From Comamonadaceae bacterium (GTDB taxonomy: Bacteria > Pseudomonadota > Gammaproteobacteria > Burkholderiales > Burkholderiaceae_C), in the NCBI GenBank assembly GCA_027488255.1, contig JAIYBZ010000009.1, positions 1 through 64,000 of the forward strand: a DNA stretch of 64,000 bases. The letters run 5' to 3'. The first letter of the stretch is position 1. Each line of letters starts with the position of its first letter. This document shows positions 1 to 64,000 of this stretch, piece after piece. The notes beneath the pieces are model-generated. The model did not search any database. It was not told the origin of the DNA and saw nothing but the letters and a program-made list of their open reading frames with translations. A program made the position numbers and the translations under genes.

Positions 1-90
1 CACTCGCGCGCCTGGCGCGGGAAGACTGCCGGCAAGGGCAGCGATTCGCCGGTGTCCGCCCAAACCAGCGACGAGTCAGTTGGGTCGTAA
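1..90 (+). CDS. C-terminal tail of an unknown protein, cut by the left edge
   Basis: Frame 1 is open from the first base and ends in TAA at 88-90. The visible tail of about 29 residues is polar and rich in Ser, Gly and Asp, which fits a disordered C-terminus, but no family can be recognised. The stop overlaps the ATG of the next gene (TAATG), a classic translational-coupling arrangement, and this is the main reason to call it real. It would be the upstream partner of the helicase operon; the rest lies outside the window. Confidence 0.5.
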   Translation, partial: HSRAWRGKTAGKGSDSPVSAQTSDESVGS

Positions 91-467
91 TGGGCGTCCC
101 GCTGGAAGCCGTTGCGTCCGTAGCGGGGCTTGAAGGCTGCGTTGATTTGATGGAGCCTGAAGAGGCGGAAAGCTGGTTGAAGTTGGAATTCCTGCCTGCT
201 GTTCTTGCATTTCAAGATGAATATAGTCTTGAAGCCGCACTGGTTTTTTGGTTACCCACTGGCAAGAGCCGGGTCCGTATGAACCGTGCAACAGAGGCCT
301 ATACGTGGATTTGTTCCGCCCCACATAGTAATCAACACCTCGACATTGGTCGAATACTTTGGGCTGGAGCTGAGGCTGATGTTGGCCGAATCATTGATTC
401 TGACAATACCAACCCAGACCCAGATGGGGCGGCTTGGATCGGACTTCATCACCCGAGGTTGTCTTGA
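90..467 (+). CDS. Small unknown protein coupled to the helicase gene
   Basis: The product is 125 residues, acidic, without a signal peptide or membrane segment, and I do not recognise its family. Its ATG overlaps the upstream stop (TAATG) and its TGA ends two bases before the ATG at 470 of the helicase gene, so it sits inside a tightly coupled operon. Its centre contains a Trp-rich stretch (ALVFWLP, YTWICSAPH) and the C-terminus reads AAWIGLHHPRLS. By position it is probably an accessory factor of the helicase or of the upstream gene. That role is inference from context only. Confidence 0.6.
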   Translation: MGVPLEAVASVAGLEGCVDLMEPEEAESWLKLEFLPAVLAFQDEYSLEAALVFWLPTGKSRVRMNRATEAYTWICSAPHSNQHLDIGRILWAGAEADVGRIIDSDNTNPDPDGAAWIGLHHPRLS

Positions 468-469
468 TA

Positions 470-3235
470 ATGGCCGAGGATGTCTTTACCCCTGGAGAGC
501 GAATAACCCATCAGGAATACGGCCAAGGCGTTGTACTTGAAATTGCACGTGACGGTTATTTGCGGGCATTTTTTGGAGTTGGTGAACGCAGAGTTCCGCT
601 GGGGTCTATACGCCGAGAACTGTCGCGTACAGAGCGCATTCTGCGTGCCGTAGATGGAACAACCGAGAGATCACGCATGGCTTGGCTGTCCTATGAAGCC
701 CACGCTCTGCCAGTTATGGAAAGTGCATCGGCATTAACCTCAGCAAAAATTGATCTTCTCCCTCACCAAGTAGTGCTGACACACCGCATTGCGACTGCAT
801 CACCACGACGTTACCTTATTGCTGACGAAGTGGGCCTCGGTAAGACTATCGAGACCGCTCTGATCTTGAGGGAGCTCGCAAGCCGAGGGGAACTGAGTCG
901 AGCACTTATGGTGGTACCAGCTGGTTTAGTAAACAACTGGCATCGTGAGTTGAATGATGTCTTCAACCTTGATTTTGAGGTATTCGGAACTGAGGGTGAT
1001 ATTACCGATAGAAAAACGAACGCATTTGCTAAACACGATCGCTTGATTGCAAGTATCGACACGCTCAAAAGGCCGGCACGTATCAAACGTCTACTAGACG
1101 CACCACGCTGGGATTTAGTGGTTTTTGACGAAGCTCATCACCTGACGGCATACCGCACCGGTGGAAAAGTTAGAAAGACAGAAAACTACAAACTGGCAGA
1201 GGCATTAAAAGACCACTCGCGGGACCTTCTTCTGCTTTCTGCCACACCGCACCAAGGCAACCATTTTCAATTTTGGATGCTGGCACAACTACTTAACCCA
1301 ACACTGTTTGGCAGTCCCGAGGAAATGCTTGAGCACAGGCACCGTCTAAATACTGTTATGTATCGACGAACCAAGGCAGACGCATGCCAGCCAGATGGAT
1401 CTCCACTATTCGCTCGACGTTGGGTACATACCGAGTCTTTCCTAATGGGCGTAGAGGAACGGCTCTTTTACGAAAAGTTGCGCGAATACCTAGATGACGG
1501 CTTCAATTTAGCAAGACGGCAAGGCGGCAAGGGGCAAGCACTTGGCTTTTTGATGGCAATTTTCCAAAAAATTGCTGCATCCAGTTTTGCTGCCGTTCGA
1601 CGAACACTCAAACGTCGTCTTTTGATGTTGACACTTCATGAAGCCTTTTTAAGAGACAAAGAACTCGACATCGAAGGCCGTGAAATGTTGACCAATGAAG
1701 CCAGGGAATTGGTTCATGAAGAATTTAACCTGCCTCGCGACAGTATTGGTCGTAGTGAAGTTGATCGTGTTATTGCCGATTTGAAATTCCGATTAGTGAA
1801 GAAGCTAGATGCCGAAGCCCTGGAACTTGCATCAGATCCCTACGGAAGTGAGTATTCCGCAGTGCATGCTGAGGAGGCGGCATCAGCCGTAGTCGAAATG
1901 CATTTACCGGAGGAGCGTTTACGCATCGGAGACTTGCTCAGTGTTTTTCCTCGGCAGCGGGAAACAAAAGCCCAGAAATTGTTAGATGGATTGGGAATTT
2001 TGTGGCGACAGAATCCGAATGAAAAAATCGTTATTTTTGCGACTTACCTTGGCACTGTCGATTTAATTTCACGTGAGATTGACCAGACATTTCCTGGGCA
2101 AGGCGTAGTAGTTTTGCGCGGTGGTGATCAAGGTGCAAAAGTCGCCGCTGAACGTCGCTTCCGCCAAAAAGATGGACCAAGAGTATTGGTATGCACGGCT
2201 GCAGGTCGAGAAGGTATCAACCTTCAATTCGCCCGCATTCTGTTTAACTTTGACCTGCCGTGGAACCCAATGGATATTGAGCAGCGAATTGGGCGAATCC
2301 ATCGCTATGGGCAAAACCATACGGCTCAGGTTTACAACTTAGTAATGTCTGACACGATTGAGGGCAGGATATTTTTGCTGTTGGATGAGAAGCTTACCGA
2401 GATTGCTCGCACCGTTGGAAAGGTGGACGACGAGGGCAACGTTGCTGAAGACCTTCGCGCGCAGATTCTCGGTCAACTCTCCGAGCGCTTGAACTATGAC
2501 CGACTCTATCAAGAGGCTCTGTCTGATCCGGAATTGAAACGCACGAAGGTTGAACTTGAAGCTGCCATGTCAAATTCGCAGGAAGCAAGACAAGTAGTTT
2601 TTGACCTGTTTCAAGACCTCAATGGATTCAGTCTTGATGACTACAAACCGTTTTCTGACGTTTCGTCTGGGCTTGGTCGCTTGGTTAGATTTATGTCAGC
2701 TGCTGTTGAAGATCGAAAGCAAAAGCTAATCAAAATCGACGAAGATACATATGACCTCGTGACTGTCGACGGGACTCGGCGCGCTAGATTTACGTTGAAC
2801 CGAGAAACTGCAACGGGGAGTGACACTATTGAATTAATGGGCTTAGATCACTCTTTGGTACAAGAAGAATTAGGCCGGTGGCGGAGTGTGCCCCCTGAAG
2901 AAATTGGCGTGGCTGTTAAAAGCGATTTGACCGAGCCCGTAATGCTTTCTTTATGGATGGTTGAAGCCTCAGGAAAAAACGGTGAGCGAAGAGTGGTTGT
3001 TCAAGCCATTGCTGTAAAACAAGACGGTAGCCGTGTGCCGTCCGTGGAGCGGCAAAGTGAGCACTACTTGCAATCTTCACCATCAAAGCCAGCATTTTCA
3101 CCAGAGCAACGATTAGAACTATTTTCAACTGCGGTGGAACCGACCTTGCAACGTGAACTTAAGCACAAGGGCGCTGCAAATGGCGATGGCAGCTACTCGG
3201 CCGAATTGATCGGATATGTTGAGATCACAAAATAG
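470..3235 (+). CDS. SNF2/RapA-like superfamily 2 helicase, putative defence protein
   Basis: A 921-residue DNA-dependent ATPase of the SNF2 type. Visible motifs are Walker A DEVGLGKT (about residues 119-126), DEAH box FDEAHH (219-224), motif III LLSATPHQG (from 256), and motif VI QRIGRIHRYGQ (from 605). The N-terminus (ITHQEYGQGVV) resembles the small tudor-like tail of UvrD/RapA proteins. The ATG at 470 is chosen over the in-frame ATG at 434 because it follows the previous stop by two bases and has GAGG upstream. RapA itself recycles RNA polymerase, but here the neighbours (small unknown protein, DUF262 protein) and the low GC point to a phage-defence helicase related to DrmD or BREX-type helicases. 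Which system it belongs to cannot be settled because the left side is missing. Confidence 0.85.
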   Translation: MAEDVFTPGERITHQEYGQGVVLEIARDGYLRAFFGVGERRVPLGSIRRELSRTERILRAVDGTTERSRMAWLSYEAHALPVMESASALTSAKIDLLPHQVVLTHRIATASPRRYLIADEVGLGKTIETALILRELASRGELSRALMVVPAGLVNNWHRELNDVFNLDFEVFGTEGDITDRKTNAFAKHDRLIASIDTLKRPARIKRLLDAPRWDLVVFDEAHHLTAYRTGGKVRKTENYKLAEALKDHSRDLLLLSATPHQGNHFQFWMLAQLLNPTLFGSPEEMLEHRHRLNTVMYRRTKADACQPDGSPLFARRWVHTESFLMGVEERLFYEKLREYLDDGFNLARRQGGKGQALGFLMAIFQKIAASSFAAVRRTLKRRLLMLTLHEAFLRDKELDIEGREMLTNEARELVHEEFNLPRDSIGRSEVDRVIADLKFRLVKKLDAEALELASDPYGSEYSAVHAEEAASAVVEMHLPEERLRIGDLLSVFPRQRETKAQKLLDGLGILWRQNPNEKIVIFATYLGTVDLISREIDQTFPGQGVVVLRGGDQGAKVAAERRFRQKDGPRVLVCTAAGREGINLQFARILFNFDLPWNPMDIEQRIGRIHRYGQNHTAQVYNLVMSDTIEGRIFLLLDEKLTEIARTVGKVDDEGNVAEDLRAQILGQLSERLNYDRLYQEALSDPELKRTKVELEAAMSNSQEARQVVFDLFQDLNGFSLDDYKPFSDVSSGLGRLVRFMSAAVEDRKQKLIKIDEDTYDLVTVDGTRRARFTLNRETATGSDTIELMGLDHSLVQEELGRWRSVPPEEIGVAVKSDLTEPVMLSLWMVEASGKNGERRVVVQAIAVKQDGSRVPSVERQSEHYLQSSPSKPAFSPEQRLELFSTAVEPTLQRELKHKGAANGDGSYSAELIGYVEITK

Positions 3236-3305
3236 TTTCTTGAAGCGGCATAGAAAGAAGGCATCAAATTGCTGACAACGGAACTAAACAGAATGAATAT
3301 TTAAT

Positions 3306-4997
3306 ATGGCAAAAGCAGAAGCATCAGTTGAAGAACTTGTCGGCATGATTGAACGAGGCGAGCTGCGTTTGCCTGAGATGCAGCGACAGTACGTTTGGCG
3401 TTCAACCAGAGTTCGTGATTTGCTTGATTCCCTCTATCGTGGCTACCCCTCTGGTGCGATCTTGCTTTGGGAAACAGATGAAGACGTGCCATTGCAGGCT
3501 ATGGCAGTTGGCCAACAAAGCAACCCCTACAAAACAACACGACTGCTTTTAGACGGTCAGCAGCGGCTCACATCACTTTCGGCTGTAATTCGCGGTGAGC
3601 CTGTAAATGTTCGGGGCAGAAAGCGCCCGATTGAAATTCTTTTCAACCTCGAGCATCCCAACGAGCTTCAGGGCTTCATGGAAATCAATGAGGAAAGTGA
3701 CGTTGACGACACCGAGCCCGACCAGGTGGACGCTTCGGAAGATGAACTCCAGCAGCGTTTTGACCGCATGACCTTCGTTGTATCGACCCGCAAGCTGGAA
3801 AGCAGTCCGCGCTGGGTCAAAGTCTCAGAGGTTTTCAAGAGCACAAGCAACACCGAATTCCTTAAACGGGCTGGCGTGACCTCCTTTGATGACCCTCGTG
3901 CAGACCTTTATGGCCAACGTCTTGATCGCCTCAGAGCCGTCAAGAAGTACGTGTACCGCATGGATGTGCTGGAGCGCACGCTTTCCTATGACGAGGTGAC
4001 TGAGATCTTTGTGCGCGTCAACTCACTTGGCGCAAAGCTTCGAAGTTCGGATCTTGCGCTGGCCCAAATAACGGCAAAGTGGAAAAACTCACTTCACACT
4101 TTTCAGGCATTCCAAGGCAAGTGCAAAGAAGTCGGATTTGACCTTGAACTGGGCATCCACTTGAAAAACATGGTGGCAATGGCCACTGGACAATCTCGCT
4201 TCAAGACGGTGAGCTCGCTTGATATCACTCGGCTTCAAACAGCGTGGAATGATGCTTGCGAAGGCATGAATTTCGCCATGAATTTTCTCAAAAGCAATGT
4301 CGGGATTGATAGTCCAGCATTGCTTTCCTCTCCGTCCATGGTAGTAGCTATTTCGTATTTCGGTCACAAGCGCAACTACCAAATTTCGCCAGATGAGTCT
4401 AAGTTGCTGCGTTATTGGGTGCTGGCAGCCAACGCCAAGGGCCGGTTCTCGCGCGGCTCAAGTGAAACACTGCTTGACCAGGACATCGCCTCAATTCGGG
4501 ATGGAGGCGATATCCAGGACTTGATTGACCGGCTACGTTCGCAGGTAGGTAGGCTGGAAATTTCCCCTGAAGAGCTGTCGGGAAGGAACCAACGTAGTGC
4601 GTTGTTCAAGACGATGTTCTTGGCCTTCCGCTCGGCTGGTGCAAAAGACTGGCATTCCAACCTGACGATTGCCCTTGATCACAGTGGCGTTCAACATCGG
4701 CTTCAGTTCCACCATATTTTCCCAAAGGCTGTGCTCACCAAGGCGGGCGTGATTTCGCGAGAGGCCGACGATATAGCCAACTTGGCCTTCATTGGTGGCA
4801 AGACCAACCGAGTCATCAGCGATAAGCCACCAAAAGAGTACCTGGCCTTTTTTGCGGCAAAGAGTGGCGAAGAAGGGTTCAGCTTACAAGAGATACCGCT
4901 TGATCCAGAGCTGCTCGACACCCCCGCTTACAAGAAGTTCCTTGAAGTGCGCCGTGAACGAATCGCAACCAGGCTCAACGTGTTCATTTCCGGCTGA
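3306..4997 (+). CDS. DUF262 family protein with HNH-like C-terminus (GmrSD-like)
   Basis: A 563-residue protein. The N-terminal half is a DUF262 domain of the ParB/sulfiredoxin-like fold with its signature DGQQR at residues 83-87. The C-terminal region holds HHIFPK (469-474) followed by NLAFIGGKTNR, the His-Asn pattern of DUF1524/HNH-type nucleases. The same pairing occurs in GmrS-GmrD type IV restriction enzymes, which cut modified phage DNA using nucleotide energy. The gene lies 70 bases after the helicase on the same strand and shares its lower GC, so a joint role in defence is likely. I cannot tell whether it is active alone or part of a larger system. Confidence 0.8.
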   Translation: MAKAEASVEELVGMIERGELRLPEMQRQYVWRSTRVRDLLDSLYRGYPSGAILLWETDEDVPLQAMAVGQQSNPYKTTRLLLDGQQRLTSLSAVIRGEPVNVRGRKRPIEILFNLEHPNELQGFMEINEESDVDDTEPDQVDASEDELQQRFDRMTFVVSTRKLESSPRWVKVSEVFKSTSNTEFLKRAGVTSFDDPRADLYGQRLDRLRAVKKYVYRMDVLERTLSYDEVTEIFVRVNSLGAKLRSSDLALAQITAKWKNSLHTFQAFQGKCKEVGFDLELGIHLKNMVAMATGQSRFKTVSSLDITRLQTAWNDACEGMNFAMNFLKSNVGIDSPALLSSPSMVVAISYFGHKRNYQISPDESKLLRYWVLAANAKGRFSRGSSETLLDQDIASIRDGGDIQDLIDRLRSQVGRLEISPEELSGRNQRSALFKTMFLAFRSAGAKDWHSNLTIALDHSGVQHRLQFHHIFPKAVLTKAGVISREADDIANLAFIGGKTNRVISDKPPKEYLAFFAAKSGEEGFSLQEIPLDPELLDTPAYKKFLEVRRERIATRLNVFISG

Positions 4998-5175
4998 CGG
5001 CCATAGCGCTCTGAACATCGAAATTTCATTCAGCTTGGTTCAAAGCCAGTTTTCTCAAAACCCGCAAATTCACGGCTCGGAACCAAATCCGAAAAAGTCA
5101 TGAGGTTTTGAGACAAACGGGGTTTGAGACGCTTTTTCCGGCCCTATGGCGGAGATGGCAGTCAGGAGCCCAAAG

Positions 5176-5200
5176 CAAAAAGCCCCGCGTGGTGCGGGGC
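5176..5200 (-). terminator. Rho-independent terminator of tRNA-Ser
   Basis: Read on the minus strand, a GC-rich stem (GCCCCGC / GCGGGGC) with a short loop is followed by TTTTTGC. It lies 47 bases past the 3' end of the tRNA-Ser gene, in the right orientation. The remaining 4998-5175 stretch between the DUF262 gene and this terminator shows no convincing gene. Confidence 0.75.
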
Positions 5201-5246
5201 CTGAGGCTGCCTCAAAGCCTGCTGAGCAAGTTTGAGGTCTTTGTAC

Positions 5247-5336
<90 letters not shown>

Positions 5337-5372
5337 TGAGATGCTGTCGAAGCGCGAATTCTAGCAGAGCCC

Positions 5373-5840
5373 TCAGGGCTTTTTGGGCACCATCACCGCC
5401 GCATTGCGGGGCGCCATGGTGATCGACACCACACTGGCGCTGAGCATGCCGCCGTCCACCATTTCCAGGGTGGCGGTGCGCTCCTGCCGGGTCATGACCA
5501 CAAAGCTGTTTTTGCCTCGTACAGACGACACCACGGTCCACCCTTGCGCGGGGTAGGTCTCTAGGAAAAAGCGGTAGGCCGCATCAAAATCGCGCCCCAC
5601 ATCCAGCACCACACGGCCCACCCAGGTCTCGCCCGAGCCAATGATCAGTGATTGGTCACCGCGAATGGTCGCACCCGGTGGCAAGGGCAACGACCCCAGC
5701 AATTGCTGCGGGTTTTGCACTTTGCCGTCGGGGCTCACCGCTACTGAGGGCGCGCTGCCCGGCGTCGCACACGCCGTGAGGCCCAGCAGTGCCACAGCGG
5801 TCAACAAGCCGGCCCACACTCGGGGTTGAAAGTGGTTCAT
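5373..5840 (-). CDS. Putative outer-membrane lipoprotein
   Basis: A 155-residue protein with a lipoprotein signal: a hydrophobic stretch followed by the lipobox LTAC, so the mature protein would start at that Cys and be lipid-anchored. The rest is a small soluble domain without recognised motifs. The ATG at 5840 is preferred because GGGGAG stands seven bases upstream; a GTG 36 bases earlier would overlap the serS stop. The gene follows serS by 32 bases and is probably co-transcribed with it. Function unknown. Confidence 0.75.
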   Translation of the reverse strand: MNHFQPRVWAGLLTAVALLGLTACATPGSAPSVAVSPDGKVQNPQQLLGSLPLPPGATIRGDQSLIIGSGETWVGRVVLDVGRDFDAAYRFFLETYPAQGWTVVSSVRGKNSFVVMTRQERTATLEMVDGGMLSASVVSITMAPRNAAVMVPKKP

Positions 5841-5872
5841 GCGGTTACTCCCCAGGTCACTGAAATAGAAGT

Positions 5873-7222
<1,350 letters not shown>

Positions 7223-7249
7223 TCAACGGGGTGGCCAAGCCCGCAGGCT

Positions 7250-8176
7250 TTAGAGTTTCAGGCCCTTGGGCAAGGGGAATTTGATGGTTTCTTGAATGCC
7301 ATCCAGCGTGCGCACCGACACGGCGCCCAAGGTGCGCAGTCTGGCAATGACTTCTTGCACCAGCACATCGGGGGCAGAGGCGCCAGCGGTCAGGCCCACT
7401 TTGCTGGCATTCAAAAACCAAGTGGGGTCCAGATCGGCGGCCGAGTCGACCATGTGAGCCGAGACGCCCAGCCGATCGGCCAGTTCGCGCAGACGGTTGC
7501 TGTTGCTGCTGGTGGGGCTGCCCACCACAATCACCACATCCACTTGAGGGCTCATGAGTTTCACGGCGTCTTGGCGGTTTTGGGTGGCGTAGCAAATGTC
7601 TTGCTGCTTGGGCTCGCGTACCTGCGGAAAGCGGGCTTTGACCGCCGCCGCAATTTCAGCGGCATCGTCCACGCTGAGTGTGGTTTGCGTCACCACCGCC
7701 AACAATTCGGTTTGCTTGGGCTGCACTTTTGCCACATCTTCAACGTCTTCGACCAAGTGAATGCCGCTATCCAACTGGCCCATGGTGCCCTCAACTTCAG
7801 GGTGCCCTTTGTGCCCGATCATGATGAATTCGTAGCCCTCTTTGTGCAACTTGGCCAGCTCGACATGCACTTTAGAAACCAAGGGGCAAGTGGCGTCAAA
7901 GATGCGAAAGCCGCGTCGCTCGGCTTCGTTTTGGATGGCTCGGCTCACACCGTGGGCACTGAAAATCAAGGTCGCACCGGGCGGCACATCGGCCAACTCT
8001 TCAATGAAGATGGCGCCTTTTTCTTTCAGGTCGTTCACCACGTAGGTGTTGTGCACGATTTCGTGGCGCACATAGATGGGCCGTCCAAATTTGGCCAGCG
8101 CGTGTTCCACGATGTCGATGGCGCGGTCGACCCCCGCACAAAAACCACGGGGTTCTGCCAACAAAATTTCGTTCAT
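7250..8176 (-). CDS. ispH: 4-hydroxy-3-methylbut-2-enyl diphosphate reductase
   Basis: IspH (LytB) performs the last step of the MEP isoprenoid pathway, turning HMBPP into IPP and DMAPP with an oxygen-sensitive [4Fe-4S] cluster. The three cluster Cys are visible in RGFCAGVDRA (Cys13), DATCPLVSKVH and DICYATQNRQ, and the active-site HGVS segment is present. The 308-residue length is typical. The ATG at 8176 overlaps the stop of fkpB (TGATG), so the two are translationally coupled; a GTG lies one codon earlier. The fkpB-ispH pairing is common in proteobacteria. Confidence 0.98.
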   Translation of the reverse strand: MNEILLAEPRGFCAGVDRAIDIVEHALAKFGRPIYVRHEIVHNTYVVNDLKEKGAIFIEELADVPPGATLIFSAHGVSRAIQNEAERRGFRIFDATCPLVSKVHVELAKLHKEGYEFIMIGHKGHPEVEGTMGQLDSGIHLVEDVEDVAKVQPKQTELLAVVTQTTLSVDDAAEIAAAVKARFPQVREPKQQDICYATQNRQDAVKLMSPQVDVVIVVGSPTSSNSNRLRELADRLGVSAHMVDSAADLDPTWFLNASKVGLTAGASAPDVLVQEVIARLRTLGAVSVRTLDGIQETIKFPLPKGLKL

Positions 8177-8619
8177 CACAACACCCCTATCAGTTCAACT
8201 TCAAAGGTCACGGGCTGACCGGCCAGTGGGTGGTTGAAATCAAACAACACCGCACCCGCCTCGCCCACTTCAAGCACTGTGCCCGCATAAGAGCCCAGGC
8301 CATCGGGCGTGGGAAACTGCACCACATCGCCGGCCGCATATTTTTCTGTCGGGTCGCCCAACTCATTCAGCAGCTTGCGGGCCACCCACTGTTGCATGTC
8401 GGAAATATGCTCGCCAAAGGCCTCGCCTGCCGGGATCTCCATCACCACCCGTGTGCCTTCGGCCAGGCCCAACAAACGCTGCTCAACCGCGGGCGACAAC
8501 GTGCCAGAGCCCATCGACAAGGTGGCCGGTTTTTCATTGAAGGTGTTGATGATGTCCCCCTGCGGGCCCGCCAGGCGGTAGTGCAGGGTCAAAAAAGAAC
8601 CGGGTTGGACGATGGTCAT
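8176..8619 (-). CDS. fkpB: FKBP-type peptidyl-prolyl isomerase, SlpA-like
   Basis: A 147-residue cytoplasmic prolyl isomerase of the SlpA/FkpB group, with the FKBP half-domain interrupted by an insert-in-flap chaperone segment (AFGEHISDMQQWVARKLL region). Family features include HYRLAG near the N-terminus and DFNHPLAGQPVTFEVELIGV at the C-terminus. The ATG at 8619 is chosen because the MTIVQPGS start fits the family; the longer open frame upstream is not conserved-looking. It overlaps ispH by one base. Confidence 0.93.
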   Translation of the reverse strand: MTIVQPGSFLTLHYRLAGPQGDIINTFNEKPATLSMGSGTLSPAVEQRLLGLAEGTRVVMEIPAGEAFGEHISDMQQWVARKLLNELGDPTEKYAAGDVVQFPTPDGLGSYAGTVLEVGEAGAVLFDFNHPLAGQPVTFEVELIGVL

Positions 8620-8747
8620 AAGGGTTTTGAGAGTGCCGAAAAGGCAGCCAAACTGGCATAAACAAGACTCTATTGTAAAAAGCCCGGCCAACCTGCCCGT
8701 CAACAGGGGCAAACTGGACCGACGGCAGCTCCGGGGAGGGGCGTGGA

Positions 8748-9419
8748 ATGCGCATCAAAGATTTGCCGGCCGAAGCACGCCCCCGAGAAAAACTGCTGGC
8801 CCGTGGCCCCCAAGCCCTGAGCGATGTGGAGTTGTTGGCCATTCTGTTGCGCACCGGCATGGCGGGCAAGAACGTGTTTCAACTGGCCGCCGAACTGCTC
8901 GCCCCCAACGGCGTTGCGGGTTTGCTGCAGGCCTCTGCCCAGTCGCTGCGTTTGGTAAAAGGCTTGGGGCCGGCCAAGCAAGCCGAGTTGCTGGCGGTGT
9001 TGGAGTTGGCGCGCCGCGCCTTGCAGCAACAACTGGAGCATCGCGAGGTGTTTCACTCGCCCGATGCCATTCGGCATTATTTGCAGCTGCACTTGGCGCA
9101 CAAAAGCCACGAGGTTTTTGCGGTGCTTTTTTTGGACAACCAAAACCGTTTACTCGCCATGGAAGAGTTGTTTCGCGGCACCTTGAGTCAAACCAGCGTG
9201 TACCCGCGCGAGGTGGTCATGCGCGCCCTGCACCACCAAGCCGCGTCGGTGGTCTTGAGCCACAACCACCCCAGTGGCTCGGTGCAGCCCAGCAGAGCCG
9301 ACGAGCATCTGACCCAAACCCTGAAAGCCTCATTGGCCTTGGTGGATGTGCGGGTGCTGGACCACATCATCGTGGGGCAAGGGCAGTCTTTTTCTATGGC
9401 CGAGCAGGGGCAACTGTGA
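8748..9419 (+). CDS. radC: RadC family JAMM/MPN protein
   Basis: A 223-residue RadC protein. The N-terminal helix-hairpin-helix region ([23 protein letters not shown]) precedes an MPN domain with the metal-binding JAMM motif SHNHPSG (His172, His174) and a downstream Asp. RadC was once linked to DNA repair, but its true role is unsettled, with links to natural transformation. GGGGAGGGG lies just before the ATG. It is divergent from fkpB-ispH. Confidence 0.95.
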
Positions 9420-9459
9420 GCGCCGCTAAACTCGGGGCTTTGCTCATTTCACAACGGCC

Positions 9460-10449
9460 ATGTCCCACTACCACCTCTACGCCATTGGCAATGCCTTGGT
9501 CGATACCGAATACGAAGTCTCTGATGCCTTGCTGAGCACCATGGGCGTGAGCAAAGGCCACATGACGCTGATTGACACGCCCCAGCGCGCTGAATTGTTA
9601 GGCCATGTGCAAAGCTTGCATGCCCGCCGCACGGGTGGTGGCTCTGCTGGCAACACGGTGGTGGCCCTGGCGCAATTGGGCGGCAATGCGTTTTATTCGT
9701 GCCGTGTGGCCAATGACGAGTTGGGCGCTTTTTACACCCAAGATTTGCTGGCCAACAAGGTTGCCACCAACCTCACCCACACCCAGCCCCACGCGGGACA
9801 AACCGGCAGTTGCATGGTCTTGGTCACGCCCGATGCCGAGCGCAGCATGTGCACATTTTTGGGCGCCACCTCGCAGTTGGATGCCACGGCGTTGCACCCG
9901 GCAGAAATTGCCAAATCAAAAATCTATTACATGGAAGGTTATTTGGCCGCCTCTCCCACGGGGCTGGAGGCGGCAGTGAAGGGCCGTCAAATCGCGCTGG
10001 AGCACCAAGTGGCCACTGCCCTCACCCTGAGCGATGTGAGCATGATCAATTTTTGCAAAGCCGGGCTCGAAGCCATGATGGGCGATGGTCTGGACTATTT
10101 GTTTGCCAACGAAGAAGAGGCGCAAACCTGGTGCGTCAGCACCGACCTGGAAAGCATCTTGGCGCAGTTGTCTGGTTTGGCCAAAACCGTTTGCCTGACC
10201 CGCGGGCCCCAAGGTTGCATCGTGTTGCAAGGCCAAAACCGCACCGATGTCGCGGCCGTACCCACCCAAGCGGTGGACACCAACGGCGCCGGAGACATGT
10301 TTGCGGGCACTTTCTTGTATGGCATCACACATGGGTTCAGCCCGGCAAAAGCGGCGGCTCTGGCCAACCGCACCGCGGCTGCCGTGGTCAGCCAACATGG
10401 CAACCGCCTGACCGCGGCGCAAATGCAAGCCCTTGCAGCGGCACACTGA
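9460..10449 (+). CDS. PfkB-family carbohydrate/adenosine kinase
   Basis: A 329-residue ribokinase-fold kinase. The N-terminal PfkB signature is visible as GGGSAGNTVVALAQLGG and the C-terminal ATP/catalytic motif as DTNGAGDMFAGTFLYG, with the catalytic Asp in GAGD. Sequence style (GNALVDTEYEVSDALL, later EGYLAASPTG) is that of the bacterial adenosine-kinase-like group widespread in proteobacteria. The substrate could be adenosine or another nucleoside or sugar and cannot be fixed from sequence alone. It starts 40 bases after radC. Confidence 0.9.
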   Translation: MSHYHLYAIGNALVDTEYEVSDALLSTMGVSKGHMTLIDTPQRAELLGHVQSLHARRTGGGSAGNTVVALAQLGGNAFYSCRVANDELGAFYTQDLLANKVATNLTHTQPHAGQTGSCMVLVTPDAERSMCTFLGATSQLDATALHPAEIAKSKIYYMEGYLAASPTGLEAAVKGRQIALEHQVATALTLSDVSMINFCKAGLEAMMGDGLDYLFANEEEAQTWCVSTDLESILAQLSGLAKTVCLTRGPQGCIVLQGQNRTDVAAVPTQAVDTNGAGDMFAGTFLYGITHGFSPAKAAALANRTAAAVVSQHGNRLTAAQMQALAAAH

Positions 10450-10489
10450 GCCGCTTACTGAGCCTCACACTGAGCCGCTGACTAAGCCG
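10442..10489. repeat. Two tandem imperfect 24-base repeats at the end of the kinase gene
   Basis: Two adjacent copies beginning CACACTGAGCCGCT (10442-10465 and 10466-10489) cover the kinase stop codon and run to the 3' end of the convergent smr gene. They differ at a few positions. They look like a local duplication; no function is evident. Confidence 0.6.
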
Positions 10490-11120
10490 AAGGGCTGAGC
10501 AACACCAGCAAAGCCCCAGCCCCGCCCTCGGCGGGTTTGGCCTGCACAAAAGCCATGACTTGGCTTTTTTGAATCAACCAGCTGTGCACCTTGGGCTTGA
10601 GGACCGCGGTTTTCCCCGGTGAGCCCAAGCCCTTGCCGTGCACCACGCGCAAACAGCGCAGGCCTTGCCGGTGTGACTGCCGGATGAATTCAGACAACGC
10701 CAAGCGGGCTTCGTCGGTGCGCAGGCCATGCAGATCGATCTCGCGCTGAATGGACCAACCGCCTTTGCGCAGTTTTTGCGTGACATCCACCCCAATGCCG
10801 GGACGCCGAAAACTCAGGGCGTCGTCGGTATCCAACAGGGTGCTGACATCAAAATCATCGCTGAGGGCATCGCGCAGCACCGCCTCTTCGTCTTTTTGGC
10901 GTTGCAGCGCCACGGGCGCGGGTGAAATCGTGGGGTGGCTGGCCAGGTCGTGTTGCGGCAGGCGCTGCACGGCGCCAACCGCACGCGAAAAAAGCTGGGC
11001 CTCGGCCTCGCGCTGGCGCTCTGCCGCAAGGCGCGCCGCTGCTTCGGCTTGGGCTTTTTGATGCGCCTCGGCCAACTTTTTTTGGACCTTTTTGAGGTCT
11101 TGTAAAGAATTGATTTTCAC
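10482..11120 (-). CDS. Smr-domain protein
   Basis: A 212-residue protein. The N-terminal third is a charged, Ala/Gln/Glu-rich coiled-coil-like helix (KKVQKKLAEAHQKAQAEAAARLAAERQ). The C-terminal part is a Smr domain with IDLHGLRTDEA and the core LRVVHGKGLGS, the HGKG motif of Smr nucleases related to the MutS2 C-terminus. Smr domains nick DNA or cut RNA; the substrate here is unknown. The GTG at 11120 is chosen because upstream in-frame sequence is not protein-like. Confidence 0.88.
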   Translation of the reverse strand: MKINSLQDLKKVQKKLAEAHQKAQAEAAARLAAERQREAEAQLFSRAVGAVQRLPQHDLASHPTISPAPVALQRQKDEEAVLRDALSDDFDVSTLLDTDDALSFRRPGIGVDVTQKLRKGGWSIQREIDLHGLRTDEARLALSEFIRQSHRQGLRCLRVVHGKGLGSPGKTAVLKPKVHSWLIQKSQVMAFVQAKPAEGGAGALLVLLSPSA

Positions 11121-11194
11121 GCGCGCATCGTGCCACAAAAGTGCCGAGAAAAAGCGGCTGCCGGTCTTGGGGCTTGGCTGGCCTTGAGGCCTGC

Positions 11195-11599
11195 TCAAGC
11201 GCCGCGGTTGCGCATCCAGTCGGCGGTTTTGTAAAAGCTTTCGTTCAGTCGTTCGCGCAGCACCGCATCGACCTGCGTTTCTTGCATGGCTTGGTCCATG
11301 CAAGCCAACCATTGGTCACGCTCAAGCACCCCAATCGAAAAAGGCATGTGCCGCATGCGCAGGCGCGGGTGGCCAAAGCGCTCGGTGTAGTGCTCAGGAC
11401 CGCCCAACCAGCCGCACAAAAACCAAAACAATTTGTCGCGGGCATCTTGCAAGGTGCTGCCGTGGGCCTCGCGCAGCGCTTGGTAGCGGGGCTCTAGGTC
11501 CATCAGGTCGTAAAACCGATCCACCAACGCGCGGACAGCGCCCTCCCCGCCGATCCATTCAAAAGGGCTGGCAAAAGAGGCTTGGGTTTCAGAAGACAT
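11195..11599 (-). CDS. Group II truncated haemoglobin
   Basis: A 134-residue 2-over-2 globin. The family pattern is clear: FEWIGGEGAVRALVDRFYDLM at the start, KLFWFLCGWLGGPEHYTERFGHPRLRMRHMPF in the centre with the proximal His in RMRHMPF, and DQWLACMDQAM afterwards. Such proteins bind O2, NO or sulfide and protect against nitrosative or oxidative stress. The gene stands between the Smr protein and the FtsX-like permease on the same strand with small gaps. Confidence 0.93.
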   Translation of the reverse strand: MSSETQASFASPFEWIGGEGAVRALVDRFYDLMDLEPRYQALREAHGSTLQDARDKLFWFLCGWLGGPEHYTERFGHPRLRMRHMPFSIGVLERDQWLACMDQAMQETQVDAVLRERLNESFYKTADWMRNRGA

Positions 11600-11630
11600 G
11601 TCGGTCTCAAATACAAAACAAGGCGAGATC

Positions 11631-14156
11631 TTATTCGGCCGATTGGCGCAGTGTTTGCATGACCGGTTGACGCAACACGCCCGACAAACTCAGGCTGCCT
11701 GCAGTCCAGGCCAACAAGGCGCCCAAGCCGCCGCCCGCCAGTGGTGCCCACAGCGGCGGTTGCCAAGCAAACTCAAAGGCATAACGCGCCAACGCCCAGC
11801 CCACCACCAAAGCCATGCTGCTGGCCATAAAGCCTGCCAGCCAACCGATGCCCAACAACTCGGCCCGCTGCACTTGCGCCAGCAGCCCCCGCCCCGCACC
11901 CAGCGCACGCATGATGGCGTACTCACGCTCACGCGCCTGTCGGCTGGCACCCACTGCGGCCAAAAGCACCATCAAGCCCGCGGCCAAGGTGAAGGCAAAG
12001 AGGTACTCGACAGCTCGAATCACCTGGTCCATCACCCGTTGCACTTGCGCCAAGGTGCTGCGCATGTCCACGCTGGTGATGTTGGGAAACTGGTTGACCA
12101 AGGCGTTGTCAAATCCGGCAGCCCCGGTCGGTGAACGAAATGCGGCCATGTAGGTCATGGGCAAGTCGGGCATTTTCGAAACCGGGAACATCATGAAGAA
12201 ATTGGCGCGCATGGACGTCCAATCCACTTTTCGGAAGCTGGTGATTCGGGCTTCCCGCAATTGGCCTGCGATGTCAAAGCGCAATTGGTCACCCAACTTC
12301 AGCCCCAAGGTGTCGGCAATGCCTTGTTCCACGCTCACGCCGTCGGTTTCCTCGGCCACCCATTGACCGACGGTCAAGGGGTTGTGAGCGGGCAAGATGG
12401 CCGAATGCGACAGGTTGATTTCGCGGTCAATGAGGCGTTTGGCACGATCGGCCTCGAAATCTGTCGGGCCCACTTCTCGGCCATTGATGGCCACCAAGCG
12501 CCCCCGAATCATGGGAAACCAATCGGGTGACTGCACCCCAGCTTGTTTCAGTTGGTTAAGAAACTCTGTGGCCTGCTCGGGTTGCACATTGATGACAAAA
12601 CGATCGGGCGCATTGGCCGGTGTAGCCTGACGCCAGCTGGCAATCAAGTCGGTGCGCAACAAGACCAAAAGCGCCAAGGCCAGCAGCCCCACCGACAAAG
12701 CACTCACCTGCACCACGGCAAACACCGGGCGCGCCGCCACCTGACGCGTGGCCAAACGCAACCAACTCGGGGCTTTTTCTCCGGGCACAGTGCGGCGCAA
12801 CAGCCACAAGGCCAAAGCCGCCATGCCAGCAAAAGCCAGCAGGGCCACGGCAAAACCGCCCACCGTGATCAGTCCCAAGGTCAGGTTGCGGCTGACCATG
12901 ATGAGTGTCAAAGCAAAGCCCACCAAGCCCATCACCAGCACCAAGCCCGAGCGCACTTGCAAGCTCCCCAAATCGCGCCGAATGACGCGCAAGGGGGGCA
13001 CTTGCGCCAACTGCAACACCGGGGGCAAACCAAATGCAATCAGCAAGGTCAGCCCCATGCCCATGCCCATCAAGGCGGGTTGCACCGTGGCCGCGGGCAA
13101 CTGCGCGTCGACCAAGCCCGCCAGCAACAGCACAAAGCCCAAGTGCACGGCATAACCCACTGCCACGCCTACGGCACTGGCCATCACACCTGCACCCAAA
13201 AATTCAACGCCATAGCTCAAGGTGAGCGTGCGCTGGCTTTGCCCCAATACGCGCAACAAAGCACAACTGTCCAAGTGGCGTTCGGCAAAACTGCGCGCCG
13301 CCAAGGCCACGGCCACCGCACACAGCAAGGCCGCCAACAAAGCCACCAAGTTCAAAAATTGTGAGGCACGGTCTAAGGTTTGCCGCATTTCTGGGCGTCC
13401 ACTTTCGAGTGACTCGATTTGCACGCCACGCACATGTGCCAGATCGACCTCGGGCCTGGCCCATTGCAAAAAGCGCTCGGTTGCCGCAGCGTCGCCGGCG
13501 ACCGCCATGCGCCATGTCACGCGGCTGGCGGGTTGCACCAATCCGGTCGCCGCCAAGTCGGCCATGTTGATCATGACGCGTGGCGCAAAGGTCATAAATC
13601 CAGCGCCTCGGTCGGGTTCGCGGACAATGGTGGCGGTGATGCGGAAGTAGCGCTCGCCCAAACCCAACATCTGACCCACTTGCAAATTGAGGTTGTCCAG
13701 CAGTGCTGGATCTACCCACACCTCACCCGCCGGAGGAATGACAGCACTTTGGGGGGCTGAAGGCTGCGAGATTTGTAACTGACCGCGCAAGGGATAGCCT
13801 GGGGCCACGGCTTTCAGAGCAACCAACCGACTGACTGCGCCTTGCTCAGTGGCAGAGCGGGCCATGGTGGGAAAACTCACATTGGTGTTGGTTATCAGGC
13901 CCAACTTTTGGGCCTGCTGCACAAAGGCGGCTGGGGTGTTTTGGTCGCTGACCACCACCGCATCGCCGCCCAGCAATTGACGCGCATCACGCCATAAACC
14001 CGACTGCATGCGATCGGCTAAAAACCCCACCGCGGTGAGCGCGGCCACCGCCAAAGCCACCGAGACCATGAGCAGCCGCAAGTCACCGGCTCGCAAGTCG
14101 CGCCATAAGTTACGCCCCCCCAGTCGCAGGCCGTGCATCCATCCTTGTTGGTTCAT
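11631..14156 (-). CDS. FtsX-like ABC transporter permease (YbbP-like)
   Basis: An 841-residue inner-membrane protein with an N-terminal membrane helix, a large periplasmic domain, a central group of about six membrane helices and a second periplasmic domain before the last three helices (REYAIMRALGAGRGLL is the typical MacB/FtsX helix-loop). This duplicated FtsX architecture is that of YbbP, normally paired with the ATPase YbbA to move lipids or lipoprotein-like substrates. No ATPase gene is adjacent here; the nearest ABC ATPase in the window is over 40 kb away and looks degenerate. Confidence 0.88.
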   Translation of the reverse strand: MNQQGWMHGLRLGGRNLWRDLRAGDLRLLMVSVALAVAALTAVGFLADRMQSGLWRDARQLLGGDAVVVSDQNTPAAFVQQAQKLGLITNTNVSFPTMARSATEQGAVSRLVALKAVAPGYPLRGQLQISQPSAPQSAVIPPAGEVWVDPALLDNLNLQVGQMLGLGERYFRITATIVREPDRGAGFMTFAPRVMINMADLAATGLVQPASRVTWRMAVAGDAAATERFLQWARPEVDLAHVRGVQIESLESGRPEMRQTLDRASQFLNLVALLAALLCAVAVALAARSFAERHLDSCALLRVLGQSQRTLTLSYGVEFLGAGVMASAVGVAVGYAVHLGFVLLLAGLVDAQLPAATVQPALMGMGMGLTLLIAFGLPPVLQLAQVPPLRVIRRDLGSLQVRSGLVLVMGLVGFALTLIMVSRNLTLGLITVGGFAVALLAFAGMAALALWLLRRTVPGEKAPSWLRLATRQVAARPVFAVVQVSALSVGLLALALLVLLRTDLIASWRQATPANAPDRFVINVQPEQATEFLNQLKQAGVQSPDWFPMIRGRLVAINGREVGPTDFEADRAKRLIDREINLSHSAILPAHNPLTVGQWVAEETDGVSVEQGIADTLGLKLGDQLRFDIAGQLREARITSFRKVDWTSMRANFFMMFPVSKMPDLPMTYMAAFRSPTGAAGFDNALVNQFPNITSVDMRSTLAQVQRVMDQVIRAVEYLFAFTLAAGLMVLLAAVGASRQAREREYAIMRALGAGRGLLAQVQRAELLGIGWLAGFMASSMALVVGWALARYAFEFAWQPPLWAPLAGGGLGALLAWTAGSLSLSGVLRQPVMQTLRQSAE

Positions 14157-14217
14157 GCCGCAACCTTACCGCACATTGAATTTACGGCTTTGCCCAAGGC
14201 GTATTGAAGGAGGGCGC

Positions 14218-15102
14218 TTAAACCGCAGCCAGCTCGGGTTGCCAGATCAGGCGCTCTGCGCCACTGAAACACAAAAACCGTTTGTGGGTGGCGCGCCCCA
14301 AGGTGCACAGCCCAAGCCGCTGTGCCACTTCTAAGCCCATTTGGGTGATGCCACTGCGAGACACCACCACCGGCACGCCCATTTGCGCAGACTTGATGAC
14401 CATCTCGCTGGTGAGGCGGCCCGTGGAATAAAACACCTTGTCATGACCGCTGATGTCGTTCATCCACATCCATCCGGCAATGGTGTCGACCGCATTGTGG
14501 CGGCCCACATCTTCGACAAACATGAGCATTTGATCGCCCTGAAACAAGGCACAACCATGGACCGAGCCTGACGATTTATAGGTGGTTTCTTGCAGTCGAA
14601 TCGCATTCACCACGCCATAAATTTCAGCTTGCGTGACTTGCGCTTTTGGCAACTCAATGTCGTCCAAATGCGCCATCAGGTCGCCAAACACACTGCCTTG
14701 GCCGCACCCTGTGGTGACAACGCGATCGGCACTGCGCTGCACCTTCACCTGGGCTTCGGGTCGGCTTTTGACGGCGGCAACACCTGGCTCGCCCACCTCG
14801 CCTTCGCCGATGCTCCAATCCACGGTGATGGACTCGATTTGCTCTACCGAATCGATCAGGCGCTGGTTGCGCAAAAAACCCAACACCAGCCATTCAGGCG
14901 CAGCGCCGAGAGTCATCAAGGTCACCAGTTCTTTTTTGTCCAAGTAAATGATGAGGGCCCGTTCTGCCGGAATTTGGGACTGCGAGATCTCGCCCAATTC
15001 GTTGCGCACCTCGACGGCGCGAGTCAGTGGCACTCGCGCCTGCGTGAGGCGGGGTTTGCGCAATGCTGAAGCACTCACGCTGGCATTCAAAACGGTGGTC
15101 AT
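14218..15102 (-). CDS. fdhD: Formate dehydrogenase accessory sulfurtransferase FdhD
   Basis: A 294-residue FdhD protein, which carries sulfur from IscS to the molybdenum cofactor of formate dehydrogenase and is required for its activity. Family blocks are visible: NELGEISQSQIPAERAL near the start, DVGRHNAVDTIAGW, FYSTGRLTSEMVIKSAQMG and VVVSRSGITQMG. The sulfur-carrying motif, normally CxxC, reads TTGCGQG here, so only the first Cys remains. The gene belongs with the formate dehydrogenase operon at 19-27.6 kb but is separated from it by the TRAP genes and a strong terminator. Confidence 0.95.
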   Translation of the reverse strand: MTTVLNASVSASALRKPRLTQARVPLTRAVEVRNELGEISQSQIPAERALIIYLDKKELVTLMTLGAAPEWLVLGFLRNQRLIDSVEQIESITVDWSIGEGEVGEPGVAAVKSRPEAQVKVQRSADRVVTTGCGQGSVFGDLMAHLDDIELPKAQVTQAEIYGVVNAIRLQETTYKSSGSVHGCALFQGDQMLMFVEDVGRHNAVDTIAGWMWMNDISGHDKVFYSTGRLTSEMVIKSAQMGVPVVVSRSGITQMGLEVAQRLGLCTLGRATHKRFLCFSGAERLIWQPELAAV

Positions 15103-15118
15103 GGCGGGAGCCTAGCGC

Positions 15119-15156
15119 AAAAAAATCCCCCGCCGAGAACGACGGGGGATTTTTTT
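15119..15156. terminator. Bidirectional rho-independent terminator
   Basis: A7-TCCCCC stem on the left and GGGGGA-T7 on the right form a near-perfect hairpin with runs of A and T on both flanks, so it can stop transcription from either strand. It sits after dctM and upstream of fdhD (both minus), and therefore marks the end of the TRAP operon and suggests that fdhD has its own promoter. Confidence 0.9.
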
Positions 15157-15214
15157 AACTGAACCATGAAGAGATCAGCCCAGACGTGCACCCACGCCTG
15201 AGGGGTAAAGGCGC

Positions 15215-17194
15215 TTAGCTGTACAAAACTTCCGGCAACCACATGCCAATGCCTGGGAACACGTACAACAAAATGATGGCAACCACCTGAATCGCCATGA
15301 AGGGCAGCATGCCCGCAAAAATCTGATTCAGCGTGACCTGCGGTGGGCTCACGCCTTTCAAATAAAACGCCGCCATGGCCACAGGCGGGCTGAGGAAAGC
15401 GGTTTGCAAATTCAAGGCCACCAACAAGCCGAAGAACAAGGGGTCGATGCCAAAGTGGGGCAGCAAAGGAATGAAGATCGGCATGAAGATCACGATGATC
15501 TCGGTCCACTCCAAAGGCCAGCCCAACAGGAAAATCACCACTTGCGCCAAGATCATGAATTGCAAGGGCGTGAGGTCCATCCCCAGCACCCATTTGTTGA
15601 TGATTTCTTGGCCGCCCAACAGCGCAAAGGCCGCTGAGAAGATGCTAGAACCCACAAACAACCAACACACCATGGCACTGGTTTTGGCCGTCAGATAAAC
15701 CGACTCGCGCAACACCACGTAATTCAGTCGCCGATAAGCAGCCGCCAACAGCAAGCCGCCCAGGGAACCCATGGCCGCGGCTTCGGTTGGCGTGGCCAGA
15801 CCAAACACGATGGTGCCCAACACCGCCAAGATCATCAAGGCCAAGGGGAAGAACGAGCCCAGCAGCATCTTGAAAATTTCAAGCCGCACAAAACTGAAGT
15901 AGGTGTAGAAGAGGGCCAAAGCCACCACACAACTGGCCAAGCCAATCCAGAAAGAAGTGGGCGCGGGTTGACGCTCCCCTTCAACTGCTGCAGCGTCTGC
16001 AGGCGTTGCCGGTGCCACCGCTTCTTTGGCGGCGACTTCAGCGGGGGCTTTTTCTGCATTGCCTAACTCGGCTGGTGCTTTTTCAGCTGCTGCTTTGTCG
16101 GCCGTGGCAGCGCCCGCGGCGGGTGCATCTTCAGCGGGTGGCGGCGCCAAGCTGCCCTCCTCGGTCTCTTCTTCGGCGTCTGCAGCCGTGTCGGCCAAAT
16201 CGCCGCCCATGGCCACCACACCTTCGACCACTGCCGGAGGCAAGGGCGCCGTGAGCTTGAGGTAAATGGTGCCCATGATCAGGGCCACCGCCAAGGCGGG
16301 CAGCAAAGCAATGACCAAATGGTTGAGCAAATCGCGCATGGGCACGGCCGCATTGCGTTTGCCTTTGAGGGCACCGATCAAACCGGTCAAGACGGTGCTG
16401 CTGATCTCTTTGGAGACCACTTGCGCAAATGGAGGCAAGGGCACCACGCGGTCTTCAGCCGACATGGGGGGCGCCATTTGTGGCTTGATTTTGGCGATGA
16501 CCACGACGTAAATGACGTACAAACTGGCCAGCATGATGCCGGGGAAAAAAGCCCCCGCGTAAAGTTTGACAACCGACACACCGGCTGTGGCACCGTAGAC
16601 GATCAACATGACCGAAGGGGGAATCAAGATGCCCAAGCACCCCCCGGCAGTGATCGCCCCCGCTGACAACTGCACGCTGTAGCCCGCACGCAGCATGGCT
16701 GGCAAAGCAAGCAAGCCCATCAAGGTGACGACAGCGCCCACGATGCCGGTGGCCGTGGCAAAAATGGCACAAGTGACGATGGTCGCCACAGCCAAAGAAC
16801 CCGGCACCCTGGCCATCGCCAAGTGCATGCTCTTGAACAATTTTTCGATCAGGTTGGCGCGCTCAATGAGATAGCCCATGAACACAAACAGTGGGATCGA
16901 GATCAACACGTCGTTGGACATGACCGAGTAGGCGCGTTGCACCATCAGGTCCAGAGTTTGTTGCACCGCTAAATCGGGGTTTTGGCTGCGGTAGGCAATC
17001 CACGCGAAGATCATGCCCATGCCCATCAAAGTGAAGGCGGTGGGGAAGCCCAACATGATCGCCACCACCACCAAAGCCAACATCAACAAGCCCAAATGAC
17101 CATTGGTCATTTCAGCTGGCGATGGCAATAAAACAAAGGCCGACAGCACGACCAAGGCCATGATCGTCAGGCCAAACCAAACTTCTTTTTTCAT
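15215..17194 (-). CDS. dctM: TRAP transporter large permease DctM, with an Ala/Pro/Glu-rich insert
   Basis: A 659-residue membrane protein of the DctM family, the Na+-coupled transport channel of TRAP systems. Many hydrophobic helices are evident, with family blocks such as GFPTAFTLMGMG, ISIPLFVFMGYLIERA, GGCLGILIPPSVMLIVYG and ATPTEAAAMGSLGGLLLA. Typical DctM proteins have about 430-450 residues. Part of the excess is an acidic Ala/Pro/Glu/Lys-rich low-complexity stretch at about residues 325-415, between membrane helices. Longer forms are known in the mannitol/chloroaromatic TRAP subgroup. The ATG overlaps the dctQ stop (ATGA). Confidence 0.93.
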   Translation of the reverse strand: MKKEVWFGLTIMALVVLSAFVLLPSPAEMTNGHLGLLMLALVVVAIMLGFPTAFTLMGMGMIFAWIAYRSQNPDLAVQQTLDLMVQRAYSVMSNDVLISIPLFVFMGYLIERANLIEKLFKSMHLAMARVPGSLAVATIVTCAIFATATGIVGAVVTLMGLLALPAMLRAGYSVQLSAGAITAGGCLGILIPPSVMLIVYGATAGVSVVKLYAGAFFPGIMLASLYVIYVVVIAKIKPQMAPPMSAEDRVVPLPPFAQVVSKEISSTVLTGLIGALKGKRNAAVPMRDLLNHLVIALLPALAVALIMGTIYLKLTAPLPPAVVEGVVAMGGDLADTAADAEEETEEGSLAPPPAEDAPAAGAATADKAAAEKAPAELGNAEKAPAEVAAKEAVAPATPADAAAVEGERQPAPTSFWIGLASCVVALALFYTYFSFVRLEIFKMLLGSFFPLALMILAVLGTIVFGLATPTEAAAMGSLGGLLLAAAYRRLNYVVLRESVYLTAKTSAMVCWLFVGSSIFSAAFALLGGQEIINKWVLGMDLTPLQFMILAQVVIFLLGWPLEWTEIIVIFMPIFIPLLPHFGIDPLFFGLLVALNLQTAFLSPPVAMAAFYLKGVSPPQVTLNQIFAGMLPFMAIQVVAIILLYVFPGIGMWLPEVLYS

Positions 17195-17826
17195 TTTTGT
17201 GTTTCCTTGCCAGTCACCAATACATCGAGTTTGGCAATGTCTTCGTCTTTGACGTTCACCATTTCTTTGAGTTTTTCGACGTCGACTTCGTCCACGTCAT
17301 CGCCGCGTTTGGGCCACTCGCCTTGTTTGATACAGACGATGCAACGCACGATTTCCACCAAACCTTGTGCCAACAAAAAGGCGCCAGCGATCGGCAAGAT
17401 GGTTTTGAAGGGGTAGACCGGCGGTCCGTTGGCTGTCACGTTGGAGTGTTCGTTGATAGCCCAAGACTCCGCTGCGAAACCATAGCCCGCCCACGCCAAA
17501 GCCACCACGCCCGGAATGAAAAACAAAATGTACAAAACCAAATCCAGCCACGCTTGCAAACGCGGCGGGAAAAATCCATAGAGCACATCGCCCCGCACAT
17601 GGCCGTTCTTAGACAGGGTGTACGCACCCGCCATCATGAACAAAGAGCCATACATCATGCTCATCACGTCAAAGGCCCAAGGGTGAGGCGCATCTAAAGC
17701 GTAACGAGAAAAGACCTCCCAAGAGATCATGAAGGTCAGGGCTACGATCAACCAAGAGAAGAACTGGCCTATCCAGGTGCTGATCTTGTCGATCGTCAAT
17801 AACAAATTTTGCATATTCGGGGTCAC
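17191..17826 (-). CDS. dctQ: TRAP transporter small permease DctQ
   Basis: A 211-residue membrane protein with four predicted helices and the DctQ blocks ISWEVFSRYALDAPHPWAFDV and GHVRGDVLYGFFPPR. It forms the permease complex with DctM. The C-terminus is a charged tail rich in Asp, Glu and Lys, longer than usual. The start could be the GTG at 17826 or the ATG at 17814 (207 residues). It overlaps dctM by four bases. Confidence 0.92.
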   Translation of the reverse strand: MTPNMQNLLLTIDKISTWIGQFFSWLIVALTFMISWEVFSRYALDAPHPWAFDVMSMMYGSLFMMAGAYTLSKNGHVRGDVLYGFFPPRLQAWLDLVLYILFFIPGVVALAWAGYGFAAESWAINEHSNVTANGPPVYPFKTILPIAGAFLLAQGLVEIVRCIVCIKQGEWPKRGDDVDEVDVEKLKEMVNVKDEDIAKLDVLVTGKETQK

Positions 17827-17828
17827 AT

Positions 17829-17864
17829 AAAAAATTCAGCCATCCGATTTTTGCCGGATGGCTG
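17829..17864 (-). terminator. Intercistronic hairpin between dctP and dctQM
   Basis: On the minus strand CAGCCATCCG and CGGATGGCTG form a perfect 10-bp stem with an 8-base loop, followed by AATTTTTT. It lies between the dctP stop and the dctQ start. It can act as a leaky terminator or a 3'-protecting stem, giving more binding protein than permease. Confidence 0.75.
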
Positions 17865-17888
17865 ATTGGAGAGACTCAATTCAATTCA

Positions 17889-19007
17889 TCAGGCCTTCTT
17901 GGCACCGAAGAAGTGGTTCACAGCCATACGGCGGCTGATGTTGGTGTCTTGGTCCCACTTCACAGCGCGGGCTGCAAAGGCTTTTTGAGACGCCACAATT
18001 TCCTTGAACAGTGGGTTTTCAGCCGATTTCTTCTCAACGATTTCGGTCCAGATCTTCAACTGCTCTTGCAAGATGGCATCGGGCGTCTTGTAGAACTTGA
18101 CTTTGTCCTTGGTCTGCAACTCGATGTAGTCTTTGGAATAGCGGTCGATGGCTTTCCAAGACATGTCGGCCGATGCAGCCTCAGTAGCGCCCGCAATCAC
18201 AGCCTTGAGTTTGGCTGGCAGTGCGTCGTACTTGGTCTTGTTGAACATGATCTCGAAGGTCTCGGCGCTCTGGTGGTAGCTTTGCAGCATGCAGACCTTG
18301 GAGACGTCGGGGAAGCCCAAAATGCGGTCGGAAGTGGCGTTGTTGAACTCAGCACCGTCCAGCAAACCGCGGTCCATGGCGGGCACGATTTCGCCGCCTG
18401 GCAAGGCGTTCACAGCGGCACCCATGGCGGTGAACAAGTCAATCGCCAGACCGTTGGTACGGAACTTCAGGCCCTTGAAGTCAGCCGACTTGGTGATCGG
18501 CTTTTTGAACCAGCCCAGAGGTTGGGTGGACATGGGGCCGTACAAGAACGACTGCACGTTGCCGCCAATCGAGGCGTACAGCTTGGCCAACAACTCGGCG
18601 CCACCGCCGTACTTGTGCCAAGACAAGATCATGTTGGCGTCCATGCCGAAGGCGGGGCCAGAGTTCCAGAGGGCCAAGGCGTTTTGCTTGCCGTAGTGGT
18701 ATCCCAACACGCCGTGACCGCCGTCCAAAGTGCCCTTGGACACGGCTTCGAGCAGACCAAATGCAGGCACCACAGCGCCAGCAGGCAGCACTTCAATCTT
18801 CAAGTCGCCACCGGTCATGTCGTTGACTTTTTTGGCGTAGTCCAGCGCGTACTCGTGGAAGATGTCCTTGGCGGGCCAAGTGCTCTGCCAGCGCATGTTG
18901 ATCGGGCCGGTTTGGGCGGTCGCGATCATGGGGGCGGAAATGGCACCAGCGGCAACGGCGGCACCCTTGAGAAGGTTGCGACGGCGTGGGGTTTTGGGAT
19001 CGGTCAT
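17889..19007 (-). CDS. dctP: TRAP transporter substrate-binding protein DctP
   Basis: A 372-residue periplasmic binding protein. The N-terminus has an RRRNLLKG twin-arginine-like motif, a hydrophobic stretch and an Ala-x-Ala cleavage region (IATAQT), so export may be by Tat. The body has DctP-family features: EVLPAGAVVPAFGLLEAVSKGTLD, GWFKKPITKSADFKGLKFR with the substrate-carboxylate Arg, and GEIVPAMDRGLLDG. It resembles the 2-oxoacid (TakP) and mannitol/chloroaromatic binding proteins. Next to a benzoate pathway, an aromatic carboxylate is a plausible ligand, but this is inference. Confidence 0.93.
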   Translation of the reverse strand: MTDPKTPRRRNLLKGAAVAAGAISAPMIATAQTGPINMRWQSTWPAKDIFHEYALDYAKKVNDMTGGDLKIEVLPAGAVVPAFGLLEAVSKGTLDGGHGVLGYHYGKQNALALWNSGPAFGMDANMILSWHKYGGGAELLAKLYASIGGNVQSFLYGPMSTQPLGWFKKPITKSADFKGLKFRTNGLAIDLFTAMGAAVNALPGGEIVPAMDRGLLDGAEFNNATSDRILGFPDVSKVCMLQSYHQSAETFEIMFNKTKYDALPAKLKAVIAGATEAASADMSWKAIDRYSKDYIELQTKDKVKFYKTPDAILQEQLKIWTEIVEKKSAENPLFKEIVASQKAFAARAVKWDQDTNISRRMAVNHFFGAKKA

Positions 19008-19151
19008 GGGGGTCTCCAGTCGTTGTTGAACTTGTAAGCGTAAAAAATTACCGCTTGGTCACACATTATGGGAGTCCGTACAAAAAAAAGACTAAGGGGA
19101 AACCCGAGGGGCGCCTGCCTTTTTTTCAAGCCGACCGGGAAAAAATTTCAC

Positions 19152-19778
19152 TCAGGCCAACAGATCAAATCCTTGCGCCTCGACGCTCACAAAGGCTTCG
19201 GTGAAGGCCGACAGTCGGGCATAAAAAACCGCTCTTGGGTGGTTCATCAGGGTTTGACAGAGGTTGGGCACCCAGGGCTGGACATGCTGGGTAAAAAAGG
19301 TCTGTTGCCGAGATAAATTCGACACCAACACATCGTCACCCGCAATCAAAAAACGCATGACTTCAAAAATGTAGGCCACATGGTCCTCAGTTTCAGACAT
19401 GTCCTGGCTTCGGGCCAGCCCCAATTCGGCCAAGTCATCGCGCAAGCGCACCAGAGGTTTTTCGTTCAGAAAACCGCTCAAGTAATGCGAGCCAAACAGA
19501 TAAACCTCAGGTTTGCCTACCCCGCCGAAGAGGGTGGTGTATTCGTTTGCAATTTGCGCGGCGCTCATGCTGCGGGCACAGGCCACCAACTCTCGCCAAG
19601 GTTCTTCTAAAAACCCACCCGCGTCTGGCGCCTCGGTCACGGCCACTTGCAACTGAGCCCACAAGGCCTCACTGGGCGCTTGGTAATACAGCTGTGACAG
19701 CAGGCCGTAGAGTTCAGCGCGCGCGGTTTCTTCGTCCAACATGGGGCTGTTGAGGGTCAAGTTTGTTTCTGAGATCAT
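19152..19778 (-). CDS. TorD/DmsD-family chaperone
   Basis: A 208-residue, mostly helical cytoplasmic chaperone of the TorD family, which assists assembly of molybdoenzymes before cofactor insertion or export. Visible signatures are ANEYTTLFGGVGKPEVYLFGSHYLSG and a central EDHVAYIFEVMRFLIAG helix. It is the last gene of the formate dehydrogenase operon, nine bases after the polyferredoxin gene. The 144-base gap to dctP holds an oligo-T tract on the minus strand but no textbook terminator hairpin. Confidence 0.88.
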   Translation of the reverse strand: MISETNLTLNSPMLDEETARAELYGLLSQLYYQAPSEALWAQLQVAVTEAPDAGGFLEEPWRELVACARSMSAAQIANEYTTLFGGVGKPEVYLFGSHYLSGFLNEKPLVRLRDDLAELGLARSQDMSETEDHVAYIFEVMRFLIAGDDVLVSNLSRQQTFFTQHVQPWVPNLCQTLMNHPRAVFYARLSAFTEAFVSVEAQGFDLLA

Positions 19779-19787
19779 GACAACAAC

Positions 19788-21938
19788 TTACTGAGGTTGC
19801 GAGGGTTTCGGTGCCCCCGGCACGCGCACCTGGTTCTCGTCGGTGAACATGTCCACCACGCGGCAATCGCCACACATTTTGAGTCTTTCGAGTGCAGCAC
19901 CTTGAAACATGCTGTGTCCTGCCAAACGGCCCAACATGGCTTCGATGCCCTTGAGTGTGCCAAAGGGTTTGCTGCAGCGGATGCAGGCATAAGGTGGGCT
20001 GCCATGCAAGACCCGGGGCTGCTGCCGCGATGAGAGCAAGGACAAGCGCGGTTTCAAAACGATCGCGTCTTCCGGACAGGTTTTGGCGCACAAGCCGCAC
20101 TGCACACAATTTTTTTCAATCAATCGAATCTCAGGCTGCAACGGGTTGTCTTGCAAGGCCGAGGACGGGCAGGCTCCCACACAACTCATACACAAGGTGC
20201 ACTTGTCGCCATCCACCACGATGGTGCCCCAAGGCGAGCCCGCCACTGGCAAGTCAATCGCCTGAGGTCGGCTGGCTTCGTCTTGCCGCATCACGGGAGA
20301 CTGCGTCATCAAGTGGTCGAGCACCAACTCGAGGTTGCTGCGTTTTTCAGCTTGCACGGCATGGCGTGCGGCTTGTGCCGGCCCTTCAGGCATGAGGGCC
20401 GCCTTCAGGCTGCGGCTGGCCAGGCGTTGCAAATCGGCGTCCAGTGCGGTTGGGTTTTTGGCCTCAATCAACTGGAAATGCACACCGCCATAACCGAGGC
20501 CGTTCAGAAGACTTTGGGCCACCGCCATTTGTTCCATGAGCGCAGCGCGGTACTGCGGCGCTTCTTCATCGGTGAGCAACACCATCACTTGCCGTGCACC
20601 ATAGGCAACAGCAGACAGCCAAAGCTCCAGACCCACGCTGGCGGTGTGCCACAGGGCCATCGGGATCACGCGCGCAGGCACGCCTTGCATCACTTTGAGT
20701 TGTGCCCCTCGCCCCAACTCGTCGATCAGCTTTTGACCTTTCTCTTGGCTGTGCAACAACAAGGCGGCATCACGCCCGCCCGCCGCTTGATAAGCCGTTA
20801 ACAAAGCCCGAATCTTGGCGCCCTGCTCTGCGGGTCGCGGATAGGCATAGGTCAGCGCACCGGTTGGGCAGGCCGTCGTGCATGCGCCGCAGCCCACACA
20901 CAAATGGGGATTCACAACAATTTGTTGGCGACTCTTGTCAGAGCTGATGGCTTCGGCTGAACAAATGTCCACACACGCTTGACAACCCACCTTTTCATTG
21001 CGGCTGTGGGCACAGAGTTTTTGCTTGTAGGCAAAAAAACGGGGTTTTTCAAACTCTCCCACCAACTCCCGCACTTTGAGCAAGGTCTGCAAGTCTTGTC
21101 CGTTCCAACGGAAATAGCCCTGCGGCAAGGCATGCTGCTTAAAAGTGGGCTCAGAGTGGTCGGTGCGCAAGTCCAAGACGACATCAAAGCGATCGCTTTG
21201 CAGGCGGGCTTCGCGGGTGAAATCAATCGCCCCCGCGGCTTCACACACTTTGACGCAATCACGATGCGCGGTACACAGTGAGAGGTCGACTTGGTAATCC
21301 AAGCCAATGGCTTGTTCTGGACAGGCGGCGACGCAGGCGTTGCAGCGGGTGCACAAGTCAAGATCAATCGGGTTGTTCGCTTGCCAAGAAACTTCAAAGG
21401 CGCCCAACCAGCCCTTGAGACTTTGTAGACGACCGGCCACCACGGGGAAACGGCGTTCTTGCAAGCCACCAGAGGTGCCTGCGTTTTCGGCCCAGAGGGT
21501 GATGTGCATGGCATCCGACAAAAAACCGGCGGCGCGCTCTGCGGCGTCTAAGGGCCCCATGATGAGCACACGACCCGTGGTTTTGTAGGTGACCGTGGGC
21601 ACAGGCTCAGGCTCGGGCAAACGTGCAGCGGCCAACAAGGCGGCCATTTTGGGCATGGCGTGTTCGGCTTCTTTGCCCCAGCCACCCGTTTCACGAATGT
21701 TGACAAATCTGAGAGGTGAAACTGCGCCTTCGGTCTGCTCGGCCAGTTCGGTGAACAAGCGTTTTTCTTGGGTGCAGGCCACCACCACGGTGTCGCCTGT
21801 TTTGACCGCTTTTTGAAACTGCACAGCTTCACGGCGGCACAAACTGGTGTGCAGATTTAAATTTTCACCCAGTGCTTGACCCAGAGTCTGGGCGTGCAGG
21901 GGCATGGTTTGGTTGCAATTGCAAATCAGGGTGGTCAT
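19788..21938 (-). CDS. Large 4Fe-4S polyferredoxin of formate dehydrogenase clusters
   Basis: A 716-residue soluble iron-sulfur protein. At least four full ferredoxin cluster motifs can be read: CTRCNACVAACPEQAI, CVGCGACTTACPTGAL, CTLCMSCVGACPSSAL and CVQCGLCAKTCPEDAI, plus partial ones (CQACVDICSAEAI). The N-terminus (TLICNCNQTMPL) fits the group found beside DUF3305/DUF3306 genes in respiratory formate dehydrogenase loci. Its role is probably electron transfer or enzyme maturation. The ATG at 21938 overlaps the DUF3306 gene by 74 bases. Confidence 0.88.
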   Translation of the reverse strand: MTTLICNCNQTMPLHAQTLGQALGENLNLHTSLCRREAVQFQKAVKTGDTVVVACTQEKRLFTELAEQTEGAVSPLRFVNIRETGGWGKEAEHAMPKMAALLAAARLPEPEPVPTVTYKTTGRVLIMGPLDAAERAAGFLSDAMHITLWAENAGTSGGLQERRFPVVAGRLQSLKGWLGAFEVSWQANNPIDLDLCTRCNACVAACPEQAIGLDYQVDLSLCTAHRDCVKVCEAAGAIDFTREARLQSDRFDVVLDLRTDHSEPTFKQHALPQGYFRWNGQDLQTLLKVRELVGEFEKPRFFAYKQKLCAHSRNEKVGCQACVDICSAEAISSDKSRQQIVVNPHLCVGCGACTTACPTGALTYAYPRPAEQGAKIRALLTAYQAAGGRDAALLLHSQEKGQKLIDELGRGAQLKVMQGVPARVIPMALWHTASVGLELWLSAVAYGARQVMVLLTDEEAPQYRAALMEQMAVAQSLLNGLGYGGVHFQLIEAKNPTALDADLQRLASRSLKAALMPEGPAQAARHAVQAEKRSNLELVLDHLMTQSPVMRQDEASRPQAIDLPVAGSPWGTIVVDGDKCTLCMSCVGACPSSALQDNPLQPEIRLIEKNCVQCGLCAKTCPEDAIVLKPRLSLLSSRQQPRVLHGSPPYACIRCSKPFGTLKGIEAMLGRLAGHSMFQGAALERLKMCGDCRVVDMFTDENQVRVPGAPKPSQPQ

Positions 21939-22482
21939 GTGGGGCTGTGGTGTCCGCCTGCAATGCCGAAGCGGCTTGCGGGTCTGGGGACTTTGCCACA
22001 AATGCCGCCGAATCAGAGGCAGGTGCGCTGTGATCAGGGTTTTCCTGAGTCTTTGGGAAAAGATTCAACAACTCGGCACCCACCATTTTTTGCAGCATAC
22101 CGGCGGGCATGGGGTCGGGGGTGTTGTAGTCCCCAATGTAAATGTCCAAGCCATCCATGACATTGAAATGCGGGTCCGTGAAAAGCTTCTTCATCGCGGC
22201 GTTGCGCACTTCGCCCGGCACGCCTTGCCGCATGTAGGTCTGAAAATCAGACGACGGAGTCAGACGCTCGACATCTTCCAAGGTTGGTGTGGGTTCTGCA
22301 GGCCCCTCTGGCGGGTTAGGGGGCGTGTGCGAGGCCGCTGATTGGGGCGCAGCAAGCCCCTGATGGGCCTGCGGCAACTGGCGCGCATCGGCTTGCGTTG
22401 CAACAGGCTGAATGGCCTCTGGCTCCTGACGGTCAAGGCCTTGCTTGCGGCGTGACCAACGGCTGAAAAAGGGCTCACTCAT
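21865..22482 (-). CDS. DUF3306 protein
   Basis: A 205-residue protein starting MSEPFFSRWSRRKQ, the diagnostic N-terminus of DUF3306. A Pro/Gln-rich linker leads to the conserved core LTPSSDFQTYMRQGV and ALKKLF-like block (AAMKKLFTDPHFNVMDGLD). The C-terminal 60 residues are low complexity. DUF3306 genes occur in formate dehydrogenase clusters, with unknown function. The start overlaps the DUF3305 stop (ATGA). I rejected a longer frame starting at 22629 because it runs inside DUF3305. Confidence 0.88.
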   Translation of the reverse strand: MSEPFFSRWSRRKQGLDRQEPEAIQPVATQADARQLPQAHQGLAAPQSAASHTPPNPPEGPAEPTPTLEDVERLTPSSDFQTYMRQGVPGEVRNAAMKKLFTDPHFNVMDGLDIYIGDYNTPDPMPAGMLQKMVGAELLNLFPKTQENPDHSAPASDSAAFVAKSPDPQAASALQADTTAPHDHPDLQLQPNHAPARPDSGSSTG

Positions 22483-23036
22483 GCGGCCGGTCCTCCGCCT
22501 TTGCGTTTGCTGTCGGTGCTGATCGAAACCGGTTGTCCGAAACGGTCTGTCAGGCGTTGAAAACTTTGGGGCCGCTGGCGTTTTTTTTCTTCCGGCACGT
22601 AATGTTGCGCCGCAAAGGCCAGCATCCACTCCACCACGTCGGCAGGGGCGGCCACGGTTTCAACCGTTTCTTGTGCGTCCATCCAACGGCCCGCATCGTG
22701 GTAACTCAAGCTCACTGCTTGAGGCACTGCCGTTGGCTCACTGCCATCGTCTTGGTCAATGAGTCGCCACATCACAAAATAGCAAGGTGTGGTGGAAGTG
22801 CCATTGAGCCAATAGCCTTCTGCATCGTCCGCATACAGCGTGACTGCCCCATTGGGATACATCCACAAACACTCGTTCTCTGACTGGCGCAGACAACGCG
22901 GCTCTAGCCCAAAACCCGATTCATGCGGCACCACATCGGCCAACACCCAGCGCCAGGGTTGCCACCGGGCCATCGGGCCTTGCACCGGCTCTCGGCGCAT
23001 CAGCACAGCCACATCAATTTGAGGGCGTGTCGTCAT
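22479..23036 (-). CDS. DUF3305 protein
   Basis: A 185-residue protein with the DUF3305 pattern: VLMRREPVQGPMARWQPWRW near the start, an aromatic core (YPNGAVTLYADDAEGYWLNGTS), and a C-terminal RPQSFQRLTDRFGQPV segment. Such proteins accompany formate dehydrogenases and are presumed maturation or regulatory factors. It begins two bases after the fdsA stop and overlaps DUF3306 by four bases. Confidence 0.88.
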   Translation of the reverse strand: MTTRPQIDVAVLMRREPVQGPMARWQPWRWVLADVVPHESGFGLEPRCLRQSENECLWMYPNGAVTLYADDAEGYWLNGTSTTPCYFVMWRLIDQDDGSEPTAVPQAVSLSYHDAGRWMDAQETVETVAAPADVVEWMLAFAAQHYVPEEKKRQRPQSFQRLTDRFGQPVSISTDSKRKGGGPAA

Positions 23037-23038
23037 GT

Positions 23039-25858
23039 TCAGGAAACCCTTTGAGAAAAAGAGAGGGTCTCCGAAGGGATGCCCACGGGCTCAATTCTGA
23101 CCGCGCAATACTTGAACTCTGGAATCTTGCCAAAAGGATCCAGCGCCGAGTGGGTCAACTCGTTGGCCGCCGCCTCGACAAAGGCAAACGGAATAAACAC
23201 GGCACCGGGCGGCGTGCCATCGTCTTGGCGCAGCATCAGCTGCACCGCACCGCGGCGAGAAATCACGCTGATTTTCTGACCCGGTTGCAACTTCAGTCGC
23301 GCCAAGTCGGCGGCACACATCGAGGCCGTCGCTGCGGGCTCCAAGGCATGCAAAACCGTGGCACGGCGTGTCATGCTGCCGGTGTGCCAGTGCTCGAGCT
23401 GGCGTCCCGTGATGAGCACCATCGGGTAGTCGGCATCGGGTTGCTCATGGGCCGGAATCAGATTCACCGGCACCAACTGGACTCGGCCATCCCGCGTCGG
23501 GAATTGGTCATGGAAGACGATGGGTTGCCCCGGGTCTTCGGCACTCACACACGGATAGGTCACCGAGCCTGCATTCAGGCGCGCCCAGTCGATGCCACCA
23601 ATGGAGGGGGCCATGGCTTGGCGCATTTCTTCGTACACCGCCGCCACGCCCTCGTGTTCGCCGGGGTAGTGCCATCTCAAGCCCATGCGTTGGGCCAATT
23701 GCTGAATGATCCACAAGTCAGGCCGGGCATCTCCGGGCGCGGACACCGCTTGTCGACCCATTTGCACGGTGCGATCGGTGTTGCTCACCGTGCCGGTTTT
23801 TTCGGGCCAGGCCGTGGCAGGCAACACCACATCGGCCAACCAAGCGGTTTCGGTCAAGAAAATGTCTTGCACCACCAAGTGCTCCAGGCTGGCCAAGGCG
23901 TGGCGTGCGTGGTGCAGATCGGGGTCGCTCATGGCCGGGTTTTCGCCCATGATGTACATGCCGCGCACCTTGTGCGGATCGGTCTCGGGGGCCAAGGCCT
24001 TGAGCATGATTTCCACCACGGTGTAGCCCGGCTGGTCATCCAATGTCGTGCCCCAAAACTGCTCAAACCAAGCATGTGCCCCAGGGTCACTGACGCGCTG
24101 GTAGTTGGGGAACATCATGGGAATCAGCCCCACATCGCTCGCGCCCTGCACGTTGTTTTGTCCGCGCAAAGGATGCAAGCCGGTTCCCGGGCGGCCAATT
24201 TGGCCGGTGATGCTGGCCAAGGCAATCAAGCAACGCACGTTGTCGGTGCCGTGCACATGCTGGCTCACGCCCATGCCCCACAAAATCATGGCGGCTTTGG
24301 CCGTGGCATAGGCCCGAGCCACTTCGCGGATGGTTTGCGCCGGTATGCCACAGACCTCGCTCATTTTTTCGGGCGAAAAGTCGTGCACATGCCGTTTGAG
24401 CGCGGCCACATTCTCGGCACGCGAGGCCAAAAACGCTTCGTTGCACAAACCCTCTGTCACGATGACGTGCAGCATGGCGTTGAGCAAGGCCACATCGGTA
24501 TCGGCTTTGAACTGAAGCGTGCGCCAAGCGTGCCGCCCGATGTCGGTGATGCGGGGGTCGGCCAACACGATGCGCGTGCCCCGTTGGGCGGCGTTTTTCA
24601 TCCAGCTGGCCGCCACGGGGTGGTTGGCGGTGGGGTTGGAGCCAATCACCAGTATCAAGTCGGCGTGTTCCACATCGCGCACCGGGTTGCTCACCGCCCC
24701 GGAGCCCACACCTTCCAGCAAGGCCGCCACACTGGAGGCGTGACACAGCCGGGTGCAGTGGTCGACGTTGTTGCTGCCAAAACCGGTGCGCACCAGTTTT
24801 TGGAACAAATAGGCTTCTTCGTTGCTGCCCTTGGCCGAACCAAAACCGGCCAAAGACTTCGCTCCATATTGCGTACGCAAGGCGTTCAGCGGTTGCGCCG
24901 CCAGGTCTAAGGCTTCTTCCCAAGTGGCTTCACGAAACACCTCGCGCCAATCGGTCTGCCCGTCCAACAGCGACACCTCTTTGGCCACGCCCGGCTTGCG
25001 AATCAGCGGCCGGGTGATGCGGTCGGGGCTGTGGATGTAGTCCATGCCAAAGCGGCCCTTGACGCACAAGCGCCCTTCGTTGGCAGGCCCCTCGCGGCCT
25101 TGCACGCTGATGATTTTTTCATCGCGCACTTGGTAAGTGACCAAGCACCCCACACCACAAAACGGACACACCGAGTCCACTTGGCGGTCCACCTTTTGCG
25201 GCCCCATGTGGCTCTTGGGCATGAGCGCGCCGGTAGGACACGCTTGCACACACTCGCCGCAACCCACACAGCTGCTGGCTCCCATAGGGTCGGCCAGGTC
25301 AAACACCACTTGGGTGTGCGCCCCGCGGAACGCCATGCCGATCACATCGTTGACTTGCAGGTCGCGGCAAGCCCGCTCGCAGCGGTTGCACTGAATGCAG
25401 GCATCCAAATTCACGGCCATGGCCGGGTGCGTCAGGTCTGCGGGCACAGGCTCGCGGCGCAACTCGGCCAAGGCGGGTCGCACCGCCACACCATGGTGCT
25501 CGGCCCATTGGCTCAACTCGCCGTGTGGCGCTTCTGGTCGATCGTCCAACCACTTGTGCCCTTGCTCGGGCAAGTCGGCCAACAACATCTCGAGCACCAT
25601 TTTTTGGCTTTTAACGGCTCGCGCGCTGTCGGTGCGCACCTGCATGCCGGGGGTGGCACTGCGGCAGCAGCTCGGGGCCAAGGTGCGCTCTCCCTCGATT
25701 TCGACCACACAAGCGCGGCAGTTGCCGTCGGTGGGCAAGCCTTCTTTGTGGCACAAATGGGGAATGGCGATGCCCAAGTCTTTGGCAATGTTGAAAATAC
25801 TGCGCCCCGGCGCGGCCTTCACGCTTTGCCCATTCAGGGTGAATTCAATGGCGCTCAT
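23039..25858 (-). CDS. fdsA: NAD-dependent formate dehydrogenase, catalytic alpha subunit
   Basis: A 939-residue Mo/W-bis-MGD enzyme oxidising formate to CO2. From the N-terminus: a [2Fe-2S] NuoG-like domain (CHKEGLPTDGNCRAC), a ferredoxin domain (CIQCNRCERAC, CVGCGECVQACPTGAL), the MopB [4Fe-4S] motif CPFCGVGC, and the active-site segment TRLCHASSVAAL, whose Cys (about residue 372) replaces selenocysteine as the metal ligand next to the catalytic His. The C-terminus has the molydopterin dinucleotide-binding fold (ITGRQLEHWHTGSMTRR). The ATG at 25858 overlaps the stop of the fused beta/gamma gene (ATGA). Confidence 0.95.
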   Translation of the reverse strand: MSAIEFTLNGQSVKAAPGRSIFNIAKDLGIAIPHLCHKEGLPTDGNCRACVVEIEGERTLAPSCCRSATPGMQVRTDSARAVKSQKMVLEMLLADLPEQGHKWLDDRPEAPHGELSQWAEHHGVAVRPALAELRREPVPADLTHPAMAVNLDACIQCNRCERACRDLQVNDVIGMAFRGAHTQVVFDLADPMGASSCVGCGECVQACPTGALMPKSHMGPQKVDRQVDSVCPFCGVGCLVTYQVRDEKIISVQGREGPANEGRLCVKGRFGMDYIHSPDRITRPLIRKPGVAKEVSLLDGQTDWREVFREATWEEALDLAAQPLNALRTQYGAKSLAGFGSAKGSNEEAYLFQKLVRTGFGSNNVDHCTRLCHASSVAALLEGVGSGAVSNPVRDVEHADLILVIGSNPTANHPVAASWMKNAAQRGTRIVLADPRITDIGRHAWRTLQFKADTDVALLNAMLHVIVTEGLCNEAFLASRAENVAALKRHVHDFSPEKMSEVCGIPAQTIREVARAYATAKAAMILWGMGVSQHVHGTDNVRCLIALASITGQIGRPGTGLHPLRGQNNVQGASDVGLIPMMFPNYQRVSDPGAHAWFEQFWGTTLDDQPGYTVVEIMLKALAPETDPHKVRGMYIMGENPAMSDPDLHHARHALASLEHLVVQDIFLTETAWLADVVLPATAWPEKTGTVSNTDRTVQMGRQAVSAPGDARPDLWIIQQLAQRMGLRWHYPGEHEGVAAVYEEMRQAMAPSIGGIDWARLNAGSVTYPCVSAEDPGQPIVFHDQFPTRDGRVQLVPVNLIPAHEQPDADYPMVLITGRQLEHWHTGSMTRRATVLHALEPAATASMCAADLARLKLQPGQKISVISRRGAVQLMLRQDDGTPPGAVFIPFAFVEAAANELTHSALDPFGKIPEFKYCAVRIEPVGIPSETLSFSQRVS

Positions 25859-27579
25859 ACCGCGGCCCCGACTTCGTGGGGGAAGTAGTTCAAGACGCAC
25901 CGAATCGGGTTGGGCGCAGCTTGGCCCAGACCACAAATCGACGCATCGCCCATCACCTGGGCCAAGTCTTGCAAGGTGTCGGTGTCCCACACCTTGTTCA
26001 CCATCAGTTGCGCGGCTTTCTCGGTGCCCACACGGCAAGGGGTGCATTGCCCACAACTTTCGTGCGCAAAGAAACGCATCACATTCAAGGCGGCATCGCG
26101 CGCGCTGTCGTGCTGACTCAAGACCATCACCGCGGCCGAACCGATGAAACAGCCATAAGGTTGCAAGGTGTCAAAGTCGAGCGGGACATCCGCCAAATGC
26201 GCCGGCAAAATGCCGCCGCTCGCGCCGCCAGGCAAGTAGGCGTACAGCGTGTGGCCCTCGGCCATGCCGCCGCAGTAATCGTCCACCAGTTCGCGCAAAG
26301 TGATGCCTGCGGGGGCCAGCTTGACCCCCGGGTTTTGCACGCGACCACTGACACTGAAACGGCGCAAGCCCTGCCGGCCATGACGACCTTGTGCAGAAAA
26401 ATGCTCTGGGCCGTTGTCCAGCAACTCCCGAATCCAAAACAGGGTTTCAAAGTTGTGCTCGAGCGTGGGCCGGCCCCACAAACCCACCTCGGCAATGTAG
26501 GGGGGACGCAGGCGCGGCTCGCCACGTTTGCCTTCGATGCTCTCAATCATGGCGGACTCTTCGCCGCAAATATAGGCGCCAGCACCACGGCGCAACTCGA
26601 TCAGTGGCAAGCGGCAAGGCGGATTGGCGCGCAATTCGGCCAGCGCTTGTGTGAGCAGCAAGCGGGCCTCGTGGTACTCGTCGCGCAAGTAAATATAGAC
26701 AGCATCTATGCCCACCACTTGGGCTGCGATCAGCAGGCCTTCCAAGAAACGGTGGGGGTCGGCCTCAAGACAGGTGCGGTCTTTGAAAGTGCCAGGCTCG
26801 CCTTCGTCGATGTTCACCGCCATCAGGCGGGGCGCCGCTTGGCTGCGCACAATACGCCACTTTCTGCCGGCCGGGAAACCTGCGCCTCCCAAGCCCCGCA
26901 GGCCTGAAGACTCGAGTTGCTGTATCACCGATTCGGCTTCGCATACACCTGTGGCCAATTGCTGCGCCCAGCGGTAGCCGCCGCTTTGCATATAGTCTTT
27001 CAGCTGCACCGCATGCGGCAGGGCGTTGGGTTGGGTTTGGTTTTGCGACACGCGTTGGCTGACCTCGGCCACGGTGGCGTGCGCCACAGCTTGCTGACCC
27101 ACTTGGGCCGCGGGGGCTTGCTCACATCGCCCCAAACACGGCACGGGCACCACTTTCACATCCAGCAATTGGGCCTGCAACTGGCGCAACAAAGTGTCAC
27201 TGCCCGCCAGACTGCAACTCAAGCTGTCGCACACCCGCACTGTGAGGCGCGGCGCAGATTGATCGTCTTTCAAGATGTCGAAGTGGTGGTAGAAAGAGGC
27301 CACCTCAAAGACTTCCACCACGGACAAACGCATCTCGGCGGCCAGCGCGACCAAGTGCCTTTCAAACAGACCGCGGTAATGGTCGTTCAGCACATGCAAG
27401 TGTTCGATCAACAAATCCCTGCGGTGCCCTTCAGCAGGAGCCAACCCGATGAGCGCTTGCACATCGGCGCGCGCTTCAGGCAAGACCTGACGGCCTTTGA
27501 GCTGCGCACGGGGCTTGCCCAGCGTTTGCCGCAGTTGACTCACATCAATGCGGGTTTCAGATGGGATGGGGGCCTGCAT
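25855..27579 (-). CDS. Fused formate dehydrogenase gamma-beta (FdsG-FdsB) subunit
   Basis: A 574-residue fusion. Residues about 1-190 match the NuoE/FdsG thioredoxin-like [2Fe-2S] subunit, with Cys in CDSLSCSLAG and CLGRCEQAP. Residues about 200-574 match NuoF/FdsB: FMN loop GLRGLGGAGFPAGRKW, NAD site DEGEPGTFKDR, and the [4Fe-4S] motif CGQCTPCRVGTEK with a later Cys in CGLGQ. It passes electrons from FdsA to NAD+. In most fds operons these are two genes. It lies 79 bases after boxA, with no clear terminator between them. Confidence 0.93.
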   Translation of the reverse strand: MQAPIPSETRIDVSQLRQTLGKPRAQLKGRQVLPEARADVQALIGLAPAEGHRRDLLIEHLHVLNDHYRGLFERHLVALAAEMRLSVVEVFEVASFYHHFDILKDDQSAPRLTVRVCDSLSCSLAGSDTLLRQLQAQLLDVKVVPVPCLGRCEQAPAAQVGQQAVAHATVAEVSQRVSQNQTQPNALPHAVQLKDYMQSGGYRWAQQLATGVCEAESVIQQLESSGLRGLGGAGFPAGRKWRIVRSQAAPRLMAVNIDEGEPGTFKDRTCLEADPHRFLEGLLIAAQVVGIDAVYIYLRDEYHEARLLLTQALAELRANPPCRLPLIELRRGAGAYICGEESAMIESIEGKRGEPRLRPPYIAEVGLWGRPTLEHNFETLFWIRELLDNGPEHFSAQGRHGRQGLRRFSVSGRVQNPGVKLAPAGITLRELVDDYCGGMAEGHTLYAYLPGGASGGILPAHLADVPLDFDTLQPYGCFIGSAAVMVLSQHDSARDAALNVMRFFAHESCGQCTPCRVGTEKAAQLMVNKVWDTDTLQDLAQVMGDASICGLGQAAPNPIRCVLNYFPHEVGAAV

Positions 27580-27658
27580 GGGATGAAGGTGACTCTAGGT
27601 GGCGGACGCAGGCGGGTGGAAAGCCGATTGAAATGCGTGGCTAGACATGGCCAGTTGC

Positions 27659-28990
27659 TCAATAGGTTTCCAAATGCAGGCGGCCTTCTTTTTTGAGCGA
27701 AGCCCCCACGCTGTCCCAATCGAGTCCGGCGTTTTGCGCAATGTCGCGCAAGGCCAAGACCACGCCCTCTTCCATGCTTTTCAGACCACACACATAAAAG
27801 AAGGTGTTGCTGTCTTTCAGCAAGGCGGCGACATCGGCGGCGCGGTCGCGCAAGGCGTCTTGCACATAACGCTTGGTTTTGCCGGCTTCACGCGAGAACG
27901 CAAACTCGATGTCGATGAAGTCTTTTGGCAAGTTGTTCAGTGGGCCAAAGTAAGGCAACTCAGCCGGGGTACGCGCGCCAAAGAACAGCATCAGCTTGCC
28001 GCCCTCAAATTTGCCGCTGGCCCGCAGGCGGCGCCGCCACTCGGTCATGGCGCGCATGGGCGCAGAACCAGTGCCGGTGCAAATCATGACGATGTTGCTC
28101 TTGGGGTGGTTGGGCATCAAGAAACTGGCACCAAAGGGGCCAATCACTTGTACTTTGTCGCCCACCTTCAGGTCGCACATGTAATTAGAGCCCACGCCGC
28201 GCACAGGCTTGCCGTCGTGGTCTTCGAGCACCCGCTTGATGGTCAGCGACAGGTTGTTGTGGCCGGGGCGTTCGCCATTGCGCGGGCTGGCAATCGAGTA
28301 CTGGCGCGCATGGTGCGGCTTGCCCTTGGCATCTTCACCGGGCGGCAATATGCCAATCGATTGGCCTTCCAAAACGGGAAACGGCAAAGAGCCAAAGTCG
28401 AGCACGATGTGGTGGGTGTCATAGTCGTGCTGGCCCGCTTGTTTGCCCACTTCGGTCACACGCAAATTGCCGGTGACGGTGGCGGTGATGGTTTTTTCGG
28501 CCGCCTTGGGGCCATACAAGTTGGTGTAGGCATGGGCCGCTGACCATGGGGGAACGGTGGCACCGAACTGGGTCGAGTTAAAGCCCGAAGCGGCCGGGGC
28601 GCTGCCCGCCGAAGAGGTGGAGGCCGCCGCTTGCACCGCGGCTTGCGCCTGTTGTTGAGCCAGCGCATCCGCTGCACCCGCCGTGACCGACTCGCCTGCC
28701 GCTTCAACCAGTTCTTCTGAGCTGAGCTCGGTGGGCAAGACATCCCATTTGAGTTGTTCTTCGATGCTGTAAGCCTTGGCTTTGGGCATCATGCGCCAGT
28801 TGTCAATTGAGCCGGTCGGGCATGGCGAAATGCAGTCCATACAGCCATTGCACACATCGGCCTTGACCACGTAGTTGAGCGAGTCGTGCGTGATCGCGCC
28901 CACTGGGCAGATCGCTTCACAGGTGTTGCAACGGATGCAGATCTCGGGGTCGATCAGGTGTTGTTTGATCAGCGTCGCTTCGGTGCTCAT
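27659..28990 (-). CDS. boxA: Benzoyl-CoA 2,3-epoxidase reductase subunit BoxA
   Basis: A 443-residue reductase that feeds NADPH electrons to BoxB. The N-terminus has two [4Fe-4S] motifs, [16 protein letters not shown] and [16 protein letters not shown]. An Ala/Gln-rich linker (about residues 95-145) leads to a ferredoxin-NADP reductase domain with [14 protein letters not shown] (FAD), [10 protein letters not shown] (NADP) and a C-terminal [12 protein letters not shown] block. This ferredoxin-plus-FNR architecture is diagnostic of BoxA. It follows boxB after an unusually long, repeat-bearing gap. Confidence 0.96.
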
Positions 28991-29036
28991 GTCTTGGCTT
29001 TCGGGTGTTTTGTCTCTTTAGTCTGCTTGAAACGCA

Positions 29037-29108
29037 ACGGTATGGCTTGGGGCCGAGCCCCTCATGCTGGGGTACCAGAAATCGGCGCCCGACCCCAAGC
29101 CATACCGT
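29037..29108. repeat. Stem-loop A: 16-bp perfect inverted repeat with a conserved loop core
   Basis: Arms 29037-29052 (ACGGTATGGCTTGGGG) and 29093-29108 are exact reverse complements around a 40-base loop. The loop contains a 25-base core at 29060-29084 (starts CCTCATGCTGGGG, ends CAGAAATCG), itself holding CTGG-GGTA-CCAG. The same core recurs inverted in stem-loop B, although the arms of A and B are unrelated. No coding potential is supported. Confidence 0.9.
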
Positions 29109-29167
29109 CGCTTTGTGCCATTTTTACGTCGGCAGTCTACCGATATTTGTGCGCACGGTGCACTCAC

Positions 29168-29245
29168 GCAGTTGGCAGAGAAAGGGGCGGGTGACGATTT
29201 CTGGTACCCCAGCATGAGGAACCCGCCCCTTTCTCTGCCAACTGC
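29168..29245. repeat. Stem-loop B: 25-bp perfect inverted repeat with the same loop core inverted
   Basis: Arms 29168-29192 (contains GTTGGCAGAGAAAGGGGC) and 29221-29245 are exact reverse complements around a 28-base loop. The loop is almost entirely the 25-base core (29195-29219), an exact reverse complement of 29060-29084. Together the two elements fill most of the 298-base boxB-boxA gap; the 59 bases between them show no gene. Confidence 0.92.
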
Positions 29246-29288
29246 CACCCCCAACATGAGGGCAGCAGTCGGTCAAAGATTTAAAGCA

Positions 29289-30716
29289 TCAGTTAAAGCG
29301 GACGTAATCAAAGTCCACAGGCTGACGGTTAATGCCCATGACGGGAGGGGCGATCCAGTTGGCAAATTTGCCGGGCTCAACGCAACGGCCCATCAAGCTG
29401 GCCACATAGGCGCGGTCTTCGTTGGTGGGCAGCCACTCGCCCACTTTGGCCATCCACTCCTCGTTGCTCACCACACGGCCATCGGGCGTGACTTTGGCGC
29501 CTGACAAAGAGCCAATGTTGCGGTGGAACGCCTTGTGTGGCGCGGTCAATGTGAAAGGAATGCCCGCCTTGGAAATCACACGGTTCCAGCGCTCGATACC
29601 GCCTTTGGAATCGGTGATGTAGTCGTCGCGCAGCACTTCGTTCAAAGCGTTGAGCATCGGCACTTCTTTCTCGACCAATTTGCCGTCTTCGACCGACAAA
29701 ATTTTGTAGCTGTTGCCCTTCAAGACGTGGTCGTCGGTGCGCTTGCCTTCTTCGTAACGGCCCTTCAAGCCCGAGCTGTAGAAGGTGGCGGCGTTGGACG
29801 ATTGGTCAGCACCAAACAAGTCGATGGTCACCGAGAAGTGGAAGTTGATGTAACGCTGGATGGTGGGCAAATCGATCACGCCTGCGGCGCGCAGCTTGGC
29901 CACATCGTCGGTCTTGAGTTGGTTCATCACATCCACGGTGCGCTGGATGGTGCGGCTCACGCCCGACTCGCCCACAAACATGTGGTGCGCTTCTTCGGTC
30001 AGCATGAACTTGGTGGTGCGGGCCAACGGGTCGAAAGCCGATTCGGCCAAGGCGCACAACTGGAACTTACCGTCACGGTCGGTGAAGTAAGTGAACATGA
30101 AGAACGACAACCAGTCGGGGGTCTTCTCGTTGAAGGCTTGCAAGATGCGGGGATTGTCTTCGTTGCCGCTGTTGCGCTGGAGCAAAGCATCGGCTTCTTC
30201 GCGGCCGTCTTTGCCAAAGTATTTGTGCAACAAATACACCATGGCCCAGAGATGACGGCCTTCTTCCACGTTGATCTGAAACAGGTTGCGCAGGTCGTAC
30301 ATGCTGGGCGCGGTCAGGCCCAGGTGGCGTTGCTGCTCGACCGATGCGGGCTCGGTGTCGCCTTGGGTCACGATGATGCGGCGCAGATTGGCGCGGTGTT
30401 CGCCAGGCACGTCTTGCCAGGCTTTTTCGCCAATGTGGTCACCAAAATGGATCTTGCGGTCTTGCTCGCCGGGGTTCAAGAAAACGCCCCAACGGTAGTC
30501 GCGCATCTTCACGTGACCAAACTGGGCCCAGCCTTGCGGGTCCACGCTCACGGCGGTACGCAGGTACACATCCATGTCGGTCGAGCCTTCGGGGCCCATG
30601 TCGTCCCACCAGTTGATGAAGTTGGGTTGCCACTGTTCCAAAGCGCGCTGCAAAGTGCGGTCTTCGCTCAGGTTGACGTTGTTGGGAATCTTTTCGCTGT
30701 AGTTGATACCAGACAT
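29289..30716 (-). CDS. boxB: Benzoyl-CoA 2,3-epoxidase oxygenase subunit BoxB
   Basis: A 475-residue di-iron oxygenase that forms 2,3-epoxybenzoyl-CoA from benzoyl-CoA and O2. Iron-ligand motifs appear as NVEEGRHLWAMVYLL and LTEEAHHMFVGESG, and the N-terminal block NYSEKIPNNVNLSEDRTLQRALE is characteristic. The ATG at 30716 is chosen because TTTGGAGA stands just upstream; an in-frame TTG at 30728 would place the start inside that ribosome-binding site. It is the second gene of the boxCBA order. Confidence 0.97.
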   Translation of the reverse strand: MSGINYSEKIPNNVNLSEDRTLQRALEQWQPNFINWWDDMGPEGSTDMDVYLRTAVSVDPQGWAQFGHVKMRDYRWGVFLNPGEQDRKIHFGDHIGEKAWQDVPGEHRANLRRIIVTQGDTEPASVEQQRHLGLTAPSMYDLRNLFQINVEEGRHLWAMVYLLHKYFGKDGREEADALLQRNSGNEDNPRILQAFNEKTPDWLSFFMFTYFTDRDGKFQLCALAESAFDPLARTTKFMLTEEAHHMFVGESGVSRTIQRTVDVMNQLKTDDVAKLRAAGVIDLPTIQRYINFHFSVTIDLFGADQSSNAATFYSSGLKGRYEEGKRTDDHVLKGNSYKILSVEDGKLVEKEVPMLNALNEVLRDDYITDSKGGIERWNRVISKAGIPFTLTAPHKAFHRNIGSLSGAKVTPDGRVVSNEEWMAKVGEWLPTNEDRAYVASLMGRCVEPGKFANWIAPPVMGINRQPVDFDYVRFN

Positions 30717-30803
30717 GGAAGTCTCCAAAAATGAAGCAACGGTGGGGTCAAATTTCGGTTACAGCCAGCACCACCGGGAAGCCAGCCGCACAACGCAAAA
30801 ACA

Positions 30804-32462
30804 TCAAACGCGGTTCATGTCGAACTGAACTTTTTCGCCTTTGCCATACACCTTCAAGGCGCCTTTTTCACCAACAGCGTTGGGCCGTTGGAAGATCCAG
30901 TTTTGCCAAGCGGTCAAGCGGCCAAAAATGCGCGTGGCCATGTTCTCTTTTTGTGCAAAGCGCAAGTTGGCTTCGAGGCCGGTCAAGGCATCGGGCGACA
31001 TGGCGCTGCGCTCTTCCAAGGCCAAGCGGATCTCGTCGCCCCAGTCAATGTCGTCGGGTGCGGCGGTGACCAAGCCCAAGGCCAGTGCGGCATCGGCGTC
31101 CAAGGCCTGACCCACGGCTGCGCGTGCGGCTTCCATCGCGGGCACTTCTTCGTAAAAGCGGCGCTGCAAACGGGTTTGGTCGTTCACCATCGGGAAGAAG
31201 CCAAAGTTCATCTCGCTCAGCTGCATCTTGGGGGCTTTGTCGGCATCGTCGGGCAAAGCCAACATGTAGGCGCGGTCGGCGCAGAAAGCCAGTTCGGCCA
31301 AGGTGCCGACAAAGCAAGAACCTTCTTCAATCAGGGCAAACAGGCTGCGTGAGGTCACATCCAAGCGGGCCAAGGTGCGGCGCAAGTGGCCAATGGTTTC
31401 GCGCACAAACCAATGGTCTTTGTGGGCCAAAAGCGCCGCATCGGCGGCCAGCACTTGGGCGGCATCGCCAGAAGTTTTCAGCACCCATGTGCCCATGTCC
31501 AACTCATTGGTGCGCATGTGCAAGATGGCGTCGTCCAACTCGCGAACCATCTGCAGCGGCCACCAGTTCACACCTGCCGCCTCGATGCCGGCGATGTCGC
31601 TGGCGGGCGCTGTCGCAGGGGCCTTCACGGTGAATGTGGCCATGCGCTTGGCGCGGTCAATCTCGACACTCACATGGGTGTAGTTCACGCTGTCTGCAGA
31701 AATGCTGCGGTTCAGAGGTGTCAGTGTCACGCCCTTGGCGCCCACGGGACGCTTGCTGCTGGCGGCCAATTTGGTGGCACGGGCTTGCACCGCTTCTTTG
31801 AAGACTGCAGGCTTGGCAATCGCATCGACCAAACGCCAGTCGACTGCTTTTTGGCCGCGCACCCCTTCGACGCTGGTGCAAAAAATATCGGCCAAGTCGT
31901 GACGCACATGGCGCTTGTCGGTCACACGGGTCAAACCGCCGGTACCGGGCAACACACCGAGCAAAGGCACTTCTGGCAGCGACACCGCGCTGGAGCGGTC
32001 ATCGACCAAAACGATTTCATCGCAGGCCAAAGCCAACTCATAACCACCACCGGCGCAAGCACCATTCAGGGCAGCGACAAATTTCAAGCCATCGTGCTTG
32101 CTGGAGTCTTCGATGCCGTTGCGTGTTTCGTTGGTGAATTTGCAAAAGTTGACTTTCCAGCCGTGTGTGGACACGCCCAACATGAAGATGTTGGCACCCG
32201 AGCAAAACACACGGTCTTTCAAACTGGTCACCACCACCGAGCGCACTTCGGGGTGCTCAAAACGAATGCGTTGCAAGGCATCGTGCAACTCAATGTCCAC
32301 TCCCAAGTCGTAGCTGTTCAGCTTGAGTTTGTAGCCCGGACGGATGCCAGCGTCTTCGTTGATGTTGATCGACAGCGTGGCAATCTCGCCGTCAAAAGCC
32401 AATTGGATGTGTTTGTATTGGGCGGGGTTGGTTTGGTAATCAACCTGTGGCATTGTGGTCAT
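30804..32462 (-). CDS. boxC: 2,3-epoxybenzoyl-CoA dihydrolase BoxC
   Basis: A 552-residue enzyme of the crotonase superfamily that hydrolytically opens the epoxidised ring, giving 3,4-dehydroadipyl-CoA semialdehyde and formate. The N-terminal crotonase half shows NGACAGGGYELALACDEIVLVDDRSSA and PLLGVLPGTGGLTR, and a second crotonase-like half follows. The length matches the family. GGAGA lies upstream of the ATG. It is the first gene of the boxCBA operon, preceded by two BoxR-like operators. The formate it makes is the substrate of the dehydrogenase encoded downstream. Confidence 0.97.
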   Translation of the reverse strand: MTTMPQVDYQTNPAQYKHIQLAFDGEIATLSININEDAGIRPGYKLKLNSYDLGVDIELHDALQRIRFEHPEVRSVVVTSLKDRVFCSGANIFMLGVSTHGWKVNFCKFTNETRNGIEDSSKHDGLKFVAALNGACAGGGYELALACDEIVLVDDRSSAVSLPEVPLLGVLPGTGGLTRVTDKRHVRHDLADIFCTSVEGVRGQKAVDWRLVDAIAKPAVFKEAVQARATKLAASSKRPVGAKGVTLTPLNRSISADSVNYTHVSVEIDRAKRMATFTVKAPATAPASDIAGIEAAGVNWWPLQMVRELDDAILHMRTNELDMGTWVLKTSGDAAQVLAADAALLAHKDHWFVRETIGHLRRTLARLDVTSRSLFALIEEGSCFVGTLAELAFCADRAYMLALPDDADKAPKMQLSEMNFGFFPMVNDQTRLQRRFYEEVPAMEAARAAVGQALDADAALALGLVTAAPDDIDWGDEIRLALEERSAMSPDALTGLEANLRFAQKENMATRIFGRLTAWQNWIFQRPNAVGEKGALKVYGKGEKVQFDMNRV

Positions 32463-32507
32463 GGGAGTCTCCGTGGGTGCAGGGTGGAATTGATTCGGGT
32501 CAAAAAA

Positions 32508-32521
32508 TGCATTTCAGTGCA
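32508..32521. promoter_or_regulatory. BoxR-like operator, boxC proximal
   Basis: TGCATTTCAGTGCA is an inverted TGCA-N6-TGCA repeat located 46 bases upstream of the boxC start. It is a close match, in reverse, to the site at 32564-32577. TGCA repeats are the recognition element described for the BzdR/BoxR regulator family. Confidence 0.7.
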
Positions 32522-32532
32522 TGTTGACGTGA

Positions 32533-32561
32533 AGTTTAATGCCGATCAATCCCGATCACAA
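32533..32561 (-). promoter_or_regulatory. Predicted sigma-70 promoter of boxC
   Basis: On the minus strand TTGTGA (32556-32561) and TAAACT (32533-32538) are spaced by 17 bases. The pair falls between the two TGCA operators, so a repressor bound at both would bracket the promoter. Motif matches are moderate. Confidence 0.4.
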
Positions 32562-32563
32562 TA

Positions 32564-32577
32564 TGCACTTTAATGCA
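32564..32577. promoter_or_regulatory. BoxR-like operator, boxC distal
   Basis: TGCACTTTAATGCA, an inverted TGCA-N6-TGCA repeat in the boxR-boxC gap, immediately upstream of the predicted -35 element. It differs by one base from the site in front of boxD at 33595-33608. Confidence 0.75.
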
Positions 32578-32621
32578 TTTAATTGGTATTTACCCTAGGA
32601 AATGAAAAATGGTGCGGCCGC

Positions 32622-33536
32622 TCATGCCGGACTTTGCACGTGTTGGCGAACCGAAGTACGCAAAGCGGCGAAGGCCTGGTCTTCGGTGCGGCCACTGGTG
32701 TTGATGGCCAGATCGGCTTTTGAATAAAACGCCGAACGGCCTTCCAAAATGCGCTTGAGGTCTTCCATGGCTTCTTTGCTGGCGGCCATGGGACGCATAT
32801 CGCCTTGCGCGGCCACTCGGCCCATGTGATCGGCAGGATCGGCCTGCAACCAGACGGTGGTGCAGTGCGACAACAAGAGGTTGAAGTTGGCCGAATCAGA
32901 GACCAAACCGCCCGGCGTGGCGATCACCACTTCGGGATAAATTTGAATGGCTTCTTCCAGCGCACGGCGTTCATAGCGGCGGTAAGCATTGGCGCCATAA
33001 AGGTTGTGAATTTCGCTGATCTGGCAGCCTGCAAACTGCTCGATCTCTCGGCTCAGTTCGATGAAGGGGAAACCCAAATCTTGCGCCAAACGCTGGCCCA
33101 GCGAGGTTTTGCCCGCACCCCGCAGGCCAATCAAGGCGATGCGATTTTTGCGCTCCTGGGCATTGCCGCCTTCGCCGAACATGTCGCTCAACTGCACGCG
33201 GGCCCGGCGCAAATCGGCCTCGCTGCGCTTAGACAACAACTCACGAATCAACAACCATTCGGGCGAAGTGGTGGTGACATCCCCCAACAACTCCGCCAAA
33301 GAGCATTGCAAGGCATTGGCCACTTGCAGCAAGACCAACACCGACACATTGCCCGTGCCGTATTCGAGGTTGGCCAAATGGCGCTCCGACACATCGGCGG
33401 CCACGGCCACGGCGCGGCGGGTCATGCCTTTGCGTGAGCGCAAATTGCGCACGCGTTCGCCCAGCGCCTCCAAAAAAGGACTGCGCTTGGACTCTGACTC
33501 AACGGGCTCTTGCACCACGGACTCTTGAGCTGTCAT
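32622..33536 (-). CDS. boxR: Benzoyl-CoA responsive transcriptional regulator BoxR
   Basis: A 304-residue two-domain regulator. The N-terminal part is an XRE/Cro helix-turn-helix (RVRNLRSRKGMTRRAVAVAADV, SERHLANLEYGTGNVSV). The C-terminal part is a shikimate-kinase-like domain with P-loop LRGAGKTSLG (around residues 137-146), which in this family senses benzoyl-CoA rather than acting as a kinase. It represses box genes until the effector is made. The ATG at 33536 follows AAAGG. It stands between boxC (same strand) and boxD (divergent). Confidence 0.95.
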   Translation of the reverse strand: MTAQESVVQEPVESESKRSPFLEALGERVRNLRSRKGMTRRAVAVAADVSERHLANLEYGTGNVSVLVLLQVANALQCSLAELLGDVTTTSPEWLLIRELLSKRSEADLRRARVQLSDMFGEGGNAQERKNRIALIGLRGAGKTSLGQRLAQDLGFPFIELSREIEQFAGCQISEIHNLYGANAYRRYERRALEEAIQIYPEVVIATPGGLVSDSANFNLLLSHCTTVWLQADPADHMGRVAAQGDMRPMAASKEAMEDLKRILEGRSAFYSKADLAINTSGRTEDQAFAALRTSVRQHVQSPA

Positions 33537-33594
33537 GTTCAACCTTTGACCAATTACCAAGGGAAAACCCTAATTTTTTTACAACCCTAAAACA

Positions 33595-33608
33595 TGCACT
33601 TTATTGCA
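33595..33608. promoter_or_regulatory. BoxR-like operator, boxR-boxD gap, site 1
   Basis: TGCACTTTATTGCA in the divergent boxR-boxD intergenic region. It overlaps a possible boxD promoter (TTTACA at 33578, 17-base spacer, TTATTG at 33601). It is almost identical to 32564-32577. Confidence 0.75.
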
Positions 33609-33620
33609 TACTCTCTGGCA

Positions 33621-33634
33621 CGCACAATAATGCA
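33621..33634. promoter_or_regulatory. BoxR-like operator, boxR-boxD gap, site 2 (imperfect)
   Basis: CGCACAATAATGCA matches the other sites except for the first base and the centre. It lies 26 bases downstream of site 1, centre to centre, between site 1 and boxD. Confidence 0.5.
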
Positions 33635-33743
33635 TCAACTGCTGTTTATACCGCCAACTGAGGGCGATGAACAGTTTTTTGTAGCAAAACAGTGCATGCG
33701 CCTCCCTTCGTCGCTGGAAAACGACCTTCTGAAAGTCCCGCAC

Positions 33744-35315
33744 ATGACCCACTCTTTGCTTCCTAATTTTTTGGCCGGCCGATGGCAAACCGGCGCCGGT
33801 GAAGGCACGCCACTGTTCGACCCGGTGCTGGGCACCGAATTGGCACGGGTCTCGAATGCTGGCCTTGACCTGACTGAGGGCTTTGCCTTTGCCCGCCAAC
33901 ACGGTGGCAGCGCCCTGCGCGCCCTGAGCTATGGCCAACGTGCACATTTGCTGAGCCGCATCGCCGAGGTCTTGCAGAGTCACCGCGACGCCTATTTCGA
34001 GATCGCCACCGCCAACAGCGGCACCGTCACCAAAGACAGCAGCGTGGACATTGACGGCGCCATCTTCACGCTGGGCTACTACGCCAAACAAGGCGCCGCT
34101 TTAGGGGAGGCCCATTTGCTCTTGGACGGCCAACGCATCCGCATGGGCAAAGACCCGGCCTTTCAAACCCAACACATCCAAGTGCCCACACAAGGCGTGG
34201 CCTTGTTCATCAATGCCTTCAACTTCCCCAGCTGGGGGCTGTGGGAAAAAGCCGCGCCGGCGCTGCTGTCGGGGGTACCTGTGATCATCAAACCCGCCAC
34301 TGCCACGGCTTGGTTGACGCAGCGCATGGTGAAAGATGTGATCGATGCCGGCATCTTGCCCGTGGGTGCTTTGTCGGTCATTTGCGGTTCATCGGCCGGC
34401 CTGATGGACGCCTTGCAGCCCTTTGATGTGGTCAGTTTTACCGGCTCTGCCGAGACCGCCAAAATCATTCGCAGCCACCGTGCTGTGGCCGAGTGGTCGG
34501 TGCGCTGCAACATCGAAGCCGACAGCCTAAACAGTGCCTTGCTCGCGCCCACCGCCAGCGCCGACAGCGAAGCCTTCGGCTTGCTGGTGAACGAAGTCTG
34601 CCGCGAAATGACCGTCAAATCGGGCCAAAAGTGCACGGCCATCCGCCGCATTTTTGTGCCGCGCGCCTTGTACCGCGCCGCTGCTGACGCCATCAGCGCC
34701 AAACTGGCCAAAACCACGGTGGGCAACCCGCGCGATGCGTCGGTGCGCATGGGCGCCTTGGTCAGCCAAGAACAAAAAGCCAGTGTCTTGGCCGGTTTGG
34801 CTTTGCTGAAAACAGAAGGCAGCGTGCTTTTTGAAGGCGCCTCGACAGGCTTTGTCGACGCCGATGACACCAGTTGCTGCGTGGCCCCGGTTTTACTGGG
34901 CACCGAACAGCCCATGACGGCCCAAGTGCTGCACCAAGTGGAGGTGTTTGGCCCCGTGGCCACCCTGATGCCCTACGACAGCTTGGACGAAGCGTTCGCC
35001 ATGATTCGCCGCGGTGAGGGCTCGTTGGTGTGCTCGGTGTACAGCGAAGCCCCCGCCTTCACGGCCCAAGCGGCGGTCGAGTTGGCCAGCAGCCATGGCC
35101 GTGTGCATGCGATCTCACCCGATGTGGCGGCCTTGCACAGCGGACACGGCAATGTGATGCCCATGAGCCTGCACGGCGGCCCCGGCCGAGCCGGTGGCGG
35201 CGAAGAGCTGGGCGGCTTGCGGGCGCTGAATTTTTACCACCGCCGCAGCGCCGTACAAGGCAGTGCCTTGGCCCTCGATGCCTTGGTGGCAAAAGGCGTG
35301 GCCTTGCCCCTTTAA
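33744..35315 (+). CDS. boxD: 3,4-dehydroadipyl-CoA semialdehyde dehydrogenase BoxD
   Basis: A 523-residue aldehyde dehydrogenase oxidising the BoxC product to 3,4-dehydroadipyl-CoA with NADP+. Features: NAFNFPSWGLWEKAAPALLSG, the cofactor region SFTGSAETA, NIEADSLNSALLAP, the catalytic Cys in VKSGQKCTAIRRIFVPR, and a C-terminal GGPGRAGGGEELGG. This matches the PaaZ-like/BoxD subgroup. The open frame begins 150 bases earlier, but that part contains the operators, so MTHSLLPNFLAGRWQ at 33744 is taken as the start. Confidence 0.94.
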   Translation: MTHSLLPNFLAGRWQTGAGEGTPLFDPVLGTELARVSNAGLDLTEGFAFARQHGGSALRALSYGQRAHLLSRIAEVLQSHRDAYFEIATANSGTVTKDSSVDIDGAIFTLGYYAKQGAALGEAHLLLDGQRIRMGKDPAFQTQHIQVPTQGVALFINAFNFPSWGLWEKAAPALLSGVPVIIKPATATAWLTQRMVKDVIDAGILPVGALSVICGSSAGLMDALQPFDVVSFTGSAETAKIIRSHRAVAEWSVRCNIEADSLNSALLAPTASADSEAFGLLVNEVCREMTVKSGQKCTAIRRIFVPRALYRAAADAISAKLAKTTVGNPRDASVRMGALVSQEQKASVLAGLALLKTEGSVLFEGASTGFVDADDTSCCVAPVLLGTEQPMTAQVLHQVEVFGPVATLMPYDSLDEAFAMIRRGEGSLVCSVYSEAPAFTAQAAVELASSHGRVHAISPDVAALHSGHGNVMPMSLHGGPGRAGGGEELGGLRALNFYHRRSAVQGSALALDALVAKGVALPL

Positions 35316-35451
35316 ATCACTAAATCCCCTGATTCACCGATGGGCTGCCGATGCCACAAGGCCAAAATGGCCTTAGAACGACAAAACAACAACAAGACAG
35401 CCCCGAAACAGATCCGAACATAAAACCCAGACAGACCCCGAGGAGACAAAA

Positions 35452-37011
35452 ATGAACCGCACTGTGCATCCCCCTTCAGCCGACTTTAACTTTGCCCAAC
35501 ACCTGATTGCCAGCAACACCGGTCGGGCTCAAAAAACCGCCTTGATCGACGATGTGGGCTCGGTGACTTACGGCGAGTTGAGCGAAAAAATTCGCCGCTT
35601 TGCAGGCGGTCTGCAAGCCATGGGACTGAAACGCGAAGAGCGCGTGTTGTTGCTCATGCACGACAGCAGCGACTGGGTGGTGGCTTTTTTGGGCTCGCTA
35701 TACGCCGGTGTGGTGCCGGTGGCGGTGAACACCTTGCTGACGGCAGAAGACTACGCCTTCATGCTGGGCAACAGCCGCGCCCAGGCCGCACTGGTCTCTG
35801 GCGCCTTGTTGCCCACCTTGCAAACCGCCTTGGACTTGGCCAAAACCGAGGTGCGCCATGTGGTGGTCTCGCGGCCGACCGCAGCATTGGCCAAGGGCCA
35901 ATTTGACATGGCCGATTGGGTACAACAAAGCCCCCCTTCGCTGCCCGCCCCCACGTTGGCCGATGAGCCGGCGTTTTGGTTGTATTCCTCCGGCTCAACC
36001 GGCAAACCCAAAGGCACTGTGCACAGCCAAGGCAACCTGTATTGGACAGCCGAGTTGTATGGCAAAGGCGTGCTGGGTTTGCAAGAAAGCGACCGCGTTT
36101 TTTCGGCCGCCAAATTGTTTTTTGCCTATGGTCTGGGCAATGCCCTGACCTTTCCCTTGAGTGTGGGGGCTTCGGTGGTGCTGATGGCCGAGCGGCCCAC
36201 GCCCCAAGCCACCTTCAAGCGCTTGGTCGAGCAACAACCCACCGTCTTTTACGGTGCGCCCACGGGTTATGGCGGCATGTTGGCCAGCCCCGATTTGCCT
36301 GCCAAAAAACAAGTGGCTCTGCGCCTGTGCTCCTCCGCAGGCGAAGCATTGCCACGCGACATTGGCGAGCGTTGGACCCAACATTTTGGTTGTGAAATCA
36401 TTGACGGCATTGGCTCCACAGAAATGCTGCACGTCTTCTTGTCCAACCGTCCCGGCGATGTGCGCTATGGCACCACCGGCAAAGCCGTGCCAGGGTACCA
36501 AGTGGAGTTGCGCAACGAAGACGGCAGCGTGGTCAACGGCGCCAACGAAATTGGCGATTTGTACATTCAAGGGCCCAGTGCCGCACTCATGTACTGGAAC
36601 AACCGCGAGAAAAGCCGCGACACTTTTCAAGGCGTCTGGACCAAGAGCGGGGACAAGTACACCCGCGACCCCGACGGCTATTACACCTACGCCGGGCGCA
36701 ACGACGACATGCTCAAGGTCAGCGGCATTTATGTCTCCCCGTTTGAAGTGGAATCGACCTTGGTCCAGCACCCGGCCATCTTGGAGGCCGCGGTCATTGG
36801 CAAAGAAGACAGCGACGGACTGACGAAAACCAAAGCCTTTATCGTGCTGAAGCCCGGGCAAAACCTGACACCCGAAGAGGTGAAGGCCTTTGTCAAAGAA
36901 AAACTGGCCCCCTACAAGTACCCGCGCTTCATTGATTTCGTGACCGAATTGCCGAAAACCGCGACCGGAAAGATTCAGCGTTTCCGCTTGCGCGATTTAG
37001 AAAAAAAGTGA
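35452..37011 (+). CDS. bclA: Benzoate-CoA ligase
   Basis: A 519-residue acyl-CoA synthetase that activates benzoate to benzoyl-CoA with ATP, the entry step of the box pathway. ANL-superfamily motifs: P-loop YSSGSTGKPKGTVHSQ, the adenylate-binding IIDGIGSTEMLHVF, YTYAGRNDDMLKVSG in the hinge, and the C-terminal catalytic Lys in LPKTATGKIQRFRLR. The N-terminus (FNFAQHLIASNTGRAQKTALID) is typical of benzoate-CoA ligases. GAGGAG precedes the ATG. It follows boxD by 136 bases; that gap holds a small hairpin (35358-35374) without a T-run. Confidence 0.95.
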   Translation: MNRTVHPPSADFNFAQHLIASNTGRAQKTALIDDVGSVTYGELSEKIRRFAGGLQAMGLKREERVLLLMHDSSDWVVAFLGSLYAGVVPVAVNTLLTAEDYAFMLGNSRAQAALVSGALLPTLQTALDLAKTEVRHVVVSRPTAALAKGQFDMADWVQQSPPSLPAPTLADEPAFWLYSSGSTGKPKGTVHSQGNLYWTAELYGKGVLGLQESDRVFSAAKLFFAYGLGNALTFPLSVGASVVLMAERPTPQATFKRLVEQQPTVFYGAPTGYGGMLASPDLPAKKQVALRLCSSAGEALPRDIGERWTQHFGCEIIDGIGSTEMLHVFLSNRPGDVRYGTTGKAVPGYQVELRNEDGSVVNGANEIGDLYIQGPSAALMYWNNREKSRDTFQGVWTKSGDKYTRDPDGYYTYAGRNDDMLKVSGIYVSPFEVESTLVQHPAILEAAVIGKEDSDGLTKTKAFIVLKPGQNLTPEEVKAFVKEKLAPYKYPRFIDFVTELPKTATGKIQRFRLRDLEKK

Positions 37012-37086
37012 CCCGCCCACCCGCCAGGTGGGACTGCCGAAGCGCACGCTCGGGGGCCAGAGCGGCGCTGGCAGTCAGGCTGGCGC

Positions 37087-38175
37087 TCAGGTGTCTTTGC
37101 TGACCTTGATGGTCGGGAACTTCGACGAAAAGTCTTTCGCCTTGGCCGCAATTTTCACTGCCACTTGACGGGCCACGGCCTTGTAAATTTGGGCCACCTC
37201 GCCGTCGGGGTCTGACACCACAGTGGGCCTGCCGTTGTCGGCCTGCAGACGAATTTGCATGTCCAGGGGCAGCGCACCCAAGTAATCCATGCCGTATTCG
37301 TTGGCCATTTTCTTGCCGCCATCAGCGCCAAAAATGTGCTCCACATGGCCGCATTGGGTGCACACATGCACGGCCATGTTTTCCACCAAACCCAAAATCG
37401 GCACGCCGACCTTCTCAAACATCTTCACGCCTTTTTTGGCGTCCAGCAAAGCAATGTCTTGCGGCGTGGTGACGATCACAGCGCCGGTCATGGGCACCCG
37501 CTGGGACAAGGTCAGCTGAATGTCGCCGGTTCCGGGAGGCATGTCGACGATCAGATAGTCGAGTTCTTTCCAGTGGGTCTGGCGCAGCAATTGCTCCAGT
37601 GCTTGCGTGGCCATGGGGCCGCGCCAAATCATGGCTTCGTCTGGGCTGACCAAAAAACCAATGGACATGACCTGCACGCCATAGTTTTCCATGGGCTCCA
37701 TGGTCTGACCGTCTTCGCTTTCAGGACGGCCCTCAATGCCCATCATCATGGGCTGGCTGGGGCCATAAATATCGGCGTCCAACAAACCGACCCGAGCGCC
37801 CTCAGCGGCCAGCGCCAGCGCCAAGTTCACGGCGGTGGTGCTTTTGCCCACACCGCCCTTGCCCGAGGCCACTGCCACAATGTTTTTCACCTGTGGCAAC
37901 AGGGCCACACCGCGCTGGGCGGCGTGGGCGGTGATTTTGCTGGTCACGTTGGCCGACACGTTTTCAACCCCCGCCACCCCTTTGGCGGCCGTGATCAGCG
38001 CTTGGCGCAGAGCCGGAATCTGGCTTTTTGCGGGATAGCCCAATTCGACATCAAACGAAACGTTACCGCCCTCCACCACCAAATTCTTGAGAACTTTGGT
38101 AGATACAAAATCTTTGCCGGTGTTCGGGTCGATCACGGTTTGCAAGATTTGTAGCAATTGTTCTGTGCTGGCCAT
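37087..38175 (-). CDS. apbC: Iron-sulfur cluster carrier Mrp/ApbC
   Basis: A 362-residue P-loop ATPase that carries Fe-S clusters to target apoproteins. An N-terminal MIP18-like domain (about 1-90) is followed by the deviant Walker A SGKGGVGKSTTAVNLALAL, the DADIYGPSQPMMMG block, DMPPGTGDIQLTLSQ, and the cluster-binding CTQCGH (CxxC) near VENMAVHVC. The ATG at 38175 is favoured over an in-frame TTG at 38193. It is convergent with the ligase gene and divergent from the patatin gene. Confidence 0.96.
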   Translation of the reverse strand: MASTEQLLQILQTVIDPNTGKDFVSTKVLKNLVVEGGNVSFDVELGYPAKSQIPALRQALITAAKGVAGVENVSANVTSKITAHAAQRGVALLPQVKNIVAVASGKGGVGKSTTAVNLALALAAEGARVGLLDADIYGPSQPMMMGIEGRPESEDGQTMEPMENYGVQVMSIGFLVSPDEAMIWRGPMATQALEQLLRQTHWKELDYLIVDMPPGTGDIQLTLSQRVPMTGAVIVTTPQDIALLDAKKGVKMFEKVGVPILGLVENMAVHVCTQCGHVEHIFGADGGKKMANEYGMDYLGALPLDMQIRLQADNGRPTVVSDPDGEVAQIYKAVARQVAVKIAAKAKDFSSKFPTIKVSKDT

Positions 38176-38271
38176 TGGGTTGAATCCACTCAATAAAAAA
38201 GATGCGCAAGTCTAACCATGCTCGGGTGTCCCCTGATGTCTCATGGTTGAAACCCTACTAGGATCAACCCG

Positions 38272-39453
38272 ATGACCAACACGACGGGATTGATTCTTTC
38301 CGGGGGCGGCGCCCGTGCAGCCTATCAAGTGGGCGTGCTGTCTGCCATTGCCCGCATGCGGCGCGAAGCGGGCCAAAACCAAGGCAACCCCTTCCCGGTG
38401 ATTTCTGGCACCTCCGCCGGCGCCATCAACGCTGCTTTTTTGGCTTGCAACGCCGATCAGTTCGACCAAGCCATGGAAAACCTGATCGCGGTTTGGAGCG
38501 ATTTCAAAGTCGAACAGGTTTACCGCTCGGATGTGCTGGGCATGATCCGCTCGGGTGCAAGGTGGCTCTCGCTGCTGTCTTTGGGATGGCTCATCACACA
38601 AAAGAAACTGCGCCCTAAATCCTTGCTGAACAACGATCCCCTGAGTGAGTTGCTGCAAGAGCACATCGACCTCTCGCGCCTGCCGACGTTGCTGCAAGAG
38701 GGCCATTTGCAATCGCTGGCCATCACGGCATCGAGCTACAGCACCGGGGAACATGTCACGTTTTATGAAAGTTGCCGACCCGTCACGCCGTGGGTGCGCA
38801 ACCAACGCCTGGCCCAGCATGGCCGCCTGTCGCACCAGCACTTGCTGGCCAGTTCGGCGATCCCCTTTATTTTCCCGGCCATGCGACTTGACGGGCCCCA
38901 AGGCACTGCGTACTTTGGCGATGGCTCGATGCGACAAACGGCGCCCATCTCACCGGCCATCCATTTGGGGGCCAGCAAAATATTGGTGATCGGGGCCGGG
39001 CGCATGCTCGAGCCACAACATGTGTCGCAAGAGGAACCCGCCTACCCCTCGCTGGCCCACATTGCAGGGCATGCGCTGTCCAGCATCTTTTTGGATTCGC
39101 TGGCGGTGGATGTGGAGCGCATGCAGCGCATCAACCAAACCTTGCAACTCATCCCGCCCGAAAAACGCTTGGACACCCACTTGCGGCCAGTGGAGTTGCT
39201 GCTGATTGCCCCTTCACAACGGCTGGACGTGATCGCGGCCCGCCACGCCGAAGCTTTGCCAAACACCGTGAAAAGTTTGCTGCGCACCCTGGGGGCCAAC
39301 CCCACCACGTTCCATGGCCAGGGCAATGCACTGGTGAGCTATTTGCTGTTTGAAGCCGCCTACACGCGCGAATTGATCGCCCTGGGCGAAGCCGATGCCG
39401 AACAACAACGGGAAGAAATTCACCGTTTTTTTGCTTGGGCAGCCCCGATTTGA
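38272..39453 (+). CDS. Patatin-like phospholipase
   Basis: A 393-residue serine hydrolase of the patatin family. The oxyanion loop SGGGARAAYQVG, nucleophile elbow GTSAGAINA and catalytic Asp in FGDGSMRQTAP form the Ser-Asp dyad. No signal peptide is apparent, so it probably acts on membrane lipids from the cytoplasm. The remaining C-terminal 130 residues are helical and conserved in betaproteobacterial relatives (known family behaviour, not verified here). Substrate unknown. Confidence 0.92.
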   Translation: MTNTTGLILSGGGARAAYQVGVLSAIARMRREAGQNQGNPFPVISGTSAGAINAAFLACNADQFDQAMENLIAVWSDFKVEQVYRSDVLGMIRSGARWLSLLSLGWLITQKKLRPKSLLNNDPLSELLQEHIDLSRLPTLLQEGHLQSLAITASSYSTGEHVTFYESCRPVTPWVRNQRLAQHGRLSHQHLLASSAIPFIFPAMRLDGPQGTAYFGDGSMRQTAPISPAIHLGASKILVIGAGRMLEPQHVSQEEPAYPSLAHIAGHALSSIFLDSLAVDVERMQRINQTLQLIPPEKRLDTHLRPVELLLIAPSQRLDVIAARHAEALPNTVKSLLRTLGANPTTFHGQGNALVSYLLFEAAYTRELIALGEADAEQQREEIHRFFAWAAPI

Positions 39454-39546
39454 GCCCCCAGCACGCGGCAAGTGGCAAGGCCATTTCGCCGACCGTTAGC
39501 GTCTAAAATCAAAAGCTTGCTCTCAAGGTACCCCGCCCCTCCTGAC

Positions 39547-41628
39547 ATGTCCAAGCGCCAACTCTTCGTCACCACTGCCCTGCCTTATGCCAATGGCAAC
39601 TTTCACATTGGCCACATCATGGAGTACATCCAGGCCGATATTTGGGTGCGTTTTCAGCGCATGCAGGGCAGCCAAGTCCATTTTGTAGGGGCCGACGACA
39701 CCCACGGCGCGCCGATCATGATCGCCGCTGAAAAGGCCGGCAAAACGCCGCAACAATTCGTGGCCGACATTGCGGCCGGCCGCAAACCTTATTTGGACGG
39801 CTTTCACATCGCGTTTGACAACTGGCACAGCACCGATGCGCCTGAAAACCACGATTTGGCCCGCCAGATTTACCGAGATTTGCGCGACATTCCTGCATCG
39901 GCGGGCGGCTCTCTGATCGAAGTGCGTGCGGTGGAACAGTTCTTTGACCCCGAAAAGAACATGTTTTTGCCCGATCGCTTCATCAAAGGCGAGTGCCCCA
40001 AGTGCCACGCCAAAGACCAGTACGGCGACAACTGCGAGGTGTGCGGCGCAGTGTATGCGCCGACGGACGTGATCAATCCCTTCTCGGCTTTGTCGGGCGC
40101 CAAGCCCGAGCTCAAGACCTCAGAGCACTTTTTCTTCAAATTGTCCGACCCGCGCTGTGTCGAATTTTTGAGCCAATGGACGCAAGACGGCAAGCTGCAA
40201 CCCGAGGTGGCGAACAAGGTCAAAGAGTGGTTCAGCGTGCGCACCAACCCCGATGGCAGCACCAGCGAAGGCCTGGGCGATTGGGACATCTCGCGCGACG
40301 CACCCTATTTCGGCATTGAAATTCCGGATGCGCCGGGCAAGTATTTTTATGTCTGGTTGGATGCGCCGGTGGGGTATTTGGCTTCGCTCAAAAATCTGCT
40401 GGACCGCCGCGGCGAAGACTACAACGCTTACATGGCCAACCCCGATCTGGAGCAGATCCATTTCATTGGCAAAGACATCGTCACCTTTCACACCTTGTTC
40501 TGGCCGGCCATGCTGCACTTCAGCGGCCGCAAAACGCCCAACAAGGTGAATGTGCATGGCTTTTTGACCGTGAACAACGGCGAAAAAATGAGCAAGAGCC
40601 GGGGCACCGGCCTCGACCCGCTCAAGTACCTGAGCCTGGGCATGAACCCCGAATGGCTGCGCTATTACTTGGCGGCCAAACTGTCGGGCCGCAACGAAGA
40701 CATCGACTTCAATGCCGAAGACTTCATGGCCCGGGTGAACAGCGACTTGGTGGGCAAATTCATCAACATCGCTTCGCGCTCGGCCGGCTTCATTGCCAAA
40801 CGCTTTGGTGGCCAATTGGGCCAAGTCAGTGCCGATGGGCAGGCTTTACTCAGCGCCTTGCAAAGCACCACACCGGCCATCGCGGCGTTTTACGAAGACC
40901 GCGAATACGCCAAAGCCCTGCGCGAGGTCATGCTGTTGGCCGACAAAGTCAATGCCTTTGTCGACCAAAACAAACCCTGGGACTTGGCCAAACAAGCAGG
41001 CCAAGATGCGCGCCTGCACGAGGTTTGCACCACCTGCATTCAGGCCTTCCGCTTGTTGAGCCTGCAACTCAAACCCGTCTTGCCGGCTTTGGCCGCACAG
41101 GTCGAAACTTTCCTCCAAGTGCCGCCCATGGTCATCCAAGATGCGCAGCAGTTGTTGCCCGCAGGCCATGGCATTCAGACTTACCAACACCTGATGCAGC
41201 GGGTGGACCCACAGCAGCTGGAAGCCTTGTTTGAAGTGCCTGAACCAGAGGTGCCCGCTTTGGTGCCTGGGGGTGAAGACATCGCCCCCACCATTTCGAT
41301 TGACGACTTTGCCAAGGTCGATTTGCGCATCGCCGAAATCGTGAACTGCGAGCCCGTCGAAGGCTCGGTCAAGCTGTTGTGCCTGACCTTGAATGTGGGC
41401 GAAGGCCGCACCCGCAACGTCTTCAGCGGCATTGCCAGCATGTACAAACCGGAAGACCTGATCGGAAAACTCACGGTGATGGTGGCCAATTTGGCTCCCC
41501 GGAAGATGAAGTTTGGTGTGTCGGAGGGCATGGTGCTGGCCGCCAGCCACGCCGACGAAAAAGCCGAGCCTGGCATCTACGTCTTGCAGCCTTGGCCCGG
41601 CGCCAAGCCGGGCATGCGCATCCACTGA
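39547..41628 (+). CDS. metG: Methionyl-tRNA synthetase
   Basis: A 693-residue class I synthetase. The HIGH motif is in [11 protein letters not shown], the KMSKS motif in [10 protein letters not shown], and a zinc knuckle in [18 protein letters not shown]. The C-terminal 110 residues form the EMAP-II-like tRNA-binding dimerisation domain ([21 protein letters not shown]). The ATG at 39547 gives the standard [17 protein letters not shown] start. Confidence 0.98.
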
Positions 41629-41660
41629 ACCCCAGGGCTGGCTGTCCACAACCCTCACCC

Positions 41661-43340
41661 ATGAATTGGCGCAACGCAACCCACTTCTTCAGGCCACGGT
41701 TGCTGGACAGCTTGAACGGCTACACCCGCCAAAACCTGAGCCGTGACGTGGGCGCCGGCATCACCGTGGGGGTGGTGGCCTTGCCATTGGCCATGGCTTT
41801 TGCCATCGCCTCTGGGCTGAAGCCCGAGGCGGGGCTGTTCACCGCCATCATTGCGGGCTTTTTGATTTCGGCTTTGGGCGGCAGTCGGGTCCAAATCGGC
41901 GGCCCGGCGGGTGCCTTCATCGTCATTGTTTACGGCATTGTGGAACGCTACGGTTTGGCCAATCTGATCTTGGCCACCGCCATGTCGGGCATCTTGTTGT
42001 TCTTGATGGGCTTGTTCCGACTGGGCACCTTGATTCGCTTCATCCCGGTGGCGGTGGTCATCGGTTTCACCAACGGCATCGCGGTGCTGATCATGCTGTC
42101 CCAAATCAAAGATTTGTTGGGACTGAAAATCCAAACCCTGCCGGCCGATTTTTTCAGCCTGCTCAAGGTGCTGGGGCAGAACCTGCACACCACCAACTTA
42201 GCCGCCCTGTTGGTGGCGTTGGGCTCTTTGTCACTTTTGATCGGCTGGGTGCGTTTGGGGCGACGGCTAGAAGGCACTCGCTACCGCGGGGTCACTTTGG
42301 TGCCGGGCTCCATCATTGCCCTGCTGTTTGCCACCTTGGCATGCCTCGGTCTGTCCTTGCCGGTTGAAACCATCGGATCCAAGTTTGGCGGCATCCCGGC
42401 AGACTTGCCCAGCTTCAACTGGCCCGATTTCAGCTGGGACAGCGCACGCTTTTTGCTCATGCCCACGCTCACGCTGGCCTTGTTGGGTGCCATCGAGTCG
42501 CTGTTGTGCGCACGCATTGCCGACAACATGATCGGTGACCGCCACAACCCCAATCAAGAGCTGATGGCGCAGGGCATTGCCAATTTTGTGACGCCCTTCT
42601 TTGGCGGCATGCCCGCCACAGGCACGATTGCACGCACGGTGACCAACATCAAAAGTGGCGGCACTTCGCCGGTTTCCGGCATGGTGCATGCCCTGACGCT
42701 GTTGGCCGTCATGCTGTTGGCAGCGCCCTTTGCAGTGCATGTGCCCTTGGCGGCTTTGGCCGCTATCTTGATGTTTGTGGCTTGGAACATGGCCGAGTGG
42801 CGCGAGTTTTGGGTGCTCCGGCAATACCGCTTGCCTTACCGCATCACCTTGCTGGCGGTGTTTTTCTTGACGGTGGTGTTCGACCTCACTGTCGCGGTTG
42901 AGGTGGGCTTGGTGGCCGCCTGCCTGACCTTTATTTATCGCATCTCCAGCCTCAGCCGCAGCGAACCCGTGCGCCCCCAAGAGCACCCCATGCTGTTGGG
43001 TCACGAGAGCCGAGTTCAAGCTTGGCGGCTGTATGGCGCCTTGTTTTTTGGCGCCGTGAAGTTGGTCGAAGACATCGAAGACCACATCCGTGCGCCCATT
43101 TTGGTGATCGACCTGAAAAACGTGATCTATGTCGATTCATCTGGCGCCGACGCGCTGATGAACCTGATCGTCACTTGCCGCAAAAAAGAGGTGCAACTCA
43201 TTGTGTGCGGCTTGCTGCACCAACCCCTCGATATCGCGCACCGAAGCGGGCTTTTGGTGCACCTTGAAGGCCGCTTAGAGCCCGATTTGCCCTCAGGCCT
43301 GCATCGGGCTGTCAGTTTGTCGGGGTCTTCCACCCCGTAA
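41661..43340 (+). CDS. SulP family anion transporter with STAS domain
   Basis: A 559-residue inner-membrane transporter of the SLC26/SulP family. The N-terminal 420 residues hold the membrane domain, with VGVVALPLAMAFAIASGL and GGSRVQIGGPAGAFIVIVYG. The C-terminal STAS domain contains VIDLKNVIYVDSSGADALM. Members carry sulfate, bicarbonate or dicarboxylates; the GGPAGAFIVIV style is closest to the DauA/YchM-like branch. It starts 32 bases after metG. The substrate is undetermined. Confidence 0.93.
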   Translation: MNWRNATHFFRPRLLDSLNGYTRQNLSRDVGAGITVGVVALPLAMAFAIASGLKPEAGLFTAIIAGFLISALGGSRVQIGGPAGAFIVIVYGIVERYGLANLILATAMSGILLFLMGLFRLGTLIRFIPVAVVIGFTNGIAVLIMLSQIKDLLGLKIQTLPADFFSLLKVLGQNLHTTNLAALLVALGSLSLLIGWVRLGRRLEGTRYRGVTLVPGSIIALLFATLACLGLSLPVETIGSKFGGIPADLPSFNWPDFSWDSARFLLMPTLTLALLGAIESLLCARIADNMIGDRHNPNQELMAQGIANFVTPFFGGMPATGTIARTVTNIKSGGTSPVSGMVHALTLLAVMLLAAPFAVHVPLAALAAILMFVAWNMAEWREFWVLRQYRLPYRITLLAVFFLTVVFDLTVAVEVGLVAACLTFIYRISSLSRSEPVRPQEHPMLLGHESRVQAWRLYGALFFGAVKLVEDIEDHIRAPILVIDLKNVIYVDSSGADALMNLIVTCRKKEVQLIVCGLLHQPLDIAHRSGLLVHLEGRLEPDLPSGLHRAVSLSGSSTP

Positions 43341-43382
43341 AATCCCGGTATGGGCGAGATCTGCGCAGTGGATTTCGCCGTT

Positions 43383-43408
43383 GAATGGTTTGTTTGAATG
43401 GTTTGTTT
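43383..43408. repeat. Tandem 13-base duplication
   Basis: GAATGGTTTGTTT occurs twice in direct succession, followed by a third partial GAATTTG. It lies in the 93-base gap in front of the DUF3460 gene. Confidence 0.85.
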
Positions 43409-43433
43409 GAATTTGCTTCTGAGAAAGCCCCTT

Positions 43434-43640
43434 ATGTCCCTCTTTCGCCGCCCCGACTACACCTCTGACACCACCCAATTTATTGACCAACTCAAGACCC
43501 AACGGCCAGAGTTGGAAGCAGAGCAACGCCATGGCCGTGCCTTGCTGTGGGACAAGCAGCTGAGCCGCGAAGAGCAAGCCGCCTTCAAAGAAGCCCGCGT
43601 GGCGCAAAAACCCTACGTCTACCAAACCCAGGCGTCTTGA
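43434..43640 (+). CDS. DUF3460 family small protein
   Basis: A 68-residue protein matching the DUF3460 pattern: YTSDTTQFIDQLKTQRPELEAEQRHGRALLWDK. This family is found almost only in betaproteobacteria and has no known function. An in-frame ATG 36 bases upstream lies inside the tandem repeat and is less likely to be the start. It stands just in front of scpA, a common arrangement. Confidence 0.87.
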   Translation: MSLFRRPDYTSDTTQFIDQLKTQRPELEAEQRHGRALLWDKQLSREEQAAFKEARVAQKPYVYQTQAS

Positions 43641-43700
43641 AGTCCAGCTGAAGTGCCCCTTCAAGCATCCCCCTGCTTTTGCTGACCCGCCACTTTTCAC

Positions 43701-44558
43701 ATGAGCACCCCCCTCCCGCCCACTGAGTTGCCTGCATCGACGCTGGACACCCCAGCAGGCATGCCGCTGGTGGTCGACCATGTGGCTGTGGCGCGCTTGT
43801 ACGGCGAGCCATTGTTTTCGATGCCCACCGACTTGTACATCCCACCGGATGCGCTGGAGGTGTTTTTGGAGGCATTTGAAGGCCCACTGGATTTATTGCT
43901 TTACCTCATTCGCAAGCAAAACTTCAACATCCTGGACATTCCCATGGCCGGCGTCACCCGCCAGTATTTGGCCTATGTGGACGAAATTCGGCAACGCAAT
44001 CTGGAGTTGGCGGCCGAGTACCTGCTGATGGCGGCCATGTTGATCGAGATCAAATCACGCATGCTGTTGCCGCCCAAAAAAGTGGCCGAAGGCGAGGAAG
44101 TGGAAGACCCGCGCGCAGAGCTGGTGCGCCGCCTGCTGGAGTACGAGCAAATGAAGTTGGCGTCCATGCAGCTCAATGAGATTCCGCAATATGGACGCGA
44201 TTATTTGCAGGCTCAGGTCTACATCGAGCAAAGTCTGCAACCCCGTTTCCCAGACGTCAGCATGGACGAGTTGCAAGCGGCTTGGCGCGACATTCTCAAG
44301 CGTGCCAATCTGGTGCAACACCACAAAATCAGCCGCGAAGAGCTCAGCGTGCGTGAACACATGAGCATCGTGCTCAAGCATCTGCAAGGCCGAAAATTTG
44401 TCGAATTTGAGCACCTGTTCGATCCCAGCTTGGGCACGCCCGTGCTGGTGGTGACATTCATTGCACTGCTTGAGTTGGCCAAAGAAACCCTGATCGAGAT
44501 CACCCAAGCCGAAGCCTTTGCGCCGATCTATGTGCGTCTGGCCTACACGCCGAGCTGA
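43701..44558 (+). CDS. scpA: Segregation and condensation protein A
   Basis: A 285-residue kleisin that joins SMC and ScpB in the bacterial condensin complex, working in chromosome organisation. The N-terminal signature FEGPLDLLLYLIRKQNFNILDIPM is present, as is AAEYLLMAAMLIEIKSRMLLP. The first 45 residues are a family-variable extension. scpB is not adjacent in this window. Confidence 0.95.
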   Translation: MSTPLPPTELPASTLDTPAGMPLVVDHVAVARLYGEPLFSMPTDLYIPPDALEVFLEAFEGPLDLLLYLIRKQNFNILDIPMAGVTRQYLAYVDEIRQRNLELAAEYLLMAAMLIEIKSRMLLPPKKVAEGEEVEDPRAELVRRLLEYEQMKLASMQLNEIPQYGRDYLQAQVYIEQSLQPRFPDVSMDELQAAWRDILKRANLVQHHKISREELSVREHMSIVLKHLQGRKFVEFEHLFDPSLGTPVLVVTFIALLELAKETLIEITQAEAFAPIYVRLAYTPS

Positions 44559-44608
44559 CTCTCGTCACTGAGCAGCGCCATGGGTCCGCGCCCCATCGGG
44601 TCGGCGCC

Positions 44609-45616
44609 TTAAACCCGCTCCCCCCGCGGCCCTCGCCCCATCAGCATCTGCACCGCTTCGCTCGCTTTCACACGGCCGTCCAACAGGGCCACCACCGCTT
44701 CGGTGATGGGCATGTCCACGCCCAATTGGCGGGCCCGTTGGTGAACGGTGCGGGCACTGTAAACCCCCTCGGCCACGTGCCCCAAAGAAGTCACGGCCTG
44801 CTCGAGGCTCAGGCCCTGCGCCAGCAACAAACCGACTTTCCGGTTGCGGCTCAAGTCGCCTGTGGCCGTGAGGACCAGATCGCCCAAACCCGACAGCCCC
44901 ATAAAGGTCTCGGGCTTGGCACCCAACGCCACGCCCAAGCGGGTCATTTCGGCCAATCCACGGGTGATCAATGCCGCCCGTGCGTTCAGTCCCAGCTCGA
45001 GGCCATCGCACAGACCGGTGGCAATCGCCAAGACATTTTTGACCGCCCCGCCGACTTCAACCCCCACGATGTCGTCATTGGCATAGACCCGCAATGTGGC
45101 CCCATGAAAAGCCTGCACCAAGGCCTCGCGCACCGAGGCATGCGGGCTGGCGGCGACCAAGGCGGTAGGCTGACTGCGGGCCACTTCTTGCGCAAAACTG
45201 GGGCCATTCAAAGCGCCCGCTTTCAAACGCGGTGCCACTTGGGCTTGCACTTCGTGGGGCATGAGCCCGGTGCCCGCTTCAAAGCCTTTGCACAACCAAG
45301 CCACCGAAGCAGGCACCTCTGCCAAAGCCTGCAAAACTTGGCGCAGACCCGCCATCGGGGTCGCGATGATGAACAGGTCTTCAGGCTTTGCGTGTTGCGC
45401 CAAGGCCTCTAGGGGCTGCGTGACAATGGCCAGCCCCTCTGGCAGATCCTGCCCGGGCAAATAACGCGCATTGCGGCGCTGCTGTTGCAGCGCTTGGGCT
45501 TGCGCCGCGTCGCGCACATGCAAGCTCACATGCAGGCCCGCTTGTGCGGACTGGCGGCTGGCGGCAATGGCCAAGGCCGTGCCCCAAGCGCCTGCCCCCA
45601 CGATGGTGATTTGCAT
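44609..45616 (-). CDS. gpsA: Glycerol-3-phosphate dehydrogenase (NAD(P)+)
   Basis: A 335-residue cytoplasmic enzyme making sn-glycerol 3-phosphate for phospholipid synthesis. The Rossmann motif [15 protein letters not shown] is at the N-terminus. The catalytic Lys lies in [24 protein letters not shown], followed by [20 protein letters not shown]. It follows secB by 18 bases in the rhodanese-grxC-secB-gpsA operon that is common in betaproteobacteria. Confidence 0.97.
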
Positions 45617-45634
45617 GCCCGATGGGGGTGGGAA

Positions 45635-46096
45635 TTATTGTGCTGTCGCGGCAGATTGGGCTTGCTGCTGCTCGAACATGGCTTGGAAATTGATCTCGGC
45701 CAAATGCACCGGCGGGAAACCGGCACGGGTGATCAAGTCGGCCACACTGGCGCGCAAGTAGGGGTAAACAATTTGCGGGCAAGCAATGCCCATGATGCCG
45801 CCCATTTGGTCTTCAGGCACATGGCGAATCTCAAAAATGCCGCCTTGCTTGCACTCGGCCAAGAAAACGGTCTTGTCGCCAATCTTGGTGTGCACCGTCG
45901 CCGTCACACACACTTCAAAAACGCCTTCTGCGGCAGGAGTGGCTTCCACACCCAGCTGAATGTCCACGCTGGGTTGCTGTTGCTCCAACAAAATGGCAGG
46001 CGAGTTGGGCTGCTCGAGTGAGGCCTCTTTCAAGTAAACGCGCTGAATTTGAAACACGGGCGCTTGAACTTCTGTATTGACGGTGGTGTCGGTCAT
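45635..46096 (-). CDS. secB: Protein-export chaperone SecB
   Basis: A 153-residue tetrameric cytosolic chaperone that keeps preproteins unfolded and hands them to SecA. Family blocks: [75 protein letters not shown]. Length normal. Confidence 0.97.
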
Positions 46097-46219
46097 GCCA
46101 TTCTCTTTATCAAAGGGGGCGGGCAGTCTGGATCAGACGGCCCAAGGTTGAAACCCGTGAATTATCGGCGATCGCCAACGCCCCTTGTCGGAAGCGTCAG
46201 CCGGTGCTGCTGCGACGAC

Positions 46220-46480
46220 TTAAGCCGCTTGCAACAAGGGCATCAAGCCCCCTTTGGCATCCAAGGCCATGAGGTCGTCACAGCCGCCGACATGGGTCTC
46301 GCCCACATAAATCTGCGGCACCGTGCGGCGGCCAGTGATCTGCATCATGTGATCCCGTTGGGCGGGATCGAGATCGATGCGGATTTCTTCGATCTGCTCG
46401 ACGCCGCGTGACTTGAGCAATTGTTTGGCACGCACGCAGTAAGGGCAAACAGCGGTGGTGAACATTTTGACGGCTTGCAT
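46220..46480 (-). CDS. grxC: Glutaredoxin 3
   Basis: An 86-residue thioredoxin-fold protein with active site CPYC (TTAVCPYCVRAKQLL), followed by the TVPQIYVGETHVGGCDDL glutathione-binding region. It reduces disulfides with glutathione. It lies 15 bases after the rhodanese gene and 123 bases before secB. Confidence 0.96.
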   Translation of the reverse strand: MQAVKMFTTAVCPYCVRAKQLLKSRGVEQIEEIRIDLDPAQRDHMMQITGRRTVPQIYVGETHVGGCDDLMALDAKGGLMPLLQAA

Positions 46481-46495
46481 CTCGGGCTCCTTGAA

Positions 46496-46897
46496 TCAGG
46501 CTTTTTCGACCGGCATGCTGGCCGCTTGCCAAGCTTTGAGGCCGCCGGCCAAAGACTGGACGTTTTCAAAGCCCAATTTGCGCGCAGTGGCGGCCGCCCG
46601 GGCCGAACGGGCACCCACCTGACACACCATGATGACGTGACCGGCTTTGTTTTTCACCACTTGAGACAACTTGTCTTCAAGTTGGCTCAAGGGGACATTT
46701 TTGGCGCCGATCACATGGCCGCGGGCAAATTCATCGGGCTCGCACACATCGATGACGGTGGCTTTTTCACGGTTCATCAGCTGCACCATGTCTTGCGGAT
46801 TGAGCCCTTTGCCTGCACTCAGGACAGGAAAAAGCAAAGCCACGCCCGAGGCCACCGCCACGGTGATGAGCATCCAGTTGTCGAGGAGAAATTTCAC
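46496..46897 (-). CDS. Membrane-anchored rhodanese-like protein
   Basis: A 133-residue protein with one N-terminal membrane helix (LITVAVASGVALLFPVL) and a single rhodanese domain. The active-site loop MVCQVGARSARAA carries the catalytic Cys, so sulfurtransferase or redox signalling activity is plausible. The start codon is GTG, with GAT TC context and no strong ribosome site. It leads the grxC-secB-gpsA group. Confidence 0.92.
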   Translation of the reverse strand: MKFLLDNWMLITVAVASGVALLFPVLSAGKGLNPQDMVQLMNREKATVIDVCEPDEFARGHVIGAKNVPLSQLEDKLSQVVKNKAGHVIMVCQVGARSARAAATARKLGFENVQSLAGGLKAWQAASMPVEKA

Positions 46898-47020
46898 GAA
46901 TCAAACCTTTGTAAGCCTAAAACACCGACCCGTAAGCAGGTCGCCAAGACTCGATTCTAAAATGAGGGCCTTTTCCTTTGTTTTCTCACCCTGTAATCCC
47001 CAGCCCTGCTGCTTGAACCC

Positions 47021-47764
47021 ATGTACAAACTCGTCCTTATCCGCCACGGCGAATCCACCTGGAACCTTGAAAATCGCTTCACCGGCTGGACCGATGTCGA
47101 CCTGACCCCCACCGGCGTGACACAGGCGAGCGCGGCCGGGAAATTGCTGAAAGCCGAAGGCTGGGATTTTGATCTTTGCTACACCTCGGTCCTCAAGCGC
47201 GCCATTCGAACCCTGTGGCTGACCTTGGACGAGATGGACCGCACTTGGTTGCCCGTGGTCAAAGACATGCGTCTGAACGAACGCCACTATGGCGCTTTGC
47301 AAGGTCTGAACAAAGCCGACATGGCCAAACAATACGGTGACGAGCAGGTCTTGATCTGGCGTCGCAGCTACGACACCCCGCCACCGGCGCTGGAAGCCAC
47401 TGACCCCCGTTGCGAACGCAGCGACCGGCGTTATGCCAACGTGAACCCCGCAGCGGTGCCCCTGACCGAATGCCTGAAAGACACCGTAGCGCGCGTGTTG
47501 CCCGCCTGGAACGACAGCATTGCCCCCAGCATCAAGGCGGGCAAACGGGTGCTGATCGCGGCCCACGGCAACTCGATTCGGGCACTGATCAAGTATTTGG
47601 ATGGCATTTCAGACACCGATATCGTGAACCTGAACATTCCAAACGGCATTCCTTTGGTGTACGAATTGGATGAAAACCTGAAGCCCATTCGCCACTATTA
47701 CCTGGGGGATGCCGAGGCGGCCGCGCGCGCTGCCGCTGCCGTGGCCAGCCAAGGCAAAGCCTGA
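47021..47764 (+). CDS. gpmA: 2,3-bisphosphoglycerate-dependent phosphoglycerate mutase
   Basis: A 247-residue glycolytic enzyme interconverting 3- and 2-phosphoglycerate. The phospho-His motif [10 protein letters not shown] is at residues 5-14, [11 protein letters not shown] in the middle, and the second catalytic His in [10 protein letters not shown]. It has the family's typical length. It is divergent from the rhodanese operon. Confidence 0.98.
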
Positions 47765-47867
47765 GCTTCGATTCGCCAAGGTTTGGCAGGATTTTTCATC
47801 GGTTCACCCCTCAGATTCGGCCAGCGGGTGTATATTGATTTGCTTCAAAAAGGTAACGCACAAGCTC

Positions 47868-49319
47868 ATGGGACACAAACTCAAGATCGCCGGCTGGATC
47901 AGCGTGGGCGCCCTCGCGGGTGCCTTGACCACTGTGTCCCTGCAAACCGTGGCTCGCGGCAACATGGCGCCACTGCCGCTCGAAGAATTGCAGCAATTGG
48001 CGGCTGTTTTCGGCATCGTCAAAAGTGACTATGTGGAGCCCGTGGACGAGAAGAAACTGATCTCCGAAGCCATCTCCGGCATGGTGTCCAGTTTGGATCC
48101 GCACTCCCAGTATTTCGACAAGAAAACCTTCAAAGAATTTTCTGAAGGCACCTCGGGCAAGTTTGTCGGTGTGGGCATTGAAATCAGCCAAGAAGAAGGC
48201 TTGGTCAAGGTGGTCTCGCCCATAGAAGGCTCGCCTGCAGATCGTGCAGGCCTGAAGCCGAACGACTTGATCACCAAAATCGACGACACCGCAGTCAAGG
48301 GCCTGACCCTGAGCGAGGCCGTCAAACGCATGCGGGGTGAGCCCAAGACCAGGGTCGTGCTGACCATCTTCCGCAAAGCCGAAAACCGCACCTTCCCGGT
48401 CACCATCATTCGCGAAGAAATCAAGACGCAATCGGTCAAATCGAAATTGATCGAGCCCGGTTACGGCTGGATTCGAGTCTCGCAATTCCAAGAACGCACT
48501 GTAGAAGACTTTGCGCGCAAGATCGAAGAAATGTACAAACAAGAGCCCCAGCTCAAGGGTTTGGTGCTTGATTTGCGCAACGACCCCGGTGGCTTGCTCG
48601 ATGCCGCCGTGGCCTTGTCTGCGGCCTTTTTGCCAGAAAACGTCACGGTGGTCACCACCAACGGGCAGCTCGAAGAGAGCAAATTCACTTACAAAGCTTC
48701 GCCCCAGTTTTGGCGCCGCAACAGCAGCAACGACCCCATCACGCGCATGACCAAAGCCACTGGCGGTGCGCTGAAAAAGGTGCCCTTGGTGGTGCTGGTC
48801 AACGAAGGCTCGGCCTCTGCCAGCGAGATCGTGGCGGGCGCTTTGCAAGACTACAAGCGCGCCACCCTGATGGGCAGCCAGACCTTTGGCAAAGGCTCGG
48901 TGCAAACCGTGCGTCCACTTGGACCTGACACGGCCCTGAAAATCACCACAGCACGCTACTACACCCCGAGTGGCCGCGCCATTCAGGCCAAAGGCATCGT
49001 GCCCGAGGTGATGCTGGACGAGACCGAAAACGGCAATGTCTTTGCCGCCTTGCGCACCCGCGAAGCCGACCTTGAAAAACACTTGTCGAACGGCAAAGAC
49101 GCGGAAGAAAAGAAAGACCCCGCGCGCGAAAAAGCCCGTGAAGAAGCCCTCAAAAAGATGGAAGAAGAGTCCAGAAAACCGGCCTCAGAACGCCGCCTGC
49201 CCGAGTTTGGCTCTGAGAAAGACTTCCAGTTGAATCAAGCCTTGAACCAACTCAAGGGTCTGCCCGTCAAAGCCAGCACCACTTTGGCCGAGCGCAAGGT
49301 GGAAAAGAAAGAAGACTGA
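47868..49319 (+). CDS. ctpA: C-terminal processing protease, S41 family
   Basis: A 483-residue periplasmic protease with an N-terminal membrane anchor or signal (IAGWISVGALAGALTTVSL). A PDZ domain spans roughly residues 90-180 (VGIEISQEEGLVKVVSPIEGSPADRAGL). The catalytic Ser/Lys dyad is visible in NEGSASASEIVAGAL and MGSQTFGKGSVQT. It processes or degrades periplasmic proteins, including cell-wall enzymes in related systems. The C-terminal tail is Lys/Glu-rich. The open frame extends upstream into gpmA, but the ATG at 47868 fits a signal sequence. Confidence 0.95.
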   Translation: MGHKLKIAGWISVGALAGALTTVSLQTVARGNMAPLPLEELQQLAAVFGIVKSDYVEPVDEKKLISEAISGMVSSLDPHSQYFDKKTFKEFSEGTSGKFVGVGIEISQEEGLVKVVSPIEGSPADRAGLKPNDLITKIDDTAVKGLTLSEAVKRMRGEPKTRVVLTIFRKAENRTFPVTIIREEIKTQSVKSKLIEPGYGWIRVSQFQERTVEDFARKIEEMYKQEPQLKGLVLDLRNDPGGLLDAAVALSAAFLPENVTVVTTNGQLEESKFTYKASPQFWRRNSSNDPITRMTKATGGALKKVPLVVLVNEGSASASEIVAGALQDYKRATLMGSQTFGKGSVQTVRPLGPDTALKITTARYYTPSGRAIQAKGIVPEVMLDETENGNVFAALRTREADLEKHLSNGKDAEEKKDPAREKAREEALKKMEEESRKPASERRLPEFGSEKDFQLNQALNQLKGLPVKASTTLAERKVEKKED

Positions 49320-49324
49320 GCCCC

Positions 49325-50080
49325 ATGGATGATGCCCAGCTGCTGCGGTATTCGCGGCACATCTTGCTGAACGAATTGGGCATCGATGGGCAAGAAAAGC
49401 TGTTGGCATCACGCGCCCTGGTCATTGGGGCCGGCGGCTTGGGCTCTCCGGTGGCACTCTACTTGGGCAGTGCCGGTGTGGGGCACATCACCGTGGTCGA
49501 CCATGACCAAGTGGATGCCACCAACTTGCAGAGACAAATTGCCCACACCCTCGACCGGGTGGGGCAAGACAAAGCCGAGTCGGTGCGCACCGCCATCTCG
49601 CACATCAATCCCGATGTGGTCGTGAATCCCATCACCCAGCGTGCCAATGCCGCCTTGTTGGACCGTCTGGTGGCAGAGGCCGATGTGGTGCTGGACTGCT
49701 GCGACAACTTTGAGACGCGACAAGCCGTCAATTTGGCCTGCGTCCAACACCACAAGCCTTTGGTCTCTGGGGCGGCGATCCGCATGGATGGGCAGGTTTC
49801 GGTTTTTGACACCCGACAGCCCGAGGCCCCTTGCTACGCCTGCATTTTTCCACCTGATAACTTGCCCGAAGAAACGCGCTGCGCCACCTTGGGGGTGTTT
49901 GCGCCTTTGGTGGGCATCATCGGGACCGTGCAGGCGGCTGAAGCCCTGAAAATTTTGAGTGGCATGGGCAGCCACATGGCCGGTCGCTTGCTCATGCTCG
50001 ACGGACGCGAGATGTCCTGGACCGACATCCGCATGCAACGCCATGCCCAATGCCCGGTGTGCGCGCCACACCGGCACTGA
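49325..50080 (+). CDS. moeB: ThiF/MoeB/HesA-type adenylyltransferase
   Basis: A 251-residue E1-like enzyme that adenylates the C-terminus of a ubiquitin-like sulfur carrier (MoaD or ThiS). The ATP motif GAGGLGSPVALYLGSAGVGHI and RQIAHTLDRVGQDKA are present. Zinc Cys pairs CYAC and CPVC are visible. It starts five bases after ctpA. Whether it serves molybdopterin (MoeB) or thiamine (ThiF) synthesis cannot be decided; molybdopterin would suit the formate dehydrogenase in this window. Confidence 0.9.
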   Translation: MDDAQLLRYSRHILLNELGIDGQEKLLASRALVIGAGGLGSPVALYLGSAGVGHITVVDHDQVDATNLQRQIAHTLDRVGQDKAESVRTAISHINPDVVVNPITQRANAALLDRLVAEADVVLDCCDNFETRQAVNLACVQHHKPLVSGAAIRMDGQVSVFDTRQPEAPCYACIFPPDNLPEETRCATLGVFAPLVGIIGTVQAAEALKILSGMGSHMAGRLLMLDGREMSWTDIRMQRHAQCPVCAPHRH

Positions 50081-50082
50081 AG

Positions 50083-50679
50083 TCAAACGCCCCAACAGGG
50101 GCCGTGAAACTTTCTAAACAAGGACGGCGACATGGCGGTCTGCGCCTGCGCAAACAGACCCGCTTTTTGGCTTTGCGCCTGTCGCTGCAGCCCCGCGTAG
50201 GGCCCCGAACCTGTGCGAAATCGATAAGCCCAAGCCTGACCCGTTCGAACCATTTCAGCCCCCAAATCCTGCCCCTCAAGCGTCAAGCGGCCGATGTGGC
50301 GACCGTACACATCCTGTCCAAGGTCTTGTACCTGCACGGCTTTTCTCAGCGCCAAGTGCACCATGGCGGCGCGAGCTTCAGAACCGCCTGCCTGGCACGT
50401 TTCGGGGGCGTCAATTCCCTCGATGCGCAATTTGATGGGGGCTGACTGCCCGGGCCGGACCAGCACCACGGTGTCTCCATCGATGACCCCACTGACCCAA
50501 CCCGTCCAGACCACGTTCACTTCGGCGGCTTGGCTGGAGATGGGCACCGCACCGAGCCCGAGTCCCAGTCCGATCACGCCAATGGCAACGGACACAAGAG
50601 ATGCAGCACACACACCATCAATACCGCACGAGGCCATCGCGCTGGCGAGCCAGCGCCGCCGTTCCGGCGGTCTCGGCAT
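50083..50679 (-). CDS. Secreted staphylococcal-nuclease-like protein
   Basis: A thermonuclease-fold protein with an N-terminal hydrophobic signal (VSVAIGVIGLGLGLGAVPISSQA). The catalytic pattern is present: VIDGDTVVL (Ca-binding Asp), KLRIEGIDAPETCQ (Arg and Glu), and DVYGRHIGRL (second Arg). It is therefore expected to be a Ca-dependent exported nuclease. The start could also be the ATG at 50637 (184 residues). The convergent moeB stop is two bases away. Confidence 0.87.
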   Translation of the reverse strand: MPRPPERRRWLASAMASCGIDGVCAASLVSVAIGVIGLGLGLGAVPISSQAAEVNVVWTGWVSGVIDGDTVVLVRPGQSAPIKLRIEGIDAPETCQAGGSEARAAMVHLALRKAVQVQDLGQDVYGRHIGRLTLEGQDLGAEMVRTGQAWAYRFRTGSGPYAGLQRQAQSQKAGLFAQAQTAMSPSLFRKFHGPCWGV

Positions 50680-50841
50680 CCGGGTGAATCCGTTGCACCC
50701 ACTTTGCTCACTCCATCCCATCCACCCACTGAGCGTGGTCCAACAAATGGGGGAGAACGGTAAATGGCGAGCAGACATCAGGACCATTGTCGGTCAGGCG
50801 CCCGAACTTCTAAATGGGGCCATAGACGGCTAAGATCAGGC

Positions 50842-52497
50842 ATGGCTGATATGCAACGATTTCTGACTTTTCGCCAGTGGCCTCACCTGACTGTGCCACT
50901 GGCCCGCAACGAAGCCCTTGCCGGTCTGACCGTTGCCTTGGTCATGATTCCTCAGGCCGTGGCCTACGCCGGTTTGGCCGGCATGCCCCTCGTCACGGGG
51001 CTCTACACCTGCCTGATTCCAGCCCTTCTGGCGGTGCTCTTCGGCAGCGCCAACCGCTTGTCCGTGGGCCCTGCTGCGCTGACTTGCGTGTTGATTGGCG
51101 CATCGCTCACGGGCATGGCCGAGGCGGGTTCGCCCGAATGGGTGACTCTGGCGGTTTGGCTGTCATTGATGTCAGGGGCGATTCAACTCGTGCTGGGCAT
51201 CGCCCAATTTGGTTGGCTCATCAATTTGGTCAGTGCGCCCGTCATGACCGGATTTACCCAGGCCGCTTCTTTGCTGATCATGGCCTCTCAGGTCCCTGGC
51301 TTGCTGGGGATTTCAAGTTGGAATTGGGATGTGACAAGCTGGCCAGCGTGGTTGAACGGATGGCCGGCTTGGTTTGGTTTGAGTAGTTTGGGGGTGCTGT
51401 TGGTGTTGCGCCATTTCAAGCCGCGATGGCCGAGCATCATGCTGGTCATGGTGGCAGCATCGGGCATTGCCTACGCCACCGATTACGCCTCGCATGGCCC
51501 CGTCGTGGGCTTGCTGCCCGCGGGCTTGCCCGATTTTTATTGGCCCGCTTGGCCGGGCCTGGACACCCTCAACTCACTGTGGGTGCCCGCCATCGTGATT
51601 GCCTTGGTGAGTTTTTTAGAAACCGCCTCGAGTGCCCGCATCGAATGTCGCCAGGATGGACGGCGCTGGGACGACAGCACCGAGCTCTTCAGCCAAGGTC
51701 TGGCCAAACTGGCTTCGGCTTTTTCAGGCAGCTTTGCCACCAGCACCTCTTTCTCGCGCTCGGCCCTCATGCTTTACGCCGGCGCGCGTTCGGGCTGGGC
51801 TGTGGTGGCGTCGGTGGTTTGCGTCTTGTTGGCCCTGCTGCTCTTGATGCCCGTGTTTCAAATGGTGCCTCGCTCGGTCCTGTCGGCCGTGGTGATCGTG
51901 GCGGTACTGAATCTGTTTCAGCCTCGCCAATTTTTGAAGCTGTGGCTCATCGGCCGTGTTGAAGCCATGACCTCGGGGGTGACTTTTGTCGTGACCCTGC
52001 TGACCGCACCGCGCATTTATTGGGGGGTACTGACCGGCGTTTTGCTGGGCTTGAGCCATTTCTTGCACACCCGTTTGCACCCCCGCATCATCGAAGTGGG
52101 ACTGCACCCCGACGGCAGTTTGCGTGACCGCCATCTCTGGAAACTGCCTCCGCTGGCGCCTCGGCTGTACGCTCTGCGCATGGATGCCGAGCTGGACTTT
52201 GCTGCAGCCAGCGAATTTGACCGCGCCATCACCGACCATCTGGCGCAACACCCCGAGGTGCAACATGTCTGTTTGTTTGCACAACCCATCAACCGCATCG
52301 ATGTGACGGGTGTCGACACCTTTGGTCAGTTGCACCGCCAATTGGCCAGCAGCGGCATCACCTTGCATATCAGCGGGATCAAGTTGCCCGTTGAATCGGT
52401 TTTAAAACGCGCTGGGGAACTGCAAGACGGCCCGCACTTGCAGCTCTACCGCACCGATGCAGAGGCTTTGATTGCACTGGCTCAACTCAAGCCCTAG
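50842..52497 (+). CDS. SulP family anion transporter with STAS domain (second copy)
   Basis: A 551-residue SulP transporter with the classical entry motif LTVALVMIPQAVAYAGLAGMPLVTGLY and SVGPAALTCVLIG. The C-terminal STAS domain (RLYALRMDAELDFAAASEFDRA, NRIDVTGVDTFGQL) has Thr in place of the frequent Ser before Gly. The sequence is clearly different from the SulP gene at 41661, so the two are not recent duplicates. Sulfate or bicarbonate are likely substrates. Confidence 0.92.
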   Translation: MADMQRFLTFRQWPHLTVPLARNEALAGLTVALVMIPQAVAYAGLAGMPLVTGLYTCLIPALLAVLFGSANRLSVGPAALTCVLIGASLTGMAEAGSPEWVTLAVWLSLMSGAIQLVLGIAQFGWLINLVSAPVMTGFTQAASLLIMASQVPGLLGISSWNWDVTSWPAWLNGWPAWFGLSSLGVLLVLRHFKPRWPSIMLVMVAASGIAYATDYASHGPVVGLLPAGLPDFYWPAWPGLDTLNSLWVPAIVIALVSFLETASSARIECRQDGRRWDDSTELFSQGLAKLASAFSGSFATSTSFSRSALMLYAGARSGWAVVASVVCVLLALLLLMPVFQMVPRSVLSAVVIVAVLNLFQPRQFLKLWLIGRVEAMTSGVTFVVTLLTAPRIYWGVLTGVLLGLSHFLHTRLHPRIIEVGLHPDGSLRDRHLWKLPPLAPRLYALRMDAELDFAAASEFDRAITDHLAQHPEVQHVCLFAQPINRIDVTGVDTFGQLHRQLASSGITLHISGIKLPVESVLKRAGELQDGPHLQLYRTDAEALIALAQLKP

Positions 52498-52614
52498 CCC
52501 AGCGACATGGCGGCTAGAGCGAACCGAATTGCTCAAGTCGAGAGACCGGTTGAGACCTGCAGCGCCAGCCCCTAAATCGAAGCCATGCGGTGTTGTGAGA
52601 TGTGCCTCAACGCC

Positions 52615-53571
52615 TCAGGTCAAAGAGGCTTCGAATTCATTCAACCGCTTGTAAATCGAGCGCAACTCGGTGATGTCGGTCCAGCGGTCGATCAGGTACG
52701 AAAACGCTTCGTTGACTTTGCCAAAAGCGTTACTGACTTGTTGAATCACCCCCAAGGTGATCAGGCCCGTGAACAAAGATGGGCCCATCAACAAGTAAGG
52801 AAAAATCACCATGGTTTGGCTGTAAAAATTACTCCACAAATGAAAGTAAGCGTAGTGGTTGAACAACCTGAAATTGTTCAGTCGCACGCCTGTGAACAGC
52901 GTCATCACCGTCGGTAAATCCATGCGGGTGCGATCGTCCTCGGCGTAAACCAAGTCTTTACGCAGAGCAGCCTCGGTTTTTTGGTTGTTGTATTCCAGCC
53001 CGGGCAGACGAATGCCGACAAACCACGAAATAGCCGTACCGCCCAGCGCAGTGACCAGCGCGACCCAAAAAAGCGAGCCTTCAAACTGCAGCCAAGCAAT
53101 GGCCATGCCCTGCGACAGGCCCCACAAAATAGGAATAAAAGACACCAGTGTCAGCACCGCGCGCACCAAACCCAAGCCCAAGTTTTCGGTCTGACGTGCA
53201 AAGCGCATGCAGTCCTCTTGAATGCGCTGGGACGCGCCTTCGACCGTTGCATCCGTGTGTTGCCAACGCGGCAGATAACCCTCGGTTAATGCCTGCCGCC
53301 AACGAAAAGCAAAGTGAGACGCCAGGTAGGTCTCCAAACTGCGCAGCAACATGAACGGAAAAGCAATCCACGAAAACTGCAACATGAAGCCCCAAAACTT
53401 CTCCAACCCACCGGCTTGTTCTGGCTTTTGCAAAAGGTCATAAAACTCGCCATACCAAGCATTCAGCTTGACGGTCTGTTGCACCGTGATGAACACCAGC
53501 GCCACCAAGACCAACAAACCACCCCAGGCCCATAAGGCCCATCGGCGTGAGAGAAAGAAACTGCGAAACAT
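52615..53571 (-). CDS. SbmA/BacA-like peptide transporter
   Basis: A 318-residue inner-membrane protein of the SbmA/BacA family, which imports peptides and modified peptide antibiotics by a proton gradient. Visible features include the TM1 region WALWAWGGLLVLVALVFITVQQ, NAWYGEFYDLLQ, and FRWRQALTEGYLPRWQ (the family's TMD start). The C-terminal ATPase domain of the BclA group is absent. It is shorter than E. coli SbmA (about 406), with the C-terminal portion reduced. Confidence 0.88.
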   Translation of the reverse strand: MFRSFFLSRRWALWAWGGLLVLVALVFITVQQTVKLNAWYGEFYDLLQKPEQAGGLEKFWGFMLQFSWIAFPFMLLRSLETYLASHFAFRWRQALTEGYLPRWQHTDATVEGASQRIQEDCMRFARQTENLGLGLVRAVLTLVSFIPILWGLSQGMAIAWLQFEGSLFWVALVTALGGTAISWFVGIRLPGLEYNNQKTEAALRKDLVYAEDDRTRMDLPTVMTLFTGVRLNNFRLFNHYAYFHLWSNFYSQTMVIFPYLLMGPSLFTGLITLGVIQQVSNAFGKVNEAFSYLIDRWTDITELRSIYKRLNEFEASLT

Positions 53572-53583
53572 GGTTGCTTCAAT

Positions 53584-53973
53584 TCAGGGATTGAGGCTGT
53601 CGACCGTCTCGGTCTTGAAGTCGGCGGGCAGCACCACTTCGAGCAACTCCAGATCCTCGCTGTGCCCGAGTTCGCGGTGGCGAATGCGCGGCGGTTGGTG
53701 CACACAAGAGCCCGCCTCGAGACGCACCACGCCCTGACCTTCGTATTCAAATTCAATCCAACCCTTGAGCACATAGACCAGCTGAAACTCGGTGTGGTGC
53801 AAATGCGGCTGGCTGGAAAATTCGTGCCCCCCAGCGGCGCGGATCACACTGGCCGTGACTCGCCCCTGGGTGGCCTGCTTCAAGCCCAAATCTCGGTATT
53901 CAAAAAAAGAACGCAAGCCCCGCTCGAACTGCGCATCTTTGGCGTGGGTCACCACAAAAGCTGGGGTCGTCAT
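53584..53973 (-). CDS. Cupin-domain protein
   Basis: A 129-residue single-cupin protein. The metal-binding His cluster is visible as PHLHHTEFQLVYVLKGWIEFE, then QPPRIRHRELGHSEDLELLEV for the second motif. Such small cupins bind metal and a small ligand; no reaction can be assigned. GGAG precedes the ATG at 53973. It precedes the SbmA-like gene by 12 bases and may be co-transcribed. Confidence 0.88.
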   Translation of the reverse strand: MTTPAFVVTHAKDAQFERGLRSFFEYRDLGLKQATQGRVTASVIRAAGGHEFSSQPHLHHTEFQLVYVLKGWIEFEYEGQGVVRLEAGSCVHQPPRIRHRELGHSEDLELLEVVLPADFKTETVDSLNP

Positions 53974-54051
53974 GAGCATCTCCGGCATCAATGAATGAGA
54001 GGTCGTCCTTATGGATATCCTAAAGCCAAGTGGTAGGCATAGAATTTTTGA

Positions 54052-54867
54052 TCACGCCGTGACGATCCAGCCCTCTAAGGGATCAAACGGCGGCAAACCG
54101 TATTGCGGATGTCCTGCGGCGTGTTGTTGTTGCGCCCAAGCCGCTTGCATGAGGCACAGCGTGGCGTCCAGTGCGTCGCCACTGGCATCGTCAGCCAAAG
54201 CGCCCATCAACGCGTTGCTGGCGACCAAACGCAGGCCAAGCCGAGTGTCCCCCCGCTCCAGTGCCCCCAACAACTCACGCCGGGCCAATAAACGCTCTGG
54301 CGTTTGCTTGGTCTTGTCGTCACTTTTGTAGCTGCGCTGGCCCAACACTTCACGCGCCAGCAAACCCGGGTAAGCCTCTACAGCCACACGGCGCAAATCT
54401 CCCGGCTTCAAGCCGGGCAAGTGCACCCCCGCTTGGCGCAGCAGCGGCACGCCCGCATGCAACATGTAGGCCACGGGCGGATTGACCCATTTCATCGAGG
54501 GGCTGGAGCCCGCAGGCCGGTCGGTCGCGCGATGGGCAAACTTACCTCCCACAGGGCGGGCACGACAAAAATCTGCAAACTGCTGCCGAATGTCTGCGCG
54601 CGGCAAGGCGGCGTAATGGGCCATGCAAGGGTCCCATTCGGTGGGCCAGCCCAAGGTCTCCACCAGTTCTCGGGGCAAGCCAAAAGGCAAGTCAAAACCG
54701 CCTATCCAATCGGCGGGTTGCGCCAACCATTGACCAAAATCGATGAGGGTCTCGAAGTGCTGCAGGGCTTGCAGCTGAACCCGGCCTTTTTGCGCTTGGC
54801 CCAAAGCCAAGACAATCGGTTTTCGTCGGCTGGGGCTGCTGGAAAAATCGCAGCCAATCAGCTGCAT
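54052..54867 (-). CDS. DUF429 family protein
   Basis: A 271-residue protein of DUF429, which has an RNase H-like fold predicted from family models. It begins LIGCDFSSSPSRRKPIVLALG and has GGFDLPFGLPRELV and HPQYGLPPFDPLEGWIVTA. Its function is unknown. The ATG at 54867 lies four bases after the BLUF stop. Confidence 0.85.
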   Translation of the reverse strand: MQLIGCDFSSSPSRRKPIVLALGQAQKGRVQLQALQHFETLIDFGQWLAQPADWIGGFDLPFGLPRELVETLGWPTEWDPCMAHYAALPRADIRQQFADFCRARPVGGKFAHRATDRPAGSSPSMKWVNPPVAYMLHAGVPLLRQAGVHLPGLKPGDLRRVAVEAYPGLLAREVLGQRSYKSDDKTKQTPERLLARRELLGALERGDTRLGLRLVASNALMGALADDASGDALDATLCLMQAAWAQQQHAAGHPQYGLPPFDPLEGWIVTA

Positions 54868-54871
54868 CGCT

Positions 54872-55294
54872 TCAGGCGCGGCCAATGATGGAGGCGGTGG
54901 CCATCAGCTCTTCCAGCAAGGCCAGCGACACTTTGCCCGAGACGTTGTAGGGGTCCAGCTCGGCCCGCTCGGAATACTTCAGCAAGATGTTGGTGTTGAC
55001 GCGCGAAGCATCCACCTGGCCCATGGTCCAGCCACCAAAGCGGCGCTCACTGATTTCTTCGTAGTGCAACAACACCACGTCTTTGTGACGGGCGTCTTTT
55101 TGGATGTGGCCATACAAATCGCTGACCGCGCCACGTCCGCCTTCGATGGCCTGCAAAAAGATGCCACCGCCGTAGCACAAGATGCCGGTGATGCCGCTGG
55201 TGGGATTGAACTGGCGGGACTGGTTGAGGATGGACTCAATGGTTTCCGCGCGGGTGTCCACAGCGCGGCTAGCGTAAAGCAGGCGTACCAACAT
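54872..55294 (-). CDS. BLUF-domain blue-light photoreceptor
   Basis: A 140-residue protein made of one BLUF domain (1-92) and a short helical tail. The flavin-signalling residues are present: Tyr7 in LLYASRA, Asn30 and TSGITGILCY, Gln48 in FLQAIEG, and Trp89-x-Met91 in GWTMG. It binds FAD and responds to blue light through hydrogen-bond switching. There is no output domain, so it must act through a partner. It stands three bases after folE and four bases before DUF429, an apparent operon. Confidence 0.93.
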   Translation of the reverse strand: MLVRLLYASRAVDTRAETIESILNQSRQFNPTSGITGILCYGGGIFLQAIEGGRGAVSDLYGHIQKDARHKDVVLLHYEEISERRFGGWTMGQVDASRVNTNILLKYSERAELDPYNVSGKVSLALLEELMATASIIGRA

Positions 55295-55297
55295 AGG

Positions 55298-56032
55298 TCA
55301 GTTCTTTCCAGGAATCAATGACAAGAATTCGCGGCGCAGATTGGGGTCTTTCAGGAAGGCCCCGCGCATGACCGAGTTGATCATTTTGCTGTCCATGTCC
55401 TTCACCCCGCGCCAGCCCATGCAGTAGTGGCTGGCTTCCATCACGATGGCCAAACCATCGGGCTGTGTTTTGCGTTGAATCAAATCGGCCAACTGCACCA
55501 CGGCTTCTTCTTGAATCTGGGGTCGGCCCATGATCCATTCGGCCAGGCGGGCGTATTTGGACAAACCAATCACATTGGTGTGTTCGTTGGGCAAAACGCC
55601 AATCCAAATCTTGCCAATGACCGGGCAGAAGTGGTGGCTGCAAGCGCTGCGCACGGTGATGGGCCCAACGATCATCAGCTCGTTGAGGTGCTCGGCGTTG
55701 GGAAACTCGGTGATTTCCGGGCCCTCAACATAGCGGCCCTTGAAGACTTCTTTGAGGTACATCTTGGCCACACGGCGGGCGGTATCGCCCGTGTTGTGGT
55801 CGTTCACGGTGTCGATGACCAAGCTGTCCAGTACGCCCTCCATCTTGGCCGTGACTTCGTCCAGCAGCTGTTCGAGCTCGCCGGGTTGGATGAAATCAGA
55901 GATGTTGTCGTTGGCATGAAAACGCTTGCGGGCGGCCAAAACGCGCTCGCGGATTTTCACGGACACAGGAACGCCGTCGTCTTCGGGCGTGGCAGCAGAA
56001 GCAGTCATGGCGTCTGGGGCTTTCATTAACAT
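55298..56032 (-). CDS. folE: GTP cyclohydrolase I
   Basis: A 244-residue enzyme converting GTP to dihydroneopterin triphosphate, the first step of folate and pterin synthesis. Zinc ligands appear in SACSHHFCPVIGKIWIGVLP and EASHYCMGWRGV; GLSKYARLAEWIMGRPQIQEEAV is the conserved substrate region. The N-terminal 45 residues are variable. The start is taken at the ATG at 56032 with AGGA upstream; alternatives are 56026 and 56041. Confidence 0.96.
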   Translation of the reverse strand: MLMKAPDAMTASAATPEDDGVPVSVKIRERVLAARKRFHANDNISDFIQPGELEQLLDEVTAKMEGVLDSLVIDTVNDHNTGDTARRVAKMYLKEVFKGRYVEGPEITEFPNAEHLNELMIVGPITVRSACSHHFCPVIGKIWIGVLPNEHTNVIGLSKYARLAEWIMGRPQIQEEAVVQLADLIQRKTQPDGLAIVMEASHYCMGWRGVKDMDSKMINSVMRGAFLKDPNLRREFLSLIPGKN

Positions 56033-56111
56033 GGCTGGCATCCTAACAGCGATTTCGGCTCTTGCGCAGACAATCAAGCATCGCCCATACCCTCACCGGG
56101 GTATCCACCGG

Positions 56112-57341
56112 TCAGTAGCGGTTGCCACTCAAAAACAAAGCCAAACGCATCAGTGCAAAGGCCATACGGTCGAGCAGCCTGTGCGGCCATGGCCTGCGCA
56201 AGTAATCTGCCGCGACCACCCGGCGACTTTGTTGCGCCATGGCGTGAGCCAAGCGCTGGTGGAGTTGCTGGGCAAAAGCTTTGTCGGCGACCACCACATT
56301 GGCTTCTCGGGCCAACAACAAACTCAAGGGATCCAGATTGGACGAGCCCACCGTGGCCCATGGCCGATCATGATGGGGATCGATGACCGCTACTTTGGCA
56401 TGCAAAAAGCTGGCGTGGTATTCGAAAATCTCGATGCCCGCCGCCAGCAAAGCCCCATACACCGGCCGCACGCCGTGAAATTGCATGAAGTATTCGTAGC
56501 GCCCCTGAAGCAACAAGCGCACACGCACACCCCGCTCTGCCGCACGAATCAAGGCTTTGCGCAAACGCCGTCCGGGCAAGAAATAAGCATTGGCGATGAC
56601 AATTTCGTGCCGCGCGGCACCAATCGCCTTCAAGTAGGCGCGCTCAATCTGCGTGCGGTTGCGCACGTTGTCGCGCAACAACAAACCGGCCTTGGCCACC
56701 AAAAGGCTCTCTTTGCCCTGCTCGTCCTCATGGATCCAGGGCAAATGCAAGCCAGCGGCTCGAAACGAGCTGAACGCCTCGGGAAACTTTTTCTGCTGCA
56801 CATGACGCACAGTCAAGATCCGCCACCACAGCTGCGCCATGGTTTCTTGCATTTGCTGCACCAATGCCCCTCTGGCACAGACTGCGAAGTCCAGCCGAGG
56901 CATCGACAAAGCGCCATGGTGCGGGTCGTACCAATCGTCCAGAATATTGATACCGCCGCAAAAGGCCAAAAGCCCATCGATCACGCACAACTTTCGGTGC
57001 AGGCGACGCCATCGGCTGGGAATCATCAGGCCCAAGGTCCCGAGCGGCGAATACACGCGCCATTCCACGCCGGCACGGTCAAAGCGATCTCGCCATTCAG
57101 GGGGTAAATCAGGCGTCCCCACGCCGTCCACCACCACCCAGACCCGCAAACCCCGCAATGCGGCGCGTTCCAAGGCTTCCGCCACCAGCGCGGCAGCACC
57201 GTGAAAATCAAAAATATACGTTTCAAGATGCACCTGTGAACGCGCTTGCTCCATGGCTGAAACCAGTGCTTCAAAATAGGCTTGCCCGCCTTCGATCAAA
57301 CGAATTTGATGACCATCGCGCAAGGTGGGACTGCGGCGCAT
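56112..57341 (-). CDS. clsB: Cardiolipin synthase ClsB-like phospholipase D
   Basis: A 409-residue phosphatidyltransferase with two HKD motifs: HRKLCVIDGLLAFCGG and HAKVAVIDPHHDRPWATVGSSN. No membrane helices at the N-terminus, unlike ClsA, so it belongs to the YbhO/ClsB group. It makes cardiolipin or related phospholipids at the inner membrane. It starts three bases after the EEP hydrolase gene; the same pair (YbhP-ClsB) is co-operonic in E. coli. Confidence 0.95.
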   Translation of the reverse strand: MRRSPTLRDGHQIRLIEGGQAYFEALVSAMEQARSQVHLETYIFDFHGAAALVAEALERAALRGLRVWVVVDGVGTPDLPPEWRDRFDRAGVEWRVYSPLGTLGLMIPSRWRRLHRKLCVIDGLLAFCGGINILDDWYDPHHGALSMPRLDFAVCARGALVQQMQETMAQLWWRILTVRHVQQKKFPEAFSSFRAAGLHLPWIHEDEQGKESLLVAKAGLLLRDNVRNRTQIERAYLKAIGAARHEIVIANAYFLPGRRLRKALIRAAERGVRVRLLLQGRYEYFMQFHGVRPVYGALLAAGIEIFEYHASFLHAKVAVIDPHHDRPWATVGSSNLDPLSLLLAREANVVVADKAFAQQLHQRLAHAMAQQSRRVVAADYLRRPWPHRLLDRMAFALMRLALFLSGNRY

Positions 57342-57344
57342 GGC

Positions 57345-58097
57345 TCAGTCCGTCCAAGCAAACTCTGCCACCAGTGGCAGATGATCAGACATGCGCCGCC
57401 AGATGCGCCCCGAGGGCGTCATGGCATGCACCGGAACCAAGCCCCTGGCGTAAACATGGTCCAACTGGTTCAGCGGCAAGCGCGAGGGATAAGTGGGCGT
57501 GGGCTGCTCACGCCATTCGCGAAATCCCGCAAGGGCCATGCGCCGTCCTAAACCGGTGCCCCAATCGTTGAAATCACCGGCCACCAGCACGGGCGCGTGT
57601 GCTGGAATGTTTTGCGCCATATAGGCCAACAGTTGCGCCAACTGCCGCACGCGGCTGCCGGGCACCAGCCCCAAATGAACCACGATCACATGCACTGTGC
57701 GGTCAATGACCTGGATTTCTGTGTGCAACAAACCCCGTTGCTCGAATCGGTGGTCCGACAGGTCACGGTGTTGCTCGGACAGCACCGGCCAGCGTGACAG
57801 CAAGGCATTGCCATGCTCGCCATGCCGAGTGAAGGCGTTGGTGCGGTACACCGCCACATACCCCTCGGGGGCCAAAAAGTCAGCCTGGGGTTGGCTGGGC
57901 CAATGGGCAAAGTGGCGCTCTTCTCGGCGGTGCATGCGCCGCACCTCTTGCAGGCAAACGATGTCTGCGTCCAGTTGCTCTACGGCATGCCCCAGGTTGT
58001 GAATTTCAAGGCGCCTTGCCGGCCCCAAGCCTTGCACCCCTTTGTGGATGTTGTAGGTGGCCACGCGCAAGATCGGATGTTCGTGACTTTGAGGCAT
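57345..58097 (-). CDS. Endonuclease/exonuclease/phosphatase family protein (YbhP-like)
   Basis: A 250-residue EEP-fold hydrolase. Motifs: RVATYNIHKGVQG, DIVCLQEVRRM (catalytic Glu), GDFNDWGT, and the terminal SDHLPLVAEF with catalytic Asp-His. The family acts on phosphodiesters in lipids or nucleic acids; the pairing with clsB favours lipid metabolism. The ATG at 58097 overlaps the nudB stop (TGATG). Confidence 0.92.
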   Translation of the reverse strand: MPQSHEHPILRVATYNIHKGVQGLGPARRLEIHNLGHAVEQLDADIVCLQEVRRMHRREERHFAHWPSQPQADFLAPEGYVAVYRTNAFTRHGEHGNALLSRWPVLSEQHRDLSDHRFEQRGLLHTEIQVIDRTVHVIVVHLGLVPGSRVRQLAQLLAYMAQNIPAHAPVLVAGDFNDWGTGLGRRMALAGFREWREQPTPTYPSRLPLNQLDHVYARGLVPVHAMTPSGRIWRRMSDHLPLVAEFAWTD

Positions 58098-58564
58098 CAG
58101 CGTCCCAAGATGGGTGCAAAACGGGGCAACATCAAGATGGCTTCCGCATTGGAGGGGGAAAAACAATGGTCAGCTGCAGCCTGCCAGGGCAACCATTGCC
58201 ATTCGGTGTGCTCGGCAGGGCTCAAGTTGATGGGCGTCATTTCAGGCACCCTGAGGCCAAACACGCGCTCGGTGTTTCGGCTGATGTCAGGGGCATAGCG
58301 CCAGCGCCAAGCGGGATAAATGTCGTATGTGTTCTCAAGCTGCCAATCTTGCAATTCGCAGGCAGGGTGCAGCGCATCAATGCCCGTTTCTTCTTGCACT
58401 TCGCGAGCCGCCGTCGACGCCCAGGGCTCTTCGGGGTGGTCTTTGCTACCCGTGACCGACTGCCAAGTGCCGGCATCGGCTCTTCGAATCAGCAAAACCT
58501 GACCGCTCTGGGTGTAGATCACCACCAGAACAGATAGGGGAATTTTGTAAATAGAGGTTGTCAC
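58097..58564 (-). CDS. nudB: Dihydroneopterin triphosphate diphosphatase
   Basis: A 155-residue Nudix hydrolase that removes pyrophosphate from the FolE product in folate synthesis. The Nudix box is read as GSKDHPEEPWASTAAREVQEETGI in its entirety around residues 38-61, and the C-terminus contains the NudB-like HTEWQWLPWQAA. It shares a pathway with folE located 2 kb downstream on the same strand. Confidence 0.93.
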   Translation of the reverse strand: MTTSIYKIPLSVLVVIYTQSGQVLLIRRADAGTWQSVTGSKDHPEEPWASTAAREVQEETGIDALHPACELQDWQLENTYDIYPAWRWRYAPDISRNTERVFGLRVPEMTPINLSPAEHTEWQWLPWQAAADHCFSPSNAEAILMLPRFAPILGR

Positions 58565-58605
58565 CGTCTCATTCTAGGCAGCCCGGTCCTTGCTAGCATT
58601 GCGCC

Positions 58606-59256
58606 ATGTCGTCATTGCCCCACTCCACCCCGTCTATTGGACTGCAAGCCCAGCAGCTGGCAGGCGGCCCCTCAGCGCAGGCGGTTATTTCTGATTTGGA
58701 CTTCACTTGGCCCGCAGGCCTGAGCTGGATTTGCGGTGACGAAGGGACTGGCAAAACCACCTTGTTGCGGCTGCTGGCCGGTGATTTACAAGCTCTGCGT
58801 GGCCAAGTGCAACGCCCTGCAGGCGGGGTCTTCTGGATCGACCTGAAAGGCCCAGAGCATGACGCCACGCTCGTGCAAGACTGCTGGCAACAGCTTTCAT
58901 CAAGATGGCCTCAGTGGCAAGCCAATCACCTCCATGACCTGGCACACGCGCTGGACATGGCGCAGCACAGCCACAAGCCGCTGTACATGTTGTCCACCGG
59001 CAGTCGCCGCAAAGTGGGCTTGATTGCGGCACTGGCCTCGGGCGCCACGGTCACTTTGCTGGACCAACCATTTGCGGCGCTGGACCTGCGTTCGGTGGTC
59101 ACCCTCAAAGAAATTCTCGAAGAGGCTGCTCAGGTATCGCACCGCGCCTGGATCGTGGCCGATTACGAAGTGCCTGACGATTTGCCCTTGGCAAGCGTCT
59201 TGCAATTGCCCGTACGACAGCCCCCGGGAAACTCCTTAGGCCACTATGCCCCATAA
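58606..59256 (+). CDS. ABC-type ATP-binding protein with degenerate active site
   Basis: A 216-residue single nucleotide-binding domain. Walker A is intact (GDEGTGKTTLL, about residues 44-54) and the signature is LSTGSRRKVGL (from 129). Walker B reads VTLLDQP with Gln154 in place of the catalytic Glu, and the usual switch His is replaced in WIVADYEV (Asp186). It resembles CcmA-like ATPases in size. No permease gene is adjacent, so its partner is unknown. ATP hydrolysis may be slow or lost. Confidence 0.85.
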   Translation: MSSLPHSTPSIGLQAQQLAGGPSAQAVISDLDFTWPAGLSWICGDEGTGKTTLLRLLAGDLQALRGQVQRPAGGVFWIDLKGPEHDATLVQDCWQQLSSRWPQWQANHLHDLAHALDMAQHSHKPLYMLSTGSRRKVGLIAALASGATVTLLDQPFAALDLRSVVTLKEILEEAAQVSHRAWIVADYEVPDDLPLASVLQLPVRQPPGNSLGHYAP

Positions 59257-59393
59257 TGCCCCTTGCGCGCGTGCATCCGGCATGCGCGCAATTCAGGTGA
59301 TCGGTCAGTTTCGCGCTCTACGGCGGCACTTTTCGGGTTTGTTGTACTTTCGGGACCCCATCGCTTTTGTTTCATGTATTTTGAGGAGTCCCC

Positions 59394-59786
59394 ATGGGCA
59401 ATAAACTTTACGTCGGCAACTTGCCGTACACCGTCCGCGACGAAGACCTGCAACAGGCTTTCGGCGAATTCGGCGCCATCACCAGCGCCAAAGTCATGAT
59501 GGAACGCGACACCGGTCGCTCCAAAGGCTTCGGTTTTGTGGAAATGGGCAGCGATGCTGAAGCGCAAGCCGCTATCGCTGGCATGAACGGTCAATCTTTG
59601 GGTGGTCGCAGCATCACCGTGAACGAAGCCCGTCCCATGGAGGCACGTCCTCCTCGCACCGGCGGCTTCGGTGGCGGTGGCGGCTACGGTGGCGGCGGCC
59701 GTTCCGGTGGCGGCGGCTACGGTGGTGGCGATCGCTCTGGCGGTGGCGGCTACGGCGGTGGCGGCGGCGGTCGCGGCGGCTACTAA
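59394..59786 (+). CDS. Glycine-rich RRM RNA-binding protein
   Basis: A 130-residue RNA-binding protein. One RRM covers residues 1-80, with RNP2 LYVGNL and RNP1 KGFGFVEM. The tail is a run of Gly with Arg, Ser and Tyr (GGGGYGGG-type repeats). Such proteins in bacteria are often cold-induced RNA chaperones. GAGGAG stands before the ATG. The 137-base gap in front has no coding sign and probably carries the promoter and a leader. Confidence 0.95.
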   Translation: MGNKLYVGNLPYTVRDEDLQQAFGEFGAITSAKVMMERDTGRSKGFGFVEMGSDAEAQAAIAGMNGQSLGGRSITVNEARPMEARPPRTGGFGGGGGYGGGGRSGGGGYGGGDRSGGGGYGGGGGGRGGY

Positions 59787-59858
59787 GCCCTGAAAACTCT
59801 CAACGGCCCAGCTGCCGTTGTCAAATGGCTGATTCAGCCCCAAGGCTGAATCAGCCAG

Positions 59859-59896
59859 AAAAGGCTTCAAGACTTCGGTTTTGAAGCCTTTTTTGT
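59859..59896 (+). terminator. Rho-independent terminator of the RRM gene
   Basis: GGCTTCAA and TTGAAGCC form a stem around an eight- to ten-base loop, followed by TTTTTT. An extra stem from two copies of a GGCTGATTCAGCC-type palindrome lies directly upstream (59827-59856). Confidence 0.85.
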
Positions 59897-59925
59897 TGGG
59901 CGAACCCTGTCACACGCACCAACAA

Positions 59926-59949
59926 CAACGCCACCCGAAGGTGGCGTTG
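59926..59949 (-). terminator. Hairpin after aspS, probable terminator
   Basis: CAACGCCACC-CGAA-GGTGGCGTTG forms a 10-bp stem with a stable CGAA tetraloop, 22 bases past the aspS stop on the minus strand. The following sequence TTGTTGG is only moderately T-rich, so it may be a weak terminator or a 3'-end protector. Confidence 0.5.
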
Positions 59950-59970
59950 GTCACAACATGGTCCGCCGGA

Positions 59971-61785
59971 TCAAGCTGCTTTTGCGGCATCCACATTGCG
60001 CAAGCGGATGTGCAATTCGCGCAATTGCTTTTCGTCCACCGGGCTGGGGGCTTGGGTGAGCAAGCATTGGGCGCGCTGGGTTTTGGGGAAGGCAATCACA
60101 TCGCGGATGGATTCGGCACCGGTCATCAAGGTCACGATGCGGTCCAAGCCAAAGGCCAGGCCGCCGTGCGGGGGCGCACCGTACTGCAAGGCGTCCAACA
60201 AGAAACCAAATTTGAGTTGGGCTTCTTCGGGCGTGATTTTCAAAGCATCAAACACTTTTTGCTGCACGTCGGCACGGTGAATACGCACCGAGCCTCCGCC
60301 CATTTCCCAACCGTTCAAGACCATGTCATAGCCCTTGGAGATGCATTTCTCTGGGGCCGACACCATCCAATCTTCGTGGCCGTCTTTGGGCGCCGTGAAG
60401 GGGTGGTGTACCGCGGTGTAACGCTGGTTTTCGTCGTCGAACTCAAACATGGGAAAGTCCACCACCCACATCGGTGCCCAACGGTCTTCAAACAAGCCGT
60501 TCTTTTTGCCAAAGTCGCTGTGGCCAATCTTGATGCGCAAGGCGCCAATGGCGTCGTTGACGATTTTGGCTTTGTCGGCACCGAAGAAAATCAAATCGCC
60601 GTTTTGTGCGCCCGAGCGCTCCAACACCGCATTCAGAGCGGCATCGTGGATGTTCTTGACGATGGGCGATTGCAAACCGTCACGGCCTTTGGATAAATCG
60701 TTGACGCGGATGTAGGCCAAGCCTTTGGCTCCGTAAATCTTGACGAACTCGGTGTAGGCGTCGATTTCGCCACGGCTGATGCCGCCGCCCTCGACCGAGC
60801 CATTGGGAACGCGCAAGGCCACCACGCGGCCACCTTTCATGTTGGCGGCGCCAGAGAACACTTTGAAGTCCACATCGCCCATGACATCGGTGACTTCGGT
60901 GAATTGCAGTTTCACGCGCAAATCGGGCTTGTCAGAACCATACAGGTGCATCGCATCTTGGTACGTCATAACGGGGAATTCGCCCAAGTCCACGCCAATG
61001 GTCTTGCTGAAAACGCGCTTGATCATGCTTTGGAACATGTCGCGAATTTCTTCTTCGGTCAAGAACGAGGTCTCGATATCGATCTGCGTGAATTCGGGCT
61101 GGCGGTCGGCACGCAAGTCTTCGTCGCGGAAGCACTTGGTGATTTGGTAATAGCGGTCATAGCCTGCCACCATGAGCAATTGCTTGAACAATTGAGGCGA
61201 TTGGGGCAATGCAAAAAACTGACCATCGTGCACCCGGCTGGGCACCAAATAATCGCGCGCACCTTCTGGGGTGCTCTTGGTCAGCATGGGAGTTTCGATG
61301 TCCACAAAGCCGTTTTCGTCGAGGTACTTGCGCACTTCCATGGCCACCTTGTAGCGCAGCATCAGGTTGTTTTGCATATAAGGGCGACGCAGGTCCAGCA
61401 CGCGATGGGTCAGGCGAGTGGTCTCTGACAAATTTTCTTCGTCGATCTGGAATGGCGGCGTGACCGAGGCATTCAGCACGATCAACTCTTGGCACAGCAC
61501 TTCAATCTTGCCGCTCTTCATGTTGTCGTTGAAAGTGCCCTCAGGGCGGGCGCGCACCACGCCTTTGATCTGCACGCAATATTCGTTGCGCACATCTTCG
61601 GCCACTTTGAACATGTCAGGACGGTCAGGATCGCACACCACTTGCACGTAACCCTCGCGGTCGCGCAAATCAATGAAGATCACGCCACCGTGGTCACGGC
61701 GGCGGTTCACCCAACCGCACAGGCTGACGGTTTGGCCCGTCAAAGCTTCGGTCACCAGACCGCAATAGTGAGAACGCATAGACAT
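59971..61785 (-). CDS. aspS: Aspartyl-tRNA synthetase
   Basis: A 604-residue class IIb synthetase of the bacterial type. An N-terminal OB-fold anticodon domain ([25 protein letters not shown]) precedes motif 2 ([16 protein letters not shown]), a GAD insertion domain, and motif 3 ([15 protein letters not shown]). The ATG could also be at 61779, which would give the MRSHYCG start typical of the family. It follows DUF502 and fmdB. Confidence 0.98.
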
Positions 61786-61857
61786 ATTCAAGGACTTTCT
61801 AGATTCGAAAATTCGTACGGGGTGAGATGCTGGGTGAGAGCTCGAGCGCGAGGGGTC

Positions 61858-62526
61858 TCAAAGAGGCTTCGATGGCGTGACAGGGGCGGCCGTCAAAGCC
61901 TGCGGCCCAGGCACCACAACCCCCATCGAGATGATGTATTTGAGGGCGTCATCCACACTCATGTCGAGCTCCACCACATCGGCTTTGGGCATCATCAAGA
62001 AAAAGCCCGACGTTGGGTTGGGCGTGGTGGGCACATAAACACTGACCATGGCTTGGTTCAGGTGCTTGGCAACCTCGCCACCGGGCGTGCCGGTCAAAAA
62101 TGCGATGGTCCAAACCCCTTGACGTGGATATTGCACCAGCAGCGCCTTGGAAAACGCATTGCCGCTGCCTGAAAACAAGGTGTCGGCCACCTGCTTGACA
62201 CTGGTGTAAATGGTGCGCACCACCGGGATGCGGTTCATCAAACCGTCCCATTGACGCAACCACCATTGGCCAAACATATTGGCGACAAAAACACCGGTCG
62301 CAAAAATCACCAAGGCCACCAGGATCACCCCCAGTCCGGGCACCCCTCTGAGGGCCTCTGCGACCTTGTGCATGCCCGGAATAAGGGTGTCCGCGGCCAA
62401 CAAAACAGCCAAGAAAATGCCGTCAAGCAAGCCCACCAACCAAGTCAGCACCCAGACGGTGATGCCCATGGGCAGCCATACCAGAAGCCCGGTGATGAAG
62501 TACTGTTTCAAGCTGCGTTGTTTCAT
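61858..62526 (-). CDS. DUF502 family membrane protein
   Basis: A 222-residue protein with two membrane helices near residues 10-35 and 65-90 (LKQYFITGLLVWLPMGITVWVL; VILVALVIFATGVFVANMFG). The C-terminal conserved block follows: RIPVVRTIYTSVKQV and VSVYVPTTPNPTSGFF. Function unknown. It stands between fmdB and aspS, a stable arrangement in Burkholderiales. Confidence 0.92.
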   Translation of the reverse strand: MKQRSLKQYFITGLLVWLPMGITVWVLTWLVGLLDGIFLAVLLAADTLIPGMHKVAEALRGVPGLGVILVALVIFATGVFVANMFGQWWLRQWDGLMNRIPVVRTIYTSVKQVADTLFSGSGNAFSKALLVQYPRQGVWTIAFLTGTPGGEVAKHLNQAMVSVYVPTTPNPTSGFFLMMPKADVVELDMSVDDALKYIISMGVVVPGPQALTAAPVTPSKPL

Positions 62527-62550
62527 GTGATGGCAATCAAGGGTGGCGGG

Positions 62551-62913
62551 TCAATGGCAAGCGCAAGAGGGGGCACAGCCTCCCGCAGAAGCGGTACTGG
62601 CAGAAGTGTTGGCAGCAGAAGCAGAGGCGGCAGAACCTGCAACGGCCGTACCCGCACCGGCAGTGCCCGAATCTGAAGCGGCAGGCGCCGCATCGGCAGC
62701 CCCTGCAGCGGCCGGGGCACCCGTAGCACCGCCGCCCTTGAAATCAGTGGCGTACCAACCTGTCCCTTTGAGCTGGAAACCCGGCGCTGTCAGTTGTTTG
62801 TTGAATTTTGGCGCGCCGCAGGCCGGGCATTCGGTCAAGGCCGCGTCCGACATTTTTTGGAGCACGTCCTTGGCATGGCCGCAGGCATCGCACTTGTAGG
62901 CATAAATGGGCAT
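62551..62913 (-). CDS. FmdB-family zinc ribbon protein with extended tail
   Basis: A 120-residue protein. Residues 1-60 are the FmdB zinc ribbon (MPIYAYKCDACGHAKDVLQKMSD, ECPACGAPKFNKQL) with four Cys. After GWYATDFKGGG comes a long Ala/Ser/Gly-rich tail ending CAPSCACH, with three more Cys and a His. The role is unknown; it may act in transcription or regulation near membranes. Confidence 0.9.
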   Translation of the reverse strand: MPIYAYKCDACGHAKDVLQKMSDAALTECPACGAPKFNKQLTAPGFQLKGTGWYATDFKGGGATGAPAAAGAADAAPAASDSGTAGAGTAVAGSAASASAANTSASTASAGGCAPSCACH

Positions 62914-63024
62914 GAAGAGCCTTTAAAGGTAATCCAAGTAAACCTTCAATTATAGGCTTGGCTCCCTCTTTTGAGCCCACTTTCATGGACTCAAAGCTGT
63001 GAACGGGGACCGGTGGCAGCCTAT

Positions 63025-64000
63025 TCAAGGTCTGGATGAAACTTGAGAGGCATGCTCCAAAGCTTTGGCCACAGATTGACCTTTATTAGCGATCAATTGG
63101 GGCATCAATGAGCCCAACAGCATCCCCACAATGGAAGCCCCTAGGCCCAACAAATTGGCTGGCACCAACGTCTCGGGGGCAAAGGATTGACACAACAACC
63201 AAGTGCCAATCCCCAATACAACCGAGAACAAAGCACCTTGGGTATTGGCACGTCGCCAGAAAGCCCCCGCCACCAACGGTACAAAAGCACCCGTCAGTGT
63301 GACGTTGTAAGCGTTTTGCACCATTTCATACATGGTGCTGGTGCTGTTGAGGGCAAACAACAAGGCAAATGAGGTGAAAGTGACCAGAATGACACGCAGA
63401 AGCAACAAAAACTGGCGATCACTCATGTGGGGAACAAAGGGTTTCAGTACATTTTCTGTGAAGGTGGCGGTGGGTGCGAGCAAAGCGCCGCTGGCTGTGG
63501 ACAAAATGGCCGACAACAATGCGCCAAAGAACAAAATTTGAGCCCAAATGGGCATCTTGCCCAGCACCAGATCTGGCAGGATTCGCTGAATTGTTCGCGC
63601 ATCTTCCGATTCGAACAAGGCCTTAAGTTCGGGGTGCGCTATCAGCGCAGCGTACGCAATAAACAGCGGAATGAACGCGATCACAAAGTACATCAATCCA
63701 CCAAGGATCGTGCCTCGCATAGCAGTTTTCTCGTCTTTGGCGCTGGTCATGCGTTGAAAAACGTCTTGCTGTGGGATGGAGCCAAAAGCAAATGCAAAGA
63801 ACGCACCAGCCATAGCCCACCAGGCGGCTGCATCCATGTCCGCAGGGAACATGTCAAACTTTCCATCGGCTGCCGCTTGAGTCAAGACCTTTTCAAAGCC
63901 TCCGGCATTGCCACCGACCAGAAAAGCCACCAAGATCAACCCGATCACGATCACCACGGTCTGAAATAAGTCGGTGAAGGCCACCGACCACATGCCGCCA
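63025..64000 (-). CDS. Sodium:solute symporter, N-terminus beyond the right edge
   Basis: Partial SSS/SLC5 family transporter. The frame stays open to the window end and the first visible residues (GGMWSVAFTDLFQTVVIVIG) match the conserved segment before helix 6 of PutP-like symporters. Further family blocks: GSIPQQDVFQRMTSAKDEKTA, FGALLSAILSTASGALLAPTATFTENVLKP, and NAYNVTLTGAFVPLVAGAFWRRA. Substrate unknown. About 325 residues are visible. Confidence 0.93.
   Translation of the reverse strand, partial: GGMWSVAFTDLFQTVVIVIGLILVAFLVGGNAGGFEKVLTQAAADGKFDMFPADMDAAAWWAMAGAFFAFAFGSIPQQDVFQRMTSAKDEKTAMRGTILGGLMYFVIAFIPLFIAYAALIAHPELKALFESEDARTIQRILPDLVLGKMPIWAQILFFGALLSAILSTASGALLAPTATFTENVLKPFVPHMSDRQFLLLLRVILVTFTSFALLFALNSTSTMYEMVQNAYNVTLTGAFVPLVAGAFWRRANTQGALFSVVLGIGTWLLCQSFAPETLVPANLLGLGASIVGMLLGSLMPQLIANKGQSVAKALEHASQVSSRP

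Follow-up and report, generated by a model that had tools for sequence, protein, structure and literature searches.

Profile searches of the window, by which we mean the whole 64-kb stretch of DNA analysed, revealed in a freshwater bacterium a minus-strand run of boxR, boxC, boxB and boxA that leads into formate dehydrogenase (FDH) genes and then into accessory genes (Table 1). In the box pathway, benzoyl-CoA is epoxidised by BoxAB, after which ring cleavage by BoxC releases formate, one per ring. By its content, the locus is a box cluster: boxA, boxB and boxC all scored above the curated cut-offs, boxD and a benzoate-CoA ligase gene diverge from them, and BoxR is encoded as well. BoxC and BoxB also matched the PDB entries 2w3p_A and 3per_A with 915 and 813 bits, respectively. 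The closest relatives of BoxB, at 95-98% identity, come from ten loci, six of which carry the name Limnohabitans, very probably the genus of the window. The curated profiles bore out the earlier note in placing the box genes and then the dehydrogenase genes all on one strand, the minus strand. That note had counted five accessory genes, of which we found four between fdhA and position 19152, coding for a DUF3305 protein, a DUF3306 protein, a multi-[4Fe-4S] protein and a TorD-like chaperone. The TorD-like gene is probably the last gene of the box-FDH unit, and a T-run is found in the 144 bp on its 3' side, ahead of the TRAP genes. The true start of boxD probably lies further inside than the listed start because the latter overlaps an operator. 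The start of fdhA was set from the junction sequence, in which ATGA combines the start codon of fdhA with the stop codon of fdhB. The fdhD-type gene matched the NCBIfam FdhD models, in every case below their cut-offs.

Table 1. Genes and sequence features of the box-FDH locus and its neighbours, with coordinates in the window and the basis of each assignment.
Feature	Coordinates	Strand	Basis
bclA-type benzoate-CoA ligase, divergent arm	35452..37011	+	TIGR02262, 765 bits, cut-off 375
boxD, divergent	33594..35315	+	NF008868, 857 bits, cut-off 444, match from residue 54
BoxR-type operator ATGCACTTTATTGCAT	33594..33609	.	exact ATGCAN6TGCAT, at boxD start
boxR, HTH + shikimate-kinase-like regulator	32622..33560	-	NF006015, 446 bits, cut-off 204; HTH_3 and SKI domains
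BoxR-type operator upstream of boxC	32563..32578	.	exact ATGCAN6TGCAT
BoxR-type operator upstream of boxC	32507..32522	.	exact ATGCAN6TGCAT
boxC, 2,3-epoxybenzoyl-CoA dihydrolase, formate-releasing ring cleavage	30804..32462	-	TIGR03222, 965 bits, cut-off 712
boxB, oxygenase component of benzoyl-CoA 2,3-epoxidase	29289..30728	-	TIGR03225, 901 bits, cut-off 499
boxB-boxA spacer, two strong hairpins, REP/BIME-like inverted repeats	28991..29288	-	inverted repeats and fold score
boxA, reductase component of benzoyl-CoA 2,3-epoxidase	27659..28990	-	TIGR03224, 728 bits, cut-off 459
boxA-fdhB junction, 79 bp	27580..27658	-	without terminator-like site, without BoxR operator
fdhB, FDH1/FdwB type, fused NuoE/NuoF-like beta subunit	25855..27579	-	Pfam 2Fe-2S_thioredx, Complex1_51K, NADH_4Fe-4S; 7e5z_B
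fdhA, FDH1/FdwA type, catalytic alpha subunit	23039..25858	-	TIGR01591, 705 bits, cut-off 666; 7vw6_A
DUF3305 protein	22479..23036	-	PF11749, 150 bits
DUF3306 protein, start uncertain	21865..22629	-	PF11748, 119 bits
Multi-[4Fe-4S] protein, start uncertain	19788..22001	-	four Fer4 stretches
TorD/DmsD-like molybdoenzyme chaperone	19152..19778	-	PF02613, 94 bits; NF003442 match below cut-off
TRAP transporter binding protein DctP, neighbour	17889..19007	-	PF03480
TRAP DctQ, neighbour	17191..17826	-	PF04290
TRAP DctM, neighbour	15215..17194	-	PF06808
fdhD-type sulfurtransferase for formate dehydrogenase, neighbour	14218..15102	-	PF02634, 248 bits

The dehydrogenase had been described in the earlier note as a fused fdsGB with fdsA. 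The fusion stood, since the beta subunit is of the fused GB type over the length of FDH1 (residues 23-568 of FdhB align to 21-561 of 7e5z_B), but the Fds label did not, and we corrected it to FDH1 type. FdhB scored 681 bits against the FDH1 beta subunit of Methylorubrum (7e5z_B) versus 255 against the beta subunit of an NAD-linked FDH with separate subunits (6vw7_B), and FdhA scored 1183 bits against the FDH1 alpha subunit (7vw6_A) versus 546 against 6tg9_A. The Fds identity was rejected because the G and B subunits are fused and the Fds-type scores are under half of the FDH1 scores for both subunits. FdhA has an Fe-S N-terminus, molybdopterin domains and the Cys-His stretch of FDH1, whose DHCTRLCHASS is identical in FDH1 and which we take to be the catalytic stretch. 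Judged by its sequence, the enzyme is of the two-subunit FDH1 type, like the tungsten FDH of Methylorubrum and Fdw of Cupriavidus. No twin-arginine (Tat) signal, a mark of the exported FDH3, was found in the first 60 residues of FdhA, in agreement with the cytoplasmic enzyme expected. NADH would be the product of FdhBA, judging by its membership of the FDH1 family and by the NuoF-type domains in FdhB. Our genome-wide searches covered the 38 contigs of the window's genome (97% completeness), and the alpha-model search among these found no second FDH alpha subunit above the TIGR01591 cut-off; the next best match after fdhA reached 154 bits.

We searched for BoxR operators with the motif ATGCAN6TGCAT given in the accessible text of PMC6449761. 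Exact copies occur at three sites in the 64 kb, all at the box divergon, as in a BoxR regulon, and none precedes fdhB in the window. The looser TGCAN6TGCA has six sites in the 64 kb, three of them outside the divergon, and the density of single TGCA words at boxC is equalled or exceeded at a few other spots in the window, which leaves only the spaced pair as special. Across 42 loci, the exact operator stood within 200 bp before boxC in 27 and was not seen there in 15, two of which (L024 and L119) end at this point. Between boxA and the next FDH-related gene, it was found in none of the 42.

The length of the boxA-fdhB junction, 79 bases (27580-27658), proved exact as first noted. We found neither an inverted repeat nor a stable fold (z 0.2) in it. 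A terminator scan agreed with the earlier note in finding no site there, the scan being a weak one that returned fewer sites than shuffled sequences over 15.5 kb, and a scan for promoter-like consensus sequences found no site at the junction and none before boxC either, which makes it weak evidence as well. Among the 11 Limnohabitans-type loci, which include the window and two loci carrying other names (L024, L025), the boxA stop and the fdhB ATG are 6 nt apart in eight. The other three have gaps of 79 (window), 189 (L126) and 231 nt (L031), and the latter two leave room for a separate promoter. The reading of boxCBA and fdhBA as one unit gains support because of the 6-nt junctions and because operators stand at boxC and boxD with none before fdhB; spacing and operators together favour a putative BoxR-driven unit.

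A survey of box clusters for adjoining FDH genes, as proposed in the earlier note, could be carried out within the family. In an even draw of 399 genomes, boxB was present in 210 and the FDH1 beta subunit in 193 (E up to 1e-110). FDH1 occurred in 141 of the 210 box genomes versus 52 of the 189 without box, an association that kinship inflates, and 69 box genomes had no FDH1. The locus table comprised 215 box loci from 201 genomes, nine genomes with a partial BoxB being left out (G041, G061, G090, G171, G193, G242, G278, G310 and G334), of which G041 looks DUF3305-linked by its coordinates. In 15 of the 215 loci, from 8 genera, a same-strand FDH1 beta gene lay no more than 6 kb downstream; another 13, from 6 genera, had DUF3305 within 5 kb but lacked a linked FDH1. 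The box-FDH adjacency exceeds chance, with 0.11 and 0.09 loci expected, respectively, presuming 4.2 Mb per genome. These 28 linked loci are a lower bound; in G152 (L115), an FdhA-like and a partial FdhB-like gene follow soon after boxA, with FdhB under the threshold. The list of fdhB positions was checked for completeness. Most box genomes with FDH1 have it away from box, and in two genomes (G015 and G299) it lies 9 and 12 kb from box.

The link is nevertheless optional because at 187 of the 215 family loci the search distances contain no FDH-related gene, and 59 of 60 loci from other families showed no clear FDH1 or FDH3 within the stretch examined. The remaining one (L155) has FDH1 behind boxA, and two others (L153 and L156) gave a weak FdhA match of 27-28%. 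This set consisted of 60 stretches, several of them short (L189, 4.1 kb), with 11 further listed places left out. Within the genus, the box-type spacer between boxB and boxA and fdhB were linked on one strand in 30 of the 34 genomes having both, as counted from spacer rows chosen by hand; the two lay 1.3-1.6 kb apart in 25 genomes and 3.9-4.1 kb apart in five, and on different contigs in the remaining four. On an FdhB tree of 63 rows, 40 of them hand-chosen rows without linkage, the linked label requires 8 changes, of which well-supported branches force at least five, so the link has been acquired or lost repeatedly. All 11 Limnohabitans-type rows group in a single clade (support 100/99). The 80 loci nearest by BoxB, which are not an even sample, include seven with FDH1 and six with the DUF3305-TorD block without FDH1; in five of these six, no FDH3 was found in the remaining 0.8-4.7 kb.

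All 13 DUF3305-linked loci without FDH1 contain the full block of DUF3305, DUF3306, FeS and TorD genes. Genes for FDH3 alpha and beta follow further on, on the same strand, in 11 of them, and FDH3 was not found within the stretch examined in the other two (G280 and G341). FDH3 was named from a single locus (L032), whose beta subunit matched NF038355 with 342 bits (cut-off 240) and whose alpha subunit has a twin-arginine stretch and scored 476 bits against TIGR01591; the remaining loci were assigned by tblastn against this locus. FDH3 stands directly after TorD in two of the 11 loci (G327 and G260); in the other nine, the two are separated by about 4 kb that include a kinase-like gene on the opposite strand. 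In one genus (g25), four genomes have FDH3 near box, with FDH1 not found at the threshold, and G327, from the window's own genus group, combines box and FDH3 with a different FDH1 elsewhere (68% identical, from another clade). An exact BoxR motif in the gap ahead of FDH3 alpha would fit BoxR control of FDH3 in one locus (L114). The copies found 25 nt inside the FDH3 beta gene in five loci (L032 and L107-L110) are probably a coding coincidence.

These loci raise the idea that the box gene cluster ends in an exchangeable module for formate disposal, with either FDH1 or a Tat-exported, presumably quinone-linked FDH3 repeatedly placed on the same strand behind boxCBA. We rate this at slightly worse than even odds, lowered because of the 4 kb and the opposite-strand gene in most FDH3 loci. 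Beyond the profile labels, the functions given here to FDH1 and FDH3 are those that we take the two types to have. If the idea is true, the choice of FDH decides whether the electrons of formate come back as NADH (FDH1) or enter the respiratory chain (FDH3), and FDH3 lineages must pass formate out to the periplasm.

FDH3 itself seems to be absent from the window's genome because the next best alpha match has 154 bits versus 476 for the FDH3 alpha subunit of L032. The block therefore either serves FdhBA or is a remnant. That the block is left over from an FDH3 since lost, with no part in serving FdhBA, is a real possibility, with the odds leaning somewhat against it, and would be compatible with a BoxR-controlled operon ending in FDH1. 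FDH3 following the block in 11 of 13 box loci without FDH1 and the lack of an FDH3-like alpha match in this genome both speak for a remnant, as does a genome with FDH1 at box and DUF3305 absent altogether (G189). The accessible text of PMC4464133 likewise describes a TorD/DmsD block with DUF3305 and DUF3306 accompanying fdhGHI-type operons, which encode exported FDHs. However, all four frames of the window's block are open, two loci (L127 and L128) keep the block with FDH3 not seen in the stretch examined, and FDH1, block and FDH3 stand in a row in three others (L123, L124 and L126).

Alternatively, the FDH genes could form a transcription unit of their own that serves formate from other sources, such as C1 metabolism or uptake for energy, with box as a neighbour by history and without any role dedicated to benzoate use. 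FDH1 is found in family genomes without box (52 of 189) and sits elsewhere in most box genomes that have it, and a sensor kinase gene follows fdhA in seven related loci. We consider such independence improbable in view of the same-strand adjacency in 8 genera, the forced linkage changes on the FdhB tree, the 6-nt junctions, the junction devoid of a BoxR operator, and the other genera that keep another FDH type near box.

The 298-bp gap between boxB and boxA, a feature absent from the earlier note, contains two hairpins with stems of 20-25 bp (inverted repeats of 25, 40 and 46 nt; fold z -8.7). Comparable spacers occur in 12 related loci, with three hairpins in four of them and one hairpin mostly lost in L127. 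The stem sequences vary among these loci, whereas the folding is kept, with a median fold z of -11.6 over 13 related spacers. Two loci that are also near by BoxB (L032 and L033) lack the hairpins, their gaps measuring 34 and 26 nt. The hairpin core is scattered in the genus, where matches at E 1e-5 were obtained in 56 of 60 genomes, up to 20 per genome and frequently arranged as inverted pairs; within this genome, the box copy is the only good match to the core. We take these repeats to resemble REP/BIME elements. The spacer had no Rfam match, and the exact core was found in 0 viral contigs and 0 plasmids. A box-specific riboregulator in the spacer was weakened as a candidate by the core being a scattered repeat. 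Nor did we claim hairpins as a general boxB-boxA feature: 35% of the boxB-boxA gaps measuring 60 nt or more at other loci had z below -3 (n=65) versus 19% of the boxC-boxB gaps (n=62), which is too weak a difference. The spacer is possibly an element for transcript processing or stabilisation; with about 300 hairpin-rich nucleotides, it could divide the box-FDH transcript and could determine how much boxCB message there is relative to boxA-fdhBA message. That the hairpins, for all their folding strength in the window and in the related spacers, split the unit and leave fdhBA weakly expressed from the BoxR promoter is unlikely, since no T-run follows either hairpin in the sequence, the pathway needs boxA, which is located on their downstream side, and such repeats are found scattered across the genus.

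Our preferred reading, to which we assign a probability of roughly 0.8, is a BoxR-controlled box operon whose 3' part would be an NAD-linked formate dehydrogenase of the FDH1 type. Expression would run mainly from the BoxR-controlled boxC promoter through boxA into fdhBA, as spacing and operators suggest, and speculatively, the hairpin-rich spacer may lead to unequal amounts of boxCB and boxA-fdhBA message. FdhBA would then oxidise the formate released by BoxC to CO2, with NADH as the product predicted from the family, and FdhD, perhaps together with the DUF3305-TorD block, would mature FdhBA. This operon is favoured by the families to which its genes belong, the FDH1 identity of the dehydrogenase, the structureless 79-bp junction, the 6-nt junctions, the operators confined to the divergon and the sole FDH alpha subunit over the cut-off. 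The presence of FDH1 near box in 8 genera, the linkage in 30 of 34 genus genomes, another FDH near box elsewhere and the excess of FDH1 among box genomes (141 of 210 versus 52 of 189) argue in the same direction, and the same role is proposed in the accessible text of PMC6449761.

Several observations point the other way. The link is optional, 69 box genomes have no FDH1, and the internal hairpins are very strong. The wide gaps in L126 and L031, the sensor kinase gene after fdhA and the 15 of 42 loci without an exact boxC operator belong here as well.

The idea of formate oxidation encoded beside box genes is not new, with the prediction in the accessible text of PMC6449761 (Suvorova and Gelfand, 2019) as the one direct precedent. 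There, FdhBA is suggested as a possible member of the Azoarcus EbN1 BoxR regulon that oxidises the BoxC formate, as argued from a very short gap, and the genes in BH72 are described as near but too far apart. The statement in the earlier note that such an arrangement is not standard in described box clusters thus holds as a rule, with 187 of 215 loci lacking it, but not for Azoarcus EbN1, where it had been predicted in print. In the open-licence literature, we found no account of the direct boxA-fdhB form in Limnohabitans or of the alternation of FDH1 and FDH3. The accessible text of PMC4782131 ties aromatic-derived formate in SAR324 to FDH without an operon, and that of PMC8402940 reports a genome that has both box genes and FDHs.

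The enzyme taking up the formate of the box pathway is seldom settled, and the recurrent gene link names a likely one in a common freshwater genus. The natural variants with FDH1, FDH3, both or none offer a means to measure what formate oxidation is worth when aromatics are degraded.

Among known systems, FdsGBACD of Rhodobacter and Cupriavidus shares with the window's enzyme the NAD linkage and the NuoEF/NuoG-like make-up. FdsG and FdsB are, as we understand these operons, separate in both organisms, unlike the fused beta subunit of the window. FDH1 of Methylorubrum extorquens (PDB 7vw6, 7e5z and 8j83) is likewise a two-subunit, NAD-linked enzyme with a fused GB beta subunit and matches FdhBA over nearly the whole length of both subunits; the window's genes differ in adjoining box genes. 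FdwAB of Cupriavidus, as it appears in the accessible text of PMC2842291, has the same two-subunit, NAD-linked form with a fused GB beta. The TorD/DmsD-fdhGHI operons, as far as described in the accessible text of PMC4464133, and FDH3 (NF038355) have an accessory block of the same kind as the window's, but the window lacks the FDH3 catalytic genes and its genome an FDH3-like alpha match. The closest parallel in gene content, according to the accessible text of PMC6449761, is the BoxR regulon of Azoarcus EbN1, which has a box divergon with BoxR sites and FdhBA (COG1894 and COG3383) beside box. In EbN1, FdhBA comes after a lactonase gene and is accompanied by a thioesterase, whereas in the window fdhB follows straight after boxA and fdhBA is succeeded by the DUF3305-TorD genes.

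A sensor histidine kinase gene lies 3' of fdhA, the alpha subunit gene of the two-subunit NAD-linked formate dehydrogenase (FDH1), in seven of ten related loci; it is missing from this place in the window and in L024, L127 and L128. The TRAP transporter DctPQM, for which an aromatic acid could be the substrate, stands beside the FDH unit in the window as well as in L127 and L128.

Coordinates of features in the window and a related box locus
Feature	Locus	Position	Remark
Sensor histidine kinase gene	L025	17819-19327	likewise in L027, L029, L030, L031, L125, L126
TRAP transporter DctPQM	window	15215-19007	adjoins FDH unit
Hairpin-rich boxB-boxA spacer	window	28991-29288	inverted repeats

L024 (CALQKH020000005.1, 1-12354) carries a Limnohabitans-type box-FDH1 cluster on a contig titled Akkermansia muciniphila MAG, and its BoxB is 97% identical to that of the window; the title most likely reflects mislabelling or mis-binning.

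In a Hydrogenophaga MAG, the accessory block adjoins a Type I restriction-modification subunit M gene (TIGR00497; L057, 18689-21193). An exact BoxR-type motif occurs at position 9516 of L114, in the gap between TorD and the alpha subunit gene of the Tat-type FDH3, a place that would be consistent with BoxR acting directly on FDH3 expression.

The order boxC-boxB-boxA-boxB was seen in L149, L153, L154 and L160, all from one family of the order (f11), the second boxB being 59-61% identical to the window's boxB.

The hairpin-rich spacer is retained between boxB and boxA in 12 related loci and absent there in L032 and L033. An Rfam search of the spacer gave no match. Its repeat was matched in 56 of 60 genomes of the genus, with at most 20 matches per genome, and represents an inverted-repeat family of the window's genus, which we liken to REP/BIME elements.
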